Source: Actomonas aquatica
Lineage (GTDB): Bacteria > Verrucomicrobiota > Verrucomicrobiia > Opitutales > Opitutaceae
Assembly (NCBI RefSeq): GCF_019679435.2
Contig: NZ_CP139781.1
Coordinates: 1,054,001-1,118,000 of the forward strand
Length of the DNA: 64,000 nt
Direction of reading: 5' to 3'
Shown: one piece after another, positions 1 to 64,000 of the stretch
Numbering within the stretch: position 1 is the first letter of the stretch
Layout: the number at the start of each line of letters is the position of its first letter
Program-made: the position numbers and the translations under genes
The notes under the pieces: model-generated
The model's database searches: none
The model's input: the letters and a program-made list of their open reading frames with translations, nothing else
What the model was told of the DNA's origin: nothing

Positions 1-1
1 C

Positions 2-250
2 GAGCTGCTCAGCGAAGCCACCGCGGTCTTCGTCATGACCGAGTCCCACCGCGACATCATTTACGCCATGTTTGAGCCGCAGCCGGAAAACATCTTCCTC
101 CTGCGCGAGTTCATGCCGCCCGAGGCCGATCAGCAGATCGCCGATCCCTACGGCGGCCCGCTGCCGCTCTACGAAATGTGCCGCGACGAGATCGTCGAAG
201 CCATCCCCTCGCTGCTCGAATTCCTCCGCCGCGAAATCCCCGGCAACTGA
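2..250 (+). CDS. Low-molecular-weight protein-tyrosine (or arginine) phosphatase, C-terminal part
   Basis: The frame is open from the left edge of the window, so only the last 82 residues are present. They show the C-terminal signature of the low-molecular-weight phosphatase family: VMTESHRD, then the ADPYGG general-acid loop, then a C-terminal helix (YEMCRDEIVEAIPSLLEFL). The catalytic CX5R P-loop would lie upstream of the window. Enzymes of this family remove phosphate from protein tyrosine or arginine in the cytoplasm. In Firmicutes, and by analogy here, such a gene lies just before glyA. Tyrosine versus arginine specificity cannot be decided from this part. Confidence 0.85.
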   Translation, partial: ELLSEATAVFVMTESHRDIIYAMFEPQPENIFLLREFMPPEADQQIADPYGGPLPLYEMCRDEIVEAIPSLLEFLRREIPGN

Positions 251-264
251 GCCCCCGCCCCTAC

Positions 265-307
265 GACTTTCCGACTTTTAGACCTTTAGACTCTCCGACC
301 CGTATCC
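265..307 (+). repeat. Period-8 pyrimidine-rich leader of glyA
   Basis: Five consecutive 8-nt units starting with GAC (GACTTTCC, GACTTTTA, GACCTTTA, GACTCTCC, GACCCGTA) run to 3 nt before the glyA ATG. No Shine-Dalgarno sequence lies in the usual position. The same family recurs at 23209-23248, 58133-58170, 60156-60187 and, in-frame, inside the ORF at 34848-38732. Confidence 0.75.
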
Positions 308-1570
308 ATGAACACCGCCCCCCTCGCCACCGCCGATCCCGCCATCGCCGCTGCCATCGCGGCCGAACGCTCCCGCCAGGAGAGCCACATCGAGCTGATC
401 GCTTCCGAGAATTTCACCTACCCGGCCGTCATTGAGGCCCAGGGCAGCGTGCTCACCAACAAGTATGCCGAGGGTTACCCGGCCAAGCGCTGGTATGGCG
501 GTTGCGAGCACGTCGACGTCGTCGAAAACCTCGCCATCGAGCGCGCCATGGAGCTCTTCGGCGCCGAGCACGCCAACGTTCAGCCGCACTCCGGCTCCCA
601 GGCCAACTTCGCCGTCTACACCGCCGTGCTCCAGCCCGGCGACAAGGTCCTCGGCATGAACCTCGCCCACGGCGGCCACCTCACCCACGGCAACCCGGTC
701 AACTTCTCCGGCAAGCTGTATGAGTTTGTTCAATACGGCGTGCGCGAGGACACCGGCCTCATCGACTACGAGGAGCTCGCCGCCGTCGCCGAACGCGAAA
801 AGCCGAAGATGATCACCGTGGGTGCCTCCGCCTACTCGCGCATCATCGACTTCGAGCGCATGGGCCAGATCGCCAAGTCCGTCGGCGCCTACCTGTTCGC
901 CGACATCGCCCACATCGCCGGTCTCGTCGCCGCCGGCGTGCACCCGTCGCCCGTGCCGCACGCCGACTTCGTCACCACCACCACCCACAAGACCCTGCGC
1001 GGTCCCCGCGGCGGCCTCATCCTCTGCAAGGCCGAGCATGCCAAGGCCATCAACTCCGCCATGTTCCCCGGTGGTCAGGGCGGCCCGCTCATGCACGTCA
1101 TCGCCGCCAAGGCCGTTTGCTTCGCCGAGGCCCTCAAGCCCGAGTTCAAGACCTACGCCCAGCAGATCGTCAAAAACTCGCAGGCCCTCGCCGCCGCCAT
1201 GATCGATCGCGGCTACAAGCTCATTTCCGGTGGCTCCGACAACCACCTCTTCCTCGTCGACCTGCGCGCGAACCTGCCCGAGCTCACCGCCAAGAAGGCC
1301 CAGGAGACGCTCGATCTCGCCCACATCACCTGCAACAAGAACACCGTGCCCTTCGAGACCCGTTCGCCCTTCCAGGCCTCCGGTATACGCCTCGGCACGC
1401 CCGCCGTCACCAGCCGCGGTTTTGACGAAACCGACATGGTCGAGATCGCCGACTGCATCGACACCGTGCTCAAGGCCATCGACACCGACGGCCTCGATGC
1501 CGCCCTCGATGCCGTGAAGGCCCGCGTGGCTGCGCTCACCGCCAAATACCCGCTGCCCTACCCGGTTTGA
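308..1570 (+). CDS. glyA: Serine hydroxymethyltransferase
   Basis: This cytoplasmic PLP enzyme interconverts serine plus tetrahydrofolate with glycine plus 5,10-methylene-tetrahydrofolate. The 420-residue length is normal. The N-terminal region has the family signature [15 protein letters not shown] and [15 protein letters not shown]. The PLP lysine lies in [14 protein letters not shown] at about residue 230. The C-terminal substrate region includes [17 protein letters not shown]. The ATG follows the period-8 leader directly. The stop is followed by about 100 bp before the histidine kinase, so the two may be transcribed separately. Confidence 0.98.
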
Positions 1571-1675
1571 GCAGCTCCGAGGAATCCACCGGGGAGCGCG
1601 CCTGCCGCCCCCGGTTCCCCTCGGCTGCTGCGGTCGCAAGCCAGCCCCGGTTTCCTCATCTGATTTCCCTCTCGC

Positions 1676-4312
<2,637 letters not shown>

Positions 4313-4367
4313 GGCACGCCATCCCCGCCTTGCGGTCAGCCGCTCCCCGCCCCAACGTCGCCGGTTC

Positions 4368-4991
4368 ATGCCCAAACCGCCGCCCGCCCTCGACCGCAAA
4401 CCCTGGCCCATGAAATGGATCGTGTTGGCCATTGTTGCCTGCCTCGTGCCCTACACGTGGTTGACCTTGGCCTACCGCAAGGAAGGGCCGGCCTACGAGC
4501 CGTATCAGGATAACAAGGACCGCGCCCAGGTCATGCGCCTGCTCGACGCCGGCTTCCGCCGCGTGGAGCTTTCCCTCGACCGCCTGGTCGATCCGTCGAT
4601 GCCGCTCGCGGCCTCCGCCGAAACCCAAGCCATCGAGGGAGGCCTGCCTCCCTTGCTCTCCGAGGTGCTCATCGACAAGCCGCCCGTGCCCTCCTCTTTC
4701 GCGCTCGTGGATGCCCCTGCCCAAAGCCTCGCCGGCGCACCTTACGTGCTGTTGCTCACCGCTCAACAACCCGATCACAGCGAACGCCCCGCCGTATCCA
4801 CCCTCTACCTCCGCGGTCAGGAAGCCGTGTTCATCGTGGGTTACGATGCCCTCCCCGGTGACCTTCAGGCCCGCGATCTTACCGCCCGCCTCCGGCTCAC
4901 CGTGCCGCCAAACACCCTCGAACCCGGCACTTATCAAGGCACCCTCATCGGCGCCCTCGAATCCCGCCGCTGGACCTTCGACATTCACTGA
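4368..4991 (+). CDS. Hypothetical protein with one N-terminal membrane segment
   Basis: I do not recognise this 207-residue protein. The ATG at 4368 is preferred because the longer frame from 4266 would overlap the kinase. Residues about 17-35 (WIVLAIVACLVPYTWLTLAY) form a single membrane anchor or uncleaved signal, and the rest looks periplasmic, with beta-rich spacing toward the C-terminus (TLEPGTYQGTLIGALESRRW). It lies 55 bp behind the kinase gene on the same strand and could be co-expressed with it. Function unknown. Confidence 0.7.
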   Translation: MPKPPPALDRKPWPMKWIVLAIVACLVPYTWLTLAYRKEGPAYEPYQDNKDRAQVMRLLDAGFRRVELSLDRLVDPSMPLAASAETQAIEGGLPPLLSEVLIDKPPVPSSFALVDAPAQSLAGAPYVLLLTAQQPDHSERPAVSTLYLRGQEAVFIVGYDALPGDLQARDLTARLRLTVPPNTLEPGTYQGTLIGALESRRWTFDIH

Positions 4992-5045
4992 CCGTAGTCC
5001 AGCCACCATCGTTTAGCTTTTCAGCCTCTCTCTGCGCCCTTCGCC

Positions 5046-6365
5046 ATGTCTGCTCCGACCTCCGTTCCCGCTGCCGAAACGTCGATCAAACCGACCGACC
5101 TGCGCGGTATCCTCAAATACATTCCGCGCTTCCGGGATCAGATTTTTGTGGTCGCCCTCGACGGTGCGGTCATCGCCGACGACAACCTCACCAACCTCTT
5201 GGTCGATATCGCCGTCCTGCGCAGCCTGACCATCAAAGTCGTCCTGGTTCACGGCATCTCCCAACAACTCGCCGAGCTGTCGACCCTGCGCGAAATCCCG
5301 ATCACCAATGCCGACGGCACCGGCGTGACCGATCGCCCCACCCTCGACCTCGCCGTTCGCGCCTCTTCGCGCGTGTCCCATCTCGTGCTCGAAGGCCTCA
5401 CCCAAAACGGCCTCAAGTGCGCCATCACCAACGCCATTCGCGCCCTCCCCGTCGGCATCATCCGCGGCGTCGATCAGCAGTTCACCGGCCGCGTCGATCG
5501 CATCGACAAAGACACACTGCACCATCTCATCGCAGCCGACATCGTGCCCATCATCCAGCCCATCGGTTTCGCCCCCAACGGCCACACCCTGCGCATCAAC
5601 TCCGACCTCCTCGCCATCGAAGTCGCCGAGGCCCTCGACGCCACCAAGGTCATTTATCTCACCAACCAGGACGGCCTGCGCATCAACGGCGAACTCCGCC
5701 GCGACATCGCCGTCGACACCCTGCGCAAGACCCTCGACAGCGTGCCCGAATCCGTCGCGCCGACCGCCCGTTCCAAGGCCCTGCACGCCGTCAAAGCCAT
5801 CGAGAGTGGCATCCCCCGCGTGCACCTCGTCGACGGTCGCGTCTACGACAGCCTGCTCAACGAGGTCTTCTCCAGCGAGGGCGTCGGCACGCTCATTTAC
5901 GGCAACGACTATCAACAGGTCCGCAAAGCCACCCGCAGCGACGTGCGCTTCATTCACAGCCTTACCCGAAGCGCCGTGAAGCGCGAGGAACTGCTCCACC
6001 GCACCCAGCAGGCGATCGAGAAAAATATCGACCAGTTCTACGTCTTCGAGGTCGACGAAAACATCGTCGCCTGCGTCACCCTGCAGTTCTATCCCGACCG
6101 CCCCGAGCTCGCCGAACTCGGCTCGCTCTACGTCATGCCCTTCCACCACAAACGCGGCGTCGGCCGCAAGATGGTCGAGTTCGCCGCTTTGCGCGCCAAG
6201 GAGCTCGGGGCCAAATACCTGCTCGCGCTCTCCACCCAGAATCCTGGTTTCTTCACCAACGTCTGCGGTTTCGACGAGTCCGACAAATCCGCCCTGCCGG
6301 CCGAGCGACTCAAGACCTACGAGGCCAGCGGCCGCAACGCCAAGGTCCTCGTCCGCGCCCTCTGA
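5046..6365 (+). CDS. argA: Amino-acid N-acetyltransferase (N-acetylglutamate synthase)
   Basis: Catalyses the first step of arginine biosynthesis: acetyl-CoA plus glutamate to N-acetylglutamate. At 439 residues it has the classical ArgA layout. Residues about 20-290 form an amino-acid-kinase-like domain (VVALDGAVIADDN, IRGVDQQFTGRVDRID), which in the family binds the feedback inhibitor arginine. Residues about 300-430 form the GNAT domain, with the acetyl-CoA loop HKRGVGRKMVEFA. The upstream leader (5012-5045) is pyrimidine-rich with TTTAGC and TTTCAGC units about 8 nt apart and has no clear Shine-Dalgarno sequence. No other arginine gene is in the window. Confidence 0.93.
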   Translation: MSAPTSVPAAETSIKPTDLRGILKYIPRFRDQIFVVALDGAVIADDNLTNLLVDIAVLRSLTIKVVLVHGISQQLAELSTLREIPITNADGTGVTDRPTLDLAVRASSRVSHLVLEGLTQNGLKCAITNAIRALPVGIIRGVDQQFTGRVDRIDKDTLHHLIAADIVPIIQPIGFAPNGHTLRINSDLLAIEVAEALDATKVIYLTNQDGLRINGELRRDIAVDTLRKTLDSVPESVAPTARSKALHAVKAIESGIPRVHLVDGRVYDSLLNEVFSSEGVGTLIYGNDYQQVRKATRSDVRFIHSLTRSAVKREELLHRTQQAIEKNIDQFYVFEVDENIVACVTLQFYPDRPELAELGSLYVMPFHHKRGVGRKMVEFAALRAKELGAKYLLALSTQNPGFFTNVCGFDESDKSALPAERLKTYEASGRNAKVLVRAL

Positions 6366-6416
6366 GTCGTCCCGAATTCTTTCTCTTTATCGTTATCTTT
6401 ATCCCGCTCGTCGTTC

Positions 6417-6866
6417 ATGCGCGCCGTCGTTCAACGCGTCTCCCACGCGGCCGTCACGGTCGGTGAACGCACCACCGGTGCCATCGGCCAGGGCGTGCTC
6501 ATCCTGCTCGGTATCACCCACGCGGATACGACCGACGACGGCGAATGGCTCGCCCAAAAGATCGCCAAGCTGCGCATCTTCCCCGACGAGGGCGGCAACA
6601 TGAACCGCTCACTCCTCGACACCGGCGGTGATGCGCTCGTCGTGAGCCAATTCACTCTGCACGCCCGCGTGCGCAAGGGCACCCGCCCGTCCTTCAACGA
6701 CGCCGCCCCGCCCGCCCAGGCCGAGCCGCTCTACGAAACCTTTCGCGCGCAACTCTCTGCCGCCCTCGGCGGTCGCCCCGTGCCCGGCGGCGAGTTCGGC
6801 GCCATGATGCAGGTCGCGTTGGAAAATGACGGTCCGGTTACTCTCATTGTGGATACAAAGGCATAA
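6417..6866 (+). CDS. dtd: D-aminoacyl-tRNA deacylase
   Basis: This 149-residue cytoplasmic proofreading enzyme hydrolyses D-amino acids, and glycine from tRNA-Ala, off mischarged tRNAs. It has the two Dtd signatures, [17 protein letters not shown] near residues 79-95 and [10 protein letters not shown] near the C-terminus. Length is typical. The leader between argA and dtd is a low-complexity TTTATC-rich stretch without a good ribosome-binding site. Confidence 0.96.
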
Positions 6867-6888
6867 GGCGGTGTCATAGGCACCTGCC

Positions 6889-7761
6889 ATGCCCCTACCC
6901 CTTCGTTTGTTCGCGCCGGTTTTGCTCGGCACGCTCCTCACCGCCACGCCCCTCTTCGCCAAACCCGCCTCGGCCCGCATCGCCATCCGCTCCGTCGCCG
7001 CCGGGTATTACGCCCCGCCTTCCGTCGACGGCTCCGACGACCCCGCCCAGACCTTTGTGTTGATCGACGGCGGTTACGCGCCCGGCACCGCCCGAGACGG
7101 CAAACTCGCCAAGCTGACCTTCGCGGAGGTCACCGCGCCGCTGACGGCCGCATTGATCAAACGCGGCTTTCGTCCCGCCGCCGAAGGCGAAGCGCCCATG
7201 CTCCATCTCGTCGTCGAATGGGGCCGCACCAAACCTGCCATGGACATGAACATGGATATCTCGGTGAGCCAGATTCAGGAAATCCACCGTGATCTGCCGC
7301 CTTCCAAACGAGGCAACGTGGATTTCCGCCCCGATCCCCAATCCGAATCGCTGCGTAACGCCCTGCGGATGGAAAACGCCAAACTCCAACTCGGCGCCGA
7401 CCGCCGCGCTTACACTACCTGGGACAATGCCCTCCTGCTGGGCTACGCCAACGAGTTGTATGCGCTCAGCCAAGCGCCCCGCGCCGAACGCCCGTGGAAA
7501 CGCCACGAAGAGCTCTTGAACGATCTCACGAGTGAACGCCTCTACCTCATCGTGCGCGCCTTCGCCTTCGAAACCGGCGCCGACCCGGCCGACGCCCCGC
7601 AAGCCCATCTCATCTGGCTGACCCGCCTGAGCATCCGCGACGAAGGCCCCAACTACCCCGCTCAGCTCGAGCTCATGCTCCCCTTCGCCGCCCGCTACTT
7701 CGGCTACACCACCGGCGAACTCATCCGCGCCACCTCCATCAAAGACCTGTCGCAGAAGTAA
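6889..7761 (+). CDS. Secreted hypothetical protein
   Basis: A 290-residue protein starting with a Sec signal peptide (hydrophobic core VLLGTLLTA, probable cleavage after PLFA-K). The mature part has no motif I recognise. It mentions conserved-looking stretches such as LHLVVEWGRTKPAMD and a C-terminal LTRLSIRDEGPNYPAQLELML. It starts 22 bp after dtd on the same strand, so co-transcription is likely. It probably resides in the periplasm or envelope. Function unknown. Confidence 0.75.
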   Translation: MPLPLRLFAPVLLGTLLTATPLFAKPASARIAIRSVAAGYYAPPSVDGSDDPAQTFVLIDGGYAPGTARDGKLAKLTFAEVTAPLTAALIKRGFRPAAEGEAPMLHLVVEWGRTKPAMDMNMDISVSQIQEIHRDLPPSKRGNVDFRPDPQSESLRNALRMENAKLQLGADRRAYTTWDNALLLGYANELYALSQAPRAERPWKRHEELLNDLTSERLYLIVRAFAFETGADPADAPQAHLIWLTRLSIRDEGPNYPAQLELMLPFAARYFGYTTGELIRATSIKDLSQK

Positions 7762-7778
7762 GCCACCACGCTCACCGC

Positions 7779-7897
7779 TGTAGCCGGTCGCGATGAGGCC
7801 GGCCGAATTGCCCCTCCGCTGTAGCCGGTCTCGGTGAGGCCGGCCCGGGGTCACCGTCCCCGACTACAACCACAGCCGGTCGCGTCGAGGCCGGCCC
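7779..7897 (+). repeat. Three copies of a GTAGCCGGTC-N-GAGGCCGGC repeat
   Basis: Copies lie at about 7779-7803, 7820-7845 and 7871-7897. Each has GCCGGTC, a short variable middle and GAGGCCGGC, with CCGG cores that can pair. The third copy lacks GT before AGCC. They fill the spacer between the secreted protein and the MFS gene. A related sequence lies inside the ORF at about 37360-37390. Confidence 0.75.
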
Positions 7898-7956
7898 CAC
7901 CTTGCCCCCACGACTATCGACATCCCCCGCCCGCGTCCCCGGAATGCGCGGCGCAC

Positions 7957-9195
7957 ATGGGCTACCTGCGATTCATCCGCGAGCAACCGGTCGAGGCGAC
8001 CTTCGGTTTTGGCACCACGCTGTTCACCAGCGTCGGCCAGACCTTCTTCATCTCGATGTTTGTGCCGTCGCTGGTCGCCGCCCTGCCGCTCACCGAAGGC
8101 CAGTTCGGCACCGTTTACGCCGCGGGCACCTTGGTCGGCGCGCTCATTCTGCCTTTCGCCGCCGCCCACTACGACACGACGCCGTTGGCCCCCTACACCC
8201 GCCGCGTGTTCTTCGCGCTGGGCCTTTCCGCCCTGGTCATGGCGTTTGTCGTGCATCCCGCCATCCTCTTCCTCGCCGTGGTCGGCCTGCGCCTCTGCGG
8301 CCCCGGTCTGGTCACCCACATCGCCAACACCACCATGGCCAAGGGCTTCGAACGCCGTCGCGGCCTCGCCCTGGGCCTCACCTCCCTCGGCTATCCCCTC
8401 GGTGAAGGCATCCTGCCACCGCTCGCCGCGGCCCTGCTTATCTGGATCGACTGGCGCTTCATGTGGATCGCCCTCGGGCTGTTCTACCTAACCGTTCTGC
8501 CTTGGGCGGCCACCCGACTGATCGCTCGCGCCCGCTTCGAGACCTTCGTGGCCAGCGACCTCACCACCGGCCCCAAACCGTCCACGCGCCGCCAGCTCAT
8601 CGCCGCCTTCAAACTCATGGGCACCGATGCCCGTTTTTGGTGGATGCTGCCCGTGCAGGTCCTGCTGCCCATGCTCATCACCGCCGCCTTCCTCTACCAA
8701 GGTCCCATCGCCGTTTCAAAGGGGTGGAGCACCACCTTCATGGCGTCGCTTTTCACCCTCTTCGCCTGTTTCCGCGCCGGCACCTCGCTCACCTCCGGTC
8801 ACCGCATCGACCGCGTCGGCGCCATCCGCCTCGCCCCCTGGGTCGCGGTGCCGGTCACCCTCGCGTTTCTCCTCCTCGCCTGGGGCACACATCCCGCCGC
8901 GGGAATCGGCTTCTTCGTCCTCACCGGTCTCACCGCCGGCTCCTCCGGCAACGTGCTCACCGCCATCTGGGCCGAACTCTACGGTCCGGCCCAACTCGGC
9001 ACGATCAAAGGCCTCACCGGCGCGCTCGCCGTCTTCTCGTCCGCCGCCGGTCCTGCCATCGCCGGCATCCTCTTGGAACTGGGAGTCGGCTATCCTGCCA
9101 TGCTGACCGGCTTCGCCATCGCCACCGCCCTCGCCGCCCTCAGCGCCACCCAACTCATCCGGATAGGGTCGAACCGCCGGGCCGACCGCCCCTGA
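7957..9195 (+). CDS. Major facilitator superfamily transporter
   Basis: A 412-residue inner-membrane permease if started at the ATG at 7957 (MGYLRFIREQP). A longer frame from 7834 would run through the repeat copies and is rejected. About 12 hydrophobic segments are visible, and a loop after segment 4 contains the MFS-like MAKGFERRRGLALG. It resembles nitrate/nitrite or CynX-type members in general pattern, but the substrate cannot be deduced. No neighbour suggests a substrate. Confidence 0.85.
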   Translation: MGYLRFIREQPVEATFGFGTTLFTSVGQTFFISMFVPSLVAALPLTEGQFGTVYAAGTLVGALILPFAAAHYDTTPLAPYTRRVFFALGLSALVMAFVVHPAILFLAVVGLRLCGPGLVTHIANTTMAKGFERRRGLALGLTSLGYPLGEGILPPLAAALLIWIDWRFMWIALGLFYLTVLPWAATRLIARARFETFVASDLTTGPKPSTRRQLIAAFKLMGTDARFWWMLPVQVLLPMLITAAFLYQGPIAVSKGWSTTFMASLFTLFACFRAGTSLTSGHRIDRVGAIRLAPWVAVPVTLAFLLLAWGTHPAAGIGFFVLTGLTAGSSGNVLTAIWAELYGPAQLGTIKGLTGALAVFSSAAGPAIAGILLELGVGYPAMLTGFAIATALAALSATQLIRIGSNRRADRP

Positions 9196-9319
9196 GCACC
9201 AAATCCCCCCCCGTGGCCGAGGCTTCCAGCCTCCAGCGTCAACCGCACCACACTTTCGATTTTTGCGCCCTTTTGTGCCTCTTTGCGGCCAACAACACCT
9301 CTGCCTCACCGCCGCCCTA

Positions 9320-10219
9320 ATGCGCTGCTTCTACCACCCCGAATACGTCTTCCCGCTGCCCCCGGAACACCCGTTCCCGATGGACAAATTCTGGCGCGCC
9401 GAAGCCATGCTCCGCGAGGCGAACCACCCCGCGATCACGATCCACTCGCACGCGCCCGCATCCATCGAGCAACTCCACCGCGTTCACACCCCGACCTATC
9501 TCGCCAGCATTCGCGCGGGTGCCCTCGTCAAAGCCGATGCCGTGCGCCTCGGTCTACCCGCCAGCGAAGCCCTGCTCCATCGCTCTGCCCTCGAGGTCGG
9601 CGGCACCCTCGCCGCCACCCAGGCCGCCCTCGAAGACGGCCTCGCCTGCAACCTCGCCGGCGGCACTCACCACGCCTTTGCCGACCGCGGACTCGGCTAC
9701 TGCGTCCTTAACGACGTCGCCGTCGCCATTCGCGAACTCCACACCACTCGCCCCAAGCTCCGTATCTTCGTAGTCGATACAGACGCCCACCAAGGCAATG
9801 GCACGCACGGCATTTTCGCCGCCGAGGACCGGGTCTTCACCTACTCCATTCACGTCGGCAAAAACTATCCCGCCGCGAAAACCCCGGGCGACTTGGATGT
9901 GCCGCTGCCACGCTACGTCGAGGGAGCCGACTACCTCGAGCAACTGGAGTCGACCCTCTCCCCTGCCCTCGATGACTTCGCCCCCGACTTCGTGTTTTGG
10001 ATCGGCGGTGCCGACCTGCACATCGACGACCGTTTTGGCCAGATGCGCCTGACCGACGAACACTTCGCCGCGCGCGACCATCACATCCTGGATCTCGTCA
10101 CGACCCGTCGTGTGCCCACCGTCGTGCTCTACGGCGGCGGCTACAACCGAGACCGGATCAAAACCGCCCGCCTCCACGCCGACACCGTCCTCCGCGCCGC
10201 CGACCACGCGCAAAAATAA
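9320..10219 (+). CDS. Histone-deacetylase-family (acetoin utilisation/acetylpolyamine) amidohydrolase
   Basis: A 299-residue zinc amidohydrolase of the HDAC/AcuC/APAH superfamily. Visible motifs are GGTHHAF (catalytic His pair, about residue 115), VDTDAHQGNGT (zinc ligands Asp and His, about residue 153), and the C-terminal LYGGGYNRD. Bacterial members deacetylate small molecules or proteins such as acetyl-CoA synthetase; the substrate here is unknown. The ATG at 9320 is chosen because upstream sequence is a TTTGCG-type leader. Neighbours give no hint. Confidence 0.9.
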   Translation: MRCFYHPEYVFPLPPEHPFPMDKFWRAEAMLREANHPAITIHSHAPASIEQLHRVHTPTYLASIRAGALVKADAVRLGLPASEALLHRSALEVGGTLAATQAALEDGLACNLAGGTHHAFADRGLGYCVLNDVAVAIRELHTTRPKLRIFVVDTDAHQGNGTHGIFAAEDRVFTYSIHVGKNYPAAKTPGDLDVPLPRYVEGADYLEQLESTLSPALDDFAPDFVFWIGGADLHIDDRFGQMRLTDEHFAARDHHILDLVTTRRVPTVVLYGGGYNRDRIKTARLHADTVLRAADHAQK

Positions 10220-10231
10220 AGCGAGTCTTCA

Positions 10232-10583
10232 GGTGGACGCGGACGTCCCCGGCCGCGTCGACGCCTGCCTCTCGGTCTGTGCAATAGGCGATAGGTTGTA
10301 AGCTTTCAGCGGTCAGCTTTCAGCCACCAGCCAGCCCTTCCACCGCAACGCGCGGGCGACACGCCCGCGGCTACATCCCAATCGCAATGTAGCAGCGGCC
10401 GCCTGTCCCGCGACTGCGGTGATCTCGGCCGCTCTCCGTCGCCCCGTCCGCCTCTTGGTCTCTGCCGCTCGGCGTAGGCCGCGAGCTCGCTCGCGCTAAC
10501 GTTGCCTCTCGGTTCCAGCGATAGGCGATAGGGTATAAGCTTTCAGCGATCAGCCGTCAGCTTTCAGCCTTTCGACGGCGCAA
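10232..10583. repeat. Mosaic of spacer repeat modules after the HDAC-like gene
   Basis: In order: a GGTGGACGCGGACGTCC element just after the stop (10232); period-7 TTTCAGC/GGTCAGC text (10285-10335); the CGCGGGCGACACGCCCGCG hairpin (about 10362); the long form of the GTAGCAGCGGCCG palindrome (10388-10437); the GGCCGCGAGCTCGCTCGCGC module (10475-10500); more period-7 text; and the CGGCGCAATGCGCCG hairpin (10574). The same modules occur in similar order in at least seven other spacers. No gene is seen. Confidence 0.75.
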
Positions 10584-10604
10584 TGCGCCGCCGTCCCCCA
10601 ACAC

Positions 10605-10633
10605 AAAAAAAGAGCCACCCGGTTGGGTGGCTC
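10605..10633 (-). terminator. Rho-independent terminator of the phosphosugar mutase
   Basis: Read on the - strand, GAGCCACCC, a 4-nt loop and GGGTGGCTC form a perfect 9-bp stem, followed by seven T residues. It lies 31 bp after the stop of the mutase gene. It is the clearest intrinsic terminator in the window. Confidence 0.9.
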
Positions 10634-10663
10634 TCTTCAAACACTGCTAGCTGCGCTTCGCGC

Positions 10664-12622
10664 TCAGCCTTCGGCTCGCGCCTTGGCATCGGCTTCGATG
10701 GCGTCTTTCACTTTCGTCAACTCCGCGGCCACTTGGGCCTTCGCCGTGGCGAGGTCGACGCCGTCTTCCAAGGGCGCGTTGGCGAACACGTAGAACTTCA
10801 TCTTCGGCTCGGTGCCGCTGCCGCGCGCGGCAAACGAATAACCGTTGCTCAGTGTGACAAAATACAAGTCCTGCTTCGGAATGAGCTCGAGGTCGGCGTC
10901 ACGGATGTCTTGCACGCCGAAGTCCTCAAACTTGGCCACCTTCACGTCGCCAAACGCCTCCGGCGGATTCGAACGGTAGGTGTCGAGGATGCGCTTGATC
11001 TTCTCCGCGCCGGTCGCGCCTTCGTAATACAGATTGATGGTGCCTTCGGTGTAGTATCCGTGCTTCTGATACAACGCATCGAGGCGATCGAGCACGGTCT
11101 CGCCGCGGCTCTTCGCCCAGGCGCAGAACTCGGCAAACATGAGACAGGCGGCGTTGCCGTCCTTGTCGCGCACGTAGTCGTTGGGCAGGTAGCCGTAACT
11201 CTCTTCGGAGCCGAAGGCGTAGAAGGTGGAATGTTCCTGCAGCAACTTGGCGCGCGATTCAAACGGAGTCGCGTCGTAGTCGAGACCGATGCCCTGCTGC
11301 AGCATGGCGGCGGTGAGCTTCTCTTCGTAACCGCGCATCTTCGAGGCGATCCACTTGAAGCCGGTCAGAGTGTTGATGACCTTCACACCGTGGCCCTTGC
11401 CGATGGCGTCCTGCAGCGGGGAGGTCACGAAGGTCTTCACCAGCGCGACATTCTCGGAGCCGTCCTGCGGGATCCAACCGAGCTCCTTGTATTTGGAGAT
11501 GCGGTAATCGGCCAGCAGCGCGCCGATTTGGTTGCCGGTCAGCAGGTGCATCTTGCCGTCGTTGCCGCGCACCGCGCAGCCCATGCGGTCGCAGTCCGGG
11601 TCGGTGCCGACGATGACATCGAGGCCCTTCTCTTCGGCCATCTTGACCGCCAGCGCGAGCGCCTCGGCGTTCTCCGGATTCGGCGATTTCACCGTCGGGA
11701 AACGTGGATCAAAACCCGCCTGTTCCGGCACTTCACTCACGTCGCAACCGGCGTGCGCCAGCAGCGGCATCGAGGCCACGCCACCCACGCCGTGGATGTT
11801 GGTGAAACCGATCGAGAGTTTGGTCTGCTTAAAAATCTCGGTGTCGATCACCGCCTTGGACGCAGCGGCGAGGTAGGCGTCGTCGGCCGCGCGGCCGAGC
11901 GTGATCACTCGATCGCCGGACACGTCGAGGAACTCGGAGAGCTCGCTGAGCGGCACGCCGTTGACCTGATCCACTATGCCCTTGTCGTGCGGAGCAACCA
12001 CCTGGGCACCGTCTTCAAAGTAGGCTTTGAAGCCGTTGTCGTGCGGCGGATTGTGCGAGGCCGTGATGACCGCACCGCAGTGGGCACCGAGCCAACGCAC
12101 GCTGAAGCTGAGCTGCGGGGTCGAACGCGGACCATCGAAGATGAAGGCGTCACCGCCGAGCTTCACCCAAGTCGAGGCGGCGAGCTCGCAGAAGTGGCGG
12201 GAGAAGTGACGCACGTCGTGGGCGATGACGAGTGTCGGCACCTCGGGGCGGTCGGCGTCCTTGAGGAAGCCGCTCACGTAGCGGAACAGGCCGACCGTGG
12301 CGCGCACGAGGGTGAAGTCGTTGAGGATGTTGCTGCCGGCGGCGGCGTGTTCGGGCGTGCCCTGCTCGCTCGGCGTGCCGGTCTCGACCTTGGTGACGAC
12401 GCGACCGATGGTGCGGCCGCGCATGCCGCCGGTGCCGAAGGCGAGCTCGCGATAGAAACGGTCGTTCAGCTCGTCCCAAGCCTGCTGGGCCACGAGCTCG
12501 TCGATGCTCTGGTTCACCCAATCGGGCAAACCCGCCTGCAGCCACGTGGACGCGTTGCCCACGGTAGACGGAAGAAGATGACCGGCCTCACCGGCCGCTT
12601 TAATGGATTCGAGGGTGCTCAT
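10664..12622 (-). CDS. Phosphosugar mutase (phosphoglucomutase/phosphomannomutase)
   Basis: Moves phosphate between the C6 and C1 hydroxyls of a hexose phosphate in the cytoplasm, usually giving glucose-1-phosphate. At 652 residues it is longer than the 570-600 common in the family. The alpha-D-phosphohexomutase motifs are intact: phosphoserine loop ITASHNPPHDNG (about residue 162), magnesium loop GTDPDCDRMG, sugar loop GSEESYG and phosphate loop RGSGTEPK near the C-terminus. The pyrophosphorylase gene upstream on the same strand suggests a joint role in making UDP-sugars. A strong terminator follows. Confidence 0.93.
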   Translation of the reverse strand: MSTLESIKAAGEAGHLLPSTVGNASTWLQAGLPDWVNQSIDELVAQQAWDELNDRFYRELAFGTGGMRGRTIGRVVTKVETGTPSEQGTPEHAAAGSNILNDFTLVRATVGLFRYVSGFLKDADRPEVPTLVIAHDVRHFSRHFCELAASTWVKLGGDAFIFDGPRSTPQLSFSVRWLGAHCGAVITASHNPPHDNGFKAYFEDGAQVVAPHDKGIVDQVNGVPLSELSEFLDVSGDRVITLGRAADDAYLAAASKAVIDTEIFKQTKLSIGFTNIHGVGGVASMPLLAHAGCDVSEVPEQAGFDPRFPTVKSPNPENAEALALAVKMAEEKGLDVIVGTDPDCDRMGCAVRGNDGKMHLLTGNQIGALLADYRISKYKELGWIPQDGSENVALVKTFVTSPLQDAIGKGHGVKVINTLTGFKWIASKMRGYEEKLTAAMLQQGIGLDYDATPFESRAKLLQEHSTFYAFGSEESYGYLPNDYVRDKDGNAACLMFAEFCAWAKSRGETVLDRLDALYQKHGYYTEGTINLYYEGATGAEKIKRILDTYRSNPPEAFGDVKVAKFEDFGVQDIRDADLELIPKQDLYFVTLSNGYSFAARGSGTEPKMKFYVFANAPLEDGVDLATAKAQVAAELTKVKDAIEADAKARAEG

Positions 12623-12628
12623 GAAATA

Positions 12629-12665
12629 TTACGTGGTTTGACCGCAGAGGTCGCAGAAGGGCGCA
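12629..12665 (-). repeat. CTGCG-type leader of the mutase gene
   Basis: On the - strand, CTTCTGCG, CCCTTCTGCG and ACCTCTGCG units, ending in GGTCAAACC, run up to the mutase ATG. The units are 8-10 nt apart and there is no Shine-Dalgarno sequence. A sister array (CTGCGG/CTGCGTG/CTGCGGTTAAAA, + strand) lies at 12845-12880. Confidence 0.65.
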
Positions 12666-12674
12666 GAAGCCGGA

Positions 12675-12835
12675 CTAGGCGTTGGTGACATACAGCACCT
12701 GAAGCTTCGCGTGTTTGAAGTTCAACCGCAAGGCGAGCTTCAGTCCCGTGCTATTCAGGTAACCCTCCTCGCGGCAGCGATGATTTGACCGCTCAGTTCG
12801 CGGTGAGGGACGTCTTCTCCAGGAGCCCGAAACAT
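12675..12835 (-). pseudogene. GxxExxY-family protein remnant with internal deletion
   Basis: Two pieces of a GxxExxY protein (TIGR04256/PF13366 family) survive in this spacer. From the ATG at 12835 the frame reads MFRAPGEDVPHRELSGQII, matching the family start (LT/LS-x-x-II-x-A-A), then stops after AAARRVT. In another frame the family C-terminus follows (GYLNSTGLKLALRLNFKHAK), ending at the stop at 12675. The central part, about 70 residues including the motif that names the family, is missing, as is the reading frame. The remnant is bounded by CTGCG/CGCAGAT repeat arrays on both sides. Family assignment is from memory of its consensus. Confidence 0.7.
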
Positions 12836-12886
12836 TGCCCCAAAGGATCTGCGGCTATCTGCGTGATCTGCGGTTAAAACAAAAAA

Positions 12887-14344
12887 TCACTCCAGGACCG
12901 TGCCGTCGGCGATCGTCGGTTTCGGATCGGCGGCCTCCCAGGAGTCGGCGAACGACGCTTCGTCGTAACCGAAGCTGGGGGCGACCTCGAAGCCCACCGC
13001 CGGCAGGCCGCTGTCGTCCACCGCCAGACCCGCGCCGTGCGCATTGGCCCAACGAGCGAACTGACGCAGTTGGTCGTCGCGGCAGGTTGCCGGACTGTCG
13101 ACGCCCTCGGCGTTCTTCACCGGGGAAAAGTCGTCCGCGCGGCGCGTCTCGATGATCACCGGATTCTTCGCAAACGGGAGTGCATCGAACACAAACATCT
13201 CAAACTTCACGCCGTTCGGCTCGCTCGGTTTCACCGTTTCGCCGGATGCATCGACCGTCGGGATCTTCTTGTTCGCGCGATGGAAAGGCAGCGATTGCGC
13301 CGCCTGCACCGTGCCCACGAGCGGTTCCCCGCCCTGCGCCAGCCGACGCACAAACTCACGATCGAGCACGTGAATCGCGATGCTGCCCGCGAGGTAGCGC
13401 AGCTCACCGGCATCGTCGGTCTCTTCCTGCAGCTCGGTCGGCAGATCGGAATACTCCACCACCACCGTCTGGCCGCGTTGGGTGCAGAAGTGGCCGACCT
13501 TTTCGCCGGCGTAGGCCTTCGGCACCGTCTTGCTCGACATCTCCGACTGACCCAGCACGTGCCAGCCGATGAAGGCCGGGTCGATGATGCGGATGAGCGG
13601 GTTGTCGACTTGGAAATAGCTGATGATGTCGATGCCCTGCTCCGCCAGAAAATCGAGCGAGCCACTCCGCGCCAGCGCCCGCAGCGAACCGCCATGGCCG
13701 TCCGGCGACATCGCAATGTGGCCTTTGCTCTCGAGCATGATTTTGCCGTCGAGATCGACCGCCGGCATGCGCCCTTGGCGGAAGAACTTCACCTGCGATT
13801 CAGCGAGACCGAAGAAAGCGTGATCGCGGAAAAAGGACTCGGTCGCCGCATGGTTCTGGTGGCTCGTCATGATCAGCCACGGGATCGTCGTGCCGTAGCG
13901 TTTGCCGGCGGCGGCGATTTTCTCGGCGAACACTTGGAAGAGGGTCTTCTGCTTCACCGGCGTCACCGGGAACGTGCCCTTGGGTCCGTCGTAACCCAGA
14001 CGCGTGCCCTGACCACCGGCGACCGTGAACGCCGCCACGCGGCCTGCGCGCAGCGCCTCCTCGCCCACCTCGGCGGCCTCCGCCCACGCGGCACCATTGC
14101 CACCGTTTTCCGGCAGCTTTTCGTAGGCCGCCGGCTCCAAATCGGTGAGGTCGACCGCCGCGCCGTGATCGCTGTCGATCAACTCACGTTTCAGTCGCGC
14201 GATCTCCTCCAAATCGATCTCCGCTGCCTCGGCCAACAAGGCCTCCTGCGCGTCGGGCGACAGCTCCTCGAAGTAGGCAAAAACCTGCTCTTGGCCGGCG
14301 GATTTGAATGATGCGATGATTTCGGACGGGGAAGACTGGGCCAT
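12887..14344 (-). CDS. UDP-N-acetylglucosamine/UDP-glucose pyrophosphorylase, eukaryotic (UDPGP) type
   Basis: A 485-residue nucleotidyltransferase that joins UTP and a sugar-1-phosphate, releasing pyrophosphate. Evidence is the UDPGP/UAP1 signature GGQGTRLGYDGPKGTFPV at about residue 113, the long UAP-type layout and GVKFEMFVFDALPFAK toward the C-terminus. The start at 14344 (MAQSSPSEI) is preferred to the longer frame from 14710, which runs through a + strand gene. It precedes the phosphosugar mutase on the same strand, with a broken gene between them. GlcNAc-1-P versus glucose-1-P specificity cannot be settled; UAP-like motifs favour UDP-GlcNAc. Confidence 0.88.
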   Translation of the reverse strand: MAQSSPSEIIASFKSAGQEQVFAYFEELSPDAQEALLAEAAEIDLEEIARLKRELIDSDHGAAVDLTDLEPAAYEKLPENGGNGAAWAEAAEVGEEALRAGRVAAFTVAGGQGTRLGYDGPKGTFPVTPVKQKTLFQVFAEKIAAAGKRYGTTIPWLIMTSHQNHAATESFFRDHAFFGLAESQVKFFRQGRMPAVDLDGKIMLESKGHIAMSPDGHGGSLRALARSGSLDFLAEQGIDIISYFQVDNPLIRIIDPAFIGWHVLGQSEMSSKTVPKAYAGEKVGHFCTQRGQTVVVEYSDLPTELQEETDDAGELRYLAGSIAIHVLDREFVRRLAQGGEPLVGTVQAAQSLPFHRANKKIPTVDASGETVKPSEPNGVKFEMFVFDALPFAKNPVIIETRRADDFSPVKNAEGVDSPATCRDDQLRQFARWANAHGAGLAVDDSGLPAVGFEVAPSFGYDEASFADSWEAADPKPTIADGTVLE

Positions 14345-14482
14345 CGAAGGGAAAACCTGCCGCATGGCTTTCGGTTCCCGCAACGCCATAAATGCAACAG
14401 CGGCGTTTCGCTGGTGCAACGCGTTGAACCGACGTAATTGCCATTGCCCAGAGCCCCCTGCAGCCGCCAACGTCCGCCGCCG

Positions 14483-14863
14483 ATGGACTTCGTGCCCAAC
14501 GCTGTTTTTGCCGCCCCTTTCTTTGCGCTCTTCGAGTTGGTGCAACTCATCGTCAGCGAGCGCTACATCGGCGTAAAACAGATCAAGCGCGGCACCGACC
14601 CGCGCGAGGAAGGGCCGCCCAATCGCCTCGCCGGCTGGTGGGTCTTCTTTCTGGTGGTCTACTGGATGTGGATGGGCCCGATGCTCTACTACCCGTTCAC
14701 GCGAATGCACATGGCGGTGCTGATCGGCGTCGGCCTGTTCGGCTACGCCCTGCGCCGCAATGCCGGGCTAAAGTGGATCCTGGTCATCCTCACCTTCGAA
14801 GGCGCCATCCGCATCGGCATCCTCATCTCCCTCATCGGCCGCGCCTGGCGCGCCCTAACCTGA
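14483..14863 (+). CDS. Small integral membrane protein of unknown function
   Basis: A 126-residue protein with about four hydrophobic segments (starting AVFAAPFFALFELVQLIV, then WWVFFLVVYWMWMGPMLYY, MAVLIGVGLFGYAL and WILVILTFEGAIRIGILIS). The ATG at 14483 is chosen over 14438 because the upstream stretch is proline/arginine-rich. It is divergent from the pyrophosphorylase gene with 138 bp between starts. I do not recognise the family. Confidence 0.7.
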   Translation: MDFVPNAVFAAPFFALFELVQLIVSERYIGVKQIKRGTDPREEGPPNRLAGWWVFFLVVYWMWMGPMLYYPFTRMHMAVLIGVGLFGYALRRNAGLKWILVILTFEGAIRIGILISLIGRAWRALT

Positions 14864-14874
14864 GCCCGCAAAAA

Positions 14875-15060
14875 AAGTGGCCGAGGCTTCTAGCCTCGGT
14901 GCCCGCTCAGTCTAGTCGTAGCAGCGGCCGCCCGTCCCGCGACTGCGGTGATTTCGGCCGCTCTCCATCCCGCAAGTCACCTTCCTCCACCACCGCTCTC
15001 AGCGTCTCTGCGCCTCTGCGTCAAACCACCCATTGCCTCACAGCCTCCCAGCTCTCCGCC
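14875..15060. repeat. Spacer repeat modules
   Basis: Contains a GTGGCCGAGGCTTC-TAGCCTCGG palindrome (14878-14901), the long form of the GTAGCAGCGGCCG palindrome with the CCCGTCCCGCGACTGCGGTGAT insert (14918-14966), and CTCTGCG units (15000-15020). No gene is seen. Confidence 0.75.
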
Positions 15061-15076
15061 CGTCAGTCTCAGCCCA

Positions 15077-15388
15077 TCAACGCTCCCAAACCCGCGTCTC
15101 TTCTCCTGCCAGCGATGCCCGGAAAAACGCCTCCGCCTTCGAGAGCAGTTTGGCGTATTGCGAATACTGTCCCGCCCACGAGTTCGGCACCGACAGCCGC
15201 TGAATCGTGCCCGGCCTCACTTTCCCGTTCACCATCTCGGCGGCAAACTTCACCGCCATCTTGGGGTCGTGCGTATGGACCACAAAATACTGCGTCGAGC
15301 CATCGCTCGCTTCTTGTTCGATGCGCACGAAATGCGGAAAGTTCATGTCGCTGGCCCCGACCCTGATCAACGGGCTCCGTTTGGCCAC
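15077..15388 (-). CDS. Conserved-looking hypothetical protein
   Basis: A 103-residue cytoplasmic protein (MAKRSPLIRVGASDMNF...) with no recognised domain. It contains YFVVHTHDPKMAVKFAAEM and a C-terminal helix ending in RVWER. The frame keeps ordinary codon use, and a + strand frame through the same bases is clearly worse. It is divergent from the gene at 15468 and only 79 bp separates the starts. Function unknown. Confidence 0.65.
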   Translation of the reverse strand: MAKRSPLIRVGASDMNFPHFVRIEQEASDGSTQYFVVHTHDPKMAVKFAAEMVNGKVRPGTIQRLSVPNSWAGQYSQYAKLLSKAEAFFRASLAGEETRVWER

Positions 15389-15467
15389 CCCAAAGCGCCC
15401 ATCACCCCGGTCCGCTCATTTCAGCATTTCCGAACGACGCCTTTTCCGCTTCGCTGCTTCCCGTCAC

Positions 15468-16796
15468 ATGGAACTCCCCGACGACGCCCCGAAGCTGCCC
15501 AAACTTCCCTTTCTCATCGGCGACGTGATCTTCCTCGGAATCACCGCCTACTTGATCAACCAAGCGGGCTCGACGCCCTCCACCGCCAGCATTGTCGGCA
15601 TCGTGGTGAGCGCCGGCATCGCGGTGGGCTTGGGCCTCGCGCCCTTCATTGTCGGCTACGCCCGCCAGCAGGACCAACAGCTCACCGAGCGCCAAAACGC
15701 GCTGGAGGCGCTCACCCGCACCACCGCCAGCGCCGCCGACCAAGCCTGCATCGCCGCCAACGGCCTGCACGAGATCGCCGAGATCACCAAACGCAACCTG
15801 CACTCCATCGAGGAGCTGCCCGCTGCGATCGAAGCCGCCCGGCAGTCGGCCAAATCTAAAGAGAACCACCAGCACGCGACGGCAGTTGAAGCCCTGCGCT
15901 CCGACCTCGATCAAGTGCGCGAGGAGCAGGCCAGCGCCCAGGAGTCGACCACCCAACTGCTCGAAAAACTGGCCGAACAACTTACTGCCCTGGAGACCCA
16001 AGTGAGCCAACGCTTCGCCGAGCTCGAAACCCACTTGGACCAAGTCCCCTCCGCGCCGCCACCTCCTGCAATCGCCCCAGCTCCTGCTCCTAAACCGACC
16101 GCGGCGCTCGCTCCCGACCCGGAACCAGAGCCTGAGCCCGAGCCTGAGGACCTCCCTCCCGCAGCCCCGGTCGTGGAACCGGAACCGGAGCCTGAGCCCG
16201 AGCCCGAAATCGACCACGCCGAGGAACCTACCGCCGAGCCTGCCCCCACTCCCGAACCCGCCAAACCCGCGCCTAAGAAAAAGGCCAAAACCAAGAAGGC
16301 TGAGCCGAAGAAAAAACCCACGCCGCCGCCTGAGCCCTCCCTTTTTGATCCGGTAGCGGAACCCGACGAGGATGCTGAGAATTTCGACGACGAGGAAGAT
16401 CTGGTTCTCGCATCCGATGAACCCGCTCCCGCGGAGGAAGTCTCCGAAGAACCCGACGACGCTCTCGAACCGGATGCCGATGAAGACCTAGAGGAAGAGG
16501 AAGGGATCGACGACGAGCCCCCCGCGCCCTCATCCGACGGCATCACGCGCCTCACCGTGACGGCCTACATCGGCATCGGCAATCGTCTCTTCGTTCGCGG
16601 CGACGGCCCCGGCCTCAGCCGCGACGAAGGCACCCCGTTGCAGTTCGTTTCGATCGGCAAGTGGCGCTGGGAGTCCGACGCCGCCACCGAACCGGTGAAG
16701 CTCACGATTTGGAAGAACGACGAAACCGAGTGCACGGCCCTCGGCGAAATCGAACTCCCCCCCGGCGCCCAACTCGAAACCAGCGCCAACTTCTAA
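15468..16796 (+). CDS. Membrane-anchored coiled-coil protein with acidic Pro/Glu linker
   Basis: A 442-residue protein. Two hydrophobic segments near the N-terminus (about residues 16-34 and 43-62) are followed by a long heptad-rich coiled coil (about 65-190, ending QVSQRFAELETHLDQV). A low-complexity linker rich in PEPEPEPE and K/A repeats spans about 195-355, and a small folded C-terminal domain (about 355-442) begins TRLTVTAYIGIGNRLFVRG. The C-terminal domain resembles one found repeatedly in Opitutaceae-type proteins, but I cannot name it. A structural or envelope-organising role is possible. The start at 15468 avoids overlap with the divergent gene. Confidence 0.75.
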   Translation: MELPDDAPKLPKLPFLIGDVIFLGITAYLINQAGSTPSTASIVGIVVSAGIAVGLGLAPFIVGYARQQDQQLTERQNALEALTRTTASAADQACIAANGLHEIAEITKRNLHSIEELPAAIEAARQSAKSKENHQHATAVEALRSDLDQVREEQASAQESTTQLLEKLAEQLTALETQVSQRFAELETHLDQVPSAPPPPAIAPAPAPKPTAALAPDPEPEPEPEPEDLPPAAPVVEPEPEPEPEPEIDHAEEPTAEPAPTPEPAKPAPKKKAKTKKAEPKKKPTPPPEPSLFDPVAEPDEDAENFDDEEDLVLASDEPAPAEEVSEEPDDALEPDADEDLEEEEGIDDEPPAPSSDGITRLTVTAYIGIGNRLFVRGDGPGLSRDEGTPLQFVSIGKWRWESDAATEPVKLTIWKNDETECTALGEIELPPGAQLETSANF

Positions 16797-16799
16797 GCG

Positions 16800-17189
16800 C
16801 CGGTGTTTCCAGGCTGTTGCCCCTCCGCGTAGGCCGCGAGCCCTGTCCCGCACGGCGCGGTGATCGCTCGCGCTAACGTTGCCTCTCGGTCCCAGCGGTA
16901 GGCGGAAGGCGGAAGGCTATAAGCTTTCAGCCGTCAGCATTTCGACGGCGAATCGAGCCGCCTTCCGCCCTCCCTTTTTCCTGAGATCCCGACTACGAGA
17001 TTTGATTCTACACTCATAGGTTCCGGTGCGTAGCCGGTAGGCGAAGCCATCCGTGTCCATCCGTGGTTAAAAAACCTCCCTGCCTCTCGGTCCCAGCGAT
17101 AAGTGATAGGCCGTCAGCCGTCAGCTTTTCAGCGTTTTAGCTTTTCCGCGTTTTAGCGTTTCGACGGCGCATCGCGCCGCCCCCCCCCT
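16800..17189. repeat. Spacer repeats including 110-bp dispersed repeat, copy 1
   Basis: Contains the GGCCGCGAG module split by a CCTGTCCCGCACGGCGCGGTGAT insert (16832-16880), period-7 text, a CGGCG hairpin (16935), then the dispersed repeat at about 16979-17096. That repeat starts CTGAGATCCCGACTACGAG, contains GTAGCCGGTAGGCGAAGCC and ends in ATCCGTGTCC units and GGTTAAAAA. Other copies: 20288-20395, 27219-27330 and 32361-32466. No gene is seen. Confidence 0.8.
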
Positions 17190-18953
17190 TCACATCCGCA
17201 TGTGCGTGCGGTAAAACTCGACGCAAATACGCTCGATATCCTCCGGCGCATCCAACGCCTCGGCTCGCGCCGCCAGCTCCCGCGCCTCATCCATGCGCAT
17301 GTTGCGGATCAAATACTTCGCCGCCGGCAACAACGGCGGCGTCATGCTCAGCTCATCCACGCCCATGCCGAGGAGCAGCGGCACAAACACCGGATCCCCG
17401 CCCATTTCGCCGCACACGCTGACCTTGATCCCCGCCTTGTGCGCCGCCGCCACCACTTCGCGGATCACGCGCAGCACCGCCGGATGCGCCGGCTCGTAGA
17501 GCTGCGCCGTGCGTTCATTCACGCGATCGATCGCGATCAGATATTGAATCAGGTCGTTGGTGCCGATGCTGAAGAAATCACACTCGCGCGCGAGTTTGTC
17601 GGCCATGAGCGCCGCACTCGGGATCTCGATCATGCTGCCTACCGGTAGGTCCGCCTTGTGCGGCACGCCTTCGGCGGCGAGTTCCTGACAGCATTCCGAC
17701 AACAACCGCCGCGCCTCGCGCAGCTCGCGCGAACCACTGATCATCGGAAACATGATGTGCACGTTGCCATGTGCGCTCGCCCGCAGGATCGCGCGCAACT
17801 GCGCCTTAAAAATGTCGTGGTGCTCGAGGCAAAAGCGAATCGCCCGGAAGCCGAGGAACGGGTTGTCCTCGCGCGGGAACAGATGCGGCGCACCGCTCAT
17901 CGGTTTGTCGCCACCGAGGTCGAGCGTGCGGATCACCACCGGCGCATCACCGAAGGCCTCCGCCACCGTCTTGTAGGCCTGGTATTGCTCCTCCTCAGAC
18001 GGCACGCGCGGCGCCGCCAGATACAGATACTCCGAGCGAAACAGCCCCACGCCCTCCGCGGCGTGCTCCCGCACCAACTCCACTTCGTCTGGTTTTTCTA
18101 TGTTGGCACGCAACGCGACCGGCGCGCCGTCGAGCGTCACGGCCGGCTCCTGCACCGCGTCCATCAGCCGCTTTTCGAAAGACTGTTTCTCGCTGCGCAG
18201 CTCTCCGTAACGGTAGAGCGTGCGTTCGCTCGGACGCACAATGACGATGCCGTCGTAACCATCGACGATGACCTCGTCACCGTCCTTGATTTTCTCCATC
18301 GCTCCGCGCACGCCCACGACCGCTGGCACCTTCATCGAACGCGCCACGATGACCGCGTGACTGGTCTTGCTGCCCGACTGGGTCACCACGCCGAGCGCCG
18401 AAGAACGATCCAAGGTCGCCGAATCCGACGGCGCGATATCGTCGGCCACCACGATGCGTCGCCCCAGCAGCTCGCTCAGGCTCTCGGCCGTGTGGCCCAT
18501 CAAATTGTTCAGCACCCGAAACGCCACGTCGCGGATATCGCCCGCCCGTTCGCGCAGGTATTCGTCGTCGATCTCGGCAAAGGCCCGAATATAACGCTGC
18601 GCCACCGTGTTGAAACAGGCCTCCACATTTCGCCCCGATGTTTCGATCTCGCGCTCGGTTTCGGAGATGAGGGCCTGATCCTCCAACACCATCAGGTGGG
18701 CGTCGAAAATCTGCGCCTCATCGGGCCCCAGATTCTTTTCCACCTGATCCCGGATCACCGTGATCTGGCCCCGCGTGGTCATGAGGGCCTGGTTAAGCCG
18801 CTCCACCTCGGCCGCCCGCTTGTCCGCCGTAACCTGATACTCCGGCACCTCGAGTTCCGCCTTCCGATAAACAAAGGTCGGACCGTAAGCGATGCCCGGC
18901 GACGCTGAGATCCCTTGGAGGATCAGCTCGGAATTGGCATCAGTTTCGGACAT
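17190..18953 (-). CDS. ptsI: Phosphoenolpyruvate-protein phosphotransferase (PTS enzyme I)
   Basis: A 587-residue cytoplasmic enzyme that transfers phosphate from PEP to HPr. The active-site histidine is in [14 protein letters not shown] (about residue 195). The PEP-binding TIM-barrel region has [21 protein letters not shown], and the catalytic-cysteine loop [11 protein letters not shown] near residue 510. The start at 18953 (MSETDANSE) is preferred to 19019 because it gives the normal N-terminus ([13 protein letters not shown]). No HPr or EII gene is adjacent; in many Verrucomicrobiota the PTS appears regulatory, so a nonsugar role is possible. Confidence 0.95.
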
Positions 18954-19057
18954 GCAAGAGTGGATGGAAGTGGCGAGGAGGAAAGGGATAGCAACAGCGT
19001 CTCCCGGGGGCGGCGTCACACGATAACGATCCCTCTCCCAGAGGGGTCAATCCGGAT

Positions 19058-19960
19058 TTATGACACCCCGTCCCTGATCCGCGTCACTTCACATAGGGCC
19101 GCCTCCCCCCATCCCTCCCGGATCGTTGCAGTAATGTCATCCACCGCCGCATCCGTATCCAAGAACGCATAACACGCACTGCCGCTGCCACTCATCCGGG
19201 CCCGCACCCCATGCTTGTGCTGCAAAACTTTTATCATGGTGGGTAACGCGAGGTGCTTATCGAACGCCGGCACCTCCAGCGAATTGAACCCTAAATCATG
19301 CACCGACGCCACGGGGGTCTTGATCCACGACCGCAACCAGGCCTCCGCATCGGCTGTCGGCAGATACCCGCGCGGCGCGCCCTGCGCCAAGGTCCGGTAA
19401 GCCCACGCCGTGTTGATACTGAAACCCGGTTTAAACACCAACACCCGCTTCTCAGCCAAGCGCTGCACCACCTCCGCCGGCAAATCCTCCAAGCGTTCCC
19501 CGCGTCCCCGCATGATCACCGGCGCATCGCGCAAAAACAGCGGGCAGTCGGACCCGACCTCTGCGGCCAACGCCTCCAAGCCCCCCCGGTCCAAGGGCTC
19601 ACCGGCCAAATGATTCAGCGCCCGAAACGCCATCGCCGCATTGCTGCTGCCGCCTCCCAGCCCCGCGCCCATCGGCACGCGCTTGCGCAGATGAAAGCCC
19701 GCGCCGCCCGTCCAACCGGTCTTCGCCGCAAAGGCCCGCGCCGCCTTCAGCACCAAGTTGTCCTCACCGGTCGGCACCGCCGCATCGTCGCAAGTCAGTG
19801 AATACGCGCCATCGTCGGTCGGCGTCACTTCTAACGCGTCGCCAAACTCCAGCGGCGCGACGACCGACACCAATTCATGAAAGCCATCGTCCCGCCGCCC
19901 CGTGATCGCGAGGAAGGCATTGATCTTAGCCGGACAGAAATAGGAACGCATCCCGTTCAA
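19058..19960 (-). CDS. ispE: 4-diphosphocytidyl-2-C-methyl-D-erythritol kinase
   Basis: A 300-residue GHMP-family kinase that phosphorylates CDP-methylerythritol in the MEP isoprenoid pathway. Key features are the N-terminal CPAKINAFLAITGRRDDGFHE and the GHMP ATP loop VPMGAGLGGGSSNAAM (about residue 92). The C-terminal GHMP motif is ARMSGSGSACYAF. Start could be at 19960 or 19951 (MRSYF); both are plausible. It is followed 104 bp later by ptsI on the same strand. Confidence 0.95.
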   Translation of the reverse strand: MNGMRSYFCPAKINAFLAITGRRDDGFHELVSVVAPLEFGDALEVTPTDDGAYSLTCDDAAVPTGEDNLVLKAARAFAAKTGWTGGAGFHLRKRVPMGAGLGGGSSNAAMAFRALNHLAGEPLDRGGLEALAAEVGSDCPLFLRDAPVIMRGRGERLEDLPAEVVQRLAEKRVLVFKPGFSINTAWAYRTLAQGAPRGYLPTADAEAWLRSWIKTPVASVHDLGFNSLEVPAFDKHLALPTMIKVLQHKHGVRARMSGSGSACYAFLDTDAAVDDITATIREGWGEAALCEVTRIRDGVS

Positions 19961-20414
19961 GTCACCACACCCCCGCCGCCCCCACCAGCCAATATCGTGC
20001 CCCCGAGTAGCCGCCGACGTTCCCCTTCCTCACCAAACCACGCAGCAACACGCCCACCGCGGACATCCCCAACCAACTCCCCAACCAACTGTAGCAGCGG
20101 CCGTCTCGGCCGCTCTCCCTGCCCCTCGGCCCCCAAACGTGGCCGAGGCTTCCAGCCTCGGTGCCGCCCCGCCGCAGGCATGGCAAGCCACGCCCCTACA
20201 CTCGCCTCTGTAGCAGGCTGGCTCGCCAGCCCTTTCCCGACCGAACCACTCGGGCGATACGCCCTCTTTCCATGCGCCCCCCTTTTTTAGACCCCTACTC
20301 TATGATTTGTTGCTAGAGCCATAGGTTCCAGTGCGTAGCCGGTAGGCGAAGCCATCCGTGTCCATCCGTGGTTAAAAAAACCCTGCCTCTCAGCCACCCC
20401 GGCCCCGTCTCCCA
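19961..20414. repeat. Spacer repeats including 110-bp dispersed repeat, copy 2
   Basis: Divergent spacer between ispE and pyrF. It holds a short-form GTAGCAGCGGCCGTCTCGG palindrome (20090-20118), a GTGGCCGAGGCTTCCAGCC palindrome (20139-20162), a GGCTGGCTCGCCAGCC palindrome (about 20218-20233) and the most diverged copy of the dispersed repeat (20288-20395). No gene is seen. Confidence 0.75.
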
Positions 20415-20474
20415 TCTCAGCCTTTTAGCATTTCAGCTTTCCAGCGTTTCCCCCTTTCAGCTTTTATCCTCCCG
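20415..20474 (+). repeat. Period-8 pyrimidine-rich leader of pyrF
   Basis: Seven exact 8-nt units run from 20415 to 20470: TCTCAGCC, TTTTAGCA, TTTCAGCT, TTCCAGCG, TTTCCCCC, TTTCAGCT and TTTATCCT. Four bases then precede the pyrF ATG. The unit consensus is TTTCAGCN. No Shine-Dalgarno sequence is present. Confidence 0.8.
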
Positions 20475-21170
20475 ATGCCCACCCAACTCATCCTCGCCCT
20501 CGACGTCCCCGACCGCGAAACCGCCCGCCCGCTGCTCCGCCAGCTCGACGGCTCCCTGTCCTGGGTGAAGATCGGACTGCAGATGTTCACCGCCCACGGC
20601 CCCGATTGGGTGCGCGAGGTCTCCGACATGGGTTTCAAAATCTTCCTCGACCTCAAACTGCACGACATCCCCAACACCGTCGCCAAAGCCGTCGAATCCC
20701 TCAGCGTCCTGCCCATCCACATGCTCACGCTCCACACCCTCGGCGGACGCGACATGATGGCCGCCGCCGTGCAGGCCCAGCAGACCACCAAGCCCGACCT
20801 GCAGCTCCTCGGCGTCACCGTGCTCACCTCCATGGACGCCGCCGCCCTCACCGCCATCGGTTGCGGCAACGATCCCGCCACCCAGGTTTCCCGGCTCGCC
20901 CAACTCGGCATCGACGCCGGCATGAGCGGCTTCGTCTGTTCCCCTCTCGAGGTGGGCCAACTCCACGCCGATCTCCCCACCAACACCCAACTCGTCACCC
21001 CCGGCGTGCGCCCCGTCGGCGCCGACAAGGGCGACCAGTCCCGCGTCACCACGCCCGCCGACGCCGCCCGCGCCGGTTCCACCCACATCGTCGTCGGCCG
21101 CCCCATCTACAAAGCCCCCGACCCCGCCGCCGCCGCCCGCTCCATCCTCTCGGAGCTCAGCCTCGCCTGA
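20475..21170 (+). CDS. pyrF: Orotidine 5'-phosphate decarboxylase
   Basis: A 231-residue TIM-barrel enzyme that converts OMP to UMP, the last step of UMP synthesis. Its catalytic loop FLDLKLHDIPNTV lies near residues 57-69, and the phosphate-binding end is VTPGVRP with IVVGRPIYKAPDP. Length is standard for the bacterial type I enzyme. Flanking isp genes are unrelated in pathway; no other pyrimidine gene is nearby. Confidence 0.97.
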   Translation: MPTQLILALDVPDRETARPLLRQLDGSLSWVKIGLQMFTAHGPDWVREVSDMGFKIFLDLKLHDIPNTVAKAVESLSVLPIHMLTLHTLGGRDMMAAAVQAQQTTKPDLQLLGVTVLTSMDAAALTAIGCGNDPATQVSRLAQLGIDAGMSGFVCSPLEVGQLHADLPTNTQLVTPGVRPVGADKGDQSRVTTPADAARAGSTHIVVGRPIYKAPDPAAAARSILSELSLA

Positions 21171-21198
21171 GCCCACATCCGACCCGCGCGACGGCCAC

Positions 21199-21222
21199 CA
21201 AAGTTTCGTTTGACGAAACAAA
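21199..21222. repeat. GTTTCGT palindrome
   Basis: GTTTCGT, TTG and ACGAAAC form a 7-bp stem at 21205-21221. A near-identical palindrome (GTTTCGTTGACGAAAC) lies at about 33307-33322, again shortly before a gene. It resembles neither of the longer module families. Confidence 0.55.
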
Positions 21223-21315
21223 GTGCCGTCGCGCCTATCTCATTACCCCACTCGCAATTGAGGGCGACTTGGCTTTGCTGACCTTCCCGCAGTTCGCGTA
21301 GCCGCCCCCTCGTTT

Positions 21316-21358
21316 TTTCAGCGTTTCCGCGTTTTAGCTCTTTAGCGTTTTCCCCACT
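21316..21358 (+). repeat. Period-8 pyrimidine-rich leader of ispD
   Basis: Five exact 8-nt units (TTTCAGCG, TTTCCGCG, TTTTAGCT, CTTTAGCG, TTTTCCCC) plus three bases reach the ispD ATG. Same TTTCAGCN family as the pyrF leader. Confidence 0.8.
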
Positions 21359-22045
21359 ATGTCTCGCACCGCTGCCATCCTCCTCGCTGCCGGCTCCGGC
21401 AAACGCATGGCCGACTCCGTCACCGACAAAGTCCTGGCCCCCTTGGCCAACATCCCGGTGTTTTCCCATAGCGCCGCCACCTTTGCCGCCAGCGGCGTCG
21501 CCGATCTCTACGTCGTCGTCTATCGGGACCAGCGACAGATGCTCGAGCTCACCGCCCTCGCGCCCACGCCCACCCTCTTCGTCCCCGGCGGCAGCGAACG
21601 CCAATACTCCGTCGCCAACGCCCTCGACGCGCTGCCGGCCGACATCGAGCAGGTGTTCATTCACGACTGCGCCCGCCCCTTTGTCCGCGTCGAACACCTC
21701 ATCGCCCTGCACAAAATTGTGCGCAAGGAAGAGGCCGTCGTGCTCGCCCACCGTGTAACCGACACCATCAAACTTCATCGCGACACCGGTCACCTCAAGA
21801 CCCTCGATCGAAACGAACTTTGGGCGATGGAGACCCCGCAAGTCTTCGCCCGGGAGCTCATCGTCAAAGCCTACAACCGCGCCGCCAACCGCGGCGTAAA
21901 GCTCACCGATGACGCCGCCGCCGTGGAACTCCTCCGTCACCCCGTCGCGCTCTTGGAGAACACCCACCCCAACCCCAAGCTCACCACCCCCGCCGACCTC
22001 CCCTGGTTCGAATACCTGCACCAGTCCCAGCAATCGACTGAGTAA
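21359..22045 (+). CDS. ispD: 2-C-methyl-D-erythritol 4-phosphate cytidylyltransferase
   Basis: A 228-residue enzyme joining CTP and MEP in the isoprenoid pathway. The N-terminal nucleotide loop ILLAAGSGKRM, the central VFIHDCARPFV and ELWAMETPQVF, and the LTDDAAAVE segment are the standard IspD motifs. It lies between pyrF and ispF, with ispE about 1.4 kb upstream in divergent orientation, so three consecutive-step MEP enzymes cluster here. Confidence 0.96.
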   Translation: MSRTAAILLAAGSGKRMADSVTDKVLAPLANIPVFSHSAATFAASGVADLYVVVYRDQRQMLELTALAPTPTLFVPGGSERQYSVANALDALPADIEQVFIHDCARPFVRVEHLIALHKIVRKEEAVVLAHRVTDTIKLHRDTGHLKTLDRNELWAMETPQVFARELIVKAYNRAANRGVKLTDDAAAVELLRHPVALLENTHPNPKLTTPADLPWFEYLHQSQQSTE

Positions 22046-22079
22046 GTGGGCCCCTTGCGACCGCCGCCCCCCGTGGGGC

Positions 22080-22260
22080 TTACCCAACGTGGCCGAGGCT
22101 TCCAGCCTCGGCGCCCCCACCGCAACGGACTCGACAAGCCAAGCCCCAACACGCGCCCCCTGTAGCGGGCTGGCTCGCCTGCCCCAACCCAGTCCCCAGC
22201 TACGAGCCCCCCCAGCACCCAGCAACAACCAGCCCACCAGCGCTCCGTTTCTCTTTGCGC
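22080..22260. repeat. Spacer palindromes
   Basis: Contains a GTGGCCGAGGCTTCCAGCC palindrome (22090-22112) and a GTAGCGGGCTGGCTCGCC palindrome (22162-22183), followed by CAGCACCCAGCAACAACC period-7 text and CTTTGCGCC units that approach ispF. No gene is seen. Confidence 0.7.
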
Positions 22261-22290
22261 CTTCTGCGCCTTTTTGCGGCTATCCCCCCG

Positions 22291-22788
22291 ATGATCCCCT
22301 TCCGCATCGGACACGGCTACGACATCCACCGCATCGTTGACGGTCGCCCCATGGTTTTGGGCGGAGTCACCTTCGACGTCGCTTACGGACTCGACGGCCA
22401 CTCCGACGCCGATGCCCTCACCCACGCCATCTGCGACGCCTTGCTCGGCGCCGCTGGCCTGCCCGACATCGGACACTTTTTCCCCAACGACGACCCGGCC
22501 TACAAAGGCATCGACTCACAAAAGCTGCTCACCCGGGTCGCGTCCGAGCTCCGTCAGCGCGGCTGGGAAATCGGCAACATCGACGCCTCCCTCATTGCGG
22601 AAAAACCCAAGATCGCCCCGGTCCTGGCTGAGATGAAACAAAACCTCGCGACCTCCGCGGGCATCTCGATTGAGCAACTCGGTCTCAAAGCGACCACCAA
22701 CGAAGGCGCCGGCAGCCTCGGCCGCGCCGAAGCCATCGCCGCCCACGCAGTCGCCCTCATCCACCGCCCCGAAGCGCCAGCGCGGTAG
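22291..22788 (+). CDS. ispF: 2-C-methyl-D-erythritol 2,4-cyclodiphosphate synthase
   Basis: A 165-residue trimeric zinc enzyme that cyclises CDP-MEP 2-phosphate. It shows the metal-binding GHGYDIHR at the N-terminus, the LDGHSDADALTHAICDALLGA block and the C-terminal LKATTNEGAGSLGR. The ATG at 22291 matches the family N-terminus; the longer frame to 22255 runs through the leader. The leader is of the CTTTGCGCC type, ending in GCGGCTATCCCCCCG. Confidence 0.97.
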   Translation: MIPFRIGHGYDIHRIVDGRPMVLGGVTFDVAYGLDGHSDADALTHAICDALLGAAGLPDIGHFFPNDDPAYKGIDSQKLLTRVASELRQRGWEIGNIDASLIAEKPKIAPVLAEMKQNLATSAGISIEQLGLKATTNEGAGSLGRAEAIAAHAVALIHRPEAPAR

Positions 22789-23272
22789 GCGATAGGTGTT
22801 AGGTGCTAGGTGATCAGCTGTCAGCGGTCAGGCATCAGCTTTTCGACAGCGCAACGCGCCGCCCTACGCCCCCCACCGCAACACGCGGGCGACACGCCCG
22901 CGGCTACATCCCGCATAGATTTATCAGCAGCGGGCGCCTGTCCCGCGACTGCGGTGATCTCAGCCGCTCCCCTCTCGCTCCTGCCCGCCGTAGCCTCAGC
23001 GTAGGCGGATACCTCTCAGCCCTTCCCGTCTCTGTGTCTTCCCTGTCCGCCGAAGCCTTGGCGTAGGTGGATGCGTTCTTCGCGTCCTTTGCCGTCTTTG
23101 CGTTAAACTTCGCTGCCTCTCGGTCCCAGCGATAGGCGATCAGCTGTCAGCCATCAGCCTTTCGACGGCGCAACGCGCCGTTGGGGTCGCGGGTCCTCCC
23201 GCAGACTCGACCTTCAGACCTTAAGACATTCAGACCTTAAGACCGCGGCGCAACGCGCCGCTCCATTTCCCT
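22789..23272. repeat. Mosaic of spacer repeat modules
   Basis: Starts with period-7 purine-rich text just after the ispF stop (22783-22845: units like CGATAGG, TGTTAGG, TGCTAGG, CTGTCAG). Then come the CGGCG hairpin, the CGCGGGCGACACGCCCGCG hairpin, a variant long-form GCAGCGGGCGCC palindrome (22921-22971) and GTCCGCCGAAGCC modules. A period-8 array follows at 23209-23248 (GACCTTCA, GACCTTAA, GACATTCA, GACCTTAA, GACCGCGG). No gene is seen. Confidence 0.8.
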
Positions 23273-24979
23273 TTGCGCCTCCTCTACCTTTTTGCGGCTA
23301 TCCCATCTGTGTTCATCTGTGTCCATCAGTGGTTAAAAAACCACGCCTGCCTCACCGCCCGCCACGCCCTCTCCGTCGCGCTCGCCCTGCCCCTGCTCCT
23401 CGCCCTGCCCGCCTGCAAACCGCGTGAGACCAACGTCGAATCCGGCAACCGCACGCAGACCCTTCACCGCGGCATGGGCCCGGCACTCGCCAATCTCGAT
23501 CCCCACCTCGCCACCGGCACGACCGACTACAATGTCCTCTCCGCCCTCTTCGAAGGTCTGATCGCCGAAGACCCGGTTGACCTCTCCCCGGTGCCCGGCG
23601 TCGCTGCCTCCTGGGACATCTCGGCCGACGGCCGTCACTACACCTTCCACCTGCGCGCCGACGCCCGCTGGTCCAACGGAGATCCCGTCACCGCCACCGA
23701 CTTCCGCGACTCCTGGCAACGCGTGCTCTCGCCGCAACTCGCCGCCGACTACGCCAACCTGCTCTACGTGCTCGACGGCGCCGAAGCCTACCACCGCGGC
23801 GAAACCACCGACTTCACCACCGTCGGTGTTCGCGCCCCCGACGCCCACACCCTCGAGGTCACGCTCGCTTACCCCGCGCCCTTCTTCCTCTCCCTGCTCC
23901 AGCATTGGATGTGGTATCCCGTGCACCTGCCGTCCATCGCCGCTATCGGCGATCCACTCGACCGCACCACCCCGTGGGCGCGAGCCGAAACCCTGGTCAG
24001 CAACGGCCCCTTCCAACTCACCGAATGGCGCCGCGGCGAACGCATCGTCGCCACCCGCAACCCGCACTACTGGGACGCCGCCACCGTCACGCTCAACGCC
24101 ATCCACTTCCACCCCTTCGAAGGCGTCGACACCGAAGAACGCGCCTTTCGCGCCGGCCAAATCCACCTCACCGACGCCCTGCCCGTTGCCAAGATCGACA
24201 CCTACCGCCGCGAAACGCCGGAGCGCCTGCGCATCGATCCCTACCTCGGCACCTACTTCTTCCGCCTCAACACCACCCACGATTTCCTCGCCGATCCCCG
24301 CGTGCGCCAAGCGCTCAACCACGCCACCGATCGCACTGCCATCGTCGAAAACATCCTCCGCGGCGGTCAGATCCCCTCCGCCGCCTACGTGCCCACCGGC
24401 ACCGGCGCCGGCTACCAACCACCCGCCGGCCTGACCTACAACCTCGCGACCGCCCGCGCCCTGCTCGCCGACGCCGGTTACTCCGATGGCACCAACGCCC
24501 CCACGATCGAAATCCTCTTCAACACCTCCGAGAATCACCAACTCGTCGCCGAGGCCCTCCAAGCCATGTGGCAACGCGACCTCGGTCTCACCGTGACCCT
24601 GCGGAACATGGAGAACAAAACGGTCCTCGAGACCCGGCGCACCGGCGGCTACGACCTCCTGCGTTCCGCGTGGATCGCCGACTACAACGACCCCACCTCC
24701 TTTCTCGACGTCTTCCGCAGCGACAGCGGCAACAACTACACCGGCTGGGCCAACGCCGACTACGACCGCCTCCTCGACGAAGCGACTCAGGCCAGCGACC
24801 CCGCCACGCGCCGCAGTCTGCTCCAACAAGCAGAGACCATTCTTCTCGAAGACGCCCCCATCCTCCCCCTCTTCACCTACACCCACGTCTTCGCCCTCCA
24901 CCCCTCCGTCCAAGGCTGGTTTCCCACGCTCCTCGACCACCACCCCTACAAACACGTCTCCCTAAAGACCTCAGAATAG
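23273..24979 (+). CDS. Oligopeptide ABC transporter substrate-binding lipoprotein (SBP family 5)
   Basis: A periplasmic, lipid-anchored solute-binding protein. The signal core SVALALPLLLALPAC places the lipobox cysteine just before KPRE. The mature domain is a full-length SBP_bac_5 fold (DPHLATGTTDYNVL, YTFHLRADARWSNG, and the C-terminal DYNDPTSFLDVF typical of OppA). The start is uncertain: no ATG lies in frame before the signal core, only TTG 23273 and GTG 23309, both inside spacer-repeat sequence. A paralogue lies at 27445; no permease or ATPase genes are adjacent. Binding of peptides is family knowledge. Confidence 0.85.
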   Translation: MRLLYLFAAIPSVFICVHQWLKNHACLTARHALSVALALPLLLALPACKPRETNVESGNRTQTLHRGMGPALANLDPHLATGTTDYNVLSALFEGLIAEDPVDLSPVPGVAASWDISADGRHYTFHLRADARWSNGDPVTATDFRDSWQRVLSPQLAADYANLLYVLDGAEAYHRGETTDFTTVGVRAPDAHTLEVTLAYPAPFFLSLLQHWMWYPVHLPSIAAIGDPLDRTTPWARAETLVSNGPFQLTEWRRGERIVATRNPHYWDAATVTLNAIHFHPFEGVDTEERAFRAGQIHLTDALPVAKIDTYRRETPERLRIDPYLGTYFFRLNTTHDFLADPRVRQALNHATDRTAIVENILRGGQIPSAAYVPTGTGAGYQPPAGLTYNLATARALLADAGYSDGTNAPTIEILFNTSENHQLVAEALQAMWQRDLGLTVTLRNMENKTVLETRRTGGYDLLRSAWIADYNDPTSFLDVFRSDSGNNYTGWANADYDRLLDEATQASDPATRRSLLQQAETILLEDAPILPLFTYTHVFALHPSVQGWFPTLLDHHPYKHVSLKTSE

Positions 24980-24984
24980 CGCGC

Positions 24985-25321
24985 CCACGGTGGACGCGGA
25001 CGTCCCCGGCCGCGTCGCCCTGCCTCTCAGTCTAGGCCGCGAGATCGCTCGCGCTATCCCTGCCCCACGGCCGCTTCCAACGTGGCCGAGGCTTCGCCCG
25101 ATCCGTCTCCACACCACCGCAAAACGCGGGCCACACGCCCGCGGCTACATCCCCCTCAAAATGTAGCAGCGGCCGTCTCGGCCGCTCCCCGTGCCTCTCG
25201 CTCACCTCCCCTGTCCGCCGAAGCCTCGGCGTAGGAGGATGCCTCTCGGCTCAAGTTCCCAGCTACCAGTTACCCACTTTCAGCTTTTGCCGCCCGACCG
25301 CGCCGCCCATTCTCCCCCGCC
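24985..25321. repeat. Mosaic of spacer repeat modules
   Basis: Holds the post-stop GGTGGACGCGGACGTCC element (24989), the GGCCGCGAG module, a partial GTGGCCGAGGCTTC palindrome, the CGCGGG hairpin (25130), the short-form GTAGCAGCGGCCG palindrome (25161-25190) and the GTCCGCCGAAGCC module, ending in CAGCTACCAGTTACCC text before the peptidase. No gene is seen. Confidence 0.75.
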
Positions 25322-27016
25322 ATGCAACACCTCCGCCCCTCGCGCCGCGCCATCCGCACCGTCGCACTCCTGCTCACCACCTTCGGCCTCACCTCCGTCG
25401 TCGCACCGCTCGCGTCACTCGCAGCCGATCGCGCTTCGCCGGACCATCTCCACGAGATGATCGCCACGCTCTCCTCCGACGACTTCGAAGGCCGCAACCC
25501 GGGTTCCGCAGGCGAAGACAAAACCGTCGCTTACCTCATCGATCAACTCACCGCCATGGACGTCGCACCGGGCAACCCCAACGGCACCTACACGCAGGAC
25601 GTCGGCCTCGTCGGCATCACCTCCAAAACCTCACTCTCCTTTTCCGTCGGCGACGAAACCCTCGAGCCCGTGCTCGTCAACGACTATACCGCCGCCTCCA
25701 AGCGCGTGACCGCCGATCCCATCGCCGCCACCGCCAGCGAAGTCATCTTCCTCGGCTACGGCGTGCAGGCCCCAGAGTTCAATTGGGACGACTTCAAGGG
25801 CGTCGACGTCACCGGCAAAACCATCGTCGTGCTCGTCAACGATCCGCCCCTGCCCGATCCCGCCGATCCCACCAAACTCGATGACGCCCAGTTTAAGGGC
25901 AAGGCGATGACCTACTACGGCCGCTACGACTACAAATACGAAACAGCCTCCCGCCTCGGCGCCGCCGCCTGTCTGATCGTCCACGAAACCGGCCCCGCCG
26001 GATACCCCTTCGCCGTGCTCACCGCCGGCTCCGGTCGCGAATCTTTCTCCCTCGCCAGCGCCGATGGCAACGCCTCTCGCGTCGGCCTCGAGGGTTGGAT
26101 CTCCCGCGACTTCGCCGAAAAACTCTTCGCCGCCGGCGGCCACGATTTCGCCGCCCTCAAAGCCGCCGCCGCCCGCCGCGACTTTGAACCCGTGCCGCTC
26201 AACGCCACCCTCGACTACACCGTCACCAACACCACCCGCACCGTCGACTCGCAGAACGTCATCGGCCTGGTTGAGGGTTCCGATCCGTCATTGAAAAACG
26301 AATACGTCATCTACACCGCGCACTGGGACCACATGGGCCGCGACGAACGCCTGCCCGGCGACCAAGTCTTCAACGGCGCCATGGACAACGCCAGCGGCAC
26401 CGCCGTCGTGCTCGAGATCGCCCGCCTCTTTGCCGCCACGCCCCCCGCCGAGCGTCCCGACCGTTCCCTGCTCTTCCTCTTCGTCACCGCCGAAGAACGC
26501 GGCCTGCTCGGCTCAAAATACTACGCCGAGAACCCGCTCTACCCCCTGCGCGACACCATCGCCAACATCAACAAAGACGGCGCCAATATCTACGCCCCCA
26601 CCAAGGACATTGAAATCATCGGATCAGGCAGCACGACCATCGAGGACGTCGCCGCCGAGCTCGCCGCCGAAAACGGCCAATTCCTCCTGCCCGACTCGCA
26701 GTCCGAAAAAGGCTTCTTCTACCGCAGCGACCACTTCTCTTTCGCCAAAGTCGGCGTGCCCGCCTTCTACAGCAAAGCGGGTCGCATCGCGATCGGCTTC
26801 CCGGAGAACTACATCGACGAAAAACGCGCGGAGTATACCGCCAAGCACTACCACAAAGTGAGCGATGAAATCAGCGACCTGTGGAACTTCGAAGCCATCG
26901 CCCAGGAAGCCAACTTCCTGCACGAACTCGGCCGCCGCCTCGCCAACGCCGAAGAGGTCCCCGAGTGGCTCCCCGGCACCGAGTTTAAGTCCACCCGCGA
27001 CGCCCAGCGCCCGTAA
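25322..27016 (+). CDS. Secreted M28-family zinc metallopeptidase with PA domain
   Basis: A 564-residue exported aminopeptidase-like enzyme. A Sec signal peptide covers about residues 1-36 (VALLLTTFGLTSVVAPLAS). A protease-associated insert spans about residues 120-290. The peptidase core follows: zinc ligands in YTAHWDHMG and the bridging Asp of MDNASGTAVVLE, catalytic Glu pair in TAEERGLLGSKY, and the late HisAsp region YRSDHFSF. It probably releases amino acids from peptides in the periplasm or outside. It lies between two oligopeptide-binding proteins on the same strand, which fits a peptide-scavenging role. Confidence 0.92.
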   Translation: MQHLRPSRRAIRTVALLLTTFGLTSVVAPLASLAADRASPDHLHEMIATLSSDDFEGRNPGSAGEDKTVAYLIDQLTAMDVAPGNPNGTYTQDVGLVGITSKTSLSFSVGDETLEPVLVNDYTAASKRVTADPIAATASEVIFLGYGVQAPEFNWDDFKGVDVTGKTIVVLVNDPPLPDPADPTKLDDAQFKGKAMTYYGRYDYKYETASRLGAAACLIVHETGPAGYPFAVLTAGSGRESFSLASADGNASRVGLEGWISRDFAEKLFAAGGHDFAALKAAAARRDFEPVPLNATLDYTVTNTTRTVDSQNVIGLVEGSDPSLKNEYVIYTAHWDHMGRDERLPGDQVFNGAMDNASGTAVVLEIARLFAATPPAERPDRSLLFLFVTAEERGLLGSKYYAENPLYPLRDTIANINKDGANIYAPTKDIEIIGSGSTTIEDVAAELAAENGQFLLPDSQSEKGFFYRSDHFSFAKVGVPAFYSKAGRIAIGFPENYIDEKRAEYTAKHYHKVSDEISDLWNFEAIAQEANFLHELGRRLANAEEVPEWLPGTEFKSTRDAQRP

Positions 27017-27444
27017 CCATCGCAGCCTCCTGAGGTGGACGCGGACGTCCCCGGCCGCGTAGCCCCGCCCCTCGGTCCCTGCGACCAGCGCTCAGCTTTC
27101 AGCACCTCGCCACCAGCGACCATCCCCCCGCAACACGCGGGCGACACGCCCGCGGCTACATCCCCATCAATATGTAGCAGCGGCCGTCTCGGCCGCTCTC
27201 CCTGCCCCTCCGCCCCTTTTCCTGAGATCCCGACTACGAGATTTGTTTCTACACTCATAGGTTCCAGTGCGTAGCCGGTAGGCGAAGCCATCCGTGTCCA
27301 TCCGTGGTTAAAAACAGCCCTGCCTCTCGGCCCCTGACCCACCGTCCCCAACACCCAGCTCCCAGCCCACCAGTTTTTACCATTTCGACGGCGCAATGCG
27401 CCGCCAATCCTTGCCCCCGGCACGCTCTTGGCTGTCTTAAGCCC
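27017..27444. repeat. Spacer modules including 110-bp dispersed repeat, copy 3
   Basis: Post-stop GGTGGACGCGGACGTCC element (27034), CGCGGG hairpin (27135), short GTAGCAGCGGCCG palindrome (27172-27201), the dispersed repeat (27219-27330), period-7 CCAGCTC/CCAGCCC text and the CGGCGCAATGCGCCG hairpin (27387). No gene is seen. Confidence 0.8.
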
Positions 27445-29064
27445 ATGCTTAAACTCCGATCGCTGCTCAGCATCGTCTGCTCCGCCCTCATCCTCACCCT
27501 TCTCGCCGGCTGCGGCGGCGCCGGCGGCCGGGACGACGGCGACCTCAAAGTCCTCCACTTCGGCAACGGCGCCGAACCTCAGGACCTCGATCCCCAAATC
27601 ATCACCGGCACCATCGAGCACCGCCTCATGCTCGCCCTCAACGAAGGCCTCGTCTCCGAAGACCCCGACCTGAAGATCGTCCCCGGTGTCGCCCAGAGTT
27701 GGGACATCTCCGACGACGGACTCGTCTACACTTTCCACCTCAACCCCGCGGCCAAGTGGTCCAACGGCGACACCCTCACCGCCGCCGATTTTGTGGGCTC
27801 CTACAAACGTATGCTCACGCCGTCATTGGCCTCTGAATACGCCTACATGCTCTACCACGTGGTCGGCGCCGAGGACTACCACCTGGGCAAACTCACCGAC
27901 TTCAGCGAGACCGGTTTCAAAGCCCTCGACGAGCACACCCTCGAACTCACCCTCAAGCAGCGCACGCCCTTCCTGCTCCACGCCATGAACCACTACGCCT
28001 GGTTCCCGGTGCCGATCAAAGTCATCGCCGAACATGGCGGTTTGGAGAATCGCACCTCCGGATGGACCCGTCCCGATACCTTCGTCGGCAACGGCCCGTT
28101 CGCGCTCAAAGAATGGCTCCCCAGCCGCAAGATCGTCGTCGAACGCTCGCCCACCTATTGGGACCGGGAGAACGTGAAGCTCGACGAGATTCACTTCTAC
28201 CCGATCGAAAGCCTCGACACCGAAGAGCGCATGTTCCGCACCGGTCAGCTCCACGTGACCAACGAAGTGCCGCTTTCCAAGATTCCGGTTTACCAAGCCG
28301 AGCGCCCCGACGACATCGAGATCGCGCCCTACAACGGCATCTACCTCTACCGCTTCAACGTCACGCGTCCGCCCTTCGACGACCCGCGCGTGCGCAAAGC
28401 CTTCACCTACGCCATCGACCGCGAAGCGCTCGTCTCGAAGGTCACGCTCGCGAACGAATTGCCCGCCTACAACGTCGTGCCCCCCGGCCTGCTCGACTAC
28501 AAGTCGGAGCACAAATTCACGGCCGACGTCGCCGAAGCCCAACGCCTGCTCGCCGAAGCCGGCTTCCCCAACGGCGAAGGTTTCCCGCCGGTCGATGTGC
28601 ACTACAACACCTCCGAGAAACACAAGATCATCGCCGAAGCCATCCAGCAGATGTGGCGGCAGAACCTCGGTATCACCGTCGGCCTCTACAACCAGGAGTG
28701 GAAGGTCTACCTCGATGCCCAGGACGAGTTGAACTACACCATCTCGCGCGGCGGTTGGATCGCCGACTACGTCGATCCGCACGTTTTCCTCGACCTCTGG
28801 AAAGGCGGCGGCGGCAACAACGACACTGGCTGGGTCAATGAACGTTACGACACCCTGCTCGAAAGCGCGCTCAACGCCCCCAACGACGACGAACGTTTTT
28901 CGATCTACAACGAGATGGAAGCCATCCTCCTCGAGGACATGCCCATCATGCCCATCTACCACTACACCCGCGCTCGCCTGATCGACCGCGACAAAGTCCT
29001 CCACTACCACAGCACCCCCCTCGACAACTTCCCCTGGAAGTTCGTCGACCTGGTAAAAGAGTAA
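27445..29064 (+). CDS. Oligopeptide ABC transporter substrate-binding lipoprotein, paralogue
   Basis: A 539-residue SBP family 5 lipoprotein. The start at 27445 gives a clean lipoprotein signal (MLKLRSLLSIVCSALILTLL, lipobox LLAGC). The binding domain resembles the one at 23273 throughout: both share WDIS-DG-YTFHL, WSNGD, NGPF-L-EW and DTEER-FR-GQ-H-T stretches, so they are paralogues. It ends with AILLEDMPIMPIYHYTRARL, usual for OppA-like proteins. No membrane or ATPase subunits are nearby, so it must share a transporter encoded elsewhere. Confidence 0.93.
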   Translation: MLKLRSLLSIVCSALILTLLAGCGGAGGRDDGDLKVLHFGNGAEPQDLDPQIITGTIEHRLMLALNEGLVSEDPDLKIVPGVAQSWDISDDGLVYTFHLNPAAKWSNGDTLTAADFVGSYKRMLTPSLASEYAYMLYHVVGAEDYHLGKLTDFSETGFKALDEHTLELTLKQRTPFLLHAMNHYAWFPVPIKVIAEHGGLENRTSGWTRPDTFVGNGPFALKEWLPSRKIVVERSPTYWDRENVKLDEIHFYPIESLDTEERMFRTGQLHVTNEVPLSKIPVYQAERPDDIEIAPYNGIYLYRFNVTRPPFDDPRVRKAFTYAIDREALVSKVTLANELPAYNVVPPGLLDYKSEHKFTADVAEAQRLLAEAGFPNGEGFPPVDVHYNTSEKHKIIAEAIQQMWRQNLGITVGLYNQEWKVYLDAQDELNYTISRGGWIADYVDPHVFLDLWKGGGGNNDTGWVNERYDTLLESALNAPNDDERFSIYNEMEAILLEDMPIMPIYHYTRARLIDRDKVLHYHSTPLDNFPWKFVDLVKE

Positions 29065-29569
29065 GCCAGCCGCCCCCGAATAGATCTCGAGGGTGGACGC
29101 GGACGTCCTCGGCCGCGTAAGCGTTGCCCCTCCGCCGACGCCCGCCCCACAAACGCGTTCGTCCCCGACAGCGTCGGCGAGGTGAAATTGAAGGGGACCG
29201 TCGCTAGGCGGTTAGCGATCAGCGATCAGCGGTCAGCGATCAGCTTTTTGCTGCGGCGCAACGCGCCGCCTATGCTGCCCTTCCACCGCAACACGCGGGC
29301 GACACGCCCGCGGCTACATCCCCGTCCGAGTGTAGCAGCAGCCGTCTCGGCCGCTCCCCGTTGAACCTGTCCGCCGTAGCCTTGGCGAAGGCGGATGCCC
29401 TCTCGGCGGACCGCCCCACCGGGGAGCGGGTCCACCCGCAGACTCGACCTGAGGACCTTAAGACTTTCAGACCTTAAGACCTTGTCCGCCGCCCCCTCGG
29501 CGTAGGCCGCGAGCTTGCTCGCGCTAACGTTGCCTCTCGGTCCCAGCGACCAGCGACCATCCCCCCAGC
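29065..29569. repeat. Mosaic of spacer repeat modules
   Basis: Post-stop GGTGGACGCGGACGTCC element (29092), strict period-7 text at 29205-29245 (GATCAGC and GGTCAGC units), CGGCG hairpin, CGCGGG hairpin (29292), GTAGCAGCAGCCG palindrome (29331-29360), the GTCCGCCGTAGCC module, period-8 GACCTTAA text (29447-29485) and the GGCCGCGAG module. No gene is seen. Confidence 0.75.
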
Positions 29570-30679
29570 TCAAAACCGCTTTGTATAAACAAAACCCTGC
29601 GGATCCCGGAACTGCAGTTCCCGATCCGTGATCGCAATCACCCGCAGCTGCAGGTCGCGATCCACCACATCTTCGAGCCGGTAGACGCGGTCGTTCATCA
29701 GCACCTTGGGATCGGTCGCCGACACCCGCACCCCCGTCACGCGGGAACGCTCCAAATAGCGCAACACCGCCTCATTCGGCCGCGCCGCACCACCAGCATT
29801 CACCACCGCTGCCGTGGAGCGCGTCGCCTCCGCATCGGTCAAAATCGTCAATCCCCCACCACTTGCCCGCGCCGGCACCGTCACCACCGGCTCTTCCCTC
29901 GCATAACCTTGTGGGTCGGGCTTCATGCCCGACATCTCCTGCCTCTCACCCGCCCCTTCCGATGGGTCAACCAGGTGAACGACCTCCCTCACGGCCAACG
30001 AGCCCTGCCCGCTCTGCTGTTGGTCGAGCCGCTTGTCTGCCTCTCGCACATTTATGCCCGACATACCTTCGTTCGCCTCGTCCGCCGCCACTCCAGTCGC
30101 AGCCACCACCGGCACCGCCGTTTCATCCACGACCGCCCGACCCTCCTCATCCTCCTCGACCTCCACCGGAGTCACCACAACCGCAGTCGCAACCGCAGTC
30201 GCCGCCGGTTCACTCACCTGACCAGCCGCATTAGCCGCATCCGTCGCGTTCGCCGCACCAGCCACGTCGGCCTCACGACTCGCCGACGCAACAGCACCAA
30301 CACGCGCCGGCTCGCCCGCGTCACCATCGCCATCGCCAGCACCAGCACTGTCACCACGCCCAAACCACCACACGCCACCGATCAAAATCACGGCCCCCAC
30401 GCCCACCGGCATCGCCCACCGACTCAAGCCACCGCCGGCCCGACGCGACCGCGCCGCCACCAACGGATCCGACCGACGTGCCCCGCGGCCGTCATCATCG
30501 CCCTCAAAATCGCTCCCCGAGGCCGGAGCCCGTGGAGGCTTCGACGGCGGAGGTGGAGACCCGGGAGTTTTCGCTCCGCCCAACCCACTCCCCGGCGGCG
30601 GCACCGCCCCCGACTGAGCCGCCGCCTCATCCGCCCGCTGCTTCTGCGCCTTCTTCAGGGCTTCGTTGATTAAACTCAT
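29570..30679 (-). CDS. GspB-like secretion/assembly protein
   Basis: A 369-residue protein beginning MSLINEALKKAQKQR, the conserved cytoplasmic start seen in GspB/ExeB-like partners of ExeA ATPases. A proline/glycine-rich stretch leads to a membrane segment at about residues 89-107 (WAMPVGVGAVILIGGVWWF). A long alanine/valine-rich low-complexity periplasmic linker follows. The small C-terminal domain (about 305-369, VTGVRVSATDPKVLMNDRVY) resembles the GspB C-terminal domain. The ExeA-like ATPase is upstream on the same strand, with a four-helix-bundle gene between them. Role in pilus, secretin or exopolysaccharide assembly is inferred. Confidence 0.75.
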   Translation of the reverse strand: MSLINEALKKAQKQRADEAAAQSGAVPPPGSGLGGAKTPGSPPPPSKPPRAPASGSDFEGDDDGRGARRSDPLVAARSRRAGGGLSRWAMPVGVGAVILIGGVWWFGRGDSAGAGDGDGDAGEPARVGAVASASREADVAGAANATDAANAAGQVSEPAATAVATAVVVTPVEVEEDEEGRAVVDETAVPVVAATGVAADEANEGMSGINVREADKRLDQQQSGQGSLAVREVVHLVDPSEGAGERQEMSGMKPDPQGYAREEPVVTVPARASGGGLTILTDAEATRSTAAVVNAGGAARPNEAVLRYLERSRVTGVRVSATDPKVLMNDRVYRLEDVVDRDLQLRVIAITDRELQFRDPQGFVYTKRF

Positions 30680-30721
30680 CGGCTAGGTGCTGGGGTTTAG
30701 TTGCTGGTAGCTGGGTGGTGG
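30680..30721 (-). repeat. Period-7 leader of the GspB-like gene; left arm of inverted pair
   Basis: Read on the - strand, six exact 7-nt units (CCACCAC, CCAGCTA, CCAGCAA, CTAAACC, CCAGCAC, CTAGCCG) abut the ATG with no gap. On the + strand, 30703-30721 is the inverted counterpart of 31170-31188, with 16 of 19 bases matching. The two arms enclose the four-helix-bundle gene. Confidence 0.8.
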
Positions 30722-30733
30722 AGTGCTCTCAAA

Positions 30734-31099
30734 CTAGGCGCTGGCGGAATCACTTTGCGACTGAATCAATCGCGTCAACATACGACCCACCGTCTCATTG
30801 TCGGCCATGAGTTCATCCACGTTCGGCTTGAGCTCAAGGTAGCATTCGCCGACGTAGGTCAGCCATTCCAGTGACTCGTCGTTGGAGGCTCGCGAAACGA
30901 TGAGGAAACGGTGGTAGTCCTGCGGGTAGTCTCGCCGACCATAACCTTCGACTAGATTCGCCGAAACCGACTTCGATGCCCGCCGCAACTGGCTGCCCGT
31001 TTCGTAGAGCTCATACTTCGGCAAACGGAGACTCAGTTGGTGACAAGCGAGACCGAAGGCGTGAGCCCGACGATAAACTTCCAAGGACTTATAGGACAT
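30734..31099 (-). CDS. Four-helix-bundle protein (23S rRNA intervening-sequence protein family)
   Basis: A 121-residue protein with the PF05635/TIGR02436 pattern: KSLEVYRRAHAFGLACHQLS, then YELYETGSQLRRASKSVSAN, then EGYGRR, and a C-terminal helix with YLELKPN. Members form pentameric helical bundles; some are encoded in 23S rRNA intervening sequences and relatives serve diversity-generating retroelements. The role of free-standing copies is unknown. The gene sits between the exeA-like and gspB-like genes, in the same direction, enclosed by inverted period-7 arms (30680-30721 and 31170-31310). A second copy is at 56283. Confidence 0.9.
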   Translation of the reverse strand: MSYKSLEVYRRAHAFGLACHQLSLRLPKYELYETGSQLRRASKSVSANLVEGYGRRDYPQDYHRFLIVSRASNDESLEWLTYVGECYLELKPNVDELMADNETVGRMLTRLIQSQSDSASA

Positions 31100-31169
31100 G
31101 ATGCGAGAGGGTGACGGGAACTACATGTTACAAAATCCAAATGATTGCACCTACCTAGTCTACCAATCC

Positions 31170-31310
31170 CCACCGCCTAGCAACCAGCCCTTCCCGCCCA
31201 AGCCCCGGCGTAGGCGCACCGCCAGCCTCCAGCCCCCAGAAACCCAGCACCCAAAAAACCAGTATCCAGCCCCCCCAGAGACCAGCCCCCAGAAACCCAG
31301 CATCCAGCCC
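31170..31310. repeat. Period-7 CCAGCNN array; right arm of inverted pair
   Basis: Degenerate CCAGCNN and CCAGAAA units run from about 31170 to the ExeA-like stop at 31311, interrupted at 31195-31222 by a GGCGTAGGCG module. Relative to the - strand genes this is the purine-rich (GCTGGNN) form that follows a stop codon. The outer end abuts the ExeA stop. Confidence 0.75.
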
Positions 31311-32129
31311 CTAGAAAGTGAGGCGACGGACATCTTTGATGGCCCGCCTCACGTCCCAGTATGTCACCTCATCCGACTCGCGGATGAAGGAAGCCAGCAG
31401 AGACTTGTCGCAGACGTTGTTGATGATGCGGGGAATGCCCCCCGAGTAGCGGTGGATCTTGCGGGCGGCCCAGCTCGTGAACTGCGGACGTCCCTGGCTG
31501 CCCGCCAAGGTGAGCCGATGGCGGATGTAGTGAGCCACATCATTGCGCGTGAGCGTCTTCAGCTCGTAGTGCACGAGGATGCGTTGGCGGAGTTGGCGCA
31601 ATTCCGGCAGCGCCAGGATGTCCTTCAGCTCCGGCTGCCCCATCAGCACGATCTGCAGGAGCTTCTGTTTGTCGGTTTCGAGATTCGAAATCAGCCGGAT
31701 CTGCTCCAGCACCTCAAAGGACAGATTCTGCGCCTCATCGATGATCAGCACGATCTCGCGTCCGGCGGCGATGCGCTCGAGCAACACCGCCTGCATTTGC
31801 GCGATCAAATCATGGAGGCCCACATCCTTGGCCGTCTCCACGCCCAGCTCGCCCAGGATGGCCCGCAGCATCTCCACCTCGTTGACCCGCGGATTCAGAA
31901 TCAGGGCAGTATCCCACTCCGTGTCTTCGATCTCATTGAGCAAGCGCCGACACAGCGTAGTTTTGCCGCAGCCCACCTCGCCCACCAGCACGATGAACCC
32001 CTTCCGCTCCTGCAGACCGTAGAGCAAATGCTGCAACGCCTCCTGGTGCGTGGGGCTCAAGTAGAGGAACTTGGGATCCGGGGTGATGTTAAACGGCATC
32101 TCCGAGAGGCCGTAGTAACCTTGATACAT
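31311..32129 (-). CDS. ExeA/GspA-like AAA ATPase
   Basis: A 272-residue cytoplasmic ATPase. The N-terminus MYQGYYGLSEMPFNITPDPK is the usual ExeA / exosortase-system-associated ATPase start. Walker A is GEVGCGKTT (about residue 50) and Walker B is IVLIIDEAQNL (about residue 128). The C-terminal winged region includes YSGGIPRIINNVCDKSLLAS. The start at 32129 is chosen over the longer frame on the basis of this N-terminus. It probably works with the GspB-like protein; exopolysaccharide genes follow 1-2 kb away on the other strand. Confidence 0.9.
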   Translation of the reverse strand: MYQGYYGLSEMPFNITPDPKFLYLSPTHQEALQHLLYGLQERKGFIVLVGEVGCGKTTLCRRLLNEIEDTEWDTALILNPRVNEVEMLRAILGELGVETAKDVGLHDLIAQMQAVLLERIAAGREIVLIIDEAQNLSFEVLEQIRLISNLETDKQKLLQIVLMGQPELKDILALPELRQLRQRILVHYELKTLTRNDVAHYIRHRLTLAGSQGRPQFTSWAARKIHRYSGGIPRIINNVCDKSLLASFIRESDEVTYWDVRRAIKDVRRLTF

Positions 32130-32605
32130 AAGCCGCTCACCATGAGAGAGCTGAACGCAAACGCACGCCAAAACCTGTCCGCGCCAAACCCCTTCGCGTT
32201 TCTTTAACAACCCAATTCCCCCGACCGCGCCGCCGGCCGGCGAGGTGAAGGGGAAAGATGAAGGTTAAGGGCCACGGGCGACACGCCCGCGGCTACATCC
32301 CCCTCAAACTGTAGCAGCGGCCGTCTCGGCCGCTCCTCGTTGCCCCGGCCCCCCCACTCCTTTTCCTGAGGTCCCGACTACGAGATTTGTTTCTACACTC
32401 ATAGTGTTCCAGTGCGTAGCCGGTAGGCGAAGCCATCCGTGGTTAAAAAACAGCCCTGCCTCTCGGTTCCAGCCCCCAGCAGCCAACCCACCAGTTTCCA
32501 GCACCCAGCAACCAGCACCTAGTCGCCACCCACTTTCACACCTTATCGCTTCGGCGATACTTTCCCACTTTGACAAGGTCACCACCCTCGACTTCCGTCG
32601 CCCGC
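32130..32605. repeat. Spacer modules including 110-bp dispersed repeat, copy 4
   Basis: Contains a GAGGTGAAGG-AAAGATGAAGGTTAAGG element (32240-32268; second copy 33080-33113), the CGCGGG hairpin half (32272-32290), the short GTAGCAGCGGCCG palindrome (32310-32338), the dispersed repeat (32361-32466) with one 10-nt GTCCATCCGT unit fewer than the other copies, and period-7 CCAGCAN text (32468-32522). No gene is seen. Confidence 0.8.
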
Positions 32606-32881
32606 ATGCAACGCGTGGTCATGATCGTAATGGCGCTGGTGTTCGTCGCGATGGCGGCGGGCTCGACCACGGTCTATTTCCAGACCAAAGCCGAATACGA
32701 TCAGCGCAAGCAGACCGAACGCGTCGTGAAAGAGCGCCTGCGCATCGCGGAGAACCGACTCAAGGAGCAGGAAGAAACCCTGCAACGCCTCCGCACCGAC
32801 CCGGACTACGTGTCCTTGGTCATCCGCCGCCGCCTCGGCTACGCCAAACCCGACGAACTGGTCTTCCGGTTTGAAAACTGA
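32606..32881 (+). CDS. FtsB/DivIC-like septum formation initiator
   Basis: A 91-residue bitopic protein. A membrane segment at about residues 4-24 (VVMIVMALVFVAMAAGSTTVYF) is followed by a coiled coil (about 26-70) and the DivIC/FtsB-type C-terminal motif DPDYVSLVIRRRLGYAKPDE. It would act in the divisome with FtsL and FtsQ. The ATG at 32606 is preferred; the frame extends upstream into leader sequence. Confidence 0.85.
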   Translation: MQRVVMIVMALVFVAMAAGSTTVYFQTKAEYDQRKQTERVVKERLRIAENRLKEQEETLQRLRTDPDYVSLVIRRRLGYAKPDELVFRFEN

Positions 32882-33349
32882 AACTGGTGGCTGGTCGCTA
32901 GCGAGCTGGTATCTAGGGGAAACAAATTCGAAGCACCTCGTGTTTTCGGTTTCGGCTCCGTCTGGATCGCGCCGCGCTGCCACCCAACGCAGCGGACTTG
33001 GCAAGCCAAGCCCCTACACTCGTCTCCCTGTAGCGGGCTGGCTTGCCAGCCCTTGGGGTAGCCGGCGTCCCCGCCGGCCGCGAGGTGAAGGAAGAAGATG
33101 AAGTTTAAGGCTTTACCTACCTGTCACCAACTCTGCGGCTTCGCGCCTTTGCGTCAAAATCCACTTCCTATCCGCCGACGGGGTCCGCCGAAGCAAATCA
33201 AGAGCGAAGGCGGATTCCCCTCTGCCGCCCAATTTCAGCGTTTTAGCTTTTCAACGTTTCAGCATTTCGACGGTGCTCCGCGCCGCCTCCTCCCCTGACC
33301 GCCATAGTTTCGTTGACGAAACGAAGGAGGATTGCGGCTATCGCCTCCG
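32882..33349. repeat. Spacer modules between ftsB-like and O-antigen ligase genes
   Basis: Period-7 CTGGTGG/CTGGTCG text immediately after the stop (32882-32918), two palindromes (GGCTTGGC... at 33000 and GGGCTGGCTTGCCAGCCC at 33033), the GAGGTGAAGG element (33080-33113), a CTTTGCG unit, then period-8 text at 33231-33272 (TTTCAGCG, TTTTAGCT, TTTCAACG, TTTCAGCA). A GTTTCGTTGACGAAAC palindrome and GAAGGAGG lie close to the next gene. No gene is seen. Confidence 0.7.
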
Positions 33350-34855
33350 ATGCCAACGCCTCCCGACCAACTGCTCCGAGAGTTTAAAGGCGATCTCCGC
33401 GCTTCCCTGCCCCTGCACCCCTTGGAGAAGGCCACCATCTGGGCAGTATCCATCACCCTCTGCGCGTTGCCCTGGATGCTCGGCAGTATGCGCGTCTGGG
33501 CTCAGCTTATTGGTTTCGGACTCGCTCTCGTCGCGTTTGCGCTGGCCTTGATTCCCCGCCATTTCGTCGGCGATTACACCCACAACCAAGCCTTCACCTA
33601 CTACCCGTGGAAGAAGCTGATTCGCTGGCCGTTCTTTTGGATCGGGATCCTCTTTTTTACTTACGTCCTCATCCAGGCCCTCAACCCCGCTTGGGAATAT
33701 GTCACGCATCCCGAACGCGGCACCTGGAGCATGCGCAAGATCGAGCACATCGACTGGCTGCCCACGGGCATGACGACCCCCTTCGCGACCATGAACACCT
33801 GGCGCCAAATGATGATCTGGACCCTGCCCTTTTTCGTCGGCTGCGCCATCTGGATCGGTTTCACCCGCCGCAAAAGCCTCATCGCCCTGCTGACCGTAGT
33901 AGTGGGCAACGCCACCGTGCTGGCGCTCGTGGGCATCGTCGCCCGCTACACCGCTCCGGCCAAGATCCTGTGGCTCGTGGATGGCATCCGAAACTACTGC
34001 TTTTCGTCCTTCGTCTACAAAAACCACGCGGGCAGTTTTTTTGCCCTCAGCGTCGGCCTCACCCTCGCTTTGGCCGTATTTGTCCATCAACGCGCGGCCC
34101 GGCATCAGCGTCGCAGCAGCCCCGCCAGCCTCTTGGTCTTCGTTGCCATGATTCAGTTGGTGGCCGTGCTGCTCACCTACTCGCGCGCCGCCATCCTCAT
34201 CGTGGGAGCCTTTCTGGTGGTGCTGACCCTGTTTGGGTTTATCCGCCTGTTGCTGCGTGGCGGGTTTAACCGTGCCCCCATCGCCATCGTTGGTTTCCTC
34301 CTCGGGCTGACCGTGTTTGGCGTGGTGGGCAGCAAGCTGGTCGAGTCCGAAAAGACCCTCGATCGCATCAGCCAGCTCACGAACAGCGAAAAGGCCGACT
34401 ATTCCGTGCTCAGGCGCCGCTTGGCCTGGGTCGCAGGATGGGATATGGCGTCGGAAAACGCGATGACCGGCTGGGGGGCCGGGGGCTTCCGGTTTTTGTT
34501 TCCCCGCTACCAACAAACCGAACCGAAAATCACTTGGCGCTACCACAACAAAAAACGCGGCTACATCTTCTGGGAACACGCCCACAATGACTACCTGCAA
34601 ACGCTGATCGAAGTGGGGCGCGTGGGCCTCGGACTCTTGCTGGTCGGCTTCGCCACGATGGTCTTAAGCTTTTTCCGCAACCGAGGGATCCACCACCTCA
34701 CCGGACTCTCCCTCTTTGCCGCTGCAGGAATCACCTTGGCCCATGCGGCCGTGGATTTCCCCCTGCAAAACCCGGCGATCTTGACCCTCTTGGCGGCGGT
34801 ATTGGTTTTGCCGCTTTCGCTGACCACACTGGAGCGCCGCCCCACCCGTGCTTGA
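33350..34855 (+). CDS. O-antigen ligase / polymerase family membrane protein
   Basis: A 501-residue protein with about 11-12 membrane segments and the large periplasmic loop typical of Wzy/WaaL proteins. The loop contains GWGAGGFRFLFPRYQQT and EHAHNDYLQTLIEVGRVG, which match the Wzy_C signature. It should join or polymerise undecaprenyl-linked glycans at the outer face of the inner membrane. The ATG at 33350 is preferred; GGAGG lies about 20 bp upstream, a little far. The next gene overlaps its end by 8 bp. Confidence 0.88.
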   Translation: MPTPPDQLLREFKGDLRASLPLHPLEKATIWAVSITLCALPWMLGSMRVWAQLIGFGLALVAFALALIPRHFVGDYTHNQAFTYYPWKKLIRWPFFWIGILFFTYVLIQALNPAWEYVTHPERGTWSMRKIEHIDWLPTGMTTPFATMNTWRQMMIWTLPFFVGCAIWIGFTRRKSLIALLTVVVGNATVLALVGIVARYTAPAKILWLVDGIRNYCFSSFVYKNHAGSFFALSVGLTLALAVFVHQRAARHQRRSSPASLLVFVAMIQLVAVLLTYSRAAILIVGAFLVVLTLFGFIRLLLRGGFNRAPIAIVGFLLGLTVFGVVGSKLVESEKTLDRISQLTNSEKADYSVLRRRLAWVAGWDMASENAMTGWGAGGFRFLFPRYQQTEPKITWRYHNKKRGYIFWEHAHNDYLQTLIEVGRVGLGLLLVGFATMVLSFFRNRGIHHLTGLSLFAAAGITLAHAAVDFPLQNPAILTLLAAVLVLPLSLTTLERRPTRA

Positions 34856-37800
34856 GACCTTTTTTAAGCGGATCCGTGCGATCTTGCGAGTAGGGCGCCC
34901 CGCCAAAAAAGGTAGGGTCGGACCACCGCGCTTGCCCCTCGGCCACTCCACCGCAACCGGCGAGCCCAGCGGTCCCGACATCGAGTCACGACAGAGAGGC
35001 AACGCGGCGGCCTCACACGAGGTTAGGCCCTACAACTTGCGTTGGGAAACCTTGGCCAGACACGCCCTCGTGCTCGTCAGCCTCTGGGGCCTGCTTTCGT
35101 TCGTCGCCGCCCAGTCTCCGCTCGGCTTTGACATGGGGCCGCCCCCCGAAGCGGCGGCTCGCACCATCAACAGCCTGAACCTCAACAATCCACCCACCGG
35201 TTGGATGCGCTTTCGTCGCCTCGGTCCGGGGGCGATTATGTCTCCGGCCCGACCTGACGAGACTAGTGAAGGCGTTCAGGAACGCCGCGATGCACTCACA
35301 CATATTCGTGAACGAGGCATCCGTGCCGTCGCGATTTTGGAATGGCCACGAAACTGGTGGAACAGCGGCCTTCGCGCTACCCCGTCTGAACTGCCGTTGG
35401 ACCTGACCGAAGCCTACCGACGCTGCCGCGACCTCGCTTACACCTACGGCGATCTCATCGACGCCTGGGAGATTGAGAACGAGCCCGACATTGGTTTCGT
35501 CAAAGAAAACGCCGAAACCTTCGCTGCCTTCTACAAAGCCTGCGCTCTCGGCATCTTAGCCGGCCGCGAAGCGGCCGCCTCGTCCAATAGTCTCAATGTC
35601 CAAAGTCGAATAGTCGACAGTAGCGAGCTCCAGCTCGCATCCAAATTCGATGAAAGCGGCAACGCCGCCGCTAGCGACATTGAGACCTTCGGACCTTCAG
35701 ACCTTCAGACCGTGCATGATCGCGCTGGAAGCGCGATCATGCACGCACCTCTCGCCCTTCCTCCCGGCCCCTACTGGCAAGAACTGGTAGCCAACGATAC
35801 CCTCCGCTACACTGAAGCCTTTAATTACCACTTCTACGGCTACCCCGAAGACTTCAAAGGCGTCCGCGATGCATGGGTTGCTGCGCTGGAAGCGGCAACC
35901 GAGGCCAGCGAACGGAGGTCAGAGAACGGAGCAGACTCAGAGCAGAACCGAAGTCTACCGGAAACGGAGGAAGAGCGGGACCTACCACAAAAACGCCCCT
36001 TGGTCGCCTCAGGTGCCGAACCGACCACCGCGTCAGCTACAACGACTGAGCCTGCGGAGCAGGCCGCTGATGACCTTCAGACCTTTAGACCTTTAGACCT
36101 TAAGACTCCGTCAAAAACGCCGGCGTTGCCGTTGTTTTTGACGGAATACGGCTACGGTCTCCTCGACCGTTACGACCGCCACACGGTCGCCGGACGGGAG
36201 CGCCAAAAACGGTTTTTCAAACTCATCCTGCCCCACGTGACCGACGGCACCATTACCGGCGCCATGGTCTATATGATGCTTCCAACTCAATCGCCGAATG
36301 GAAGCGAGTTTGGACTGCTTGCCGAAGTCCCCAAGGGACTTCGGCAAGAGTCTAAAGGTCTTAATGTATCAGGTCTATCCTCCTTCGCCTCGGCTTCGGC
36401 GGACAAGAATGTCACGGAACCTCCCCCCCCCAGTCCTCCCACCACTTCGCCTGACGCAACGCATCCCGACGAATCCGCCGCGTCAACAGTGGCTTCCACC
36501 CGACCTTCAGACTCTCAGACCTTAAGACGTTTAGACTCCACCGGGCTGAGCCCGGTGGTAATCGACTTCATCGCCGGTGAAGACACCCGCAGTGTGAAAC
36601 GCTACAACGGACACCTGCTGCAGAGGCGCGAAGCCGCTACTGCAGAAGTATCAAGCGGCAAGAATCAAGTTCCAGGAGTAGGACTCGACCTTGCGTCGCC
36701 GTCAGCCACAACGGATGCCGACGAAGCGCGGCAGCGCGTAGATGGTGCGACGAAATCGTCGCGCCCCGAAGGGGTGACGCAGTCGGTCGCCTACCAGGCA
36801 GACGAGGAACAACCTCATGCGACCGCTGACCAGAAACCAAGCCGACCTTCAGACTTGCGACCTTTATACTTGAGGAGTGAAGCGACGAGTTCCGGAGACT
36901 TCACCTTGGTCCTCTACAACTTCAGCGACGAACCAGTCACCGGCACCCTGTCCATCGCCCTCGAAAACGGCGAGATAAGACAACGCCAGCAATCCAGTGA
37001 CCGGTCCCCTTCTTCGCCTGACGTGAAACGTCGGGACGAATCCGCCGCCCATGTCCGCCATAGCAATGAAAAAGCGACGGCGGAAGCTTCAGCGAAGGAG
37101 GACACAGACCTAAAAACTTCCGATACAGCAGAGCCGTATCGCCGTCCCCCCACCCCACGCTCCAGCCTCAACCCGCCATCGGAACCCGACTGGCCCAACG
37201 CAGACAGCAGATTCATCACGACCAGCGACGGAAAAACCTACGCCATCACGCCAGCCTTGGAGCTGTTGCTGGAAACGGCCGCGACCGATGACCGAAGGAC
37301 CGAGGACGGAGAACAGGAGTCCGTAACTGGAGAACCGAAAACGCCAACCTCAAGCACCGCTGTAGCCGGGGTCGGTGCCCCCGGAACTCAGTCCCTCAGC
37401 CCCGAAGACAGCCGCACCGAGGCCGGACGCGACGACGTTCCCAGTACGGAACCGCCAGTCGAAAATAAACCGGAACACTCCCCCTCTGATTTCAGTGTTT
37501 CAACGTTTCAGCATTTCAGCGTTTCCAGCATATCCCTCGCCCCCATGGAACGCCGCGTCCTCCATTTCACAGCCACCCTCCCCAACCAAGAATTCCGCCC
37601 CCACCGCCTTTGGGCATTTTGGAACTTAAACGACGACTCCACTGATGCTTCGCCCGATCTTGAGGAACCTTCCGATCCCGCGGTCGCGGGACTGAGCGTT
37701 GCTCAGCCGAAAACCTCAGAAGCAGACTCGCAACCTTTAGACTCAAGGAACCCGTCTTCTTCCGATCCCGCGGTCGCGAAACTGGGCATTGCTCAGCCGA

Positions 37801-38732
37801 AACCCTTAGCGGCTGATTCTATTTCAGCATCTCAGCGTTTAAGTTTTCAGCGTTTTGACGCGCGCCTAGCGACGCGCCTCTACCCTTCCCCGGCCGCCTT
37901 CCGCTTCGAAACGCTCGATACCTTCAGCTTCACCGCCGAGGATAACGCCGCCGTCCGCGCCCGGCAACTCGCACGCCCCCGAGTCGCTGAAGAAGCTCAA
38001 CTCTACCAACACCCTACGGCCCAACGCTGGCTCACCACCCCGGGAGTTGAAATCGAAGAAACCCCGACCACTTGGCGGATCACCATCAACGACCTCCCCC
38101 CCGAGCCCCTCCGCCCCGCCGAACTGGAGCTCCCATTTCCTTCGCCTCGCGCTTCGCGCGTGGCCGAATCCGCCAACTTGTCCGCCATAGCCTTGGCGTC
38201 GGCGGAAGCCACCACTGCCTTGGCGAAGGAGGACCCCGACGCCGCCCTGTCCCTAAAATACCGCCTTATCATCCCCGCTTCGCCTAGCGTGAAACGCTCG
38301 GACGAATCCGCCGACTTGTCCGCCAAAGCTCATGCGGCGGCGGAAGCCACCACTTCATTGGCGAAGGAGGAAGCCACCACTTCCTCGTCGCGCTATGAGG
38401 AACTCGACATCAATTTTCGAGATGCCTCCGGCACCCTCTGGGGCGTATGGCCGCGTCTCACCGCCCAAGCACAATGGCGAAGTTACCTCGAACCGCTCAC
38501 CAACTTCACCCCCATGTTCTTCAGCCGCGCCCCCGTTTCTAACTCGAAGCACGAAGCCCCTGTCCGCCTACCTGTCCGCCGAAACAACCGTGAAGGAGGA
38601 AGCCTCGGCGAAGGAGGATCTGCTTTTTCGCCAAACGAGTTCCGATCGCTCGTTTTGCTTTTCCGTCCCCGCGTGCTGCCCACGGTGATCGAAATCGAAA
38701 AACCCCGCACCGTGCGCCTCGCGCCCCGCTGA
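34848..38732 (+). CDS. Clan-A glycoside-hydrolase-like protein invaded by in-frame repeats
   Basis: A 1294-residue frame. A membrane or signal segment lies near residues 72-88. The TIM-barrel part has the acid/base motif WEIENEPDIGF (about residue 211) and a likely nucleophile motif LFLTEYGYGL (about residue 432), as in clan GH-A (GH39/GH5-like). The barrel and the following domains are interrupted by stretches whose DNA is spacer-repeat sequence: GACCTTCA units at 35690-35713, 36070-36110 and 36506-36537, TTTCAGCN units at 37490-37525, palindromes at 35714-35746 and 36317-36347, and 90-nt elements (see findings). All keep the frame. Those stretches are likely disordered. It overlaps the ligase gene by 8 bp. 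Probable role: trimming the exopolysaccharide. Confidence 0.75.
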   Translation: MLETFFKRIRAILRVGRPAKKGRVGPPRLPLGHSTATGEPSGPDIESRQRGNAAASHEVRPYNLRWETLARHALVLVSLWGLLSFVAAQSPLGFDMGPPPEAAARTINSLNLNNPPTGWMRFRRLGPGAIMSPARPDETSEGVQERRDALTHIRERGIRAVAILEWPRNWWNSGLRATPSELPLDLTEAYRRCRDLAYTYGDLIDAWEIENEPDIGFVKENAETFAAFYKACALGILAGREAAASSNSLNVQSRIVDSSELQLASKFDESGNAAASDIETFGPSDLQTVHDRAGSAIMHAPLALPPGPYWQELVANDTLRYTEAFNYHFYGYPEDFKGVRDAWVAALEAATEASERRSENGADSEQNRSLPETEEERDLPQKRPLVASGAEPTTASATTTEPAEQAADDLQTFRPLDLKTPSKTPALPLFLTEYGYGLLDRYDRHTVAGRERQKRFFKLILPHVTDGTITGAMVYMMLPTQSPNGSEFGLLAEVPKGLRQESKGLNVSGLSSFASASADKNVTEPPPPSPPTTSPDATHPDESAASTVASTRPSDSQTLRRLDSTGLSPVVIDFIAGEDTRSVKRYNGHLLQRREAATAEVSSGKNQVPGVGLDLASPSATTDADEARQRVDGATKSSRPEGVTQSVAYQADEEQPHATADQKPSRPSDLRPLYLRSEATSSGDFTLVLYNFSDEPVTGTLSIALENGEIRQRQQSSDRSPSSPDVKRRDESAAHVRHSNEKATAEASAKEDTDLKTSDTAEPYRRPPTPRSSLNPPSEPDWPNADSRFITTSDGKTYAITPALELLLETAATDDRRTEDGEQESVTGEPKTPTSSTAVAGVGAPGTQSLSPEDSRTEAGRDDVPSTEPPVENKPEHSPSDFSVSTFQHFSVSSISLAPMERRVLHFTATLPNQEFRPHRLWAFWNLNDDSTDASPDLEEPSDPAVAGLSVAQPKTSEADSQPLDSRNPSSSDPAVAKLGIAQPKPLAADSISASQRLSFQRFDARLATRLYPSPAAFRFETLDTFSFTAEDNAAVRARQLARPRVAEEAQLYQHPTAQRWLTTPGVEIEETPTTWRITINDLPPEPLRPAELELPFPSPRASRVAESANLSAIALASAEATTALAKEDPDAALSLKYRLIIPASPSVKRSDESADLSAKAHAAAEATTSLAKEEATTSSSRYEELDINFRDASGTLWGVWPRLTAQAQWRSYLEPLTNFTPMFFSRAPVSNSKHEAPVRLPVRRNNREGGSLGEGGSAFSPNEFRSLVLLFRPRVLPTVIEIEKPRTVRLAPR
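34979..35050 (+). repeat. Left copy of a 70-bp inverted repeat
   Basis: Contains GAGAGGCAACGCGGCGGCC and CTCACACGAGG followed by TTAGGCCCTACAACTTGCG. Its reverse complement recurs at 38769-38848, just beyond the stop of the same ORF, with a 29-nt perfectly matching core. This copy is translated as part of the N-terminus (about residues 45-68). Confidence 0.85.
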
Positions 38733-38768
38733 GCCAATCTGCACGTCTTTTCTGTCAGGGCGGGCCAG

Positions 38769-38848
38769 AAAATGGTTTCACGACTCAAGGTGCAGGGTCT
38801 CACCTCGTGTGAGGCCGCCGCGTTGCCTCTCCGTCGCGGCTCGACACA
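38769..38848 (-). repeat. Right copy of the 70-bp inverted repeat
   Basis: Inverted counterpart of 34979-35050. Core: CCTCGTGTGAGGCCGCCGC then GTTGCCTCTC. It lies 37 bp after the stop of the invaded glycosidase-like gene, so the pair brackets almost the whole reading frame. Confidence 0.85.
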
Positions 38849-38942
38849 GGGCTCGCCCTTCACCTCCTCAGCGCAAAATAATTTCAGCTTTTCCGTTTTT
38901 CAGGTTTTAGCTTCTGCCCCTTGTCGTTTCGACTGCTCGCCC

Positions 38943-40367
38943 ATGGCTCACAAGCGCAGCTATCCTCGCACTCAGAACCTCTTATTGCTGACCCTCTTCC
39001 TCGGCGATCTGGCTTTTGCCTACTTCGGTCTCACCCTGGGGTACCTGTTGCGGGTTAAGTCTCCGCTGCGGACCTTGGGCATTGAACCGAGCTCCGTCAG
39101 TTTTGAGCTCTACCAACCCCTCATTTGGCTTGGCACCATCTTCATCCTCCTGGTGATGGGCTACCAAGGCCTCTACGACGCCCGGCTCCTGCTGCGCCCG
39201 CATCGGGCCCTCAGCAACATCATGCGCGGCATCTTTTTCTGGGTCGTCGCGTTCCTCGGTTTTTCGCTGGTCTTCCGGATGGAGCCCGCCATCTCCCGCT
39301 ACTTTGTACTCATCAGTTCGGTCACCACCTTCGCCGTCTTGGTCGGGTGGCGCTTTACACTCTATTACGCCCTGTCCAATTCCGAGATTCGTCGCCGCCT
39401 CACTCAGCGCGTGGTGATCATCGGTTGGAGTGCCGAAGCCGAACGATTGGTGGAAGCCATCGACCGCGATTCCAATCACCCCTACGAAGTGGTGGGGGTG
39501 ATCGCCGTCGACGAGAAGACCGCTAACAATCCCCGTCAACTTCTAGGCGAACGCCTGCTTGGCGAAATCGATCAACTTGAATCCCTGCTGCAGCACCACG
39601 AAGTGGACATCGCTGTGCTGGCCGACCTCGATCTCCCCAAGCATCGCGTCGTTGGCCTCATGGCGTTGTGTGAGCGCCTCTACGTCAGCCTCAAGATTGT
39701 CCCCAGCTTCTTTCAGGTATTTGTCTCCAATCTGCGCATGCAGACGATCTCCGGTGTGCCCATACTCGGCGTGGAGGAACTGCCCATCGCCAAATTCTAC
39801 AATCAACTAATAAAGCGCAGCGTAGATCTTATCGGCGGTATCGTAGGGCTCTTGGGTTCCCTGCCCGTCATCCTCGTACTGACACTCATCATTCGCCGGG
39901 AATCCCCCGGACCCGTAATTTACCGCCAAACCCGCACGGGTCTGCACGGCCGACCCTTCACCATCTACAAACTCCGCTCCATGCGACTGGATGCGGAAAA
40001 AGACGGAGCGCAATGGGCGCAGGCCGGAGATCCCCGCCGACTCCGCATAGGTGCCTTTATGCGGGAATGGAACCTGGATGAACTGCCCCAGTTCTGGAAC
40101 GTGCTCAAAGGGGATATGAGCCTCGTCGGCCCGCGACCCGAGCGACCTGAACTCATCAAACAATTCGAGCGGGAAATTCCGCACTACAACCCCAGACACG
40201 AAGTACGCCCAGGCGTAACCGGTTGGGCGCAAGTGAACGGACTGCGCGGCAACACCTCCCTGGTGGACCGCATCCGCTATGATCTGTACTACATTGAGAA
40301 CTGGAGCATCTGGTTCGACGTCCAGATCATGCTGCTAACGTTCTTCAAGCGCGACAACGCCTACTAA
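38943..40367 (+). CDS. Undecaprenyl-phosphate sugar phosphotransferase (WbaP/WcaJ-type)
   Basis: A 474-residue inner-membrane enzyme that transfers hexose-1-phosphate from a UDP-sugar to undecaprenyl phosphate, the first step of repeat-unit assembly. Four to five membrane segments in the N-terminal third lead to a Rossmann-like cytosolic domain (VVIIGWSAEAERLVEAID) and the catalytic C-terminal domain. The latter contains KRSVDLIGGIVGLL, YKLRSMRLDAE, DELPQFWNVLKGDMSLVGPRP and VRPGVTGWAQVNG. The start at 38943 avoids the inverted repeat. The leader is TTTCAGC-type. It starts the sugar chain for the cluster that follows on the other strand. Confidence 0.95.
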   Translation: MAHKRSYPRTQNLLLLTLFLGDLAFAYFGLTLGYLLRVKSPLRTLGIEPSSVSFELYQPLIWLGTIFILLVMGYQGLYDARLLLRPHRALSNIMRGIFFWVVAFLGFSLVFRMEPAISRYFVLISSVTTFAVLVGWRFTLYYALSNSEIRRRLTQRVVIIGWSAEAERLVEAIDRDSNHPYEVVGVIAVDEKTANNPRQLLGERLLGEIDQLESLLQHHEVDIAVLADLDLPKHRVVGLMALCERLYVSLKIVPSFFQVFVSNLRMQTISGVPILGVEELPIAKFYNQLIKRSVDLIGGIVGLLGSLPVILVLTLIIRRESPGPVIYRQTRTGLHGRPFTIYKLRSMRLDAEKDGAQWAQAGDPRRLRIGAFMREWNLDELPQFWNVLKGDMSLVGPRPERPELIKQFEREIPHYNPRHEVRPGVTGWAQVNGLRGNTSLVDRIRYDLYYIENWSIWFDVQIMLLTFFKRDNAY

Positions 40368-40374
40368 AGTAGGC

Positions 40375-40618
40375 GCTTACGATCGGTACCAACCAACTCG
40401 GGGACGTGATCGTTCACATCACCGCCAGCAAACCACCCAGCCAATAGATCGGGAGTGAGCCGCAGCCGCCCCTCCGGGCTCTCCGGCCAAATGAACCGCC
40501 GGTGCTACAACCGCCGAGAGCCGCACCAGCCTCTGTTTGCGTCCGCGGCGAGAAGCTTTAACTAATCGCGATTGCGGTTGGTAAACACATAAAGCGCCTT
40601 CGGCCCGCGTTGCCGATC
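40375..40618 (-). pseudogene. IS66-family orf2 (TnpB) remnant
   Basis: In one - strand frame the bases read RGPKALYVFTNRNRD, stop, LKLLAADANRGWCGSRRL, stop, then HRRFIWPESPEGRLRLTP and on to GWFAGGD. This aligns along the IS66 orf2 pattern (FVF-x-N-R-x-R-D-x-x-K-x-L, then RLE-x-x-RF-x-WP, then LRLTP). Two in-frame TAG codons and the missing start show that it is dead. No IS ends or tnpC were recognised. It sits at the junction between GC-rich sequence and the AT-richer exopolysaccharide operon. Confidence 0.65.
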
Positions 40619-40966
40619 GGCGCCAGCAACTCATCGGCACTTTTGCGTCTCTTCCGCCATACACCTAAATGCGTTCCGTTTCGATCTGCGCCATCCGCTC
40701 AGACTACCCAACCTCCCCCCCCTGCTTACCACGTACCCGAACAGATGCTTACTCCGCAAATCGACCAGCGCTCTATTATTCCGGTCGACCCCGATTCGAA
40801 ACGCTTCTTGTTTGCTACCGGGTTCGGCAACCAACAATTTAAATTCCTACTAAAATAGCAGTCTCATAAAAGTAAAACAAGATTTGGTCCATGTGATGCT
40901 CAAAAGTAGGTCACCCGAAATGCATCTGTTATACTTCGTGAAACAAAGCACATACGCCTGAAACGA
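40619..40966. other. Spacer with no recognised feature
   Basis: Between the IS66 remnant and the convergent end of the exopolysaccharide operon. Base composition shifts here from GC-rich to AT-rich (from about 40850). The short frames are not supported. No strong terminator was identified. Confidence 0.5.
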
Positions 40967-41659
40967 TCATAAAACCGGGAACAATATCCCCAAAACCTCA
41001 TTAATGAGTAACTCATCATGACCGGCTAGTACAACCTCGCGGCGATCAAACCGAATAAAAATTTGGCTTTGTTTACGCCATACCCAGCCCCTAGCGTGCA
41101 AAAGCTCTGTTAACATGCTTAAATTGCTCGGAACGCTTGAACCGAAATCCACCTTCTCGCCCCCCAAAAATTGGCCAAAATAAGCTTCCCGACTATCGCC
41201 ACTCTTCTCGAAGACCCGATACTCTAACGAGTTAATAGAAGTTTGCGCATCATTCGGCACCTTCCAATCATCGACCCTAATGGATTTCCAACCTGATTTC
41301 ACCCAACAATTATCTGGGGTGTGAAATGCGACACTTCTCGGCGATTCGCGACCAGGACTCCAATAAGTTATAAAAATATGCAGGTCAGACTCTGAATCAA
41401 CAAAACGACCATACAAAACGTCGGTATACTTCAAAGTGTTCCTAACCTTTGACTCCATAAACTCTGTATCGCCTATACTTAATGGAACGAATCCTCGTAT
41501 CTCACGAATGCGCCTCATTTTTTCTAAATACGCTTCGTTGCCCACTCCACCTACCTCAAAGCCAAGCACCGTCGGAACCGCTACCGTTACTATCACAGTT
41601 AAAACCAACAGGCCTGCCCCACAATAAACCAGAAAAAATTTAGTTAATCGCTCATTCAT
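40967..41659 (-). CDS. EpsI-like exosortase-associated protein
   Basis: A 230-residue protein from the ATG at 41659. An N-terminal membrane anchor (FFLVYCGAGLLVLTVIVTVAV) is followed by a periplasmic domain. SVAFHTPDNCWVKSGWK matches the His-x-Pro-x-x-Cys-(Y/W) core of the EpsI/DUF3485 family, found in exosortase and exopolysaccharide loci. Function in the family is unclear, probably export or processing of the polymer. It is the last gene of the AT-rich - strand operon. No exosortase gene is in the window. Assignment is from the motif only. Confidence 0.6.
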   Translation of the reverse strand: MNERLTKFFLVYCGAGLLVLTVIVTVAVPTVLGFEVGGVGNEAYLEKMRRIREIRGFVPLSIGDTEFMESKVRNTLKYTDVLYGRFVDSESDLHIFITYWSPGRESPRSVAFHTPDNCWVKSGWKSIRVDDWKVPNDAQTSINSLEYRVFEKSGDSREAYFGQFLGGEKVDFGSSVPSNLSMLTELLHARGWVWRKQSQIFIRFDRREVVLAGHDELLINEVLGILFPVL

Positions 41660-41697
41660 TTTTAAACCATCTAACGCAATGTTTTTGGACAAAAACC

Positions 41698-42816
41698 TTA
41701 TACACTGCCTGCAGACGATTTCGCACACCAAGTGGAAATCTGTTTAGCAATTAAACTTCTGAACCTTTCCGGAGCAAACTGCTCTGATCTTCGACGACAT
41801 TTTACCGATGATATACCGTGAAGACCCGATTCGAACTTCTCAATTTCCGAATTGAGACTTACAACACTTGATTCATGAAAAAACAAACCCGTTTCATTTT
41901 CGACAACAGTCTCCAAAACTCCACCTTTCCCAAGAGCAATTACCGGAGTCCCAGAGGCCATCGATTCTAACGGAGTTATTCCAAAATCCTCTATTCCCGG
42001 AAATATGAAGGCTTTCGCCCTGGAATAGATATCTATCAAATTTTCATAACTTACTCTTCCAAGAAACTCTATTGAATTACCGGCTCGATTTTGGAGTGAT
42101 TTTCTCTCGGGACCATCACCTACGACGAGTAACCTACGCCCGGAAGCCGAAAACGCATCAACGGCGAGATCAATTCGTTTATAAGGAACCAACTCCGACA
42201 CCACCAAATAAAAATCTTCCTTATCATCTCTGAATCTAAAGTCTGTGATCTCAACCGGTGGATGAATGACTACCGACTCCCGCTTGTAACATCGAGCAAT
42301 TCGGCTGGCAACAAAATCTGAATTTGCAATAAAATAATTAACCTGCGACGCAGACCACTTATCGAAACTCCTGAGAAAGGGGACGAGCAGACGGAAAGCA
42401 ACTCTACCAAACACACCTAATTCAGTTGATTTACTGACATATTCATCTTGTTGGTCCCACAAATACCGAGGAGGAGAATGACAATAACAAATATGGACAA
42501 CCGACGAGCTCACCCGAACTCCTTTAATTAATGATGCGTCAGAACTAATTAATATTTCAGCATCTCCGCTCACGCGCAATAATCTAACGGCAACCGGAAA
42601 AATCGGAAGTAATTTTCTGTAGTAGGTCCCCACGTTCGGTAGAAAGTTCAGAACGGAAGATATGACCTCATGACCATGCATCCAAGGCTCCCAACGGGAA
42701 CGATCTTCAAACAATGTATAAATTCTGGCCCCTGGAAACATGAGCGAAAACTCCTTAAGGACCTTTTCGCCCCCCCGGTAACCATTAAGCCAATGATGAG
42801 CTAGTGAGACTTTCAT
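41698..42816 (-). CDS. Glycosyltransferase, GT4 family (WbaZ-like)
   Basis: A 372-residue GT-B enzyme. The N-terminus MKVSLAHHWLNGYRGGEKVL and the C-terminal donor-site block FPGIEDFGITPLESMASGTP are typical of GT4 mannosyl/glycosyltransferases close to WbaZ. The ATG at 42816 leaves 1 bp to the sulfotransferase stop; a start at 42831 would overlap. Donor and acceptor unknown. It presumably adds a sugar to the lipid-linked repeat unit on the cytoplasmic face. Confidence 0.88.
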   Translation of the reverse strand: MKVSLAHHWLNGYRGGEKVLKEFSLMFPGARIYTLFEDRSRWEPWMHGHEVISSVLNFLPNVGTYYRKLLPIFPVAVRLLRVSGDAEILISSDASLIKGVRVSSSVVHICYCHSPPRYLWDQQDEYVSKSTELGVFGRVAFRLLVPFLRSFDKWSASQVNYFIANSDFVASRIARCYKRESVVIHPPVEITDFRFRDDKEDFYLVVSELVPYKRIDLAVDAFSASGRRLLVVGDGPERKSLQNRAGNSIEFLGRVSYENLIDIYSRAKAFIFPGIEDFGITPLESMASGTPVIALGKGGVLETVVENETGLFFHESSVVSLNSEIEKFESGLHGISSVKCRRRSEQFAPERFRSLIAKQISTWCAKSSAGSV

Positions 42817-42817
42817 A

Positions 42818-43678
42818 CTATTCTTGATCAAACCAATGATCCACTGGACGTGGTAACAACGCTCTATACTTAGTGTAATCGTTCATAAAAAGTCCTCGTA
42901 ACCACGACCTATCTTCATTATTCAACTTCGGCTTCCCGCTTGCTCCATACTCACGGTAAAGAATTCGCTGCAGAGGGCCGCGTTTCAAAATCCCAACTAT
43001 TTCATCCATTCCCCAATCGCGTACTTTATTTGCCGTATGTGTTACAAATCTTGACAACAATTGATTCCGGGCTGTTGCCGCTCCCCTTGTTACCCCAGGT
43101 ATATACCCACAATTCTGCAAACCAAGATACCTTTGCAACTCTTCTGCGAAATAAGCCGAGTTACCGACAAGGTCATCGAATAAAAATATTCTAAAATTCT
43201 CTGACGGAAAGGTATTCACATATCGCGGTAGATGCTCTCCATACATACTATTTTCAACCAATTGCCCCCACCTTCCTGCAACCGCCTCCTGTAGAGATTC
43301 ACTAACAAGCCCTTTTCGACGTAAATAGAGATAATGCGAGAAAGTGCGCTCAATAGGATTTCGCAAACAACAGAATACCTTTACACTGGATCCTAGGCAT
43401 TCGAGAATTCGACCAGCGGCATTAGTGTCAAATAAGTAATCGTGTGACAACTCACCTACGGCTTTATGATGTGAACTAGCCCCTTTAAACTTCCCATAAT
43501 ACCATTCCTTGCCGCGCGAATAATAGCGGTCAAAAAAATACAAATCCTTGGATATAGGAATGTAACACTGAGGATTTCGCGCTAGAAGTTCATACATCCA
43601 TGATGATCCAGCCTTATCAGGGCCAATAAAAACAAAATTCGGGACATTCACTATTAAAGCCTTTCTATTGCTGAACAA
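42818..43678 (-). CDS. PAPS-dependent sulfotransferase
   Basis: A 286-residue enzyme with the two PAPS-binding motifs: the 5'-phosphosulfate loop FIGPDKAGSSWMYELL near residue 17 and the 3'-phosphate motif RNPIERTFSHYLYL near residue 105. It should transfer sulfate from PAPS to a hydroxyl of the exopolysaccharide or a precursor, giving PAP. The PAPS-making and PAP-recycling genes (cysD, cysN, cysC, cysQ) are 12 kb away. The ATG at 43678 overlaps the previous gene by 25 bp; a GTG at 43651 (MNVPNFVFIG) is an alternative. Confidence 0.88.
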   Translation of the reverse strand: MFSNRKALIVNVPNFVFIGPDKAGSSWMYELLARNPQCYIPISKDLYFFDRYYSRGKEWYYGKFKGASSHHKAVGELSHDYLFDTNAAGRILECLGSSVKVFCCLRNPIERTFSHYLYLRRKGLVSESLQEAVAGRWGQLVENSMYGEHLPRYVNTFPSENFRIFLFDDLVGNSAYFAEELQRYLGLQNCGYIPGVTRGAATARNQLLSRFVTHTANKVRDWGMDEIVGILKRGPLQRILYREYGASGKPKLNNEDRSWLRGLFMNDYTKYRALLPRPVDHWFDQE

Positions 43679-44790
43679 AACTCATCCACTGCGGTTAATC
43701 GGAAGAACTCGTTCAGTACTGACCTGTCTACATGAAATCCCATATCGCTATCCGCATAGCTAGCAATTTTATTTACAACATCCTGCGGCTGATCGAAATC
43801 GATCAAATTGTCGGCCGGCAAAAGTTTACCTGCAATTCCTACATTAGTTGATAAAACAATTCGTTCCGCACGAATAGCCTCTAAAAGTACTAGCTGCGAT
43901 GCCTCAATTCTGGATGGCAGTAAAACACAATCAAACTTTTTCCAGGTTTTCATATCCAACTTCACGAATCCATGAAAAACGACGTGCTTACCGATCCGCG
44001 ATCTATTGCATAGCACCTCCAGTCGGTCTCTATCTCGCCCATCGCCAATGAAGTGAAACACCATATTTGCCCTAGAAACTTCTCCAAGTCTTTTAATTAT
44101 ACTAATCAAGCGATCCTGTCCCTTCTGACGAAAATCGATTCGACCGGGCACAACTACATTAAAACACTCGTAATCGACTTGAATAGTACTCGTCGATTCT
44201 ATGCCGAATTCGTCCGAATCAAAAAAGTTTTCTACATAATTCCCGGTTTCAGGAACCCAGCCCCATAGTGGCAATGATTTCTCCTGATTAGGCAGACTAA
44301 CTATATTCTTCACTCCCCCTACCAACAGGCGAACACCAACACTCCGAATATATCCAAGAAACAAGCGGTGATGATGGGGTAGCGCCAAGAAGGGGGTATA
44401 TACTATAAATTGCGCACGTAAGATCCTTCCTAAAGTCGTAATTGACACAGCCTGCTCCAGCCCCCCCGCAATTACCAAAGTCTTATCATGCGAAAATATT
44501 CTTTTTCCTCTAAAGAACTTCCACAAAAGATACGCGAGCTCCACGGGAAACGATAATCCTTGATATCGCCCTAGACCCGAAGAACAGGCAATTAAATTCA
44601 CCTCCACACCTTTTATTGCATAAAGATCATCCAACAGAACTGAATTATACGGAGATACATAGCAAACCACCTTACGATAACGCGAAACTAAACCACGTAC
44701 ATACTTTACCGCCATTTTTTCATGTCCGCCATAGGTCTTTCTACTTAGAAAAACGCAGCCTAGATCGTTCGGATTATTCATTTGTTTCAA
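43654..44790 (-). CDS. Glycosyltransferase, GT4 family
   Basis: A 378-residue GT-B enzyme. GRIDFRQKGQDRLISI, then FHFIGDGRDRDRLE and the acidic donor-site segment PSRIEASQLVLLEAIRAERI identify a GT4 fold, with the usual EX7E spacing (ASQLVLLEA). It overlaps both neighbours (44790 over 44774; 43654 under 43678), so translation is probably coupled. Sugar specificity unknown. Confidence 0.85.
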   Translation of the reverse strand: MKQMNNPNDLGCVFLSRKTYGGHEKMAVKYVRGLVSRYRKVVCYVSPYNSVLLDDLYAIKGVEVNLIACSSGLGRYQGLSFPVELAYLLWKFFRGKRIFSHDKTLVIAGGLEQAVSITTLGRILRAQFIVYTPFLALPHHHRLFLGYIRSVGVRLLVGGVKNIVSLPNQEKSLPLWGWVPETGNYVENFFDSDEFGIESTSTIQVDYECFNVVVPGRIDFRQKGQDRLISIIKRLGEVSRANMVFHFIGDGRDRDRLEVLCNRSRIGKHVVFHGFVKLDMKTWKKFDCVLLPSRIEASQLVLLEAIRAERIVLSTNVGIAGKLLPADNLIDFDQPQDVVNKIASYADSDMGFHVDRSVLNEFFRLTAVDEFCSAIERL

Positions 44791-45856
44791 ATAAGAATTT
44801 TACGACCTGCAATGCCTCGTTAGACGCATCCGTCTTAGCATTTTTCCGGCGATCGTCCAAATAACTTACATTGTTTTCAGGAAACTCCTCAATTTGCCTG
44901 ATTAAGGCACTTTTTAAAGCGCCAACATGGCCCACCGGGAATACTTTATCACCAGAAGTCAAAGTTTGACGTGCGCCAACAGCCGATGAAGAAATAATAG
45001 GAATTCCGTAGGCTAGCGCCTCCGTAACCACATGACCCCATGGCTCCTCATATGAAGGAACGACCAATATATCGGTGCACATAAAAAAATCATGTTTCCT
45101 TCGCCCATCAACATATGAGATATAGTTAATTCTACGGTCCACTTCCGACGCTGCTTCAACTGAGGGAGCCAACTCCCCCTCTCCGGCTATTTGCAATATT
45201 ATGCTAGGTGTATTTATTTCTGAAAAGACATCAATCAGATCCATTACTCCTTTTCTCGAATTAAGCGCCCCTATATAAGATATCACAATACAACGCTCAT
45301 CGCCCCTGTATGTTCGGAACGGTATATCCCCCCCCCCATTAATTAAATTCCTTGGAAAAACTTGCCCTCCAACAAACGTACGTGCACCAGGCCGATAAGC
45401 TAAAACAAAGTTTCGTGAATCGTTAGAATAGCATAAGTATTTGGATACAGACTTGTAGAATAATCGGAACCAAAATTCTCGAAAAAGTCTCAGAAGGACA
45501 CTGCTCTTTCGAATACCGACCACATTGTGACCGACCCACCCCACAAATGGGACTCCATTTCTTTGAGCATGGTGCCTCAACCATAAGTTTCCATAAAAGT
45601 TATCCAAGCCGTTATCGAGTGACACTATACAGTCTAGCGGCATCTCAACCATGGGTCGCGCAAATCTACTACCTTTACGTAAAACCGGCACCTCGTTAAA
45701 CTTCCAGTCCTCTCGGTTTTGGGACCATTTTCTCCCTGCCAAGGTCTCTTTATAAAACGCAACATAAAGGCAAACGAAGTCGGATAACGCATTGAAAAAT
45801 GGTATACGATAAGGCGCAGGAAAATTAGTGAATATCAAAACCTTTTTCATACCCAT
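44774..45856 (-). CDS. Glycosyltransferase, GT4 family, with a G10 tract in the coding sequence
   Basis: A 360-residue GT-B enzyme (start VLIFTNFPAPYRIPFF; donor-site block PSYEEPWGHVVTEALAYGIP). The run of ten G on the coding strand at 45328-45337 (codons for Asn, Gly, Gly, Gly, Asp) is unusual and could cause slippage, switching the gene off by frameshift. The ORF is currently in frame. It overlaps the next gene by 17 bp and the previous one by 32 bp. The start could be at 45856 or at the second Met, 45850. Confidence 0.88.
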   Translation of the reverse strand: MGMKKVLIFTNFPAPYRIPFFNALSDFVCLYVAFYKETLAGRKWSQNREDWKFNEVPVLRKGSRFARPMVEMPLDCIVSLDNGLDNFYGNLWLRHHAQRNGVPFVGWVGHNVVGIRKSSVLLRLFREFWFRLFYKSVSKYLCYSNDSRNFVLAYRPGARTFVGGQVFPRNLINGGGDIPFRTYRGDERCIVISYIGALNSRKGVMDLIDVFSEINTPSIILQIAGEGELAPSVEAASEVDRRINYISYVDGRRKHDFFMCTDILVVPSYEEPWGHVVTEALAYGIPIISSSAVGARQTLTSGDKVFPVGHVGALKSALIRQIEEFPENNVSYLDDRRKNAKTDASNEALQVVKFLFETNE

Positions 45857-46862
45857 TGCACATATTGTATATTTCCGAGTGCTTGAAACCTATCGCCCCC
45901 CAACTAAAGTTTTTTGCAAGCTGGATCCCCCTTTTTAACCGAAGCTCAAGCTCATCATCATATTCAAAATCTAAAATACTTTGTGGTGGATTCTCCCAAT
46001 CATCAAAAACGCCAACTACATCGTCTAGACCTCTCGGGCTCTCTTTCCCGATCGTGGTAAAGATAGGACATCCATGTCCGAGTGCCGCCAACAATGTCCC
46101 ACGAGTATAGTTCGCGCCATCACGATAAGGAAGTAACACAGCTCTCGCAGTTAATAGTTCCGTAGATACGACCTCCTCAGTCGCGTCGAGCACGAGTCTT
46201 ATTCCGAGTGCCTCACATTCCCGTTTGACAAACTCGCCATATGCTTCCTGCCCTTTCATTATGCGCCCCATGATACAAAATTGCTTATCGGATCCGGAAA
46301 CGCGGGCTTCACGAACTAGATTTAGAAATCCAGCTAAACCTTTAGTATGATTCAAAAGGCCAAAGTATAAAAATTCGTTTCCGCGCTCACGAAGGAACCG
46401 ATCAGCCGATTCAGGATAATTGATATTCGAACCTATTGGCACAACCACCATATTAGTATTTAAACCTAGTGCGGAAGTCCTATATTTTACTTTCTCAGCT
46501 TCGGTTGTGAATATAATACATCGAGCAGTTGAGAAAAGCATCAGAGAAAGCTTTCGCAGCAGATGCAACCGAATAAATCCATGTATTGTCACATACGCAC
46601 GCCTCGAGAATATGACTGAAACTAAGTGAGGAATCAAACTCCATCCGTATGCAGCAGACGGATACTGAATATGAACAATATCTGGGTGCTTCCTCCAAAC
46701 CATTGACAACCATTTTGTAACTTTCCTAAAACCCCATTCCGATCCAGAAACTATATGCACCTCATGCCCCTCATTGGACAATGCCTTATTTAGGCACTGA
46801 GAATAGTCGCCGACACCACAGGCATCTGGAGGATAACTTCCTGCAAATAGAATAATTTTCAT
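45825..46862 (-). CDS. Glycosyltransferase, GT4 family
   Basis: A 345-residue GT-B enzyme. The N-terminus MKIILFAGSYPPDACGVGDY, with the early glycine-rich acceptor loop, and the YFGLLNHTKGLAGFLNLV stretch support GT4 membership. The donor-site part is less typical (LPYRDGANYTRGTLLAALGH). It is preceded by a TG/G-rich microsatellite and overlaps the downstream glycosyltransferase. Specificity unknown. Confidence 0.85.
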   Translation of the reverse strand: MKIILFAGSYPPDACGVGDYSQCLNKALSNEGHEVHIVSGSEWGFRKVTKWLSMVWRKHPDIVHIQYPSAAYGWSLIPHLVSVIFSRRAYVTIHGFIRLHLLRKLSLMLFSTARCIIFTTEAEKVKYRTSALGLNTNMVVVPIGSNINYPESADRFLRERGNEFLYFGLLNHTKGLAGFLNLVREARVSGSDKQFCIMGRIMKGQEAYGEFVKRECEALGIRLVLDATEEVVSTELLTARAVLLPYRDGANYTRGTLLAALGHGCPIFTTIGKESPRGLDDVVGVFDDWENPPQSILDFEYDDELELRLKRGIQLAKNFSWGAIGFKHSEIYNMCNGYEKGFDIH

Positions 46863-46868
46863 TTGAAT

Positions 46869-46925
46869 CTGTGTGCGGTGTGTAGGACTATGTGTGTGAG
46901 TGTGTGTGTGGGGGGGGGGCCGGGG
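46869..46925. repeat. TG microsatellite and G10 tract
   Basis: TG dinucleotide runs (46891-46910) pass into ten G (46910-46919) and CCGGGGG. The stretch lies between the MurB-like stop and the next start in the operon, where the ribosome-binding site and any promoter should be. Length changes could alter expression. Confidence 0.85.
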
Positions 46926-46928
46926 GAA

Positions 46929-47771
46929 CTAACGCCAAATCTTAACCTCTTCTTTGCAACGCAAACCGAAAACTTTATGTATTCTCTTTATGCGTTCTAT
47001 AAATTTAATTGCATCATCAAACTCCGCCCCCCCTCGATTGCATAGCGTCCCATTTTTGAAATACAACCCACCGGATTTATACCCATCAAATAACTTCATT
47101 ACCCAACGATTAGAATATTTAAATAATGACCCGCAATTCGGATATTGATATGGACGCTTGGCAACTACTGAAAGCCTATGACGAATTTCACTATCAACGG
47201 TTGCCTTCTCGCATTCCCGCAAGCGCAGTACCGCACCTAGAACTATACAATTCCCAAGATGTTGTAATTTAGTAAAGCGATAAGCCGCTTCCAAGTCACT
47301 TCTGCTCAACTCATGCAGCTTCACACCATCATGAACAATTACAGTTTCAACAAAATCGGTAAATCCCCGCACACTACCACAACCTGCATTCATTAATATG
47401 GCTCCGCCAACTGTAGCCGGTACAGAGAATAGATCTGAAATCCCACCAAGTCCGCTTTTAGCTAAATACCTAATCAACTTTTGAAGACGCACTGACGCCC
47501 CCACTTTCACATAGCCTCCCCCTAAATTCTCGATAAGATTTGATACCCCTCCCATAAATACAACTAGATCTGAAATGCCGTTTCCAGACGCAATTATGTT
47601 TGAACCATTGCCGAGTACACGAAAACTCATCCCCTCCCGTTGAATTTTCTCATAACCATTTTTAAACTCGTCAATTGAATCTGGTTTCCAAAGGGAAGCA
47701 ACTCCGCCTATCTTAATAGTTGTATATTCGCTCAAATTTTCGCGTTCTATCTTCATAACATTTTCCTCCAC
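46929..47771 (-). CDS. MurB-like FAD-dependent reductase in the exopolysaccharide operon
   Basis: A 280-residue protein of the UDP-N-acetylenolpyruvoylglucosamine reductase family. FAD-binding motifs VLGNGSNIIASGNGISDLVV and VPATVGGAILMNAGCG are clear, and the catalytic-serine region is PNCGSLFKY. The end of the substrate domain (YFKNGTLCNRGGAEFDDAI) departs from the usual HANFIVN block. It overlaps the pyruvyl transferase by 19 bp. The housekeeping murB is expected elsewhere, so this copy probably reduces an enolpyruvyl ether on an exopolysaccharide sugar. That is inference. Confidence 0.85.
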   Translation of the reverse strand: MEENVMKIERENLSEYTTIKIGGVASLWKPDSIDEFKNGYEKIQREGMSFRVLGNGSNIIASGNGISDLVVFMGGVSNLIENLGGGYVKVGASVRLQKLIRYLAKSGLGGISDLFSVPATVGGAILMNAGCGSVRGFTDFVETVIVHDGVKLHELSRSDLEAAYRFTKLQHLGNCIVLGAVLRLRECEKATVDSEIRHRLSVVAKRPYQYPNCGSLFKYSNRWVMKLFDGYKSGGLYFKNGTLCNRGGAEFDDAIKFIERIKRIHKVFGLRCKEEVKIWR

Positions 47772-48925
47772 TTCTCAATGAACCTACGTCCCTCAAGAGC
47801 TAGATTCTCCATTCCTTCAGCTATTCTTGACATATCCATGGAACCAACTGGATCAATACTATTTACAGTTTCCTCCATACTAGATGTCCCCAGATTTCGG
47901 TACCGCTCAGCCAACCCCAACTGTTCAAGCAAGAACTTAGTTTTACTTTCAGTCTCAACATATACCCGCCCAACATCTATAACATAAGCCGGGACTTTTG
48001 CTTTCAATCCGAAGATAAGTTCATGAAATGACTTTGTTATGACAAGATCAAATAGCCTAAAAGCGACGGCCCATTCAAGCGGGGAAAATATCGTTCTTAA
48101 ATCATAATCGCAGTGACGGTTGGCGGTCATTGTGACCACAACCCACCCCATTCCATGAAATTTTTCGTATAGTTGTCGGTTTAGTTCGTTAGATGCAGTC
48201 GAAATCGACACCACTTTGCGCTTACCTCCATTACCCATCATACTATGCAGTTTCCGTCGAACGGATTCATCGCCGTATACGTTGAAATCATGCAATATTG
48301 TCGGATCCGGAACAAGATGCACATTATCCTTTATCCCAACAAAACGAAGTTGCTCTAGCGTATGCCGATCCCGAACACCAATCATCTCAAACTGCCGCAA
48401 TGCCCGTTCTATGAACTCCAATTTTACATCCGAAAGTTTTGAATAAATCGCGCCATTCGCGGATGCGGCGTAAGAGATCTTTCTAGCACTTAACCGTTCA
48501 TCAGCCATATATACATTCGGGAATGGTCTAGATGTTTCCCTCAGAGTTGAAAAAGGCGACACTGAACTACCGTGCACCTTCCACACTTCATCACTCCCAA
48601 CGCACACCCAGTCATAATTCTTACTATTTAAATAGTTTATCGATCTCGTGTAGTCATCGGATCTAAACCTAGGACCATCAAAGTCAAACAACGCCCCCTG
48701 GGCGCCTTTCATACGAAAATAATCCGTAATATTCCCGCGTCTTCTTACATTCATAAGCCGCTTTTTGAGCATATTGCATTCCTGCGCAACCGTACAGATA
48801 TTAGGGAGTCGAACACCCAAGCCTTCTGACTCAAGCATTTTGAGCTCTGAATAGAGCGAATACGCCTGCAATACAGCTCCCCTCCCGATATTATTAAAAT
48901 AAGTAAGTAGACCGACAGTTTTCAT
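47753..48925 (-). CDS. Polysaccharide pyruvyl transferase family protein
   Basis: A 390-residue protein of family PF04230. Signature segments: VGLLTYFNNIGRGAVLQAYS at the N-terminus, VCVGSDEVW in the middle, KISYAASANGA, and LVPDPTIL. Members add pyruvate from PEP to a sugar, normally as a ketal. The gene overlaps both the flippase (4 bp) and the MurB-like gene (19 bp), implying a shared function with the latter. Whether the product is a ketal or an enolpyruvyl ether cannot be read from sequence. Confidence 0.88.
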   Translation of the reverse strand: MKTVGLLTYFNNIGRGAVLQAYSLYSELKMLESEGLGVRLPNICTVAQECNMLKKRLMNVRRRGNITDYFRMKGAQGALFDFDGPRFRSDDYTRSINYLNSKNYDWVCVGSDEVWKVHGSSVSPFSTLRETSRPFPNVYMADERLSARKISYAASANGAIYSKLSDVKLEFIERALRQFEMIGVRDRHTLEQLRFVGIKDNVHLVPDPTILHDFNVYGDESVRRKLHSMMGNGGKRKVVSISTASNELNRQLYEKFHGMGWVVVTMTANRHCDYDLRTIFSPLEWAVAFRLFDLVITKSFHELIFGLKAKVPAYVIDVGRVYVETESKTKFLLEQLGLAERYRNLGTSSMEETVNSIDPVGSMDMSRIAEGMENLALEGRRFIEKWRKML

Positions 48926-50271
48926 ATTCTATTTTTCATCACTGACTTTATCGATAGCCGGGTGATTGCAGGAAAAGTACGCACCCCTACCAAACGTCCA
49001 GTCCAAATAGACAGAACGATCAATATAATACTATTCGACAATCCACCAGCAAAAACTGCACCACCAATTCCTGCCCAATTTACACCATAAACTAGCACAA
49101 AAGCCGAAGGAATTATAGCTATCGAATACACAATAAGCACATGGGACTGCTTCCCAATCATCACCAAGAAAGGCACTGCAAAACCTGCTAGGCTCGAAAT
49201 AAATTGAAAGCCTGATCTAACAACAGCTATACTTGCTGATTCCCGATAGTCTGACCCAAAGACAGTCTCAACAATTTCGCCCCCCCAAAGAATCAATACA
49301 ACGAAAAGCACTAGACATGGCATTGTATATACAAATGCGGCCACCCCTAACAACTGCCTCAATTTGTTTTTCTGCCCTAGCCGCCAAGATTCCACAATAA
49401 ACGGTGAAATAACACCTGTAAGCAATCCCATCAACGGGAAAACAATATCACCAAGTACAACTCCCGTTTTATATTTAGCAATCTCAATAGAATCAAGAAA
49501 ATATCCAATAATCCATACATCCATTTGTCGAAAAGAAAATTCAATTAGCCCAACCAAAAAGACACTCCACGCGACACGAGCTACCATCATAAATTGCGAT
49601 GGATACCGGTATGCCGAGGGATGAACCTTTTTCAATAACTTGTATAATGAAATACTCAGCGGGACGAGCAATGAAAGGATGGTTAATAAAAGCACCCGAG
49701 GATATGTAACACCATTGCCATATAACCAAATTAATCCGATCCCAAGTAGGAATATGGTAGTCTTAATTATCCCGGTTGGATCCATGAGAACGCCTTCCCT
49801 GAATGAACCATATCCCCGAAAAAGTAATGCGGTAGCGCCAAGAGCCCCTCGAAGCCCCCCCCATACCATTATCCCAAATGCAAAGGAATGAAGAACCTCC
49901 TCATCAAACATTTCGGAAACTGCCTTAGAAAGGCCAAAGTAGTATACAACACCAAAGGCGATTTCGATCACAAGCAACACTACAAGCGTGTCTAACAAAA
50001 TTCTGGCCGAACGTAATTCTTTCCCAACAGCATTGTATTGGGCAATAAAACGCAGACCGGTCCTCCCCAATCCGAATTGACAAATTGTTCCAATGAACGT
50101 AGCTACGCTAAGTGATAAATAATACTGGCCAAGCATTACGGGTGTAAGCAGCCGCACAAGTGCAAACGTAGAAAAGAGGCCTAAAAAGTTTCCTGCGATT
50201 TTTCCAATCACGCTCCAGAATGCTCCAGATAGAATACGAGACCTGAACTCACCTTCCCGCTTCATTTCCAA
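48922..50271 (-). CDS. Wzx-like polysaccharide flippase
   Basis: A 449-residue inner-membrane protein with about 12-14 hydrophobic segments and the MATE/Wzx-type start (SRILSGAFWSVIGKIAGNF, then LLTPVMLGQYYLSLSVATFI). It should move undecaprenyl-linked repeat units to the periplasmic face. It has a 54-bp AT-rich gap to the polymerase gene upstream and a 4-bp overlap with the pyruvyl transferase downstream. Confidence 0.92.
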   Translation of the reverse strand: MEMKREGEFRSRILSGAFWSVIGKIAGNFLGLFSTFALVRLLTPVMLGQYYLSLSVATFIGTICQFGLGRTGLRFIAQYNAVGKELRSARILLDTLVVLLVIEIAFGVVYYFGLSKAVSEMFDEEVLHSFAFGIMVWGGLRGALGATALLFRGYGSFREGVLMDPTGIIKTTIFLLGIGLIWLYGNGVTYPRVLLLTILSLLVPLSISLYKLLKKVHPSAYRYPSQFMMVARVAWSVFLVGLIEFSFRQMDVWIIGYFLDSIEIAKYKTGVVLGDIVFPLMGLLTGVISPFIVESWRLGQKNKLRQLLGVAAFVYTMPCLVLFVVLILWGGEIVETVFGSDYRESASIAVVRSGFQFISSLAGFAVPFLVMIGKQSHVLIVYSIAIIPSAFVLVYGVNWAGIGGAVFAGGLSNSIILIVLSIWTGRLVGVRTFPAITRLSIKSVMKNRI

Positions 50272-50325
50272 TTTACGCCAAAAATTTTGTTCGAAATATA
50301 GTATATTTTGTTTCTCATTTAGCTA

Positions 50326-51579
50326 TTAAAACGAAGCAGACTCATACTTACGTGCCCCCCGATTGCATGCCCCCTCGCCACGAGACACGGTGCACCCATA
50401 TGCCATCAAAAACCATATGAGCTTGCTCCCATACGCAGGCGTTGCGAGTTGCACCAAAGTGAGGGTTATTGGCATTAACAAAACAAAGGCATATACCTTA
50501 GTCAAAGACGCTGGCCATATACTTTTCCAAAATCTGGTCGTAGAATAGATAAGCAACAAAACATAGGAAAAAAAACCTAAAACCCCGAGGTCAACAAAGT
50601 ACCCAAATGTCCCCGAATGAAATGCTAATTGGTGATATTTCATATATGGATGAACGAAGATTTCTGCGAACGCACCCGGCCCAATACCTGTCCAGAGATT
50701 CTCATTCACAAGATGCAAAGCTAATTCCCACTGCATTAAACGAATTTCGACGTTACTTTTCGACACATCGATAAACCCATATATCAGTTCCCGCTCAGAG
50801 GTCAGCACGTATGTAAAAACCCCAGCAATAGCTACAACCACCAGCATGCTCACAAAGCGCAATGGCCCACGCCCTCGCAATACCAATACCGCAGGCAGTA
50901 GAATCGCAAACGCAAGTGCCGAGACAATAAAATTTCTCGACTGCAGAACAAACGCCCCGAATAAGGTTATAATAAAAAATGCTATTTTTAGAGCATGCCT
51001 CCTACGAGAAATTCGGAACATCACATCAATCAAATTATAAAATATTCCAACAACGTAGCAAGCAACCGCATATCCGTTACTCAAGCCAAGGGGAACCACC
51101 TTCGGAAATGGCATCACAAACCCGAACATATTGCGCGCGCTATTCACCTCACCAAGTGGAGCGATGCCCAACGCGGTTAGACCAGCCGCAACAGCTACAA
51201 CGACAACCGAAAGGCTCATGCCTTGGAAGAAGGCAATTATTCCTGTTGCCCCTTTCAACAACAGCAACCCAACGACAAAGGACAGCGCATACCCCAAGTA
51301 CGCCACCGAGCCCCTCAAGGCGAGGTCAGTATAATCCGAATACGCAGTGGAAATAAACAGCGAAAACACAAAAATCGCAATCAACGCCAATGGGTAAATA
51401 TGGAAACGAATCCGCTCAAGCTTAGACAAAGCAAGCACTAGAATCACAACAAACAATAGATTGCCAAGATTCAGCGAGTTATTTCCCGAAACTTTAACGC
51501 CGACTAGCCCCATGGAGAAGCCAAAGAGCCATAGGAGCTTTGATTCATCTATTAATACAATACGACTATTTTTCGGCAT
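50326..51579 (-). CDS. O-antigen polymerase/ligase-like membrane protein (Wzy)
   Basis: A 417-residue protein with about 11 membrane segments. The large periplasmic loop carries WTGIGPGAFAEIFVHPYMKY and HSGTFGYFVDLGVLGFFSY, matching the Wzy_C family pattern. It probably polymerises repeat units of the exopolysaccharide. It is the first gene of the AT-rich operon, so the promoter should lie at 51580-51660. A second Wzy/WaaL-like gene is at 33350; their division of labour is unknown. Confidence 0.88.
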   Translation of the reverse strand: MPKNSRIVLIDESKLLWLFGFSMGLVGVKVSGNNSLNLGNLLFVVILVLALSKLERIRFHIYPLALIAIFVFSLFISTAYSDYTDLALRGSVAYLGYALSFVVGLLLLKGATGIIAFFQGMSLSVVVVAVAAGLTALGIAPLGEVNSARNMFGFVMPFPKVVPLGLSNGYAVACYVVGIFYNLIDVMFRISRRRHALKIAFFIITLFGAFVLQSRNFIVSALAFAILLPAVLVLRGRGPLRFVSMLVVVAIAGVFTYVLTSERELIYGFIDVSKSNVEIRLMQWELALHLVNENLWTGIGPGAFAEIFVHPYMKYHQLAFHSGTFGYFVDLGVLGFFSYVLLLIYSTTRFWKSIWPASLTKVYAFVLLMPITLTLVQLATPAYGSKLIWFLMAYGCTVSRGEGACNRGARKYESASF

Positions 51580-51660
51580 AGTGCTTTAAATTTGAAGATC
51601 ACACCCACTCAAAGTCTCAAATCCTCAATCCGTCAGCGATTGTAGATTTTCGTATACTGG

Positions 51661-52299
51661 TTATCTGAGAAACCGGGCAACCCAGGGAATGATCCCCGAT
51701 GCTTTTTCCCGCCATTTGGCCAGTTTGCCCAAACGCGATTGGAGCACTTTCTGCGATGCGGGCGTCGTTGCCGCGCGCTTGAGCAGCTCGTCCAACCGCG
51801 CCATACGGGCCGCGTTGGCCTCCAATTGCGGCTGAATCCGCTCCCGAAGATACGCCAACACGAGCTTACGCATCTCCAACTCCGGCGCAAACCGCTCCCG
51901 CCGGTCCTCCCCCCCCGCGACCACCTTCACCGCCCCTATCCCTCGCAGCGCCTTCAATCCGCCGCTCACCGACCCTTTGCTCAGGGCCAGCCGCTCGTTG
52001 ATCTCCGCAAAACTGAGCGGCTCCGGCGTCGCATACAGCAGGCCATATATCTCCCCGTGCGACTTGGGCAGGCCGAGCGTCTGCATCATGTCCACAAAGA
52101 TCGCGATCACTTCGTCCTCAAACGCTACCGCCCCCTGCCCCGCCGCCGCCGCGCCACCGCCTCTGGCGCCAGAGTTCGCATCAACTGAATATGAGTCGAC
52201 CCCAGTTTCTCGGGACGGCTTCGCCGGGTTGCGTCCCTGCTCAATCGGCATTGCGGAGGCATCCTGGGCGGAGTTCGTTTTGGACAGTGGCTGGGCCAC
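51661..52299 (-). CDS. GbsR/MarR-type transcriptional regulator
   Basis: A 212-residue regulator. The first 65 residues are low-complexity and probably disordered. A winged helix-turn-helix follows (GLPKSHGEIYGLLYATPE, then LSFAEINERLALSKGSVSGG and LKALRGIGAVKVV), as in the GbsR/MarR family. A helical C-terminal region probably dimerises. The gene starts at a GTG (52299) if the long N-terminus is real; later starts are possible. It is upstream of the exopolysaccharide operon on the same strand and may regulate it, and a perfect inverted repeat sits before its own start (52327-52348). Confidence 0.85.
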   Translation of the reverse strand: MAQPLSKTNSAQDASAMPIEQGRNPAKPSRETGVDSYSVDANSGARGGGAAAAGQGAVAFEDEVIAIFVDMMQTLGLPKSHGEIYGLLYATPEPLSFAEINERLALSKGSVSGGLKALRGIGAVKVVAGGEDRRERFAPELEMRKLVLAYLRERIQPQLEANAARMARLDELLKRAATTPASQKVLQSRLGKLAKWREKASGIIPWVARFLR

Positions 52300-52326
52300 G
52301 CGGCGACCGGAACAGCACGGACGAGC

Positions 52327-52348
52327 CAGTTCAATTCAAAATGAACTG
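52327..52348 (-). promoter_or_regulatory. Candidate operator of the GbsR-like regulator
   Basis: CAGTTCA, 8 nt and TGAACTG form a perfect 7-bp-arm inverted repeat, 28 bp before the GTG start. On the - strand TTGCAA lies 14-19 bp upstream of the repeat and could be a -35 box. Autoregulation is inferred. Confidence 0.5.
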
Positions 52349-52371
52349 AACCATGTAACTTTTTTGCAATG

Positions 52372-52825
52372 GGGGCGGCGGCTTAGCCGCGGTGGAAAGT
52401 GGGAAAGTACGCGAAGCGTATGGTGTGAAGGTCCGGGCACGGTCCGGACGGTCCGGAAGGTCCGGACGATTGAGCGGTTGGGGCGTGCGAAGGTGGTCTT
52501 TGCGCAGCATCAACGGTTCGTTCTCCAGCAGAGCGTCGCCCTATCCTGCCAGCGCCGAGTCAAAACGCCGCGACGACATGCGTAGCCGACTGCGTTTTGC
52601 GCCTTCTTGCGGTCAATTTGCTGAAAGACTCCGCCGTTTCATTACGTTACAGAGCTTCAATAACGATGCGGGGCATCGTGGGTCTAAGAGTCTCAATGTC
52701 GAAAGGTCCGAAAGTTCCAAGCGGCGGTTTCGCCGCAACCCGGGTTATTGGAATCTCGGCGGCGTCTCCGTCAGCGCCGGCCAGAGATTTCTGAAAGTTT
52801 CCCCAGTTTCGTCGCGTTACAGAAC
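52372..52825. repeat. Spacer with degenerate 8/9-nt arrays and palindromes
   Basis: GGCGGCTTAGCCGC palindrome (about 52377), GGAAAGTGGGAAAGTACGCG text, GGTCCGGAC/GGTCCGGAA units about 9 nt apart (52440-52470), a period-8 purine-rich array at 52681-52720 (GTCTAAGA, GTCTCAAT, GTCGAAAG, GTCCGAAA) and a CGGCGGTTTCGCCG hairpin (52722). No gene is seen. Confidence 0.65.
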
Positions 52826-52975
52826 ATGATGGAACCGAATTATTTGATTCATGCCGACGTGATGGAGGGGCTGCCCGAACGACCCGATGGCTTCTTCCAA
52901 GCGATTATCGCGGATCCTCCCCACGGCAACCCACGAGGCGATGCCTCGGGTAAAACGCTGAAAGCCAAAAAATGA
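52826..52975 (+). pseudogene. DNA methyltransferase, N-terminal fragment
   Basis: From the ATG pair at 52826 the frame reads MMEPNYLIHADVMEGLPERP, then AIIADPPHGN, closely parallel to the start of the intact gene (RLIQADVLDGLADLP, then LIIADPPYGN). After DPPHGN it departs and stops. The catalytic DPPY is DPPH here. It is a truncated paralogue, and its last codons overlap the start of the intact methyltransferase by 4 bp. Confidence 0.75.
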
Positions 52976-53799
52976 AAAAGCTGACACCAGACCGGCTCAT
53001 CCAAGCAGATGTACTGGATGGCCTCGCGGACCTGCCGGACGATTTATTCCAATTGATCATCGCCGACCCGCCATACGGTAACGTGTTGGTGGAGGAGTCG
53101 TGGGACAATGAACTTGAAGGGGACGCATACCTCGAATGGACGGAGGAGTGGTTTCGCGCGGCACTGCGGACGCTGCGACCGGATGGGTTGTTTTTTGTCT
53201 TCGGCCAGTTGGGTCAGCGCGAACACCGCTGGATTCATGTCTGCTCCCTCCTCTGTCGGCTCGCCTGCTTCCACGATATGCTGATCTGGGACCGCGTGGT
53301 CGGCTACAATGACCGCGGCGACAGTTTTACCCCCGCCTACGAGCAGTGCCTGGTGTTGCGCAAAACCCCGGACACCCGCCCCTACTTCAACAAAGACGCC
53401 GTGCGTCTACCCTACGACGCTGCCACCATCTCCCGCTACCTGAAGGACAAACGCTATAAGGACCTGGACGCCCGCCGCACCCATCTGGAAAAAGGCAAAT
53501 ACGCCACCAACCTCCTCCGCGTCCCCAGCCTGAAGGGTTCAAGTCGGGAAAAAGTGGGGCACCCGTCGCAGAAGCCGGAGAAACTGATTTCGATGTTAGT
53601 CGAAAGCAGCTCACGCCCAGGTGACTGGGTGCTGGATCCGTTCTTCGGCAGCGGCACGACGGGCGTCGTCTGCGAACGCCTCGGCCGCCATTGGATCGGA
53701 ATCGAAAAAGATCCCGGCTACTGCCGGATCGCAGAAGAACGGATTGCTGCTGCCCAAACCCGACTTGAATCGAAGGTGACGGAGCGCGGCAGCGCGTAG
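52972..53799 (+). CDS. DNA methyltransferase (N6-adenine or N4-cytosine, beta class)
   Basis: A 275-residue SAM-dependent enzyme. Motif IV DPPYGN at about residue 27 precedes motif I DPFFGSGTTG at about residue 222, the beta-class order. VGHPSQKPEKL lies between. The family methylates the exocyclic amine of adenine or cytosine in short sites. No restriction enzyme gene is next to it, so it looks like an orphan methylase or a leftover of a restriction-modification system. It is flanked by N- and C-terminal fragments of a related gene. ATGA overlap with the upstream fragment. Confidence 0.9.
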   Translation: MKKLTPDRLIQADVLDGLADLPDDLFQLIIADPPYGNVLVEESWDNELEGDAYLEWTEEWFRAALRTLRPDGLFFVFGQLGQREHRWIHVCSLLCRLACFHDMLIWDRVVGYNDRGDSFTPAYEQCLVLRKTPDTRPYFNKDAVRLPYDAATISRYLKDKRYKDLDARRTHLEKGKYATNLLRVPSLKGSSREKVGHPSQKPEKLISMLVESSSRPGDWVLDPFFGSGTTGVVCERLGRHWIGIEKDPGYCRIAEERIAAAQTRLESKVTERGSA

Positions 53800-53849
53800 A
53801 TGGTGCCTCGAGCCATGCGAGAGGTGGCCCAAAGGGCCCGTTTCGGCGG

Positions 53850-54095
53850 GTGCCCCCAGGGCAGCCGGAACGGCAAAAAGTCGGGCATCCCAGCCAAAAG
53901 CCCGAGCGCCTGATCGAGATGCTCGTTGCGAGCAGCTCAAAGGAAGGCGATTGGGTACTGGATCCGTTCTTCGGCAGTGGCACCACGGGCGTCGTCTGCG
54001 AACGGCTTGGCCGGAGTTGGATCGGGATCGAACGGAATCCCGACTACTGCCGGATCGCAACGACACGGCTGCGCCGCGCAAATCCTAACCCTTAA
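53850..54095 (+). pseudogene. DNA methyltransferase, C-terminal fragment
   Basis: The frame carries VGHPSQKPERLIEML and DPFFGSGTTGVVCERLGRSW, homologous to the last third of the intact methyltransferase. It lacks motif IV and all upstream parts. Differences at many codons show it is a diverged paralogue, not a recent duplication. Confidence 0.8.
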
Positions 54096-54329
54096 CTCCT
54101 AAATCCTAATCCCTGACGGACGGAGCGCGGCAACGCGTAGAGACTAGCCGCAAAAACCGGCCAGTGATTATGAAAGGGACCCGTAGTGGAGTGCCTCGGT
54201 GCCCATGAGTAGCCGCGCTTGAGCCGCAGGTTAAAGGGTGGTCGCAGGTTGGACACTCGTTGGCCACGTTTTCGACTACGGCTCAAACGCAGCTACGTGG
54301 ACCCTTGGTTTCCGGCCCCCTTTCAGCCG

Positions 54330-54593
54330 CTACTCCGCGTCACAGATGTCGACGATAAGGACTGCCTGCAGCGCGTCATCCACCCAGTAATCAAAAATGA
54401 AGCCATCAACCATTAGGTGAGAAACCGTTCGTCCCGTGTCATCTGGACTGCAAAAATCAGGCATTAGGAACGGGTCGGCGGCCAGTTCGTGGGCACGATC
54501 AAGTAGCTTTCGCTGACGTCGCTTGGACTGCCCAACGAAGAACGCCACCGCTGACTCGGAAAAGACGGGACGATATGAAGGCCTACTCGCCAC
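54330..54593 (-). CDS. RelE/ParE-like toxin of a type II toxin-antitoxin pair
   Basis: An 87-residue protein from a GTG at 54593 that overlaps the antitoxin stop by 11 bp. The pattern FFVGQSKRRQRKLLDRAHEL, then GRTVSHLMVDGFIFDYWVDD and AVLIVDI, fits the RelE/ParE superfamily: an N-terminal helical hairpin followed by a beta sheet ending in xIxYWVDxxxxxVxIxxI. RNase versus gyrase targeting cannot be decided. Gene order (antitoxin first) and overlap are typical. Confidence 0.65.
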   Translation of the reverse strand: MASRPSYRPVFSESAVAFFVGQSKRRQRKLLDRAHELAADPFLMPDFCSPDDTGRTVSHLMVDGFIFDYWVDDALQAVLIVDICDAE

Positions 54594-54780
54594 GCGCGTA
54601 CCGTTCCTCGAGCTCGCCAATCTCGGTAAACTTACCGCCCTGCATCTCTTTGATCCGCTTAGCCGTTGATTTCTTCCATGCCGGCGTTTTCCGCTTCAAC
54701 TGAAGCAGATAGATCTCAATTTCCCGACGTTCCTTCAACGACAGTCGAGAAATTCCCTGCTTGATTTCGAGTACACTCAT
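54583..54780 (-). CDS. Antitoxin of a type II toxin-antitoxin pair
   Basis: A 65-residue protein (MSVLEIKQGISRLSLKERRE...) with an N-terminal EIKQGISRLSLKERREI segment often seen in addiction-module antitoxins and a charged C-terminus. It precedes and overlaps the toxin gene. DNA-binding autoregulation is expected but not visible. Confidence 0.6.
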   Translation of the reverse strand: MSVLEIKQGISRLSLKERREIEIYLLQLKRKTPAWKKSTAKRIKEMQGGKFTEIGELEERYARGE

Positions 54781-55304
54781 GGGAGCGCCTCAAACTTCCT
54801 GCCATCTGCGCCCAAGTCAAGCGGGTGACCAACGGAACCATTAACCCTGTAGGTGGAATTCTTGGGCGGATAGATTCGAACGGTAGCTGTTTTACGGCGC
54901 GACTTTGCCGCGTAATCCTAACACCTAAATCCTTACCAAGGGCGCACGTTAGCATCAGCCCTTCGCGTGCCTCCACGACCTTCCCCGGTTCCCGTTCGAA
55001 AGGCCGGCTGAAGACCGGCCCTACGCCACCCCTTCAAAGTCGCGGCTGCGCCGCCCTAAATCCTAACACCTCCCCCTTAAAACCGCCCCCCCTTAAAACC
55101 TAACACCTCCCGCAGACCCGCCCCCCACCTCGGCGCTGCAGCGCTCCCGCCCAAAGCCCAGATTCGGCTTTTATGATGTATTTTACCCTTTTTACTAAAC
55201 TTTACTGTTTGACTCCCCCTTGAATCAGCTCTCGCTTCCGCCTCCAATAACCTTTCACTCAACGGCTTTCCTGCCTGCGTGACCGGGGATTACCGCGAAA
55301 CGAT
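54781..55304. repeat. Divergent spacer before cysD with TCCTAAN text
   Basis: Period-7/8 units such as AATCCTAACACCTAAATCC (54911-54935) and CCTAAATCCTAACACC (55053-55070), a GCCGGCTGAAGACCGGC hairpin (about 55003-55019) and CGGCGCTGCAGCGC. The last 140 bp (55160-55300) is AT-rich (TTTTATGATGTATTTTACCC) and probably holds the cysD promoter; exact boxes are not resolved. Confidence 0.6.
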
Positions 55305-56210
55305 ATGTCAAATTACACCGTAAACCATCTCCAGCACCTCGAATCCGAGGCCATCTACGTGCTGCGTGAAACCGCCGCCCAGTTCGGACGTCCGGTGCTG
55401 CTCTTTTCTGGAGGCAAGGACTCCATCGTCGTCGCCCACTTGGCCAAGAAGGCGTTCTGGCCGGGCAAGATGCCGTTTCCGCTGATGCACGTGGATACCG
55501 GCCACAACTTCGCCGAAACCATCGACTATCGGGATCAGTTCGTCGCTGACGTCGGGGCCAACCTGGTCGTCGCGTCCGTCCAGAAGTCCATCGATGAGGG
55601 CCGCGTGCAGGAGGAAAAGGGCCCCAACGCCTCCCGCAATGGCCTGCAGACCGTGACCTTGCTCGACGCCATCGAGGAGCACGAATTCGACTGCGCCATC
55701 GGCGGTGCCCGCCGCGACGAGGAAAAGGCCCGCGCCAAGGAGCGTTTTTTCTCCCATCGCGATGAGTTTGGCCAATGGGACCCGAAGAACCAGCGCCCCG
55801 AGCTCTGGAACCTCTTCAACGGCCGCAAGGCCCCCGGTGAACACTTCCGCGTCTTCCCGCTCTCCAACTGGACCGAGATGGATGTATGGCAATACATCAA
55901 GCAGGAGAACATCCCCCTGCCCTCCATCTACTTCACCCACGAGCGTGAAGTCATCCGCCGCGGCGGCACGTGGCTGGCCGTGACCGACTTCATCACGCCG
56001 CAACCCGACGAGGTCGTCGAAACCCGCCAGGTGCGCTTCCGCACCGTCGGTGACGCCACCTGCACCGGCGCGGTCGAATCCCCCGCCGCCTCCATCGACG
56101 ACGTCATCGCCGAAGTCGCCGCCGCCCGCCAAACCGAACGCGGCACGAGAGCCGACGACAAACGCAGCGACACCGCCATGGAAGACAGAAAGAAAGCCGG
56201 CTATTTCTGA
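55305..56210 (+). CDS. cysD: Sulfate adenylyltransferase subunit 2
   Basis: The catalytic subunit of ATP sulfurylase: ATP plus sulfate to adenosine 5'-phosphosulfate (APS). A 301-residue protein of the PAPS reductase-like superfamily. The PP-loop is LLFSGGKDSIVVAHLAKKAF (about residue 34), followed by MHVDTGHNFAETIDYRD and CAIGGARRDEEKARAKER. It starts the cysDNQC set. No sulfate-transport or sulfite-reductase genes accompany it, consistent with use for sulfation. Confidence 0.96.
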   Translation: MSNYTVNHLQHLESEAIYVLRETAAQFGRPVLLFSGGKDSIVVAHLAKKAFWPGKMPFPLMHVDTGHNFAETIDYRDQFVADVGANLVVASVQKSIDEGRVQEEKGPNASRNGLQTVTLLDAIEEHEFDCAIGGARRDEEKARAKERFFSHRDEFGQWDPKNQRPELWNLFNGRKAPGEHFRVFPLSNWTEMDVWQYIKQENIPLPSIYFTHEREVIRRGGTWLAVTDFITPQPDEVVETRQVRFRTVGDATCTGAVESPAASIDDVIAEVAAARQTERGTRADDKRSDTAMEDRKKAGYF

Positions 56211-56282
56211 GCGTGGTCGGACCACGCGGTTTAAAGGTGAGAAGGTAAAAGGTGTGCCCAAGCACAAGGTGAGAATACAGCC
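56211..56282 (+). repeat. Purine-rich arm after cysD
   Basis: After the stop come a CGTGGTCGGACCACG palindrome, then AAGGTGAG and AAGGTAAA units (56234-56250), a GTGCCCAAGCAC palindrome and AAGGTGAG again. It is the inverted counterpart of the CTTCCTCACCTT array at 56671-56720. No Shine-Dalgarno sequence is evident for the next gene. Confidence 0.7.
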
Positions 56283-56645
56283 ATGTCGTTCGCTGAGCGT
56301 TTCGAGAACTTGGAAATCTGGCAGCAGGCTCAGGAGCTCGCCGTCCAGATCTACTCTGAGTTCGGAGCATCCTCTCCTTCCGCTCGCGACCTTCGCTTCA
56401 ACAGCCAAATTCAAGCGGCGGCCGTCTCCATCTCCAACAATATCGCAGAAGGATTTGATTCCGGTTCGAATCCTGAATTCGCCCGCTTCCTCCGCATCGC
56501 GAAACGCTCATGCGCCGAAGTTCGCAGCATGTTCTATCTAGCGGTACGTCTAAACTACCTTTCGTCAGCCCGATCCGGCGAGCTCCGCAACGACGCCGAA
56601 GTTCTCTCTAAACGCATCGCGGCCTTCACTCGCACCCTCAAGTAA
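56283..56645 (+). CDS. Four-helix-bundle protein (23S rRNA intervening-sequence protein family)
   Basis: A 120-residue protein with the family pattern: FENLEIWQQAQELAVQIYSE, then SQIQAAAVSISNNIAEGFD, and FARFLRIAKRSCAEVRSMF. It lies between cysD and cysN, which normally are adjacent, and is flanked by inverted period-8/9 arms. It shares fold and family but only moderate sequence similarity with the copy at 30734, so the two are not recent duplicates. Function unknown; no role in sulfate activation is expected. Confidence 0.92.
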   Translation: MSFAERFENLEIWQQAQELAVQIYSEFGASSPSARDLRFNSQIQAAAVSISNNIAEGFDSGSNPEFARFLRIAKRSCAEVRSMFYLAVRLNYLSSARSGELRNDAEVLSKRIAAFTRTLK

Positions 56646-56736
56646 CGCCTCAGCCACCTTTCGCGAAGCGTGCCTTCCCACTTCCTCACCTTCCCACCTT
56701 ACGCGCCAGCGTACTTTCCCACCTTCCCACTTTAGA
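56646..56736 (+). repeat. Pyrimidine-rich CTTCCCAC leader of cysN
   Basis: CTTCCCA, CTTCCTCAC, CTTCCCAC and CTTACGCGCC units about 8-9 nt apart run to the cysN ATG, with a second TTTCCCACC block next to it. A TTCGCGAA core and CGCGCCAGCG lie between. No Shine-Dalgarno sequence. Confidence 0.7.
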
Positions 56737-58005
56737 ATGAGTACCACGAATTACACTGACATGGAACTGCTCCGCTTCACTACGGCGGGGTCCGTCGATG
56801 ACGGGAAGAGCACGCTCATCGGGCGGCTCATGTATGACACCAAGACCATCTTCGAGGACCAACTCGACTCCATCGAGCGCACCTCCAAGCAGCGCGGCGA
56901 CGGCCACCTCGACCTCGCCCTGCTCACCGATGGTCTGCGCGCCGAGCGCGAACAGGGCATCACCATCGATGTGGCCTACCGCTACTTCGCCACGCCGCGC
57001 CGCAAGTTCATCATCTCCGACACGCCCGGCCACATCCAATACACCCGCAACATGGTCACCGGCGCCTCCACCGCCAACCTGGCCATCATCCTGGTCGACG
57101 CGCGCAAGGGTGTCATCGAGCAGACCTGCCGCCACTCCTTCATCGCCTCCCTGCTCGGCATCAAACACATCACCGTCGCCGTGAACAAGATGGACCTGAT
57201 CGACTTCGACCAGGCCAAGTTCGACGAGATCGTGCGCGCCTACAAGGACTTCGCCAGCCGCCTCGACGTGCCGGAAATCACCTTCATCCCGATCAGCGCC
57301 CTGCACGGCGACAACGTGGTCGAGAAGTCGGCCAACACGCCATGGTATCAAGGCCCGACCCTGCTCTACCATCTCGAGACGGTTTACATCGGCACCGACG
57401 CCAACCACGTCGACCCGCGCTTCCCGGTCCAATACGTCATCCGCCCCCACTCCGACGAGTGGCATGACTTCCGCGGCTTCGCCGGCCGCGTCGCCAGCGG
57501 CGTCTTCAAACCGGGCGACGACGTCACCGTGCTGCCCTCCGGCTTCAACGCCAAGATCAAGGCCATCCACACGCACGACGGTGAACTCGACGAGGCTTTC
57601 GCCCCGCACTCCGTCGCCATCACCCTCGACCGCGAGATCGACATCTCCCGCGGCGACATGCTGGCCAAGCCCAACAACCAGCCGACGGTCGGCCAGGACA
57701 TCGACCTCATGATCTGCTGGTTCTCCGAAAAGAAGAGCCTCGCCCCGCGCGGCAAATACCTCCTGCGCCACACCAGCAAGGAGTGCCGCGCCGTCGTCCG
57801 CGACGTGCACTACAAAGTCGACGTCAACACCCTCCACAAACACGAGGACGACAAGACGGTCAGCCTGAACGACATCGCCCGCATCACCCTGCGCACCTCC
57901 GCCCCCCTCTTCTACGACTCCTACCGCAAAAACCGCATCACCGGCTCCATCATCCTCGTCGACGAATTTTCCAACGAGACCGTGGCCGCCGGAATGATCC
58001 GGTAG
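56737..58005 (+). CDS. cysN: Sulfate adenylyltransferase subunit 1 (GTPase)
   Basis: The regulatory GTPase of ATP sulfurylase; GTP hydrolysis drives APS formation. A 422-residue EF-Tu-like protein with G1 GSVDDGKSTLIGRL, the ITIDVAYRYF switch, G3 DTPGHIQY and G4 NKMD. The usual C-terminal APS kinase domain is absent, and a separate cysC follows. It needs CysD, encoded upstream of the inserted four-helix-bundle gene. Confidence 0.96.
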   Translation: MSTTNYTDMELLRFTTAGSVDDGKSTLIGRLMYDTKTIFEDQLDSIERTSKQRGDGHLDLALLTDGLRAEREQGITIDVAYRYFATPRRKFIISDTPGHIQYTRNMVTGASTANLAIILVDARKGVIEQTCRHSFIASLLGIKHITVAVNKMDLIDFDQAKFDEIVRAYKDFASRLDVPEITFIPISALHGDNVVEKSANTPWYQGPTLLYHLETVYIGTDANHVDPRFPVQYVIRPHSDEWHDFRGFAGRVASGVFKPGDDVTVLPSGFNAKIKAIHTHDGELDEAFAPHSVAITLDREIDISRGDMLAKPNNQPTVGQDIDLMICWFSEKKSLAPRGKYLLRHTSKECRAVVRDVHYKVDVNTLHKHEDDKTVSLNDIARITLRTSAPLFYDSYRKNRITGSIILVDEFSNETVAAGMIR

Positions 58006-58333
58006 ACACGGGCTCGTTGGTCTAAAAGTCGGAATGTCTTAAAGTCTTAAGGTCACCAGCAGCGGCTTGCCTGCCTCAGGCATGGCTTAGCCGCGACCGA
58101 GAAAAACGGGGCGCGGGCCCTCCCGCAGTTTCGACCTCCGGACCTTTAGACTAAATGACCTTTAGACCCCAGCGCATCGCGCCGGTGGGGCGCGGGCCCG
58201 CCCGCCCCCTGCATTATCGAATGCGGCCGAGCCGCCGCTGATGACTTTTAGACTTGGGACATTAAGACATTTAGACTCCTCCAAACGGCCCACCCGGCCT
58301 TGAACGGGAGCAACCACAACAAATTTCACCGCC
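58006..58333. repeat. Inverted pair of period-8 arms between cysN and cysQ
   Basis: The purine-rich arm (58020-58057: GTCTAAAA, GTCGGAAT, GTCTTAAA, GTCTTAAG, GTCACC) begins 15 bp after the cysN stop. The pyrimidine-rich arms at 58133-58170 (GACCTCCG, GACCTTTA, GACTAAAT, GACCTTTA) and 58243-58280 (one 7-nt unit) face it. GCGGCTTG/GGCTTAGCCGC and CGCGCCGG hairpin pieces lie between them. Confidence 0.85.
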
Positions 58334-59107
<774 letters not shown>

Positions 59108-59308
59108 CCGTAGTCGGTTAAAAGTATGAGGGTGGGAAGGTACCGGCGCGATACGCCGGCAAAGTAAAAAGGTGTAGCTTCCAAACACGCCCCCTCCCAC
59201 ACTCCATCACGCCACTCTACGCGCCAGCACCTCCTCCCACTACCCCACCTTCTGACCTTACGCGAGAGACGTACTTTCCCACCTTGCACGAAGCGCACCT
59301 TCCCCCCC
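59108..59308. repeat. Inverted pair of CCCACCTT-family arms between cysQ and cysC
   Basis: Purine-rich part: AGTATGAG, GGTGGGAA, GGTACCGG (59123-59146), a CCGGCGCGATACGCCGG hairpin (59143-59159) and AAAAAGGTG. Pyrimidine-rich part: CCTCCCAC, CCCCACCTT, CTGACCTTACGCG and TTTCCCACCTT (59232-59305), ending in CCCCCCC directly before the cysC ATG. Confidence 0.7.
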
Positions 59309-59896
59309 ATGAACCATCTCTACACCATCCACGACCGCCTTGTATCCCGTGCTGAAAAAGAGCAACGGCTCGGCCAGCGCGGACAGGTGATCTGGTTCTA
59401 CGGCCTGAGCGGTTCGGGCAAGTCCACCATCGCCGCCGCGCTCGAACGCGAACTCCACGAAGCCGGTCGATTCACCAAGGTGCTCGACGGCGACAACATC
59501 CGCAGCGGCCTCAACGCCAACCTCGGCTTCTCCGACGACGATCGCCGCGAAAACATCCGCCGCATCGCCGAAGTCGCCAAACTCTTCGCCGACACCGGAC
59601 TCATCACGCTGGTGAGTTTCATCACGCCCAAACGTGAACTCCGCGCCCTCGCTCGCGAAGTCCTCGGCGAAACCGATCTGACGCTCGTCTACGTGAAGGC
59701 CTCGTTCGAGACCTGCCAGCAACGCGACCCCAAAGGCCTCTACGCCAAGGTCGCCGCCGGCCAGGTGAAGCAGTTCACCGGCAAGGATTCCGGCTTCGAA
59801 GAACCCACCGCCGACGACACCAATATCGTCATCGACACCGAAGCCCAAGACCTACCCGCCTGCGTCGCACAAGCGCAAACGCTGCTGCGCGGCTAA
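59309..59896 (+). CDS. cysC: Adenylylsulfate (APS) kinase
   Basis: Phosphorylates APS at the 3' position to give PAPS, the sulfate donor. A 195-residue P-loop enzyme: FYGLSGSGKSTIAAALE (Walker A), LDGDNIRSGLNANLGF, and the FITPKRELR segment before the lid. Standard length. As a stand-alone enzyme here it complements the CysN that lacks the kinase domain. Confidence 0.97.
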   Translation: MNHLYTIHDRLVSRAEKEQRLGQRGQVIWFYGLSGSGKSTIAAALERELHEAGRFTKVLDGDNIRSGLNANLGFSDDDRRENIRRIAEVAKLFADTGLITLVSFITPKRELRALAREVLGETDLTLVYVKASFETCQQRDPKGLYAKVAAGQVKQFTGKDSGFEEPTADDTNIVIDTEAQDLPACVAQAQTLLRG

Positions 59897-60191
59897 CGCC
59901 GCGCACGTCGGAAGGTCTTAAAGTCCTAAGGTCTGAAAGTCACCACCGACGCGGCTGCGCCGCGACCTATAAATATGGAGTGTGGGTCCTCCCTCAGACT
60001 CGACAACTAGAGCTTGGGGCACTTCGCCCCTTAAGACTCCGGCACATCGCGCCGGTGGGGTGCGGGTCCTCCCGCAGACTCGACCTTTAGACCTTAAGAC
60101 CTTCGACCTTTAGACCCACCTGTCCCCGGCTTGCCGCGGCAAAGCCGCCGCTAGCGACCTTTAGACTTTTAGACACTCCGACCTTTAGACC
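59897..60191. repeat. Period-8 arms between convergent cysC and epimerase
   Basis: Purine-rich arm 59907-59944 (GTCGGAAG, GTCTTAAA, GTCCTAAG, GTCTGAAA, GTCACC) follows the cysC stop by 10 bp; pyrimidine-rich arms at 60074-60115 and 60156-60191 (GACCTTTA, GACTTTTA, GACACTCC, GACCTTTA) lead to the end of the convergent gene, for which they are the purine-rich downstream form. GCGGCTGCGCCGC hairpin pieces lie between. Confidence 0.85.
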
Positions 60192-60238
60192 GTTGGTTGC
60201 GGGGCATCCGCCTCAAAGGCGGATGCCCCGCAACCAAC
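60192..60238 (-). terminator. 22-bp perfect hairpin spanning the epimerase stop
   Basis: 60192-60213 and 60217-60238 are exact reverse complements with a 3-nt loop (CAA). The right arm encodes the last residues of the epimerase (WLRGIRL); the left arm lies just after its stop codon, so the gene's final bases have an inverted copy outside. No T-tract follows, so termination is possible but unproven. Confidence 0.55.
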
Positions 60239-61286
60239 TGCGATTCGCCTGATACCACTCCGCCATGCGCCGGAAGCCGTCTTCGGGTTTTACCGTCGGC
60301 GCCCAGCCGAGCAATCGCTCCGCCTTGCTGACGTCCGCCGCCGTGTCCTGCATGTCGCCGCCGTGGAAGGGTTGTTGATCAATGATCGCCCGCTTGCCCA
60401 AGGCCTCTTCAAACAGCGCGATCAATCGCCGGATCGACATCGGCGTATTGCCCCCGCCCAGATTGATCACCTCGTAACCGAGCGGCCGCAGCGCCGCGAC
60501 CGTGCCGGCGACAATGTCGTCCACATGGGTGAAATCGCGCGTCTGACTCCCGTCGCCGTAAAGCGTGAGCGGCGTGCCTTCATCGATCCACTTCAAGAAA
60601 CGCAGCGGACTCATGTCCGGCCGACTTGCCGGACCATACACGGTGAAATAACGCAGCACCGAAACGTCGATGCCGTGCAGGTGGTGAAACGAATACGCCA
60701 TCGCCTCCGCCGCGAGTTTTGAGGCCGCATACGGCGAAAGCGGACGGTTCACGTTGTGCGTCTCCACAAACGGCGCCGGGGCGCCCGCATAGAGCGACGA
60801 CGACGAAGCCAGCACGTATTTGTTCACGCCGGATTTGCTCATCGCCTGCAGCAGATTCACCGAACCGGAAACATTGGTGGAGGCATACAACTCCGGGTGT
60901 TCGACCGAATATCGGACCCCGGCGCGCGCCGCCAAATTGATCACGGCGTCGAAGCGGTAATCCGCAAACAAACGATTCACCGCGGCCGAGTCCTCGACCT
61001 CGAGCGCCTTGAAGGTGAAGGCGCCATGCACCTCCTCGATGCCCGCGAACGCCGAATCTGTGGGGGAAGGACCGAGCCGGCTGCCGTCGCCCCCCAGCAA
61101 CAGATCCAACCGGTAGTCTTTGAGGCGAACATCGTAGTAGGTGTTGAGGTTATCCACCCCCACCACCCGGTGACCCGCGGCCAACAAGGCCCGGGCTGTG
61201 TGCGAGCCGATGAAACCCGCCACCCCGGTCAACAGAATCGTCCGGGGTGAAGGAGTGAAGGAAGAGGGGTCTTTCGCCAAAGCCAT
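60213..61286 (-). CDS. NAD-dependent nucleotide-sugar epimerase (GalE/UDP-glucuronate 4-epimerase-like)
   Basis: A 357-residue extended SDR enzyme. The NAD motif is TGVAGFIGSHTARALLAAGH; VDNLNTYYDVRLKDYRLDLL resembles UDP-glucuronate 4-epimerases. The catalytic Tyr-Lys is in YAASKLAAE, with the active-site Ser in LASSSSLYAG. It should epimerise a UDP-hexose or UDP-uronate at C4, supplying sugars for the exopolysaccharide. Substrate assignment is tentative. Confidence 0.9.
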   Translation of the reverse strand: MALAKDPSSFTPSPRTILLTGVAGFIGSHTARALLAAGHRVVGVDNLNTYYDVRLKDYRLDLLLGGDGSRLGPSPTDSAFAGIEEVHGAFTFKALEVEDSAAVNRLFADYRFDAVINLAARAGVRYSVEHPELYASTNVSGSVNLLQAMSKSGVNKYVLASSSSLYAGAPAPFVETHNVNRPLSPYAASKLAAEAMAYSFHHLHGIDVSVLRYFTVYGPASRPDMSPLRFLKWIDEGTPLTLYGDGSQTRDFTHVDDIVAGTVAALRPLGYEVINLGGGNTPMSIRRLIALFEEALGKRAIIDQQPFHGGDMQDTAADVSKAERLLGWAPTVKPEDGFRRMAEWYQANRSWLRGIRL

Positions 61287-61797
61287 GTCGCGAGCCCACT
61301 ACCACGCCGCACCGACGCCCCCCGCACAAGCCGGAAACACCAAGTCGACGCGGACGCCGCCGCCGGCGGAGCCGGCGTTAGGTGTTGGGTGTTAGGCGGT
61401 AGGCTTTCAGCTTTTTACGGTGCTCTGCCTCTCGGCGTAGGCCGCGAGCTCGCTCGCCCTAATGTTGCCCCTCGGTCCCAGCGATAGGCGGCAGGATATA
61501 AGCTTTCAGCCACCAGCTAGCCACTCCACCGCAACACGCGGGCGACACGCCCGCGGCTACAACCAAACCCCAGTGTAGGTGCTGCCACCTGCCCCGCGAC
61601 TGCGGTGGTCTCGGCCGCTCTCCATGCCGCTGGGCTCTGCGAAAATCTGCGTTCTCTGCGGTTAAGAAACCTCTGCCTTCCCGTGCACTACCCCCGCGGC
61701 ACGCCGCAAGCGGCGGCTCTTGTTGCTACATCGGTCCGGCCGCCCCCCGCCCCACCGGTCCTCTCCACCTTTTTTGCGAGGAGAAACACCACATAAT
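61287..61797. repeat. Mosaic of spacer repeat modules
   Basis: GCCGCCGCCGGCGGAGCCGG palindrome text (61355), period-7 text 61378-61410 (GTTAGGT, GTTGGGT, GTTAGGC, GGTAGGC), GGCCGCGAG module, TTTCAGC text, the CGCGGG hairpin (61535) and a diverged long-form palindrome with the GACTGCGG insert (61574-61623). No gene is seen. Confidence 0.7.
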
Positions 61798-62046
61798 GCT
61801 GCACCGGGGGGGTCTCATCCAATCAGACGCCTCCCCCCCCGCATTGAGGATCGAAAAACTGCCTTCCGCTGGACCGGGGGGGTCTCATCCAATCAGACGC
61901 CTCCGACCCCGCATTGGGGATCGAAAAACTGCCTTCCGCTGCACCGGGGGGGGTCTCATCCAATCAGACGCCTCCCCCCCCCCGCATTGGGGATCGAAAA
62001 ACTGCCTTCCGCTGGACCGGGGGGGGCTCATCCAATCAGACGCCCC
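61798..62046. repeat. Tandem array of 70-bp units that can form hairpins
   Basis: Units start at 61798, 61868, 61938 and 62011 (lengths 70, 70, 73, last one partial). Each has a G run, GTCTCATCCAATCAGAC, GCCT and a C run, then CCCCGCATTGGGGATCG and CTGCCTTCCGCTG. The G and C runs can pair around a GTCT/AGAC inner stem. Unit lengths and the shifting frames argue against coding. Confidence 0.9.
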
Positions 62047-62578
62047 GTCTCCTTTCTCGTTCATTTCCTGTTACTTACGGACCATCGCAATAAAACACCT
62101 CCCATCTTAGCCTCGAACGCACTTGGGGAAGCACCGTCCCAAAGCCCACCGGGACCGCCAAAAGTCAGGCTCTACGCTCGTCCCTAGTCCCCCTAAAAAC
62201 CCCGGTTGATGGCGTCGCGACGCGAGATCCCACCCTCGGGGTGGCCCCTGCCGCCCACTCCCCCCGCACAAGCCGGACATTCCACGTAGGGTCGGTCTTC
62301 AGACGCCCCTCAATCCTGCCCCTCCGCGTAGGCTGCGAGCTCGCTCGTGCTCCCTCTGCCCGCGCGACCATTCGGTTAAAACACTCTTCAAGGAAACTTA
62401 TCCCACTATTTACCATGTATTTGTATTATCCCCCATCGCGGAAACCACGGCGCCCTAGGCCCTGCAAGAGGAAACCAGCCCGCCTGCGAACTCCCAGCGC
62501 AGGTCGCCATAATTACTGTGACGGCGCCCCCAACACCTCACGCGCCGCCACAAAATAACCTGTGCTATATCTATCAAT
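62047..62578. other. Spacer before the unknown gene pair
   Basis: A GCGTAGGCTGCGAGCTCGC module lies at about 62325-62352. The last 200 bp are more AT-rich in places (TACCATGTATTTGTATTATC at 62410-62430) and may hold a promoter; no boxes were identified. No gene is supported. Confidence 0.5.
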
Positions 62579-63145
62579 ATGCCGGCGAAAAAGAATCTTC
62601 CTCATCAGAATGCAACGACTGTCCACGATGGTCAGCACCACAGGCACACGTCGCCGTTTAGCAGCGTGACCATCATGCCCACGGATGAGCCCCCCCCGGT
62701 GGGCTCGCCACAATATGGGACGATGACACCTCTGCCCCTAACCTCCACCGCCCGATCAATACGAACGCCTAACCAAATAGACCTTGCCCTGGAGTGTCCT
62801 CCGCCGGACTACCCGGAGTTGGTCGCCAAATGGAAAGCGAGTGGTCACCGCTGCGAGCTCACGCTCCTGCATCCGCACCAGCGCAGCAACGGGAACTCCT
62901 ACGCAGTGCGACTGCCGCGCAAATGTGGCCGCGGGAAAAATCGCCAGATTTCCCTCTCGACCACGTGCCATGCCACGGCCTCGGCACGTCGCTTCGAGTT
63001 GATGCGCGGCATCCTTGCAGGTCAGGACATCGACCCGTTGACCAAGAGCTGGCGGCACAACCTCGTAAGCGAAGCCAATCTGGTCCGCCAGTTTCCCGAT
63101 CTTTTTGTCGCTGAGCCCTCCGATGAAAGGAAGCAGGTAGCATGA
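62579..63145 (+). CDS. Hypothetical protein, first gene of an ATGA-coupled pair
   Basis: A 188-residue protein I do not recognise. The first 60 residues are Ser/Thr/Pro-rich and probably unfolded; the rest is basic with VRLPRKCGRGKNRQISLSTT and NLVRQFPDLFVAEP. It could bind nucleic acid or a partner protein, by composition only. The start could be later (for example Met 33). Its stop overlaps the start of the next gene (ATGA), so the two are probably translated together. Confidence 0.6.
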   Translation: MPAKKNLPHQNATTVHDGQHHRHTSPFSSVTIMPTDEPPPVGSPQYGTMTPLPLTSTARSIRTPNQIDLALECPPPDYPELVAKWKASGHRCELTLLHPHQRSNGNSYAVRLPRKCGRGKNRQISLSTTCHATASARRFELMRGILAGQDIDPLTKSWRHNLVSEANLVRQFPDLFVAEPSDERKQVA

Positions 63146-63966
63146 GCTCCGTCGGTAATCTGCTCGCCGCCATTGCGGCACTCGAGACCCTCACCCACGC
63201 ACAAAAAACAGCGCTCCTGAACGTGGTCCGGAAGCTCGCGAGATGCGCCCTGTGCGACCACACGGGAATTGACTGGTCCATCGCGCTGTCCGTCTCAATG
63301 GGGACCCTTCACCGCACCAAATTGGAGTTCGTCGGACGTCCTCAGAGCGCTGCCGCTCGAGCGAACTTCCCGCGAAAAAATGAGCTGGCGGCCTTCCGAC
63401 GCTGGTATCGGGAGGACGTCGATAGCGATTTTTTCCGCGCGAATGACTGCGTGCTGCCGTCCGGATTCTTGCGATTGGCAACGTCGGCAAACAGCGGAAA
63501 ATTCCACTCCCCGGGGCATCCGTCGGTGAAACCCTACCCCGCGCCTCCGACGGAGCACATCGAGTTGGTTTTTGAGCTCATCGCAATGTGCCTGGCGAAC
63601 CGAAAACCGGACAGCCACTGGCTAATACTCAGTGATTTTTTTGGCGGCAAAGTGATACGGGGGAAGGGGGTCACGCTTAAGGGTCACGAGACCCGGCTCC
63701 TGAAGGTTACTCGCCAGCGGAAAGCCGCGCACGAGGCCAATGAGCTAATAGGCTTTCTCGCGGAGGACCACTTCCGCACGCGCAACCTGCTCAAGGATTT
63801 CGGCCGCGCGTTCCGCTTCACTTTGGCCACACGCGCGGGCCAAGACTACTCCGTCTGCGCAAATGAAGCAGACATGCAGCCAAGTTCCTTCCTCGCGAAA
63901 TTTCAGGACGTTAATTTCCGCGACGAGGAGCTGGAGGAATACCTTCGCCTCGAGGCGCTGCTTTGA
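63142..63966 (+). CDS. Hypothetical protein, second gene of an ATGA-coupled pair
   Basis: A 274-residue protein without a recognised domain. An N-terminal helical part is followed by LARCALCDHTGIDWS (a possible metal-binding CxLC), a middle part with SGKFHSPGHPSVKPYP, and a basic/acidic C-terminus (FQDVNFRDEELEEYLRLEAL). Codon use looks normal for the window. It overlaps the previous gene by 4 bp and another ATG follows 19 bp after its stop. Confidence 0.6.
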   Translation: MSSVGNLLAAIAALETLTHAQKTALLNVVRKLARCALCDHTGIDWSIALSVSMGTLHRTKLEFVGRPQSAAARANFPRKNELAAFRRWYREDVDSDFFRANDCVLPSGFLRLATSANSGKFHSPGHPSVKPYPAPPTEHIELVFELIAMCLANRKPDSHWLILSDFFGGKVIRGKGVTLKGHETRLLKVTRQRKAAHEANELIGFLAEDHFRTRNLLKDFGRAFRFTLATRAGQDYSVCANEADMQPSSFLAKFQDVNFRDEELEEYLRLEALL

Positions 63967-63985
63967 ACGCACCTCAAAACTCACC

Positions 63986-64000
63986 ATGAACCTCAAACCA
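63986..64000 (+). CDS. Start of a further gene, truncated by the window edge
   Basis: An ATG 19 bp after the preceding stop opens a frame (MNLKP) that runs off the window. It would be the third gene of the unknown operon. Support is position only. Confidence 0.3.

Follow-up and report, generated by a model that had tools for sequence, protein, structure and literature searches.

Repeat DNA can be read in frame within functional genes. Rickettsia palindromic elements (RPEs) form families of about 150-bp elements that encode a conserved peptide and, as described, lie inside many unrelated genes (PMC10969869). GTAG REPs of Opitutus terrae, which belongs to a close bacterial group, lie in phase within the reading frames of conserved genes, uvrA among them, and have been described as single, grouped or dimeric copies (PMC3733652). 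Template switching is able to create and maintain hairpins (PMC8794818), the cases published in the sources cited being RNA genes and yeast coding DNA (PMC8794818, PMC8604942). In mitochondria of Nematomorpha, perfect inverted repeats are found within translated genes (PMC6649704).

Here we analysed a stretch of 64,000 nucleotides from Actomonas aquatica (the window), in which one glycosidase-like gene carries several inserts and has insert-free orthologues. With moderate confidence, we read it as a predicted working, probably secreted glycosidase whose loops were repeatedly invaded in frame by repeats of the genome, with joins formed by template switching and inserts that are mostly neutral.

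Results

The open reading frame (ORF) at 34848-38732 (plus strand, 1,294 codons) is a mechanical call. Its real start probably lies near TTG 35037 and its first 63 codons are probably spacer without translation, since this in-frame TTG stands upstream of a signal-peptide-like stretch and since 34981-35051 repeats 38774-38844, past the 3' end of the gene, in inverted orientation (86%). The ORF product looks like a GH39/PslG-like clan GH-A glycosidase, encoded by a conserved gene in an exopolysaccharide (EPS) cluster, as judged from sequence and structure prediction. The window's own fragment gave a model with a mean pLDDT of 50.6, which does not suffice for a fold search, and an orthologue was modelled instead (L120, pTM 0.89). 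The predicted model and its fold matches gave a (beta/alpha)8 barrel. Two Glu residues are invariant in the alignments, and by analogy with clan GH-A Glu212 is the presumed acid/base and Glu433 the presumed nucleophile. For this orthologue model the top row of the VIA list was glucosidase 5z3k (Z 15.0), level with GH39 rows, and PslG of Pseudomonas aeruginosa, presumably a GH39 enzyme of an EPS cluster, matched with a VIA Z of 14.0 (288 residues, rmsd 3.7, identity 15%). TM-scores of the first Foldseek row were low (0.29/0.38) because the orthologue model has several domains. The glycosidase is probably secreted, with a CBM11-like C-terminal domain and a fold near GH39 and PslG according to the model. 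Pfam gave no match for the window's glycosidase (E 0.001) and no credible one for five orthologues (E 0.1), NCBIfam had no match for the protein, and a sequence search of the whole protein against solved structures returned nothing up to E 1. The glycosidase is filed as clan GH-A-like only, without a curated family match. Within the window, no known RNA family reached gathering scores.

About 597 of the 1,294 codons (~46% of the ORF) belong to lineage-specific, non-core inserts, absent from most of the 20 other full-length orthologues, and the preliminary description was right about a high insert load. Among these 21 full-length proteins, 586 residues of the window's glycosidase are non-core, versus 16-129 in 15 others; the alignment left out L133 (frameshift) and L118, L128 and L132 (same contigs as G031, G008 and G027), and G018, cut at a contig end, was excluded from the count. 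Alignment with insert-free orthologues, a check proposed beforehand, defined the insert boundaries, and the 20 others yielded no distant orthologue with the same residues at the insert places. Nine inserts were counted as internal, with ends set by alignment or by eye from the joins (Table 1). In 2.2 Mb of the genome, copies were found for 7 of these 9 inserts versus none of 5 core segments. The proposal that spacer-type repeat DNA has enlarged a glycosidase-like gene in frame is supported. A 58-nt piece of insert 1, for example, recurs at 60136-60193, while insert 8 had no match outside the glycosidase gene in the sampled genome. A second TTTCAGCN patch lies at 37822-37855. In the orthologue model (pTM 0.89), 8 of the 9 internal sites are coil or coil edge by raw count. 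The inserts fall in loops or at loop edges, which answers a structure check proposed beforehand. Inserts 1 and 2 mostly have pLDDT values below 50 in the low-quality model made from the window's fragment itself.

Table 1. Features of the predicted glycosidase gene and two comparison joins (positions in the window)
Feature	Position	Strand	Remarks
Probable glycosidase CDS	35037..38732	+	signal-peptide-like N terminus from TTG 35037; start predicted
Presumed acid/base Glu212 codon (NEP motif)	35481..35483	+	invariant in alignments
Insert 1	35572..35729	+	helix-to-strand loop before APLALPPGP; ends by eye; alignment gives 35592-35714
Reverse-orientation octamer-type stretch, left end of insert 1	35582..35600	-	84% complementary to 35676-35694
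GTAG-tagged REP-like hairpin within insert 1	35620..35641	+	read by eye from letters; family features as described in PMC3733652
GACCTTHA octamer array, 3' end of insert 1	35676..35710	+	
Snap-back palindrome	35711..35745	+	16/16, loop GGA; right arm = host codons S-A-I-M-H
Insert 2	35904..36106	+	loop ahead of LPLFLTEYG strand; GACCTTHA array 36072-36106 at end
Snap-back palindrome	36107..36145	+	16/18, imperfect, loop GTT; right arm = conserved LPLFLTE codons
Presumed nucleophile Glu433 codon (TEYG motif)	36144..36146	+	invariant in alignments
Snap-back palindrome	36318..36348	+	14/14, loop CAA; left arm = host codons LAEVP, common to G001; then reversed octamers
Insert 3	36335..36547	+	ends by eye from joins
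GACCTTHA array	36502..36536	+	inside insert 3
Snap-back palindrome	36538..36558	+	10-bp perfect arms; right arm = conserved SPV(VIDF) codons
Insert 4	36633..36875	+	29 nt recurs at 53778-53806
Insert 5	36978..37525	+	repeat patches and TTTCAGCN array 37490-37525; 12 repeat matches
Insert 6	37629..37855	+	61-nt direct repeat (37669, 37759) and TTTCAGC patch
Insert 7	38140..38233	+	repeat element, 81% like 38278-38371; alignment gives 38151-38225
Insert 8	38278..38371	+	second copy of insert 7 element
Insert 9	38532..38624	+	no repeat match in sampled genome
Comparison join, EF-Tu-like GTPase gene 3' end	57971..58020	+	snap-back 19/23, octamer array beyond
Comparison join, epimerase gene 3' end	60192..60238	-	snap-back 22/22, stop codon at turn, octamer array beyond

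The 597 insert codons hold no in-frame stop, versus 97 stops in the other five frames together (14-27 each); at the local spacer stop density, the chance of this is 6e-10. Since the inserts are stop-free in their own frame only, the gene is very probably translated. Differences between the G000 and G001 cores, distributed over the three codon positions as.36/.30/.60, point to purifying selection on the core. An open-frame check that covered 17 of the 30 orthologue loci found 16 ORFs open and L133 frameshifted. That frameshift, the very high insert load and the missing Pfam and NCBIfam matches are what a decaying pseudogene, open by luck, might show, but such decay is scarcely credible for a gene with stop-free inserts, both presumed catalytic Glu residues and a codon-position pattern of purifying selection. 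It had been argued that units of 7-8 nt require compensating lengths if the frame is to stay open. The frame is open indeed, but a special compensation device seems unnecessary, as frame-keeping inserts would simply be those that survived.

All named arrays and palindromes were found, with small shifts. The palindrome given as 35714-35746 with a 15-bp stem exists but is longer and placed slightly differently, and those given as 36317-36347 and 36538-36559 were each displaced by one position at most (Table 1). A fourth, imperfect palindrome (36107-36145) was missing from the preliminary description; its right arm includes the first two bases of the Glu433 codon. By orthologue comparison, each of the four array-side palindromes in the gene has one arm of conserved host codons, and the other arm is the reverse complement beside an octamer array. 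The hallmarks of template-switch hairpins, that is, an ancestral arm with its reverse-complement copy, a near-perfect stem and a short loop, were present in 4 of 4. The window holds 5 hairpins of at least 10 bp and 3 of at least 12 bp (two of these three in the glycosidase gene); five Markov-shuffled windows gave 0-2 and 0, respectively, and 400 kb of other sequence from the same genome gave 19 and 8. Hairpins in the window thus exceed chance. At the left join of insert 3, ESK codons, the remnant of a reversed octamer, are common to the window's gene and that of the sister species G001, and one insert site or more seems to predate the divergence of the two.

Ordinary mobile REP- or RPE-like palindromes, which a RAYT (Y1 transposase) may have mobilised in trans, could also have landed in frame, the hairpins then being part of the element. 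This is an unlikely origin of the joins. The GTAG REP-like hairpin within insert 1, nine Y1_Tnp matches above cut-off in the genome (domain-level matches) and the intragenic REPs described in Opitutus terrae (PMC3733652) agree with it, as do the REP-like or other repeats that G002, G003, G004 and G005 carry in the same loops of PurL and MetH. So do inverted octamer stretches near both ends of inserts 1 and 3 (those of insert 3 at 36348-36372 and 36514-36538, 84% complementary), which resemble terminal inverted repeats. Against it, the four array-side palindromes are not a dispersed family: copies of the arrays and of other patches within inserts do exist elsewhere, but the stems all differ, and an arm of conserved host codons is not something an element could import. 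GACCTTHA arrays are also concentrated, 17 of 22 lying within 71 kb, unlike a freely moving element. The likeness to RPEs that had been noticed beforehand therefore holds for the phenomenon and is not supported for the palindromes as mobile elements.

The repeat families had been thought otherwise confined to spacers. This holds for GACCTTHA, for which 3 of the 22 arrays found fall in a gene call, all three in the glycosidase, and nearly so for TTTCAGCN, with one other array within a gene call in 624 kb. It fails for 7-8-nt arrays as a class: heptamer arrays also lie in frame in PurL, MetH, SNF2 helicases, esterases and an RND pump, and the inserts are not special to the glycosidase gene. Nine of the 18 gene calls that contain arrays in a fresh 1.6 Mb set were inspected. 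Three arrays were not counted as inserts: that of L166 stops where HisA starts and is thus upstream spacer in an overlong gene call, that of L163 lies near an N terminus, and that of L157 lies in a gene call without a family.

Hairpins with scores of at least 7 were found at 9 of 22 GACCTTHA array 3' ends, at none of the 22 5' ends and at 0.7% of random positions; among 16 single 11-nt GACCTTHA units they stood on the 3' side of two and on the 5' side of one. A first sample, four stretches of which had been picked because of GACCTTHA, gave snap-backs at 9 of 86 array ends. The independent fresh 1.6 Mb gave 2 of 162 ends for 7-8-nt arrays generally (0.9-2.2 expected), and the rule that every such array carries a snap-back was dropped. 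Of the 104 hairpins in the fresh set, two have a single arm in a gene call, one of them beside an array. No array-end hairpin was found at 10 ends in G001 and one at 96 ends in other genera, and the SNF2 and MetH loops of G000 are without join hairpins. Given these nulls and those at gene ends described below, the array-hairpin link, strong for GACCTTHA, is patchy beyond that family.

Hairpins might instead be selected as RNA or DNA structures that protect mRNA 3' ends, terminate transcription or cause pausing at insert borders, with compensatory changes in their arms. Of 6 gene 3' ends that adjoin an array, 5 have hairpins with scores of at least 8, versus 1 of 7 gene starts, which would suit such selection. 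So would the GTPase gene end, where hairpin arms match each host's own, different codons in three congeners (G000, G004 and G007; 0 of 200 shuffles as good). However, four hairpins lie inside one ORF and another spans a start codon (L073:4585-4622), where a terminator makes no sense, the octamers come after the hairpins with no U-tract, and gene ends are not above control (4 versus 3 gene interiors at score 8, 306 background genes). We consider selected structures improbable, and an intrinsic-terminator reading was discarded on account of the position of these hairpins and the gene-end control. Of the 8 GTPase loci, 5 (including those of G001 and G002) were not clearly above their own shuffles; at the epimerase (8 loci) and PolX (7 loci) gene ends, a strong hairpin occurred in the window's genome only, L096 being marginal (2 of 200 shuffles as good).

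Join hairpins were also seen in loops of housekeeping enzymes. SNF2 loops of G004, G005 and G007 have 7-8 bp snap-backs whose arms track host codons (7, 0 and 0 of 300 shuffles as good). PurL loops have snap-backs of 10/10 in G000, beside an AAATCCC array, 12/13 in G001, 9/9 in G016 and 11/11 in G012. Together with the GTPase gene end of G000, G004 and G007, these loops speak for template switching. Among 45 loops, 9 reached a score of at least 9 and 7 of these extend into conserved flank, compared to 1.9% of 900 control windows, in a test that was partly post hoc, with controls unsorted by flank and with one of seven glycosidase site-1 loops included. In two MetH hairpins of this test, both arms may be host sequence.

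The same glycosidase loops are filled in several genera, by different repeats, which might indicate spacer DNA recruited as disordered linkers and selected for polysaccharide or surface interaction. We regard such adaptive inserts as very improbable, given that like inserts in PurL, MetH and SNF2 loops argue for tolerance rather than function and that insert residues diverge faster than the core.

Discussion

In the reading that we favour, surface loops of the glycosidase would have received repeat material many times and in frame: arrays of 8-nt units, the GTAG REP-like hairpin and further repeat elements. At a join, the nascent strand may fold back and copy roughly 9-22 nt of adjoining host sequence, which becomes the snap-back arm. 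Such copying would recur, the arm being re-copied as host codons change; we infer this from near-perfect stems at a locus where at least one insert site seems to predate the G001 split. Selection would merely purge frame-breaking or fold-disturbing copies and leave inserts that are mostly neutral, disordered loops.

More tentatively, and possible rather than probable, 7-8-nt spacer arrays may enter loops of conserved enzymes by fold-back synthesis genus-wide, including housekeeping enzymes (PurL, SNF2), with a host-codon copy that seals the joins and is renewed along with the codons. If true, this would be a new route of protein growth, and the glycosidase its product with the heaviest load. 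The joins keep a footprint, inverted host-codon copies, which points to the mechanism and can be checked in housekeeping genes of relatives. The locus also presents coding palindromes whose evolution is constrained by the protein, and its product belongs to a conserved family missed by both Pfam and NCBIfam.

The predicted enzyme resembles PslG in barrel fold and EPS gene context; it differs in sequence and by extra beta domains. In-frame REP and RPE inserts are already known, whereas array inserts with snap-back joins are new: in the open-licence papers searched, we found no description of in-frame 7-8-nt arrays with such joins. As with RPEs, repeat DNA lies in frame in a gene that is presumably functional, judged from its conservation, but the glycosidase gene holds tandem arrays of 7-8-nt units together with mixed repeat elements, and its join palindromes have host-derived stems of their own (compare PMC10969869). 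Opitutus terrae REPs share the in-frame reading in conserved genes, while the forms described for them contrast with the tandem arrays and inverted host-codon copies found here (PMC3733652). With quasipalindrome mutations the locus shares reverse-complement copying of adjoining sequence, which makes and maintains stems; unlike the published cases cited, it has them at insert/host joins and with one array family (PMC8794818, PMC8604942). Finally, as in Nematomorpha, inverted repeats lie within a translated gene, but in the mitochondrial genes described both arms encode conserved residues (PMC6649704), whereas the palindromes here pair a conserved arm with one of insert sequence.

A putative glycosidase gene expanded in frame

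The glycosidase ORF has as neighbours an O-antigen-ligase-like gene (Wzy_C) and a polyprenyl glycosylphosphotransferase gene (Bac_transf; TIGR03025), which places it within an exopolysaccharide cluster. Its protein had no family match in Pfam and NCBIfam and, by sequence search, no match among PDB chains. Orthologues were detected in 9 of the 57 genomes searched (its own included) and at 30 loci in a contig search (by title 10 from Opitutaceae or its genera, 4 from Opitutae and 9 from other Verrucomicrobia). The gene is real: 16 of the 17 orthologous ORFs inspected are open, one being frameshifted. The alignments show no variation at Glu212 (NEP motif) or Glu433 (TEYG motif). Compared with the sister species G001, the core differs by.36,.30 and.60 at codon positions 1, 2 and 3, and the insert regions by.54,.46 and.65.

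The structure predicted for the compact orthologue L120 was good (mean pLDDT 86, pTM 0.89). Its barrel lies near clan GH-A glycosidases (glucosidase 5z3k, Z 15.0; GH39 5jvk, 14.7; PslG 5bx9, 14.0; rows up to 1 Z apart were taken as tied), the top Foldseek row was Xyn30D (E 5.8e-13), and the C-terminal portion is similar to CBM11 (6r3m, Z 12.4, 153 residues). The window's protein is a putative glycosidase, a shared fold in itself showing no function.

Coordinates of the features discussed (window positions unless a locus is named)
Feature	Position	Description
Glycosidase ORF	34848-38732 (+)	probable start TTG 35037
Inverted repeat	34981-35051 and 38774-38844	71 nt, 86%; flanks the glycosidase gene and extends beyond the proposed start
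Further snap-back, left end of insert 1	35562-35578	7 bp, by eye
Run of minus-strand ORFs	40900-52000	GC falls from about 0.60 to 0.43 over the run; perhaps an acquired gene set
Tandem repeat	61798-62044	70-nt unit, 3.5 copies, 92% matches
Snap-back over start codon	L073:4585-4622	16/17 bp; GDP-mannose 4,6-dehydratase-like gene, octamer array adjoining
Array with hairpin	L036:3543-3574	GTAGCGA-type array with an 8-bp hairpin, lying in frame within a gene call of 5578 aa

The preliminary description had reported this ORF as expanded by in-frame repeats, and the expansion proved real and well described. With 586 non-core residues, the window's protein ranks highest of 21 full-length proteins, followed by those of locus L117 (502, of which the N terminus makes up 410), G001 (345), locus L131 (337), genome G012 (241) and locus L130 (240); the remaining 15 hold 16-129. 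After merging, the inserts form ten stretches of 597 codons, the first being the doubtful N terminus (65 codons). No stop interrupts these codons in frame, whereas the remaining five frames contain 16, 24, 27, 14 and 16; were stops as dense as in the spacers of the region, such an open frame would have a probability of 6e-10. A search of 2.2 Mb of this genome found seven of the nine internal inserts matched elsewhere (not all of the matches checked as spacer) and two unmatched; it gave no match for any of five core segments. On the orthologue model, eight of the nine internal sites fall in coil or at its edge. The window's own fragment was modelled with low confidence; there, inserts 1 and 2 separate a helix from the next strand and have pLDDT values mostly under 50.

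In other genera the glycosidase loops are filled by repeats that differ from those of the window: REP-like hairpins in G012, GGACGGTGGACAGT-type repeats in genome G010, CAGCAACCAGC in locus L116 and CCGTCCT-type repeats in L130. By eye, a C-terminal beta region (FYP...ELPLP) of L130 and L131 is found in the loop ahead of the nucleophile strand (LPIFLTEYG / LPIMLTEYG), not near the C terminus; L130 carries in-frame arrays at both places, as though a move had been brought about by arrays.

This gene is, however, the extreme case, in-frame arrays being a wider habit of the genome. Two loops of PurL contain in-frame heptamer arrays, as do MetH, two SNF2 helicases (at the same loop), two SASA esterases and one AcrB-like pump. 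In congeners the corresponding PurL, MetH and SNF2 loops hold other repeats or are free of them. Gene calls in 1.6 Mb contain 18 arrays longer than 30 nt; inspection of 9 of these gene calls showed GC-rich coding periodicity for some arrays and, for three, what appears to be spacer or a spurious call.

Snap-back joins

Four hairpins in the glycosidase gene adjoin its three GACCTTHA octamer arrays and one reversed octamer stretch. In all four, one arm consists of codons that orthologues conserve, and the other, abutting the array, is the reverse complement of the first; the order is always host, loop, inverted copy, array, with constant array orientation relative to the host. The host arms encode SAIMH (upstream of APLALPPGP), LPLFLTE (running two bases into the codon of the nucleophile Glu), LAEVP (following FGL; common to G001) and SPV of SPVVIDF. 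At the first join, G001 has a different, 8-bp hairpin.

Since the host arm is older than the insert, the hairpins were not simply imported by a mobile element. They could have arisen by template switching, which is reported to create and mend hairpins (PMC8794818). The left join of insert 3 contains ESK codons, a reversed-octamer remnant common to the window and G001, which suggests that this site is older than the split between the two. The stem there is perfect in the window's genome only; if the site predates the split, the copy would have been made or renewed later. As to the arrays themselves, stretches of inverted array that resemble terminal inverted repeats lie close to the two ends of inserts 1 and 3 and also occur in the MetH insert, and the genome has nine matches to Y1 transposase, so that a REP-like mover is possible.

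With one mismatch allowed, GACCTTHA repeats are confined, within the 6.1 Mb genome, to 71 kb around the cluster and four further places, and 17 of the 22 arrays of at least 19 nt in repeat-holding stretches lie inside the 71 kb. The window's genome also has a GATT-heptamer family with about 37 dispersed sites and longer common stretches, versus the clustered GACCTTHA. A hairpin follows 9 of the 22 arrays on the 3' side at a score of at least 7 and 7 at a score of at least 9 (0.7% and 0.08% at random positions), and precedes none on the 5' side. Scores of at least 8 were found at 3/3 arrays inside genes, 5/6 at gene 3' ends, 1/7 at gene starts and 0/6 abutting no gene.

For the epimerase and EF-Tu-like GTPase genes, the last stretch of coding sequence forms the inner arm; both C termini are kept in close relatives. 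The window's genome, G004 and G007 each carry an inverted copy of their own, differing codons at the GTPase end (none of 200 shuffles equalled it), G001 has a weaker inverted copy (22 of 200) and four of eight loci, G002 included, have none. Strong hairpins at the epimerase and PolX ends occur in the window's genome only (8 and 7 loci).

SNF2 loop ends carry AGTCGGC/GCCGACT in G004, GAGTCGGC/GCCGACTC in G005 and GGGCCGGC/GCCGGCCC in G007, so that the insert arm follows the host codons; five of eight SNF2 loops, that of the window's genome included, have no such pair. PurL has snap-back joins in the window's genome, G001, G012 and G016. Among 45 loops (six were left out), 15 scored at least 8 (in 9 of them one arm lay in the conserved flank; controls 4.2%) and 9 at least 9 (7 in the flank; controls 1.9%), the controls being 900 equal-length windows of the same genes, not flank-sorted, in a partly post hoc test. 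Leaving out the glycosidase, 9/30 and 6/30 remain.

In 80 newly sampled stretches (1.6 Mb), 2 of the 162 array ends (7-8-nt units) had a hairpin, not above controls, and one new array-hairpin-gene join appeared (locus L227); this rules out snap-backs as a trait of all such arrays. Counts of array ends with a hairpin in other sets were 9/86 in 480 kb of this genome, including four stretches picked for GACCTTHA, 4/70 in the region, 0/10 in G001 and 1/96 in other genera. Together, these sets tie snap-backs to one array family and some protein loops.

Comparison with known inserts

We consider it fairly probable that a working glycosidase has had its loops invaded in frame by repeats, with joins formed by template switching. 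In-frame repeat inserts as a kind are already known, with O. terrae among the reported cases (PMC3733652); the new part is the joins.
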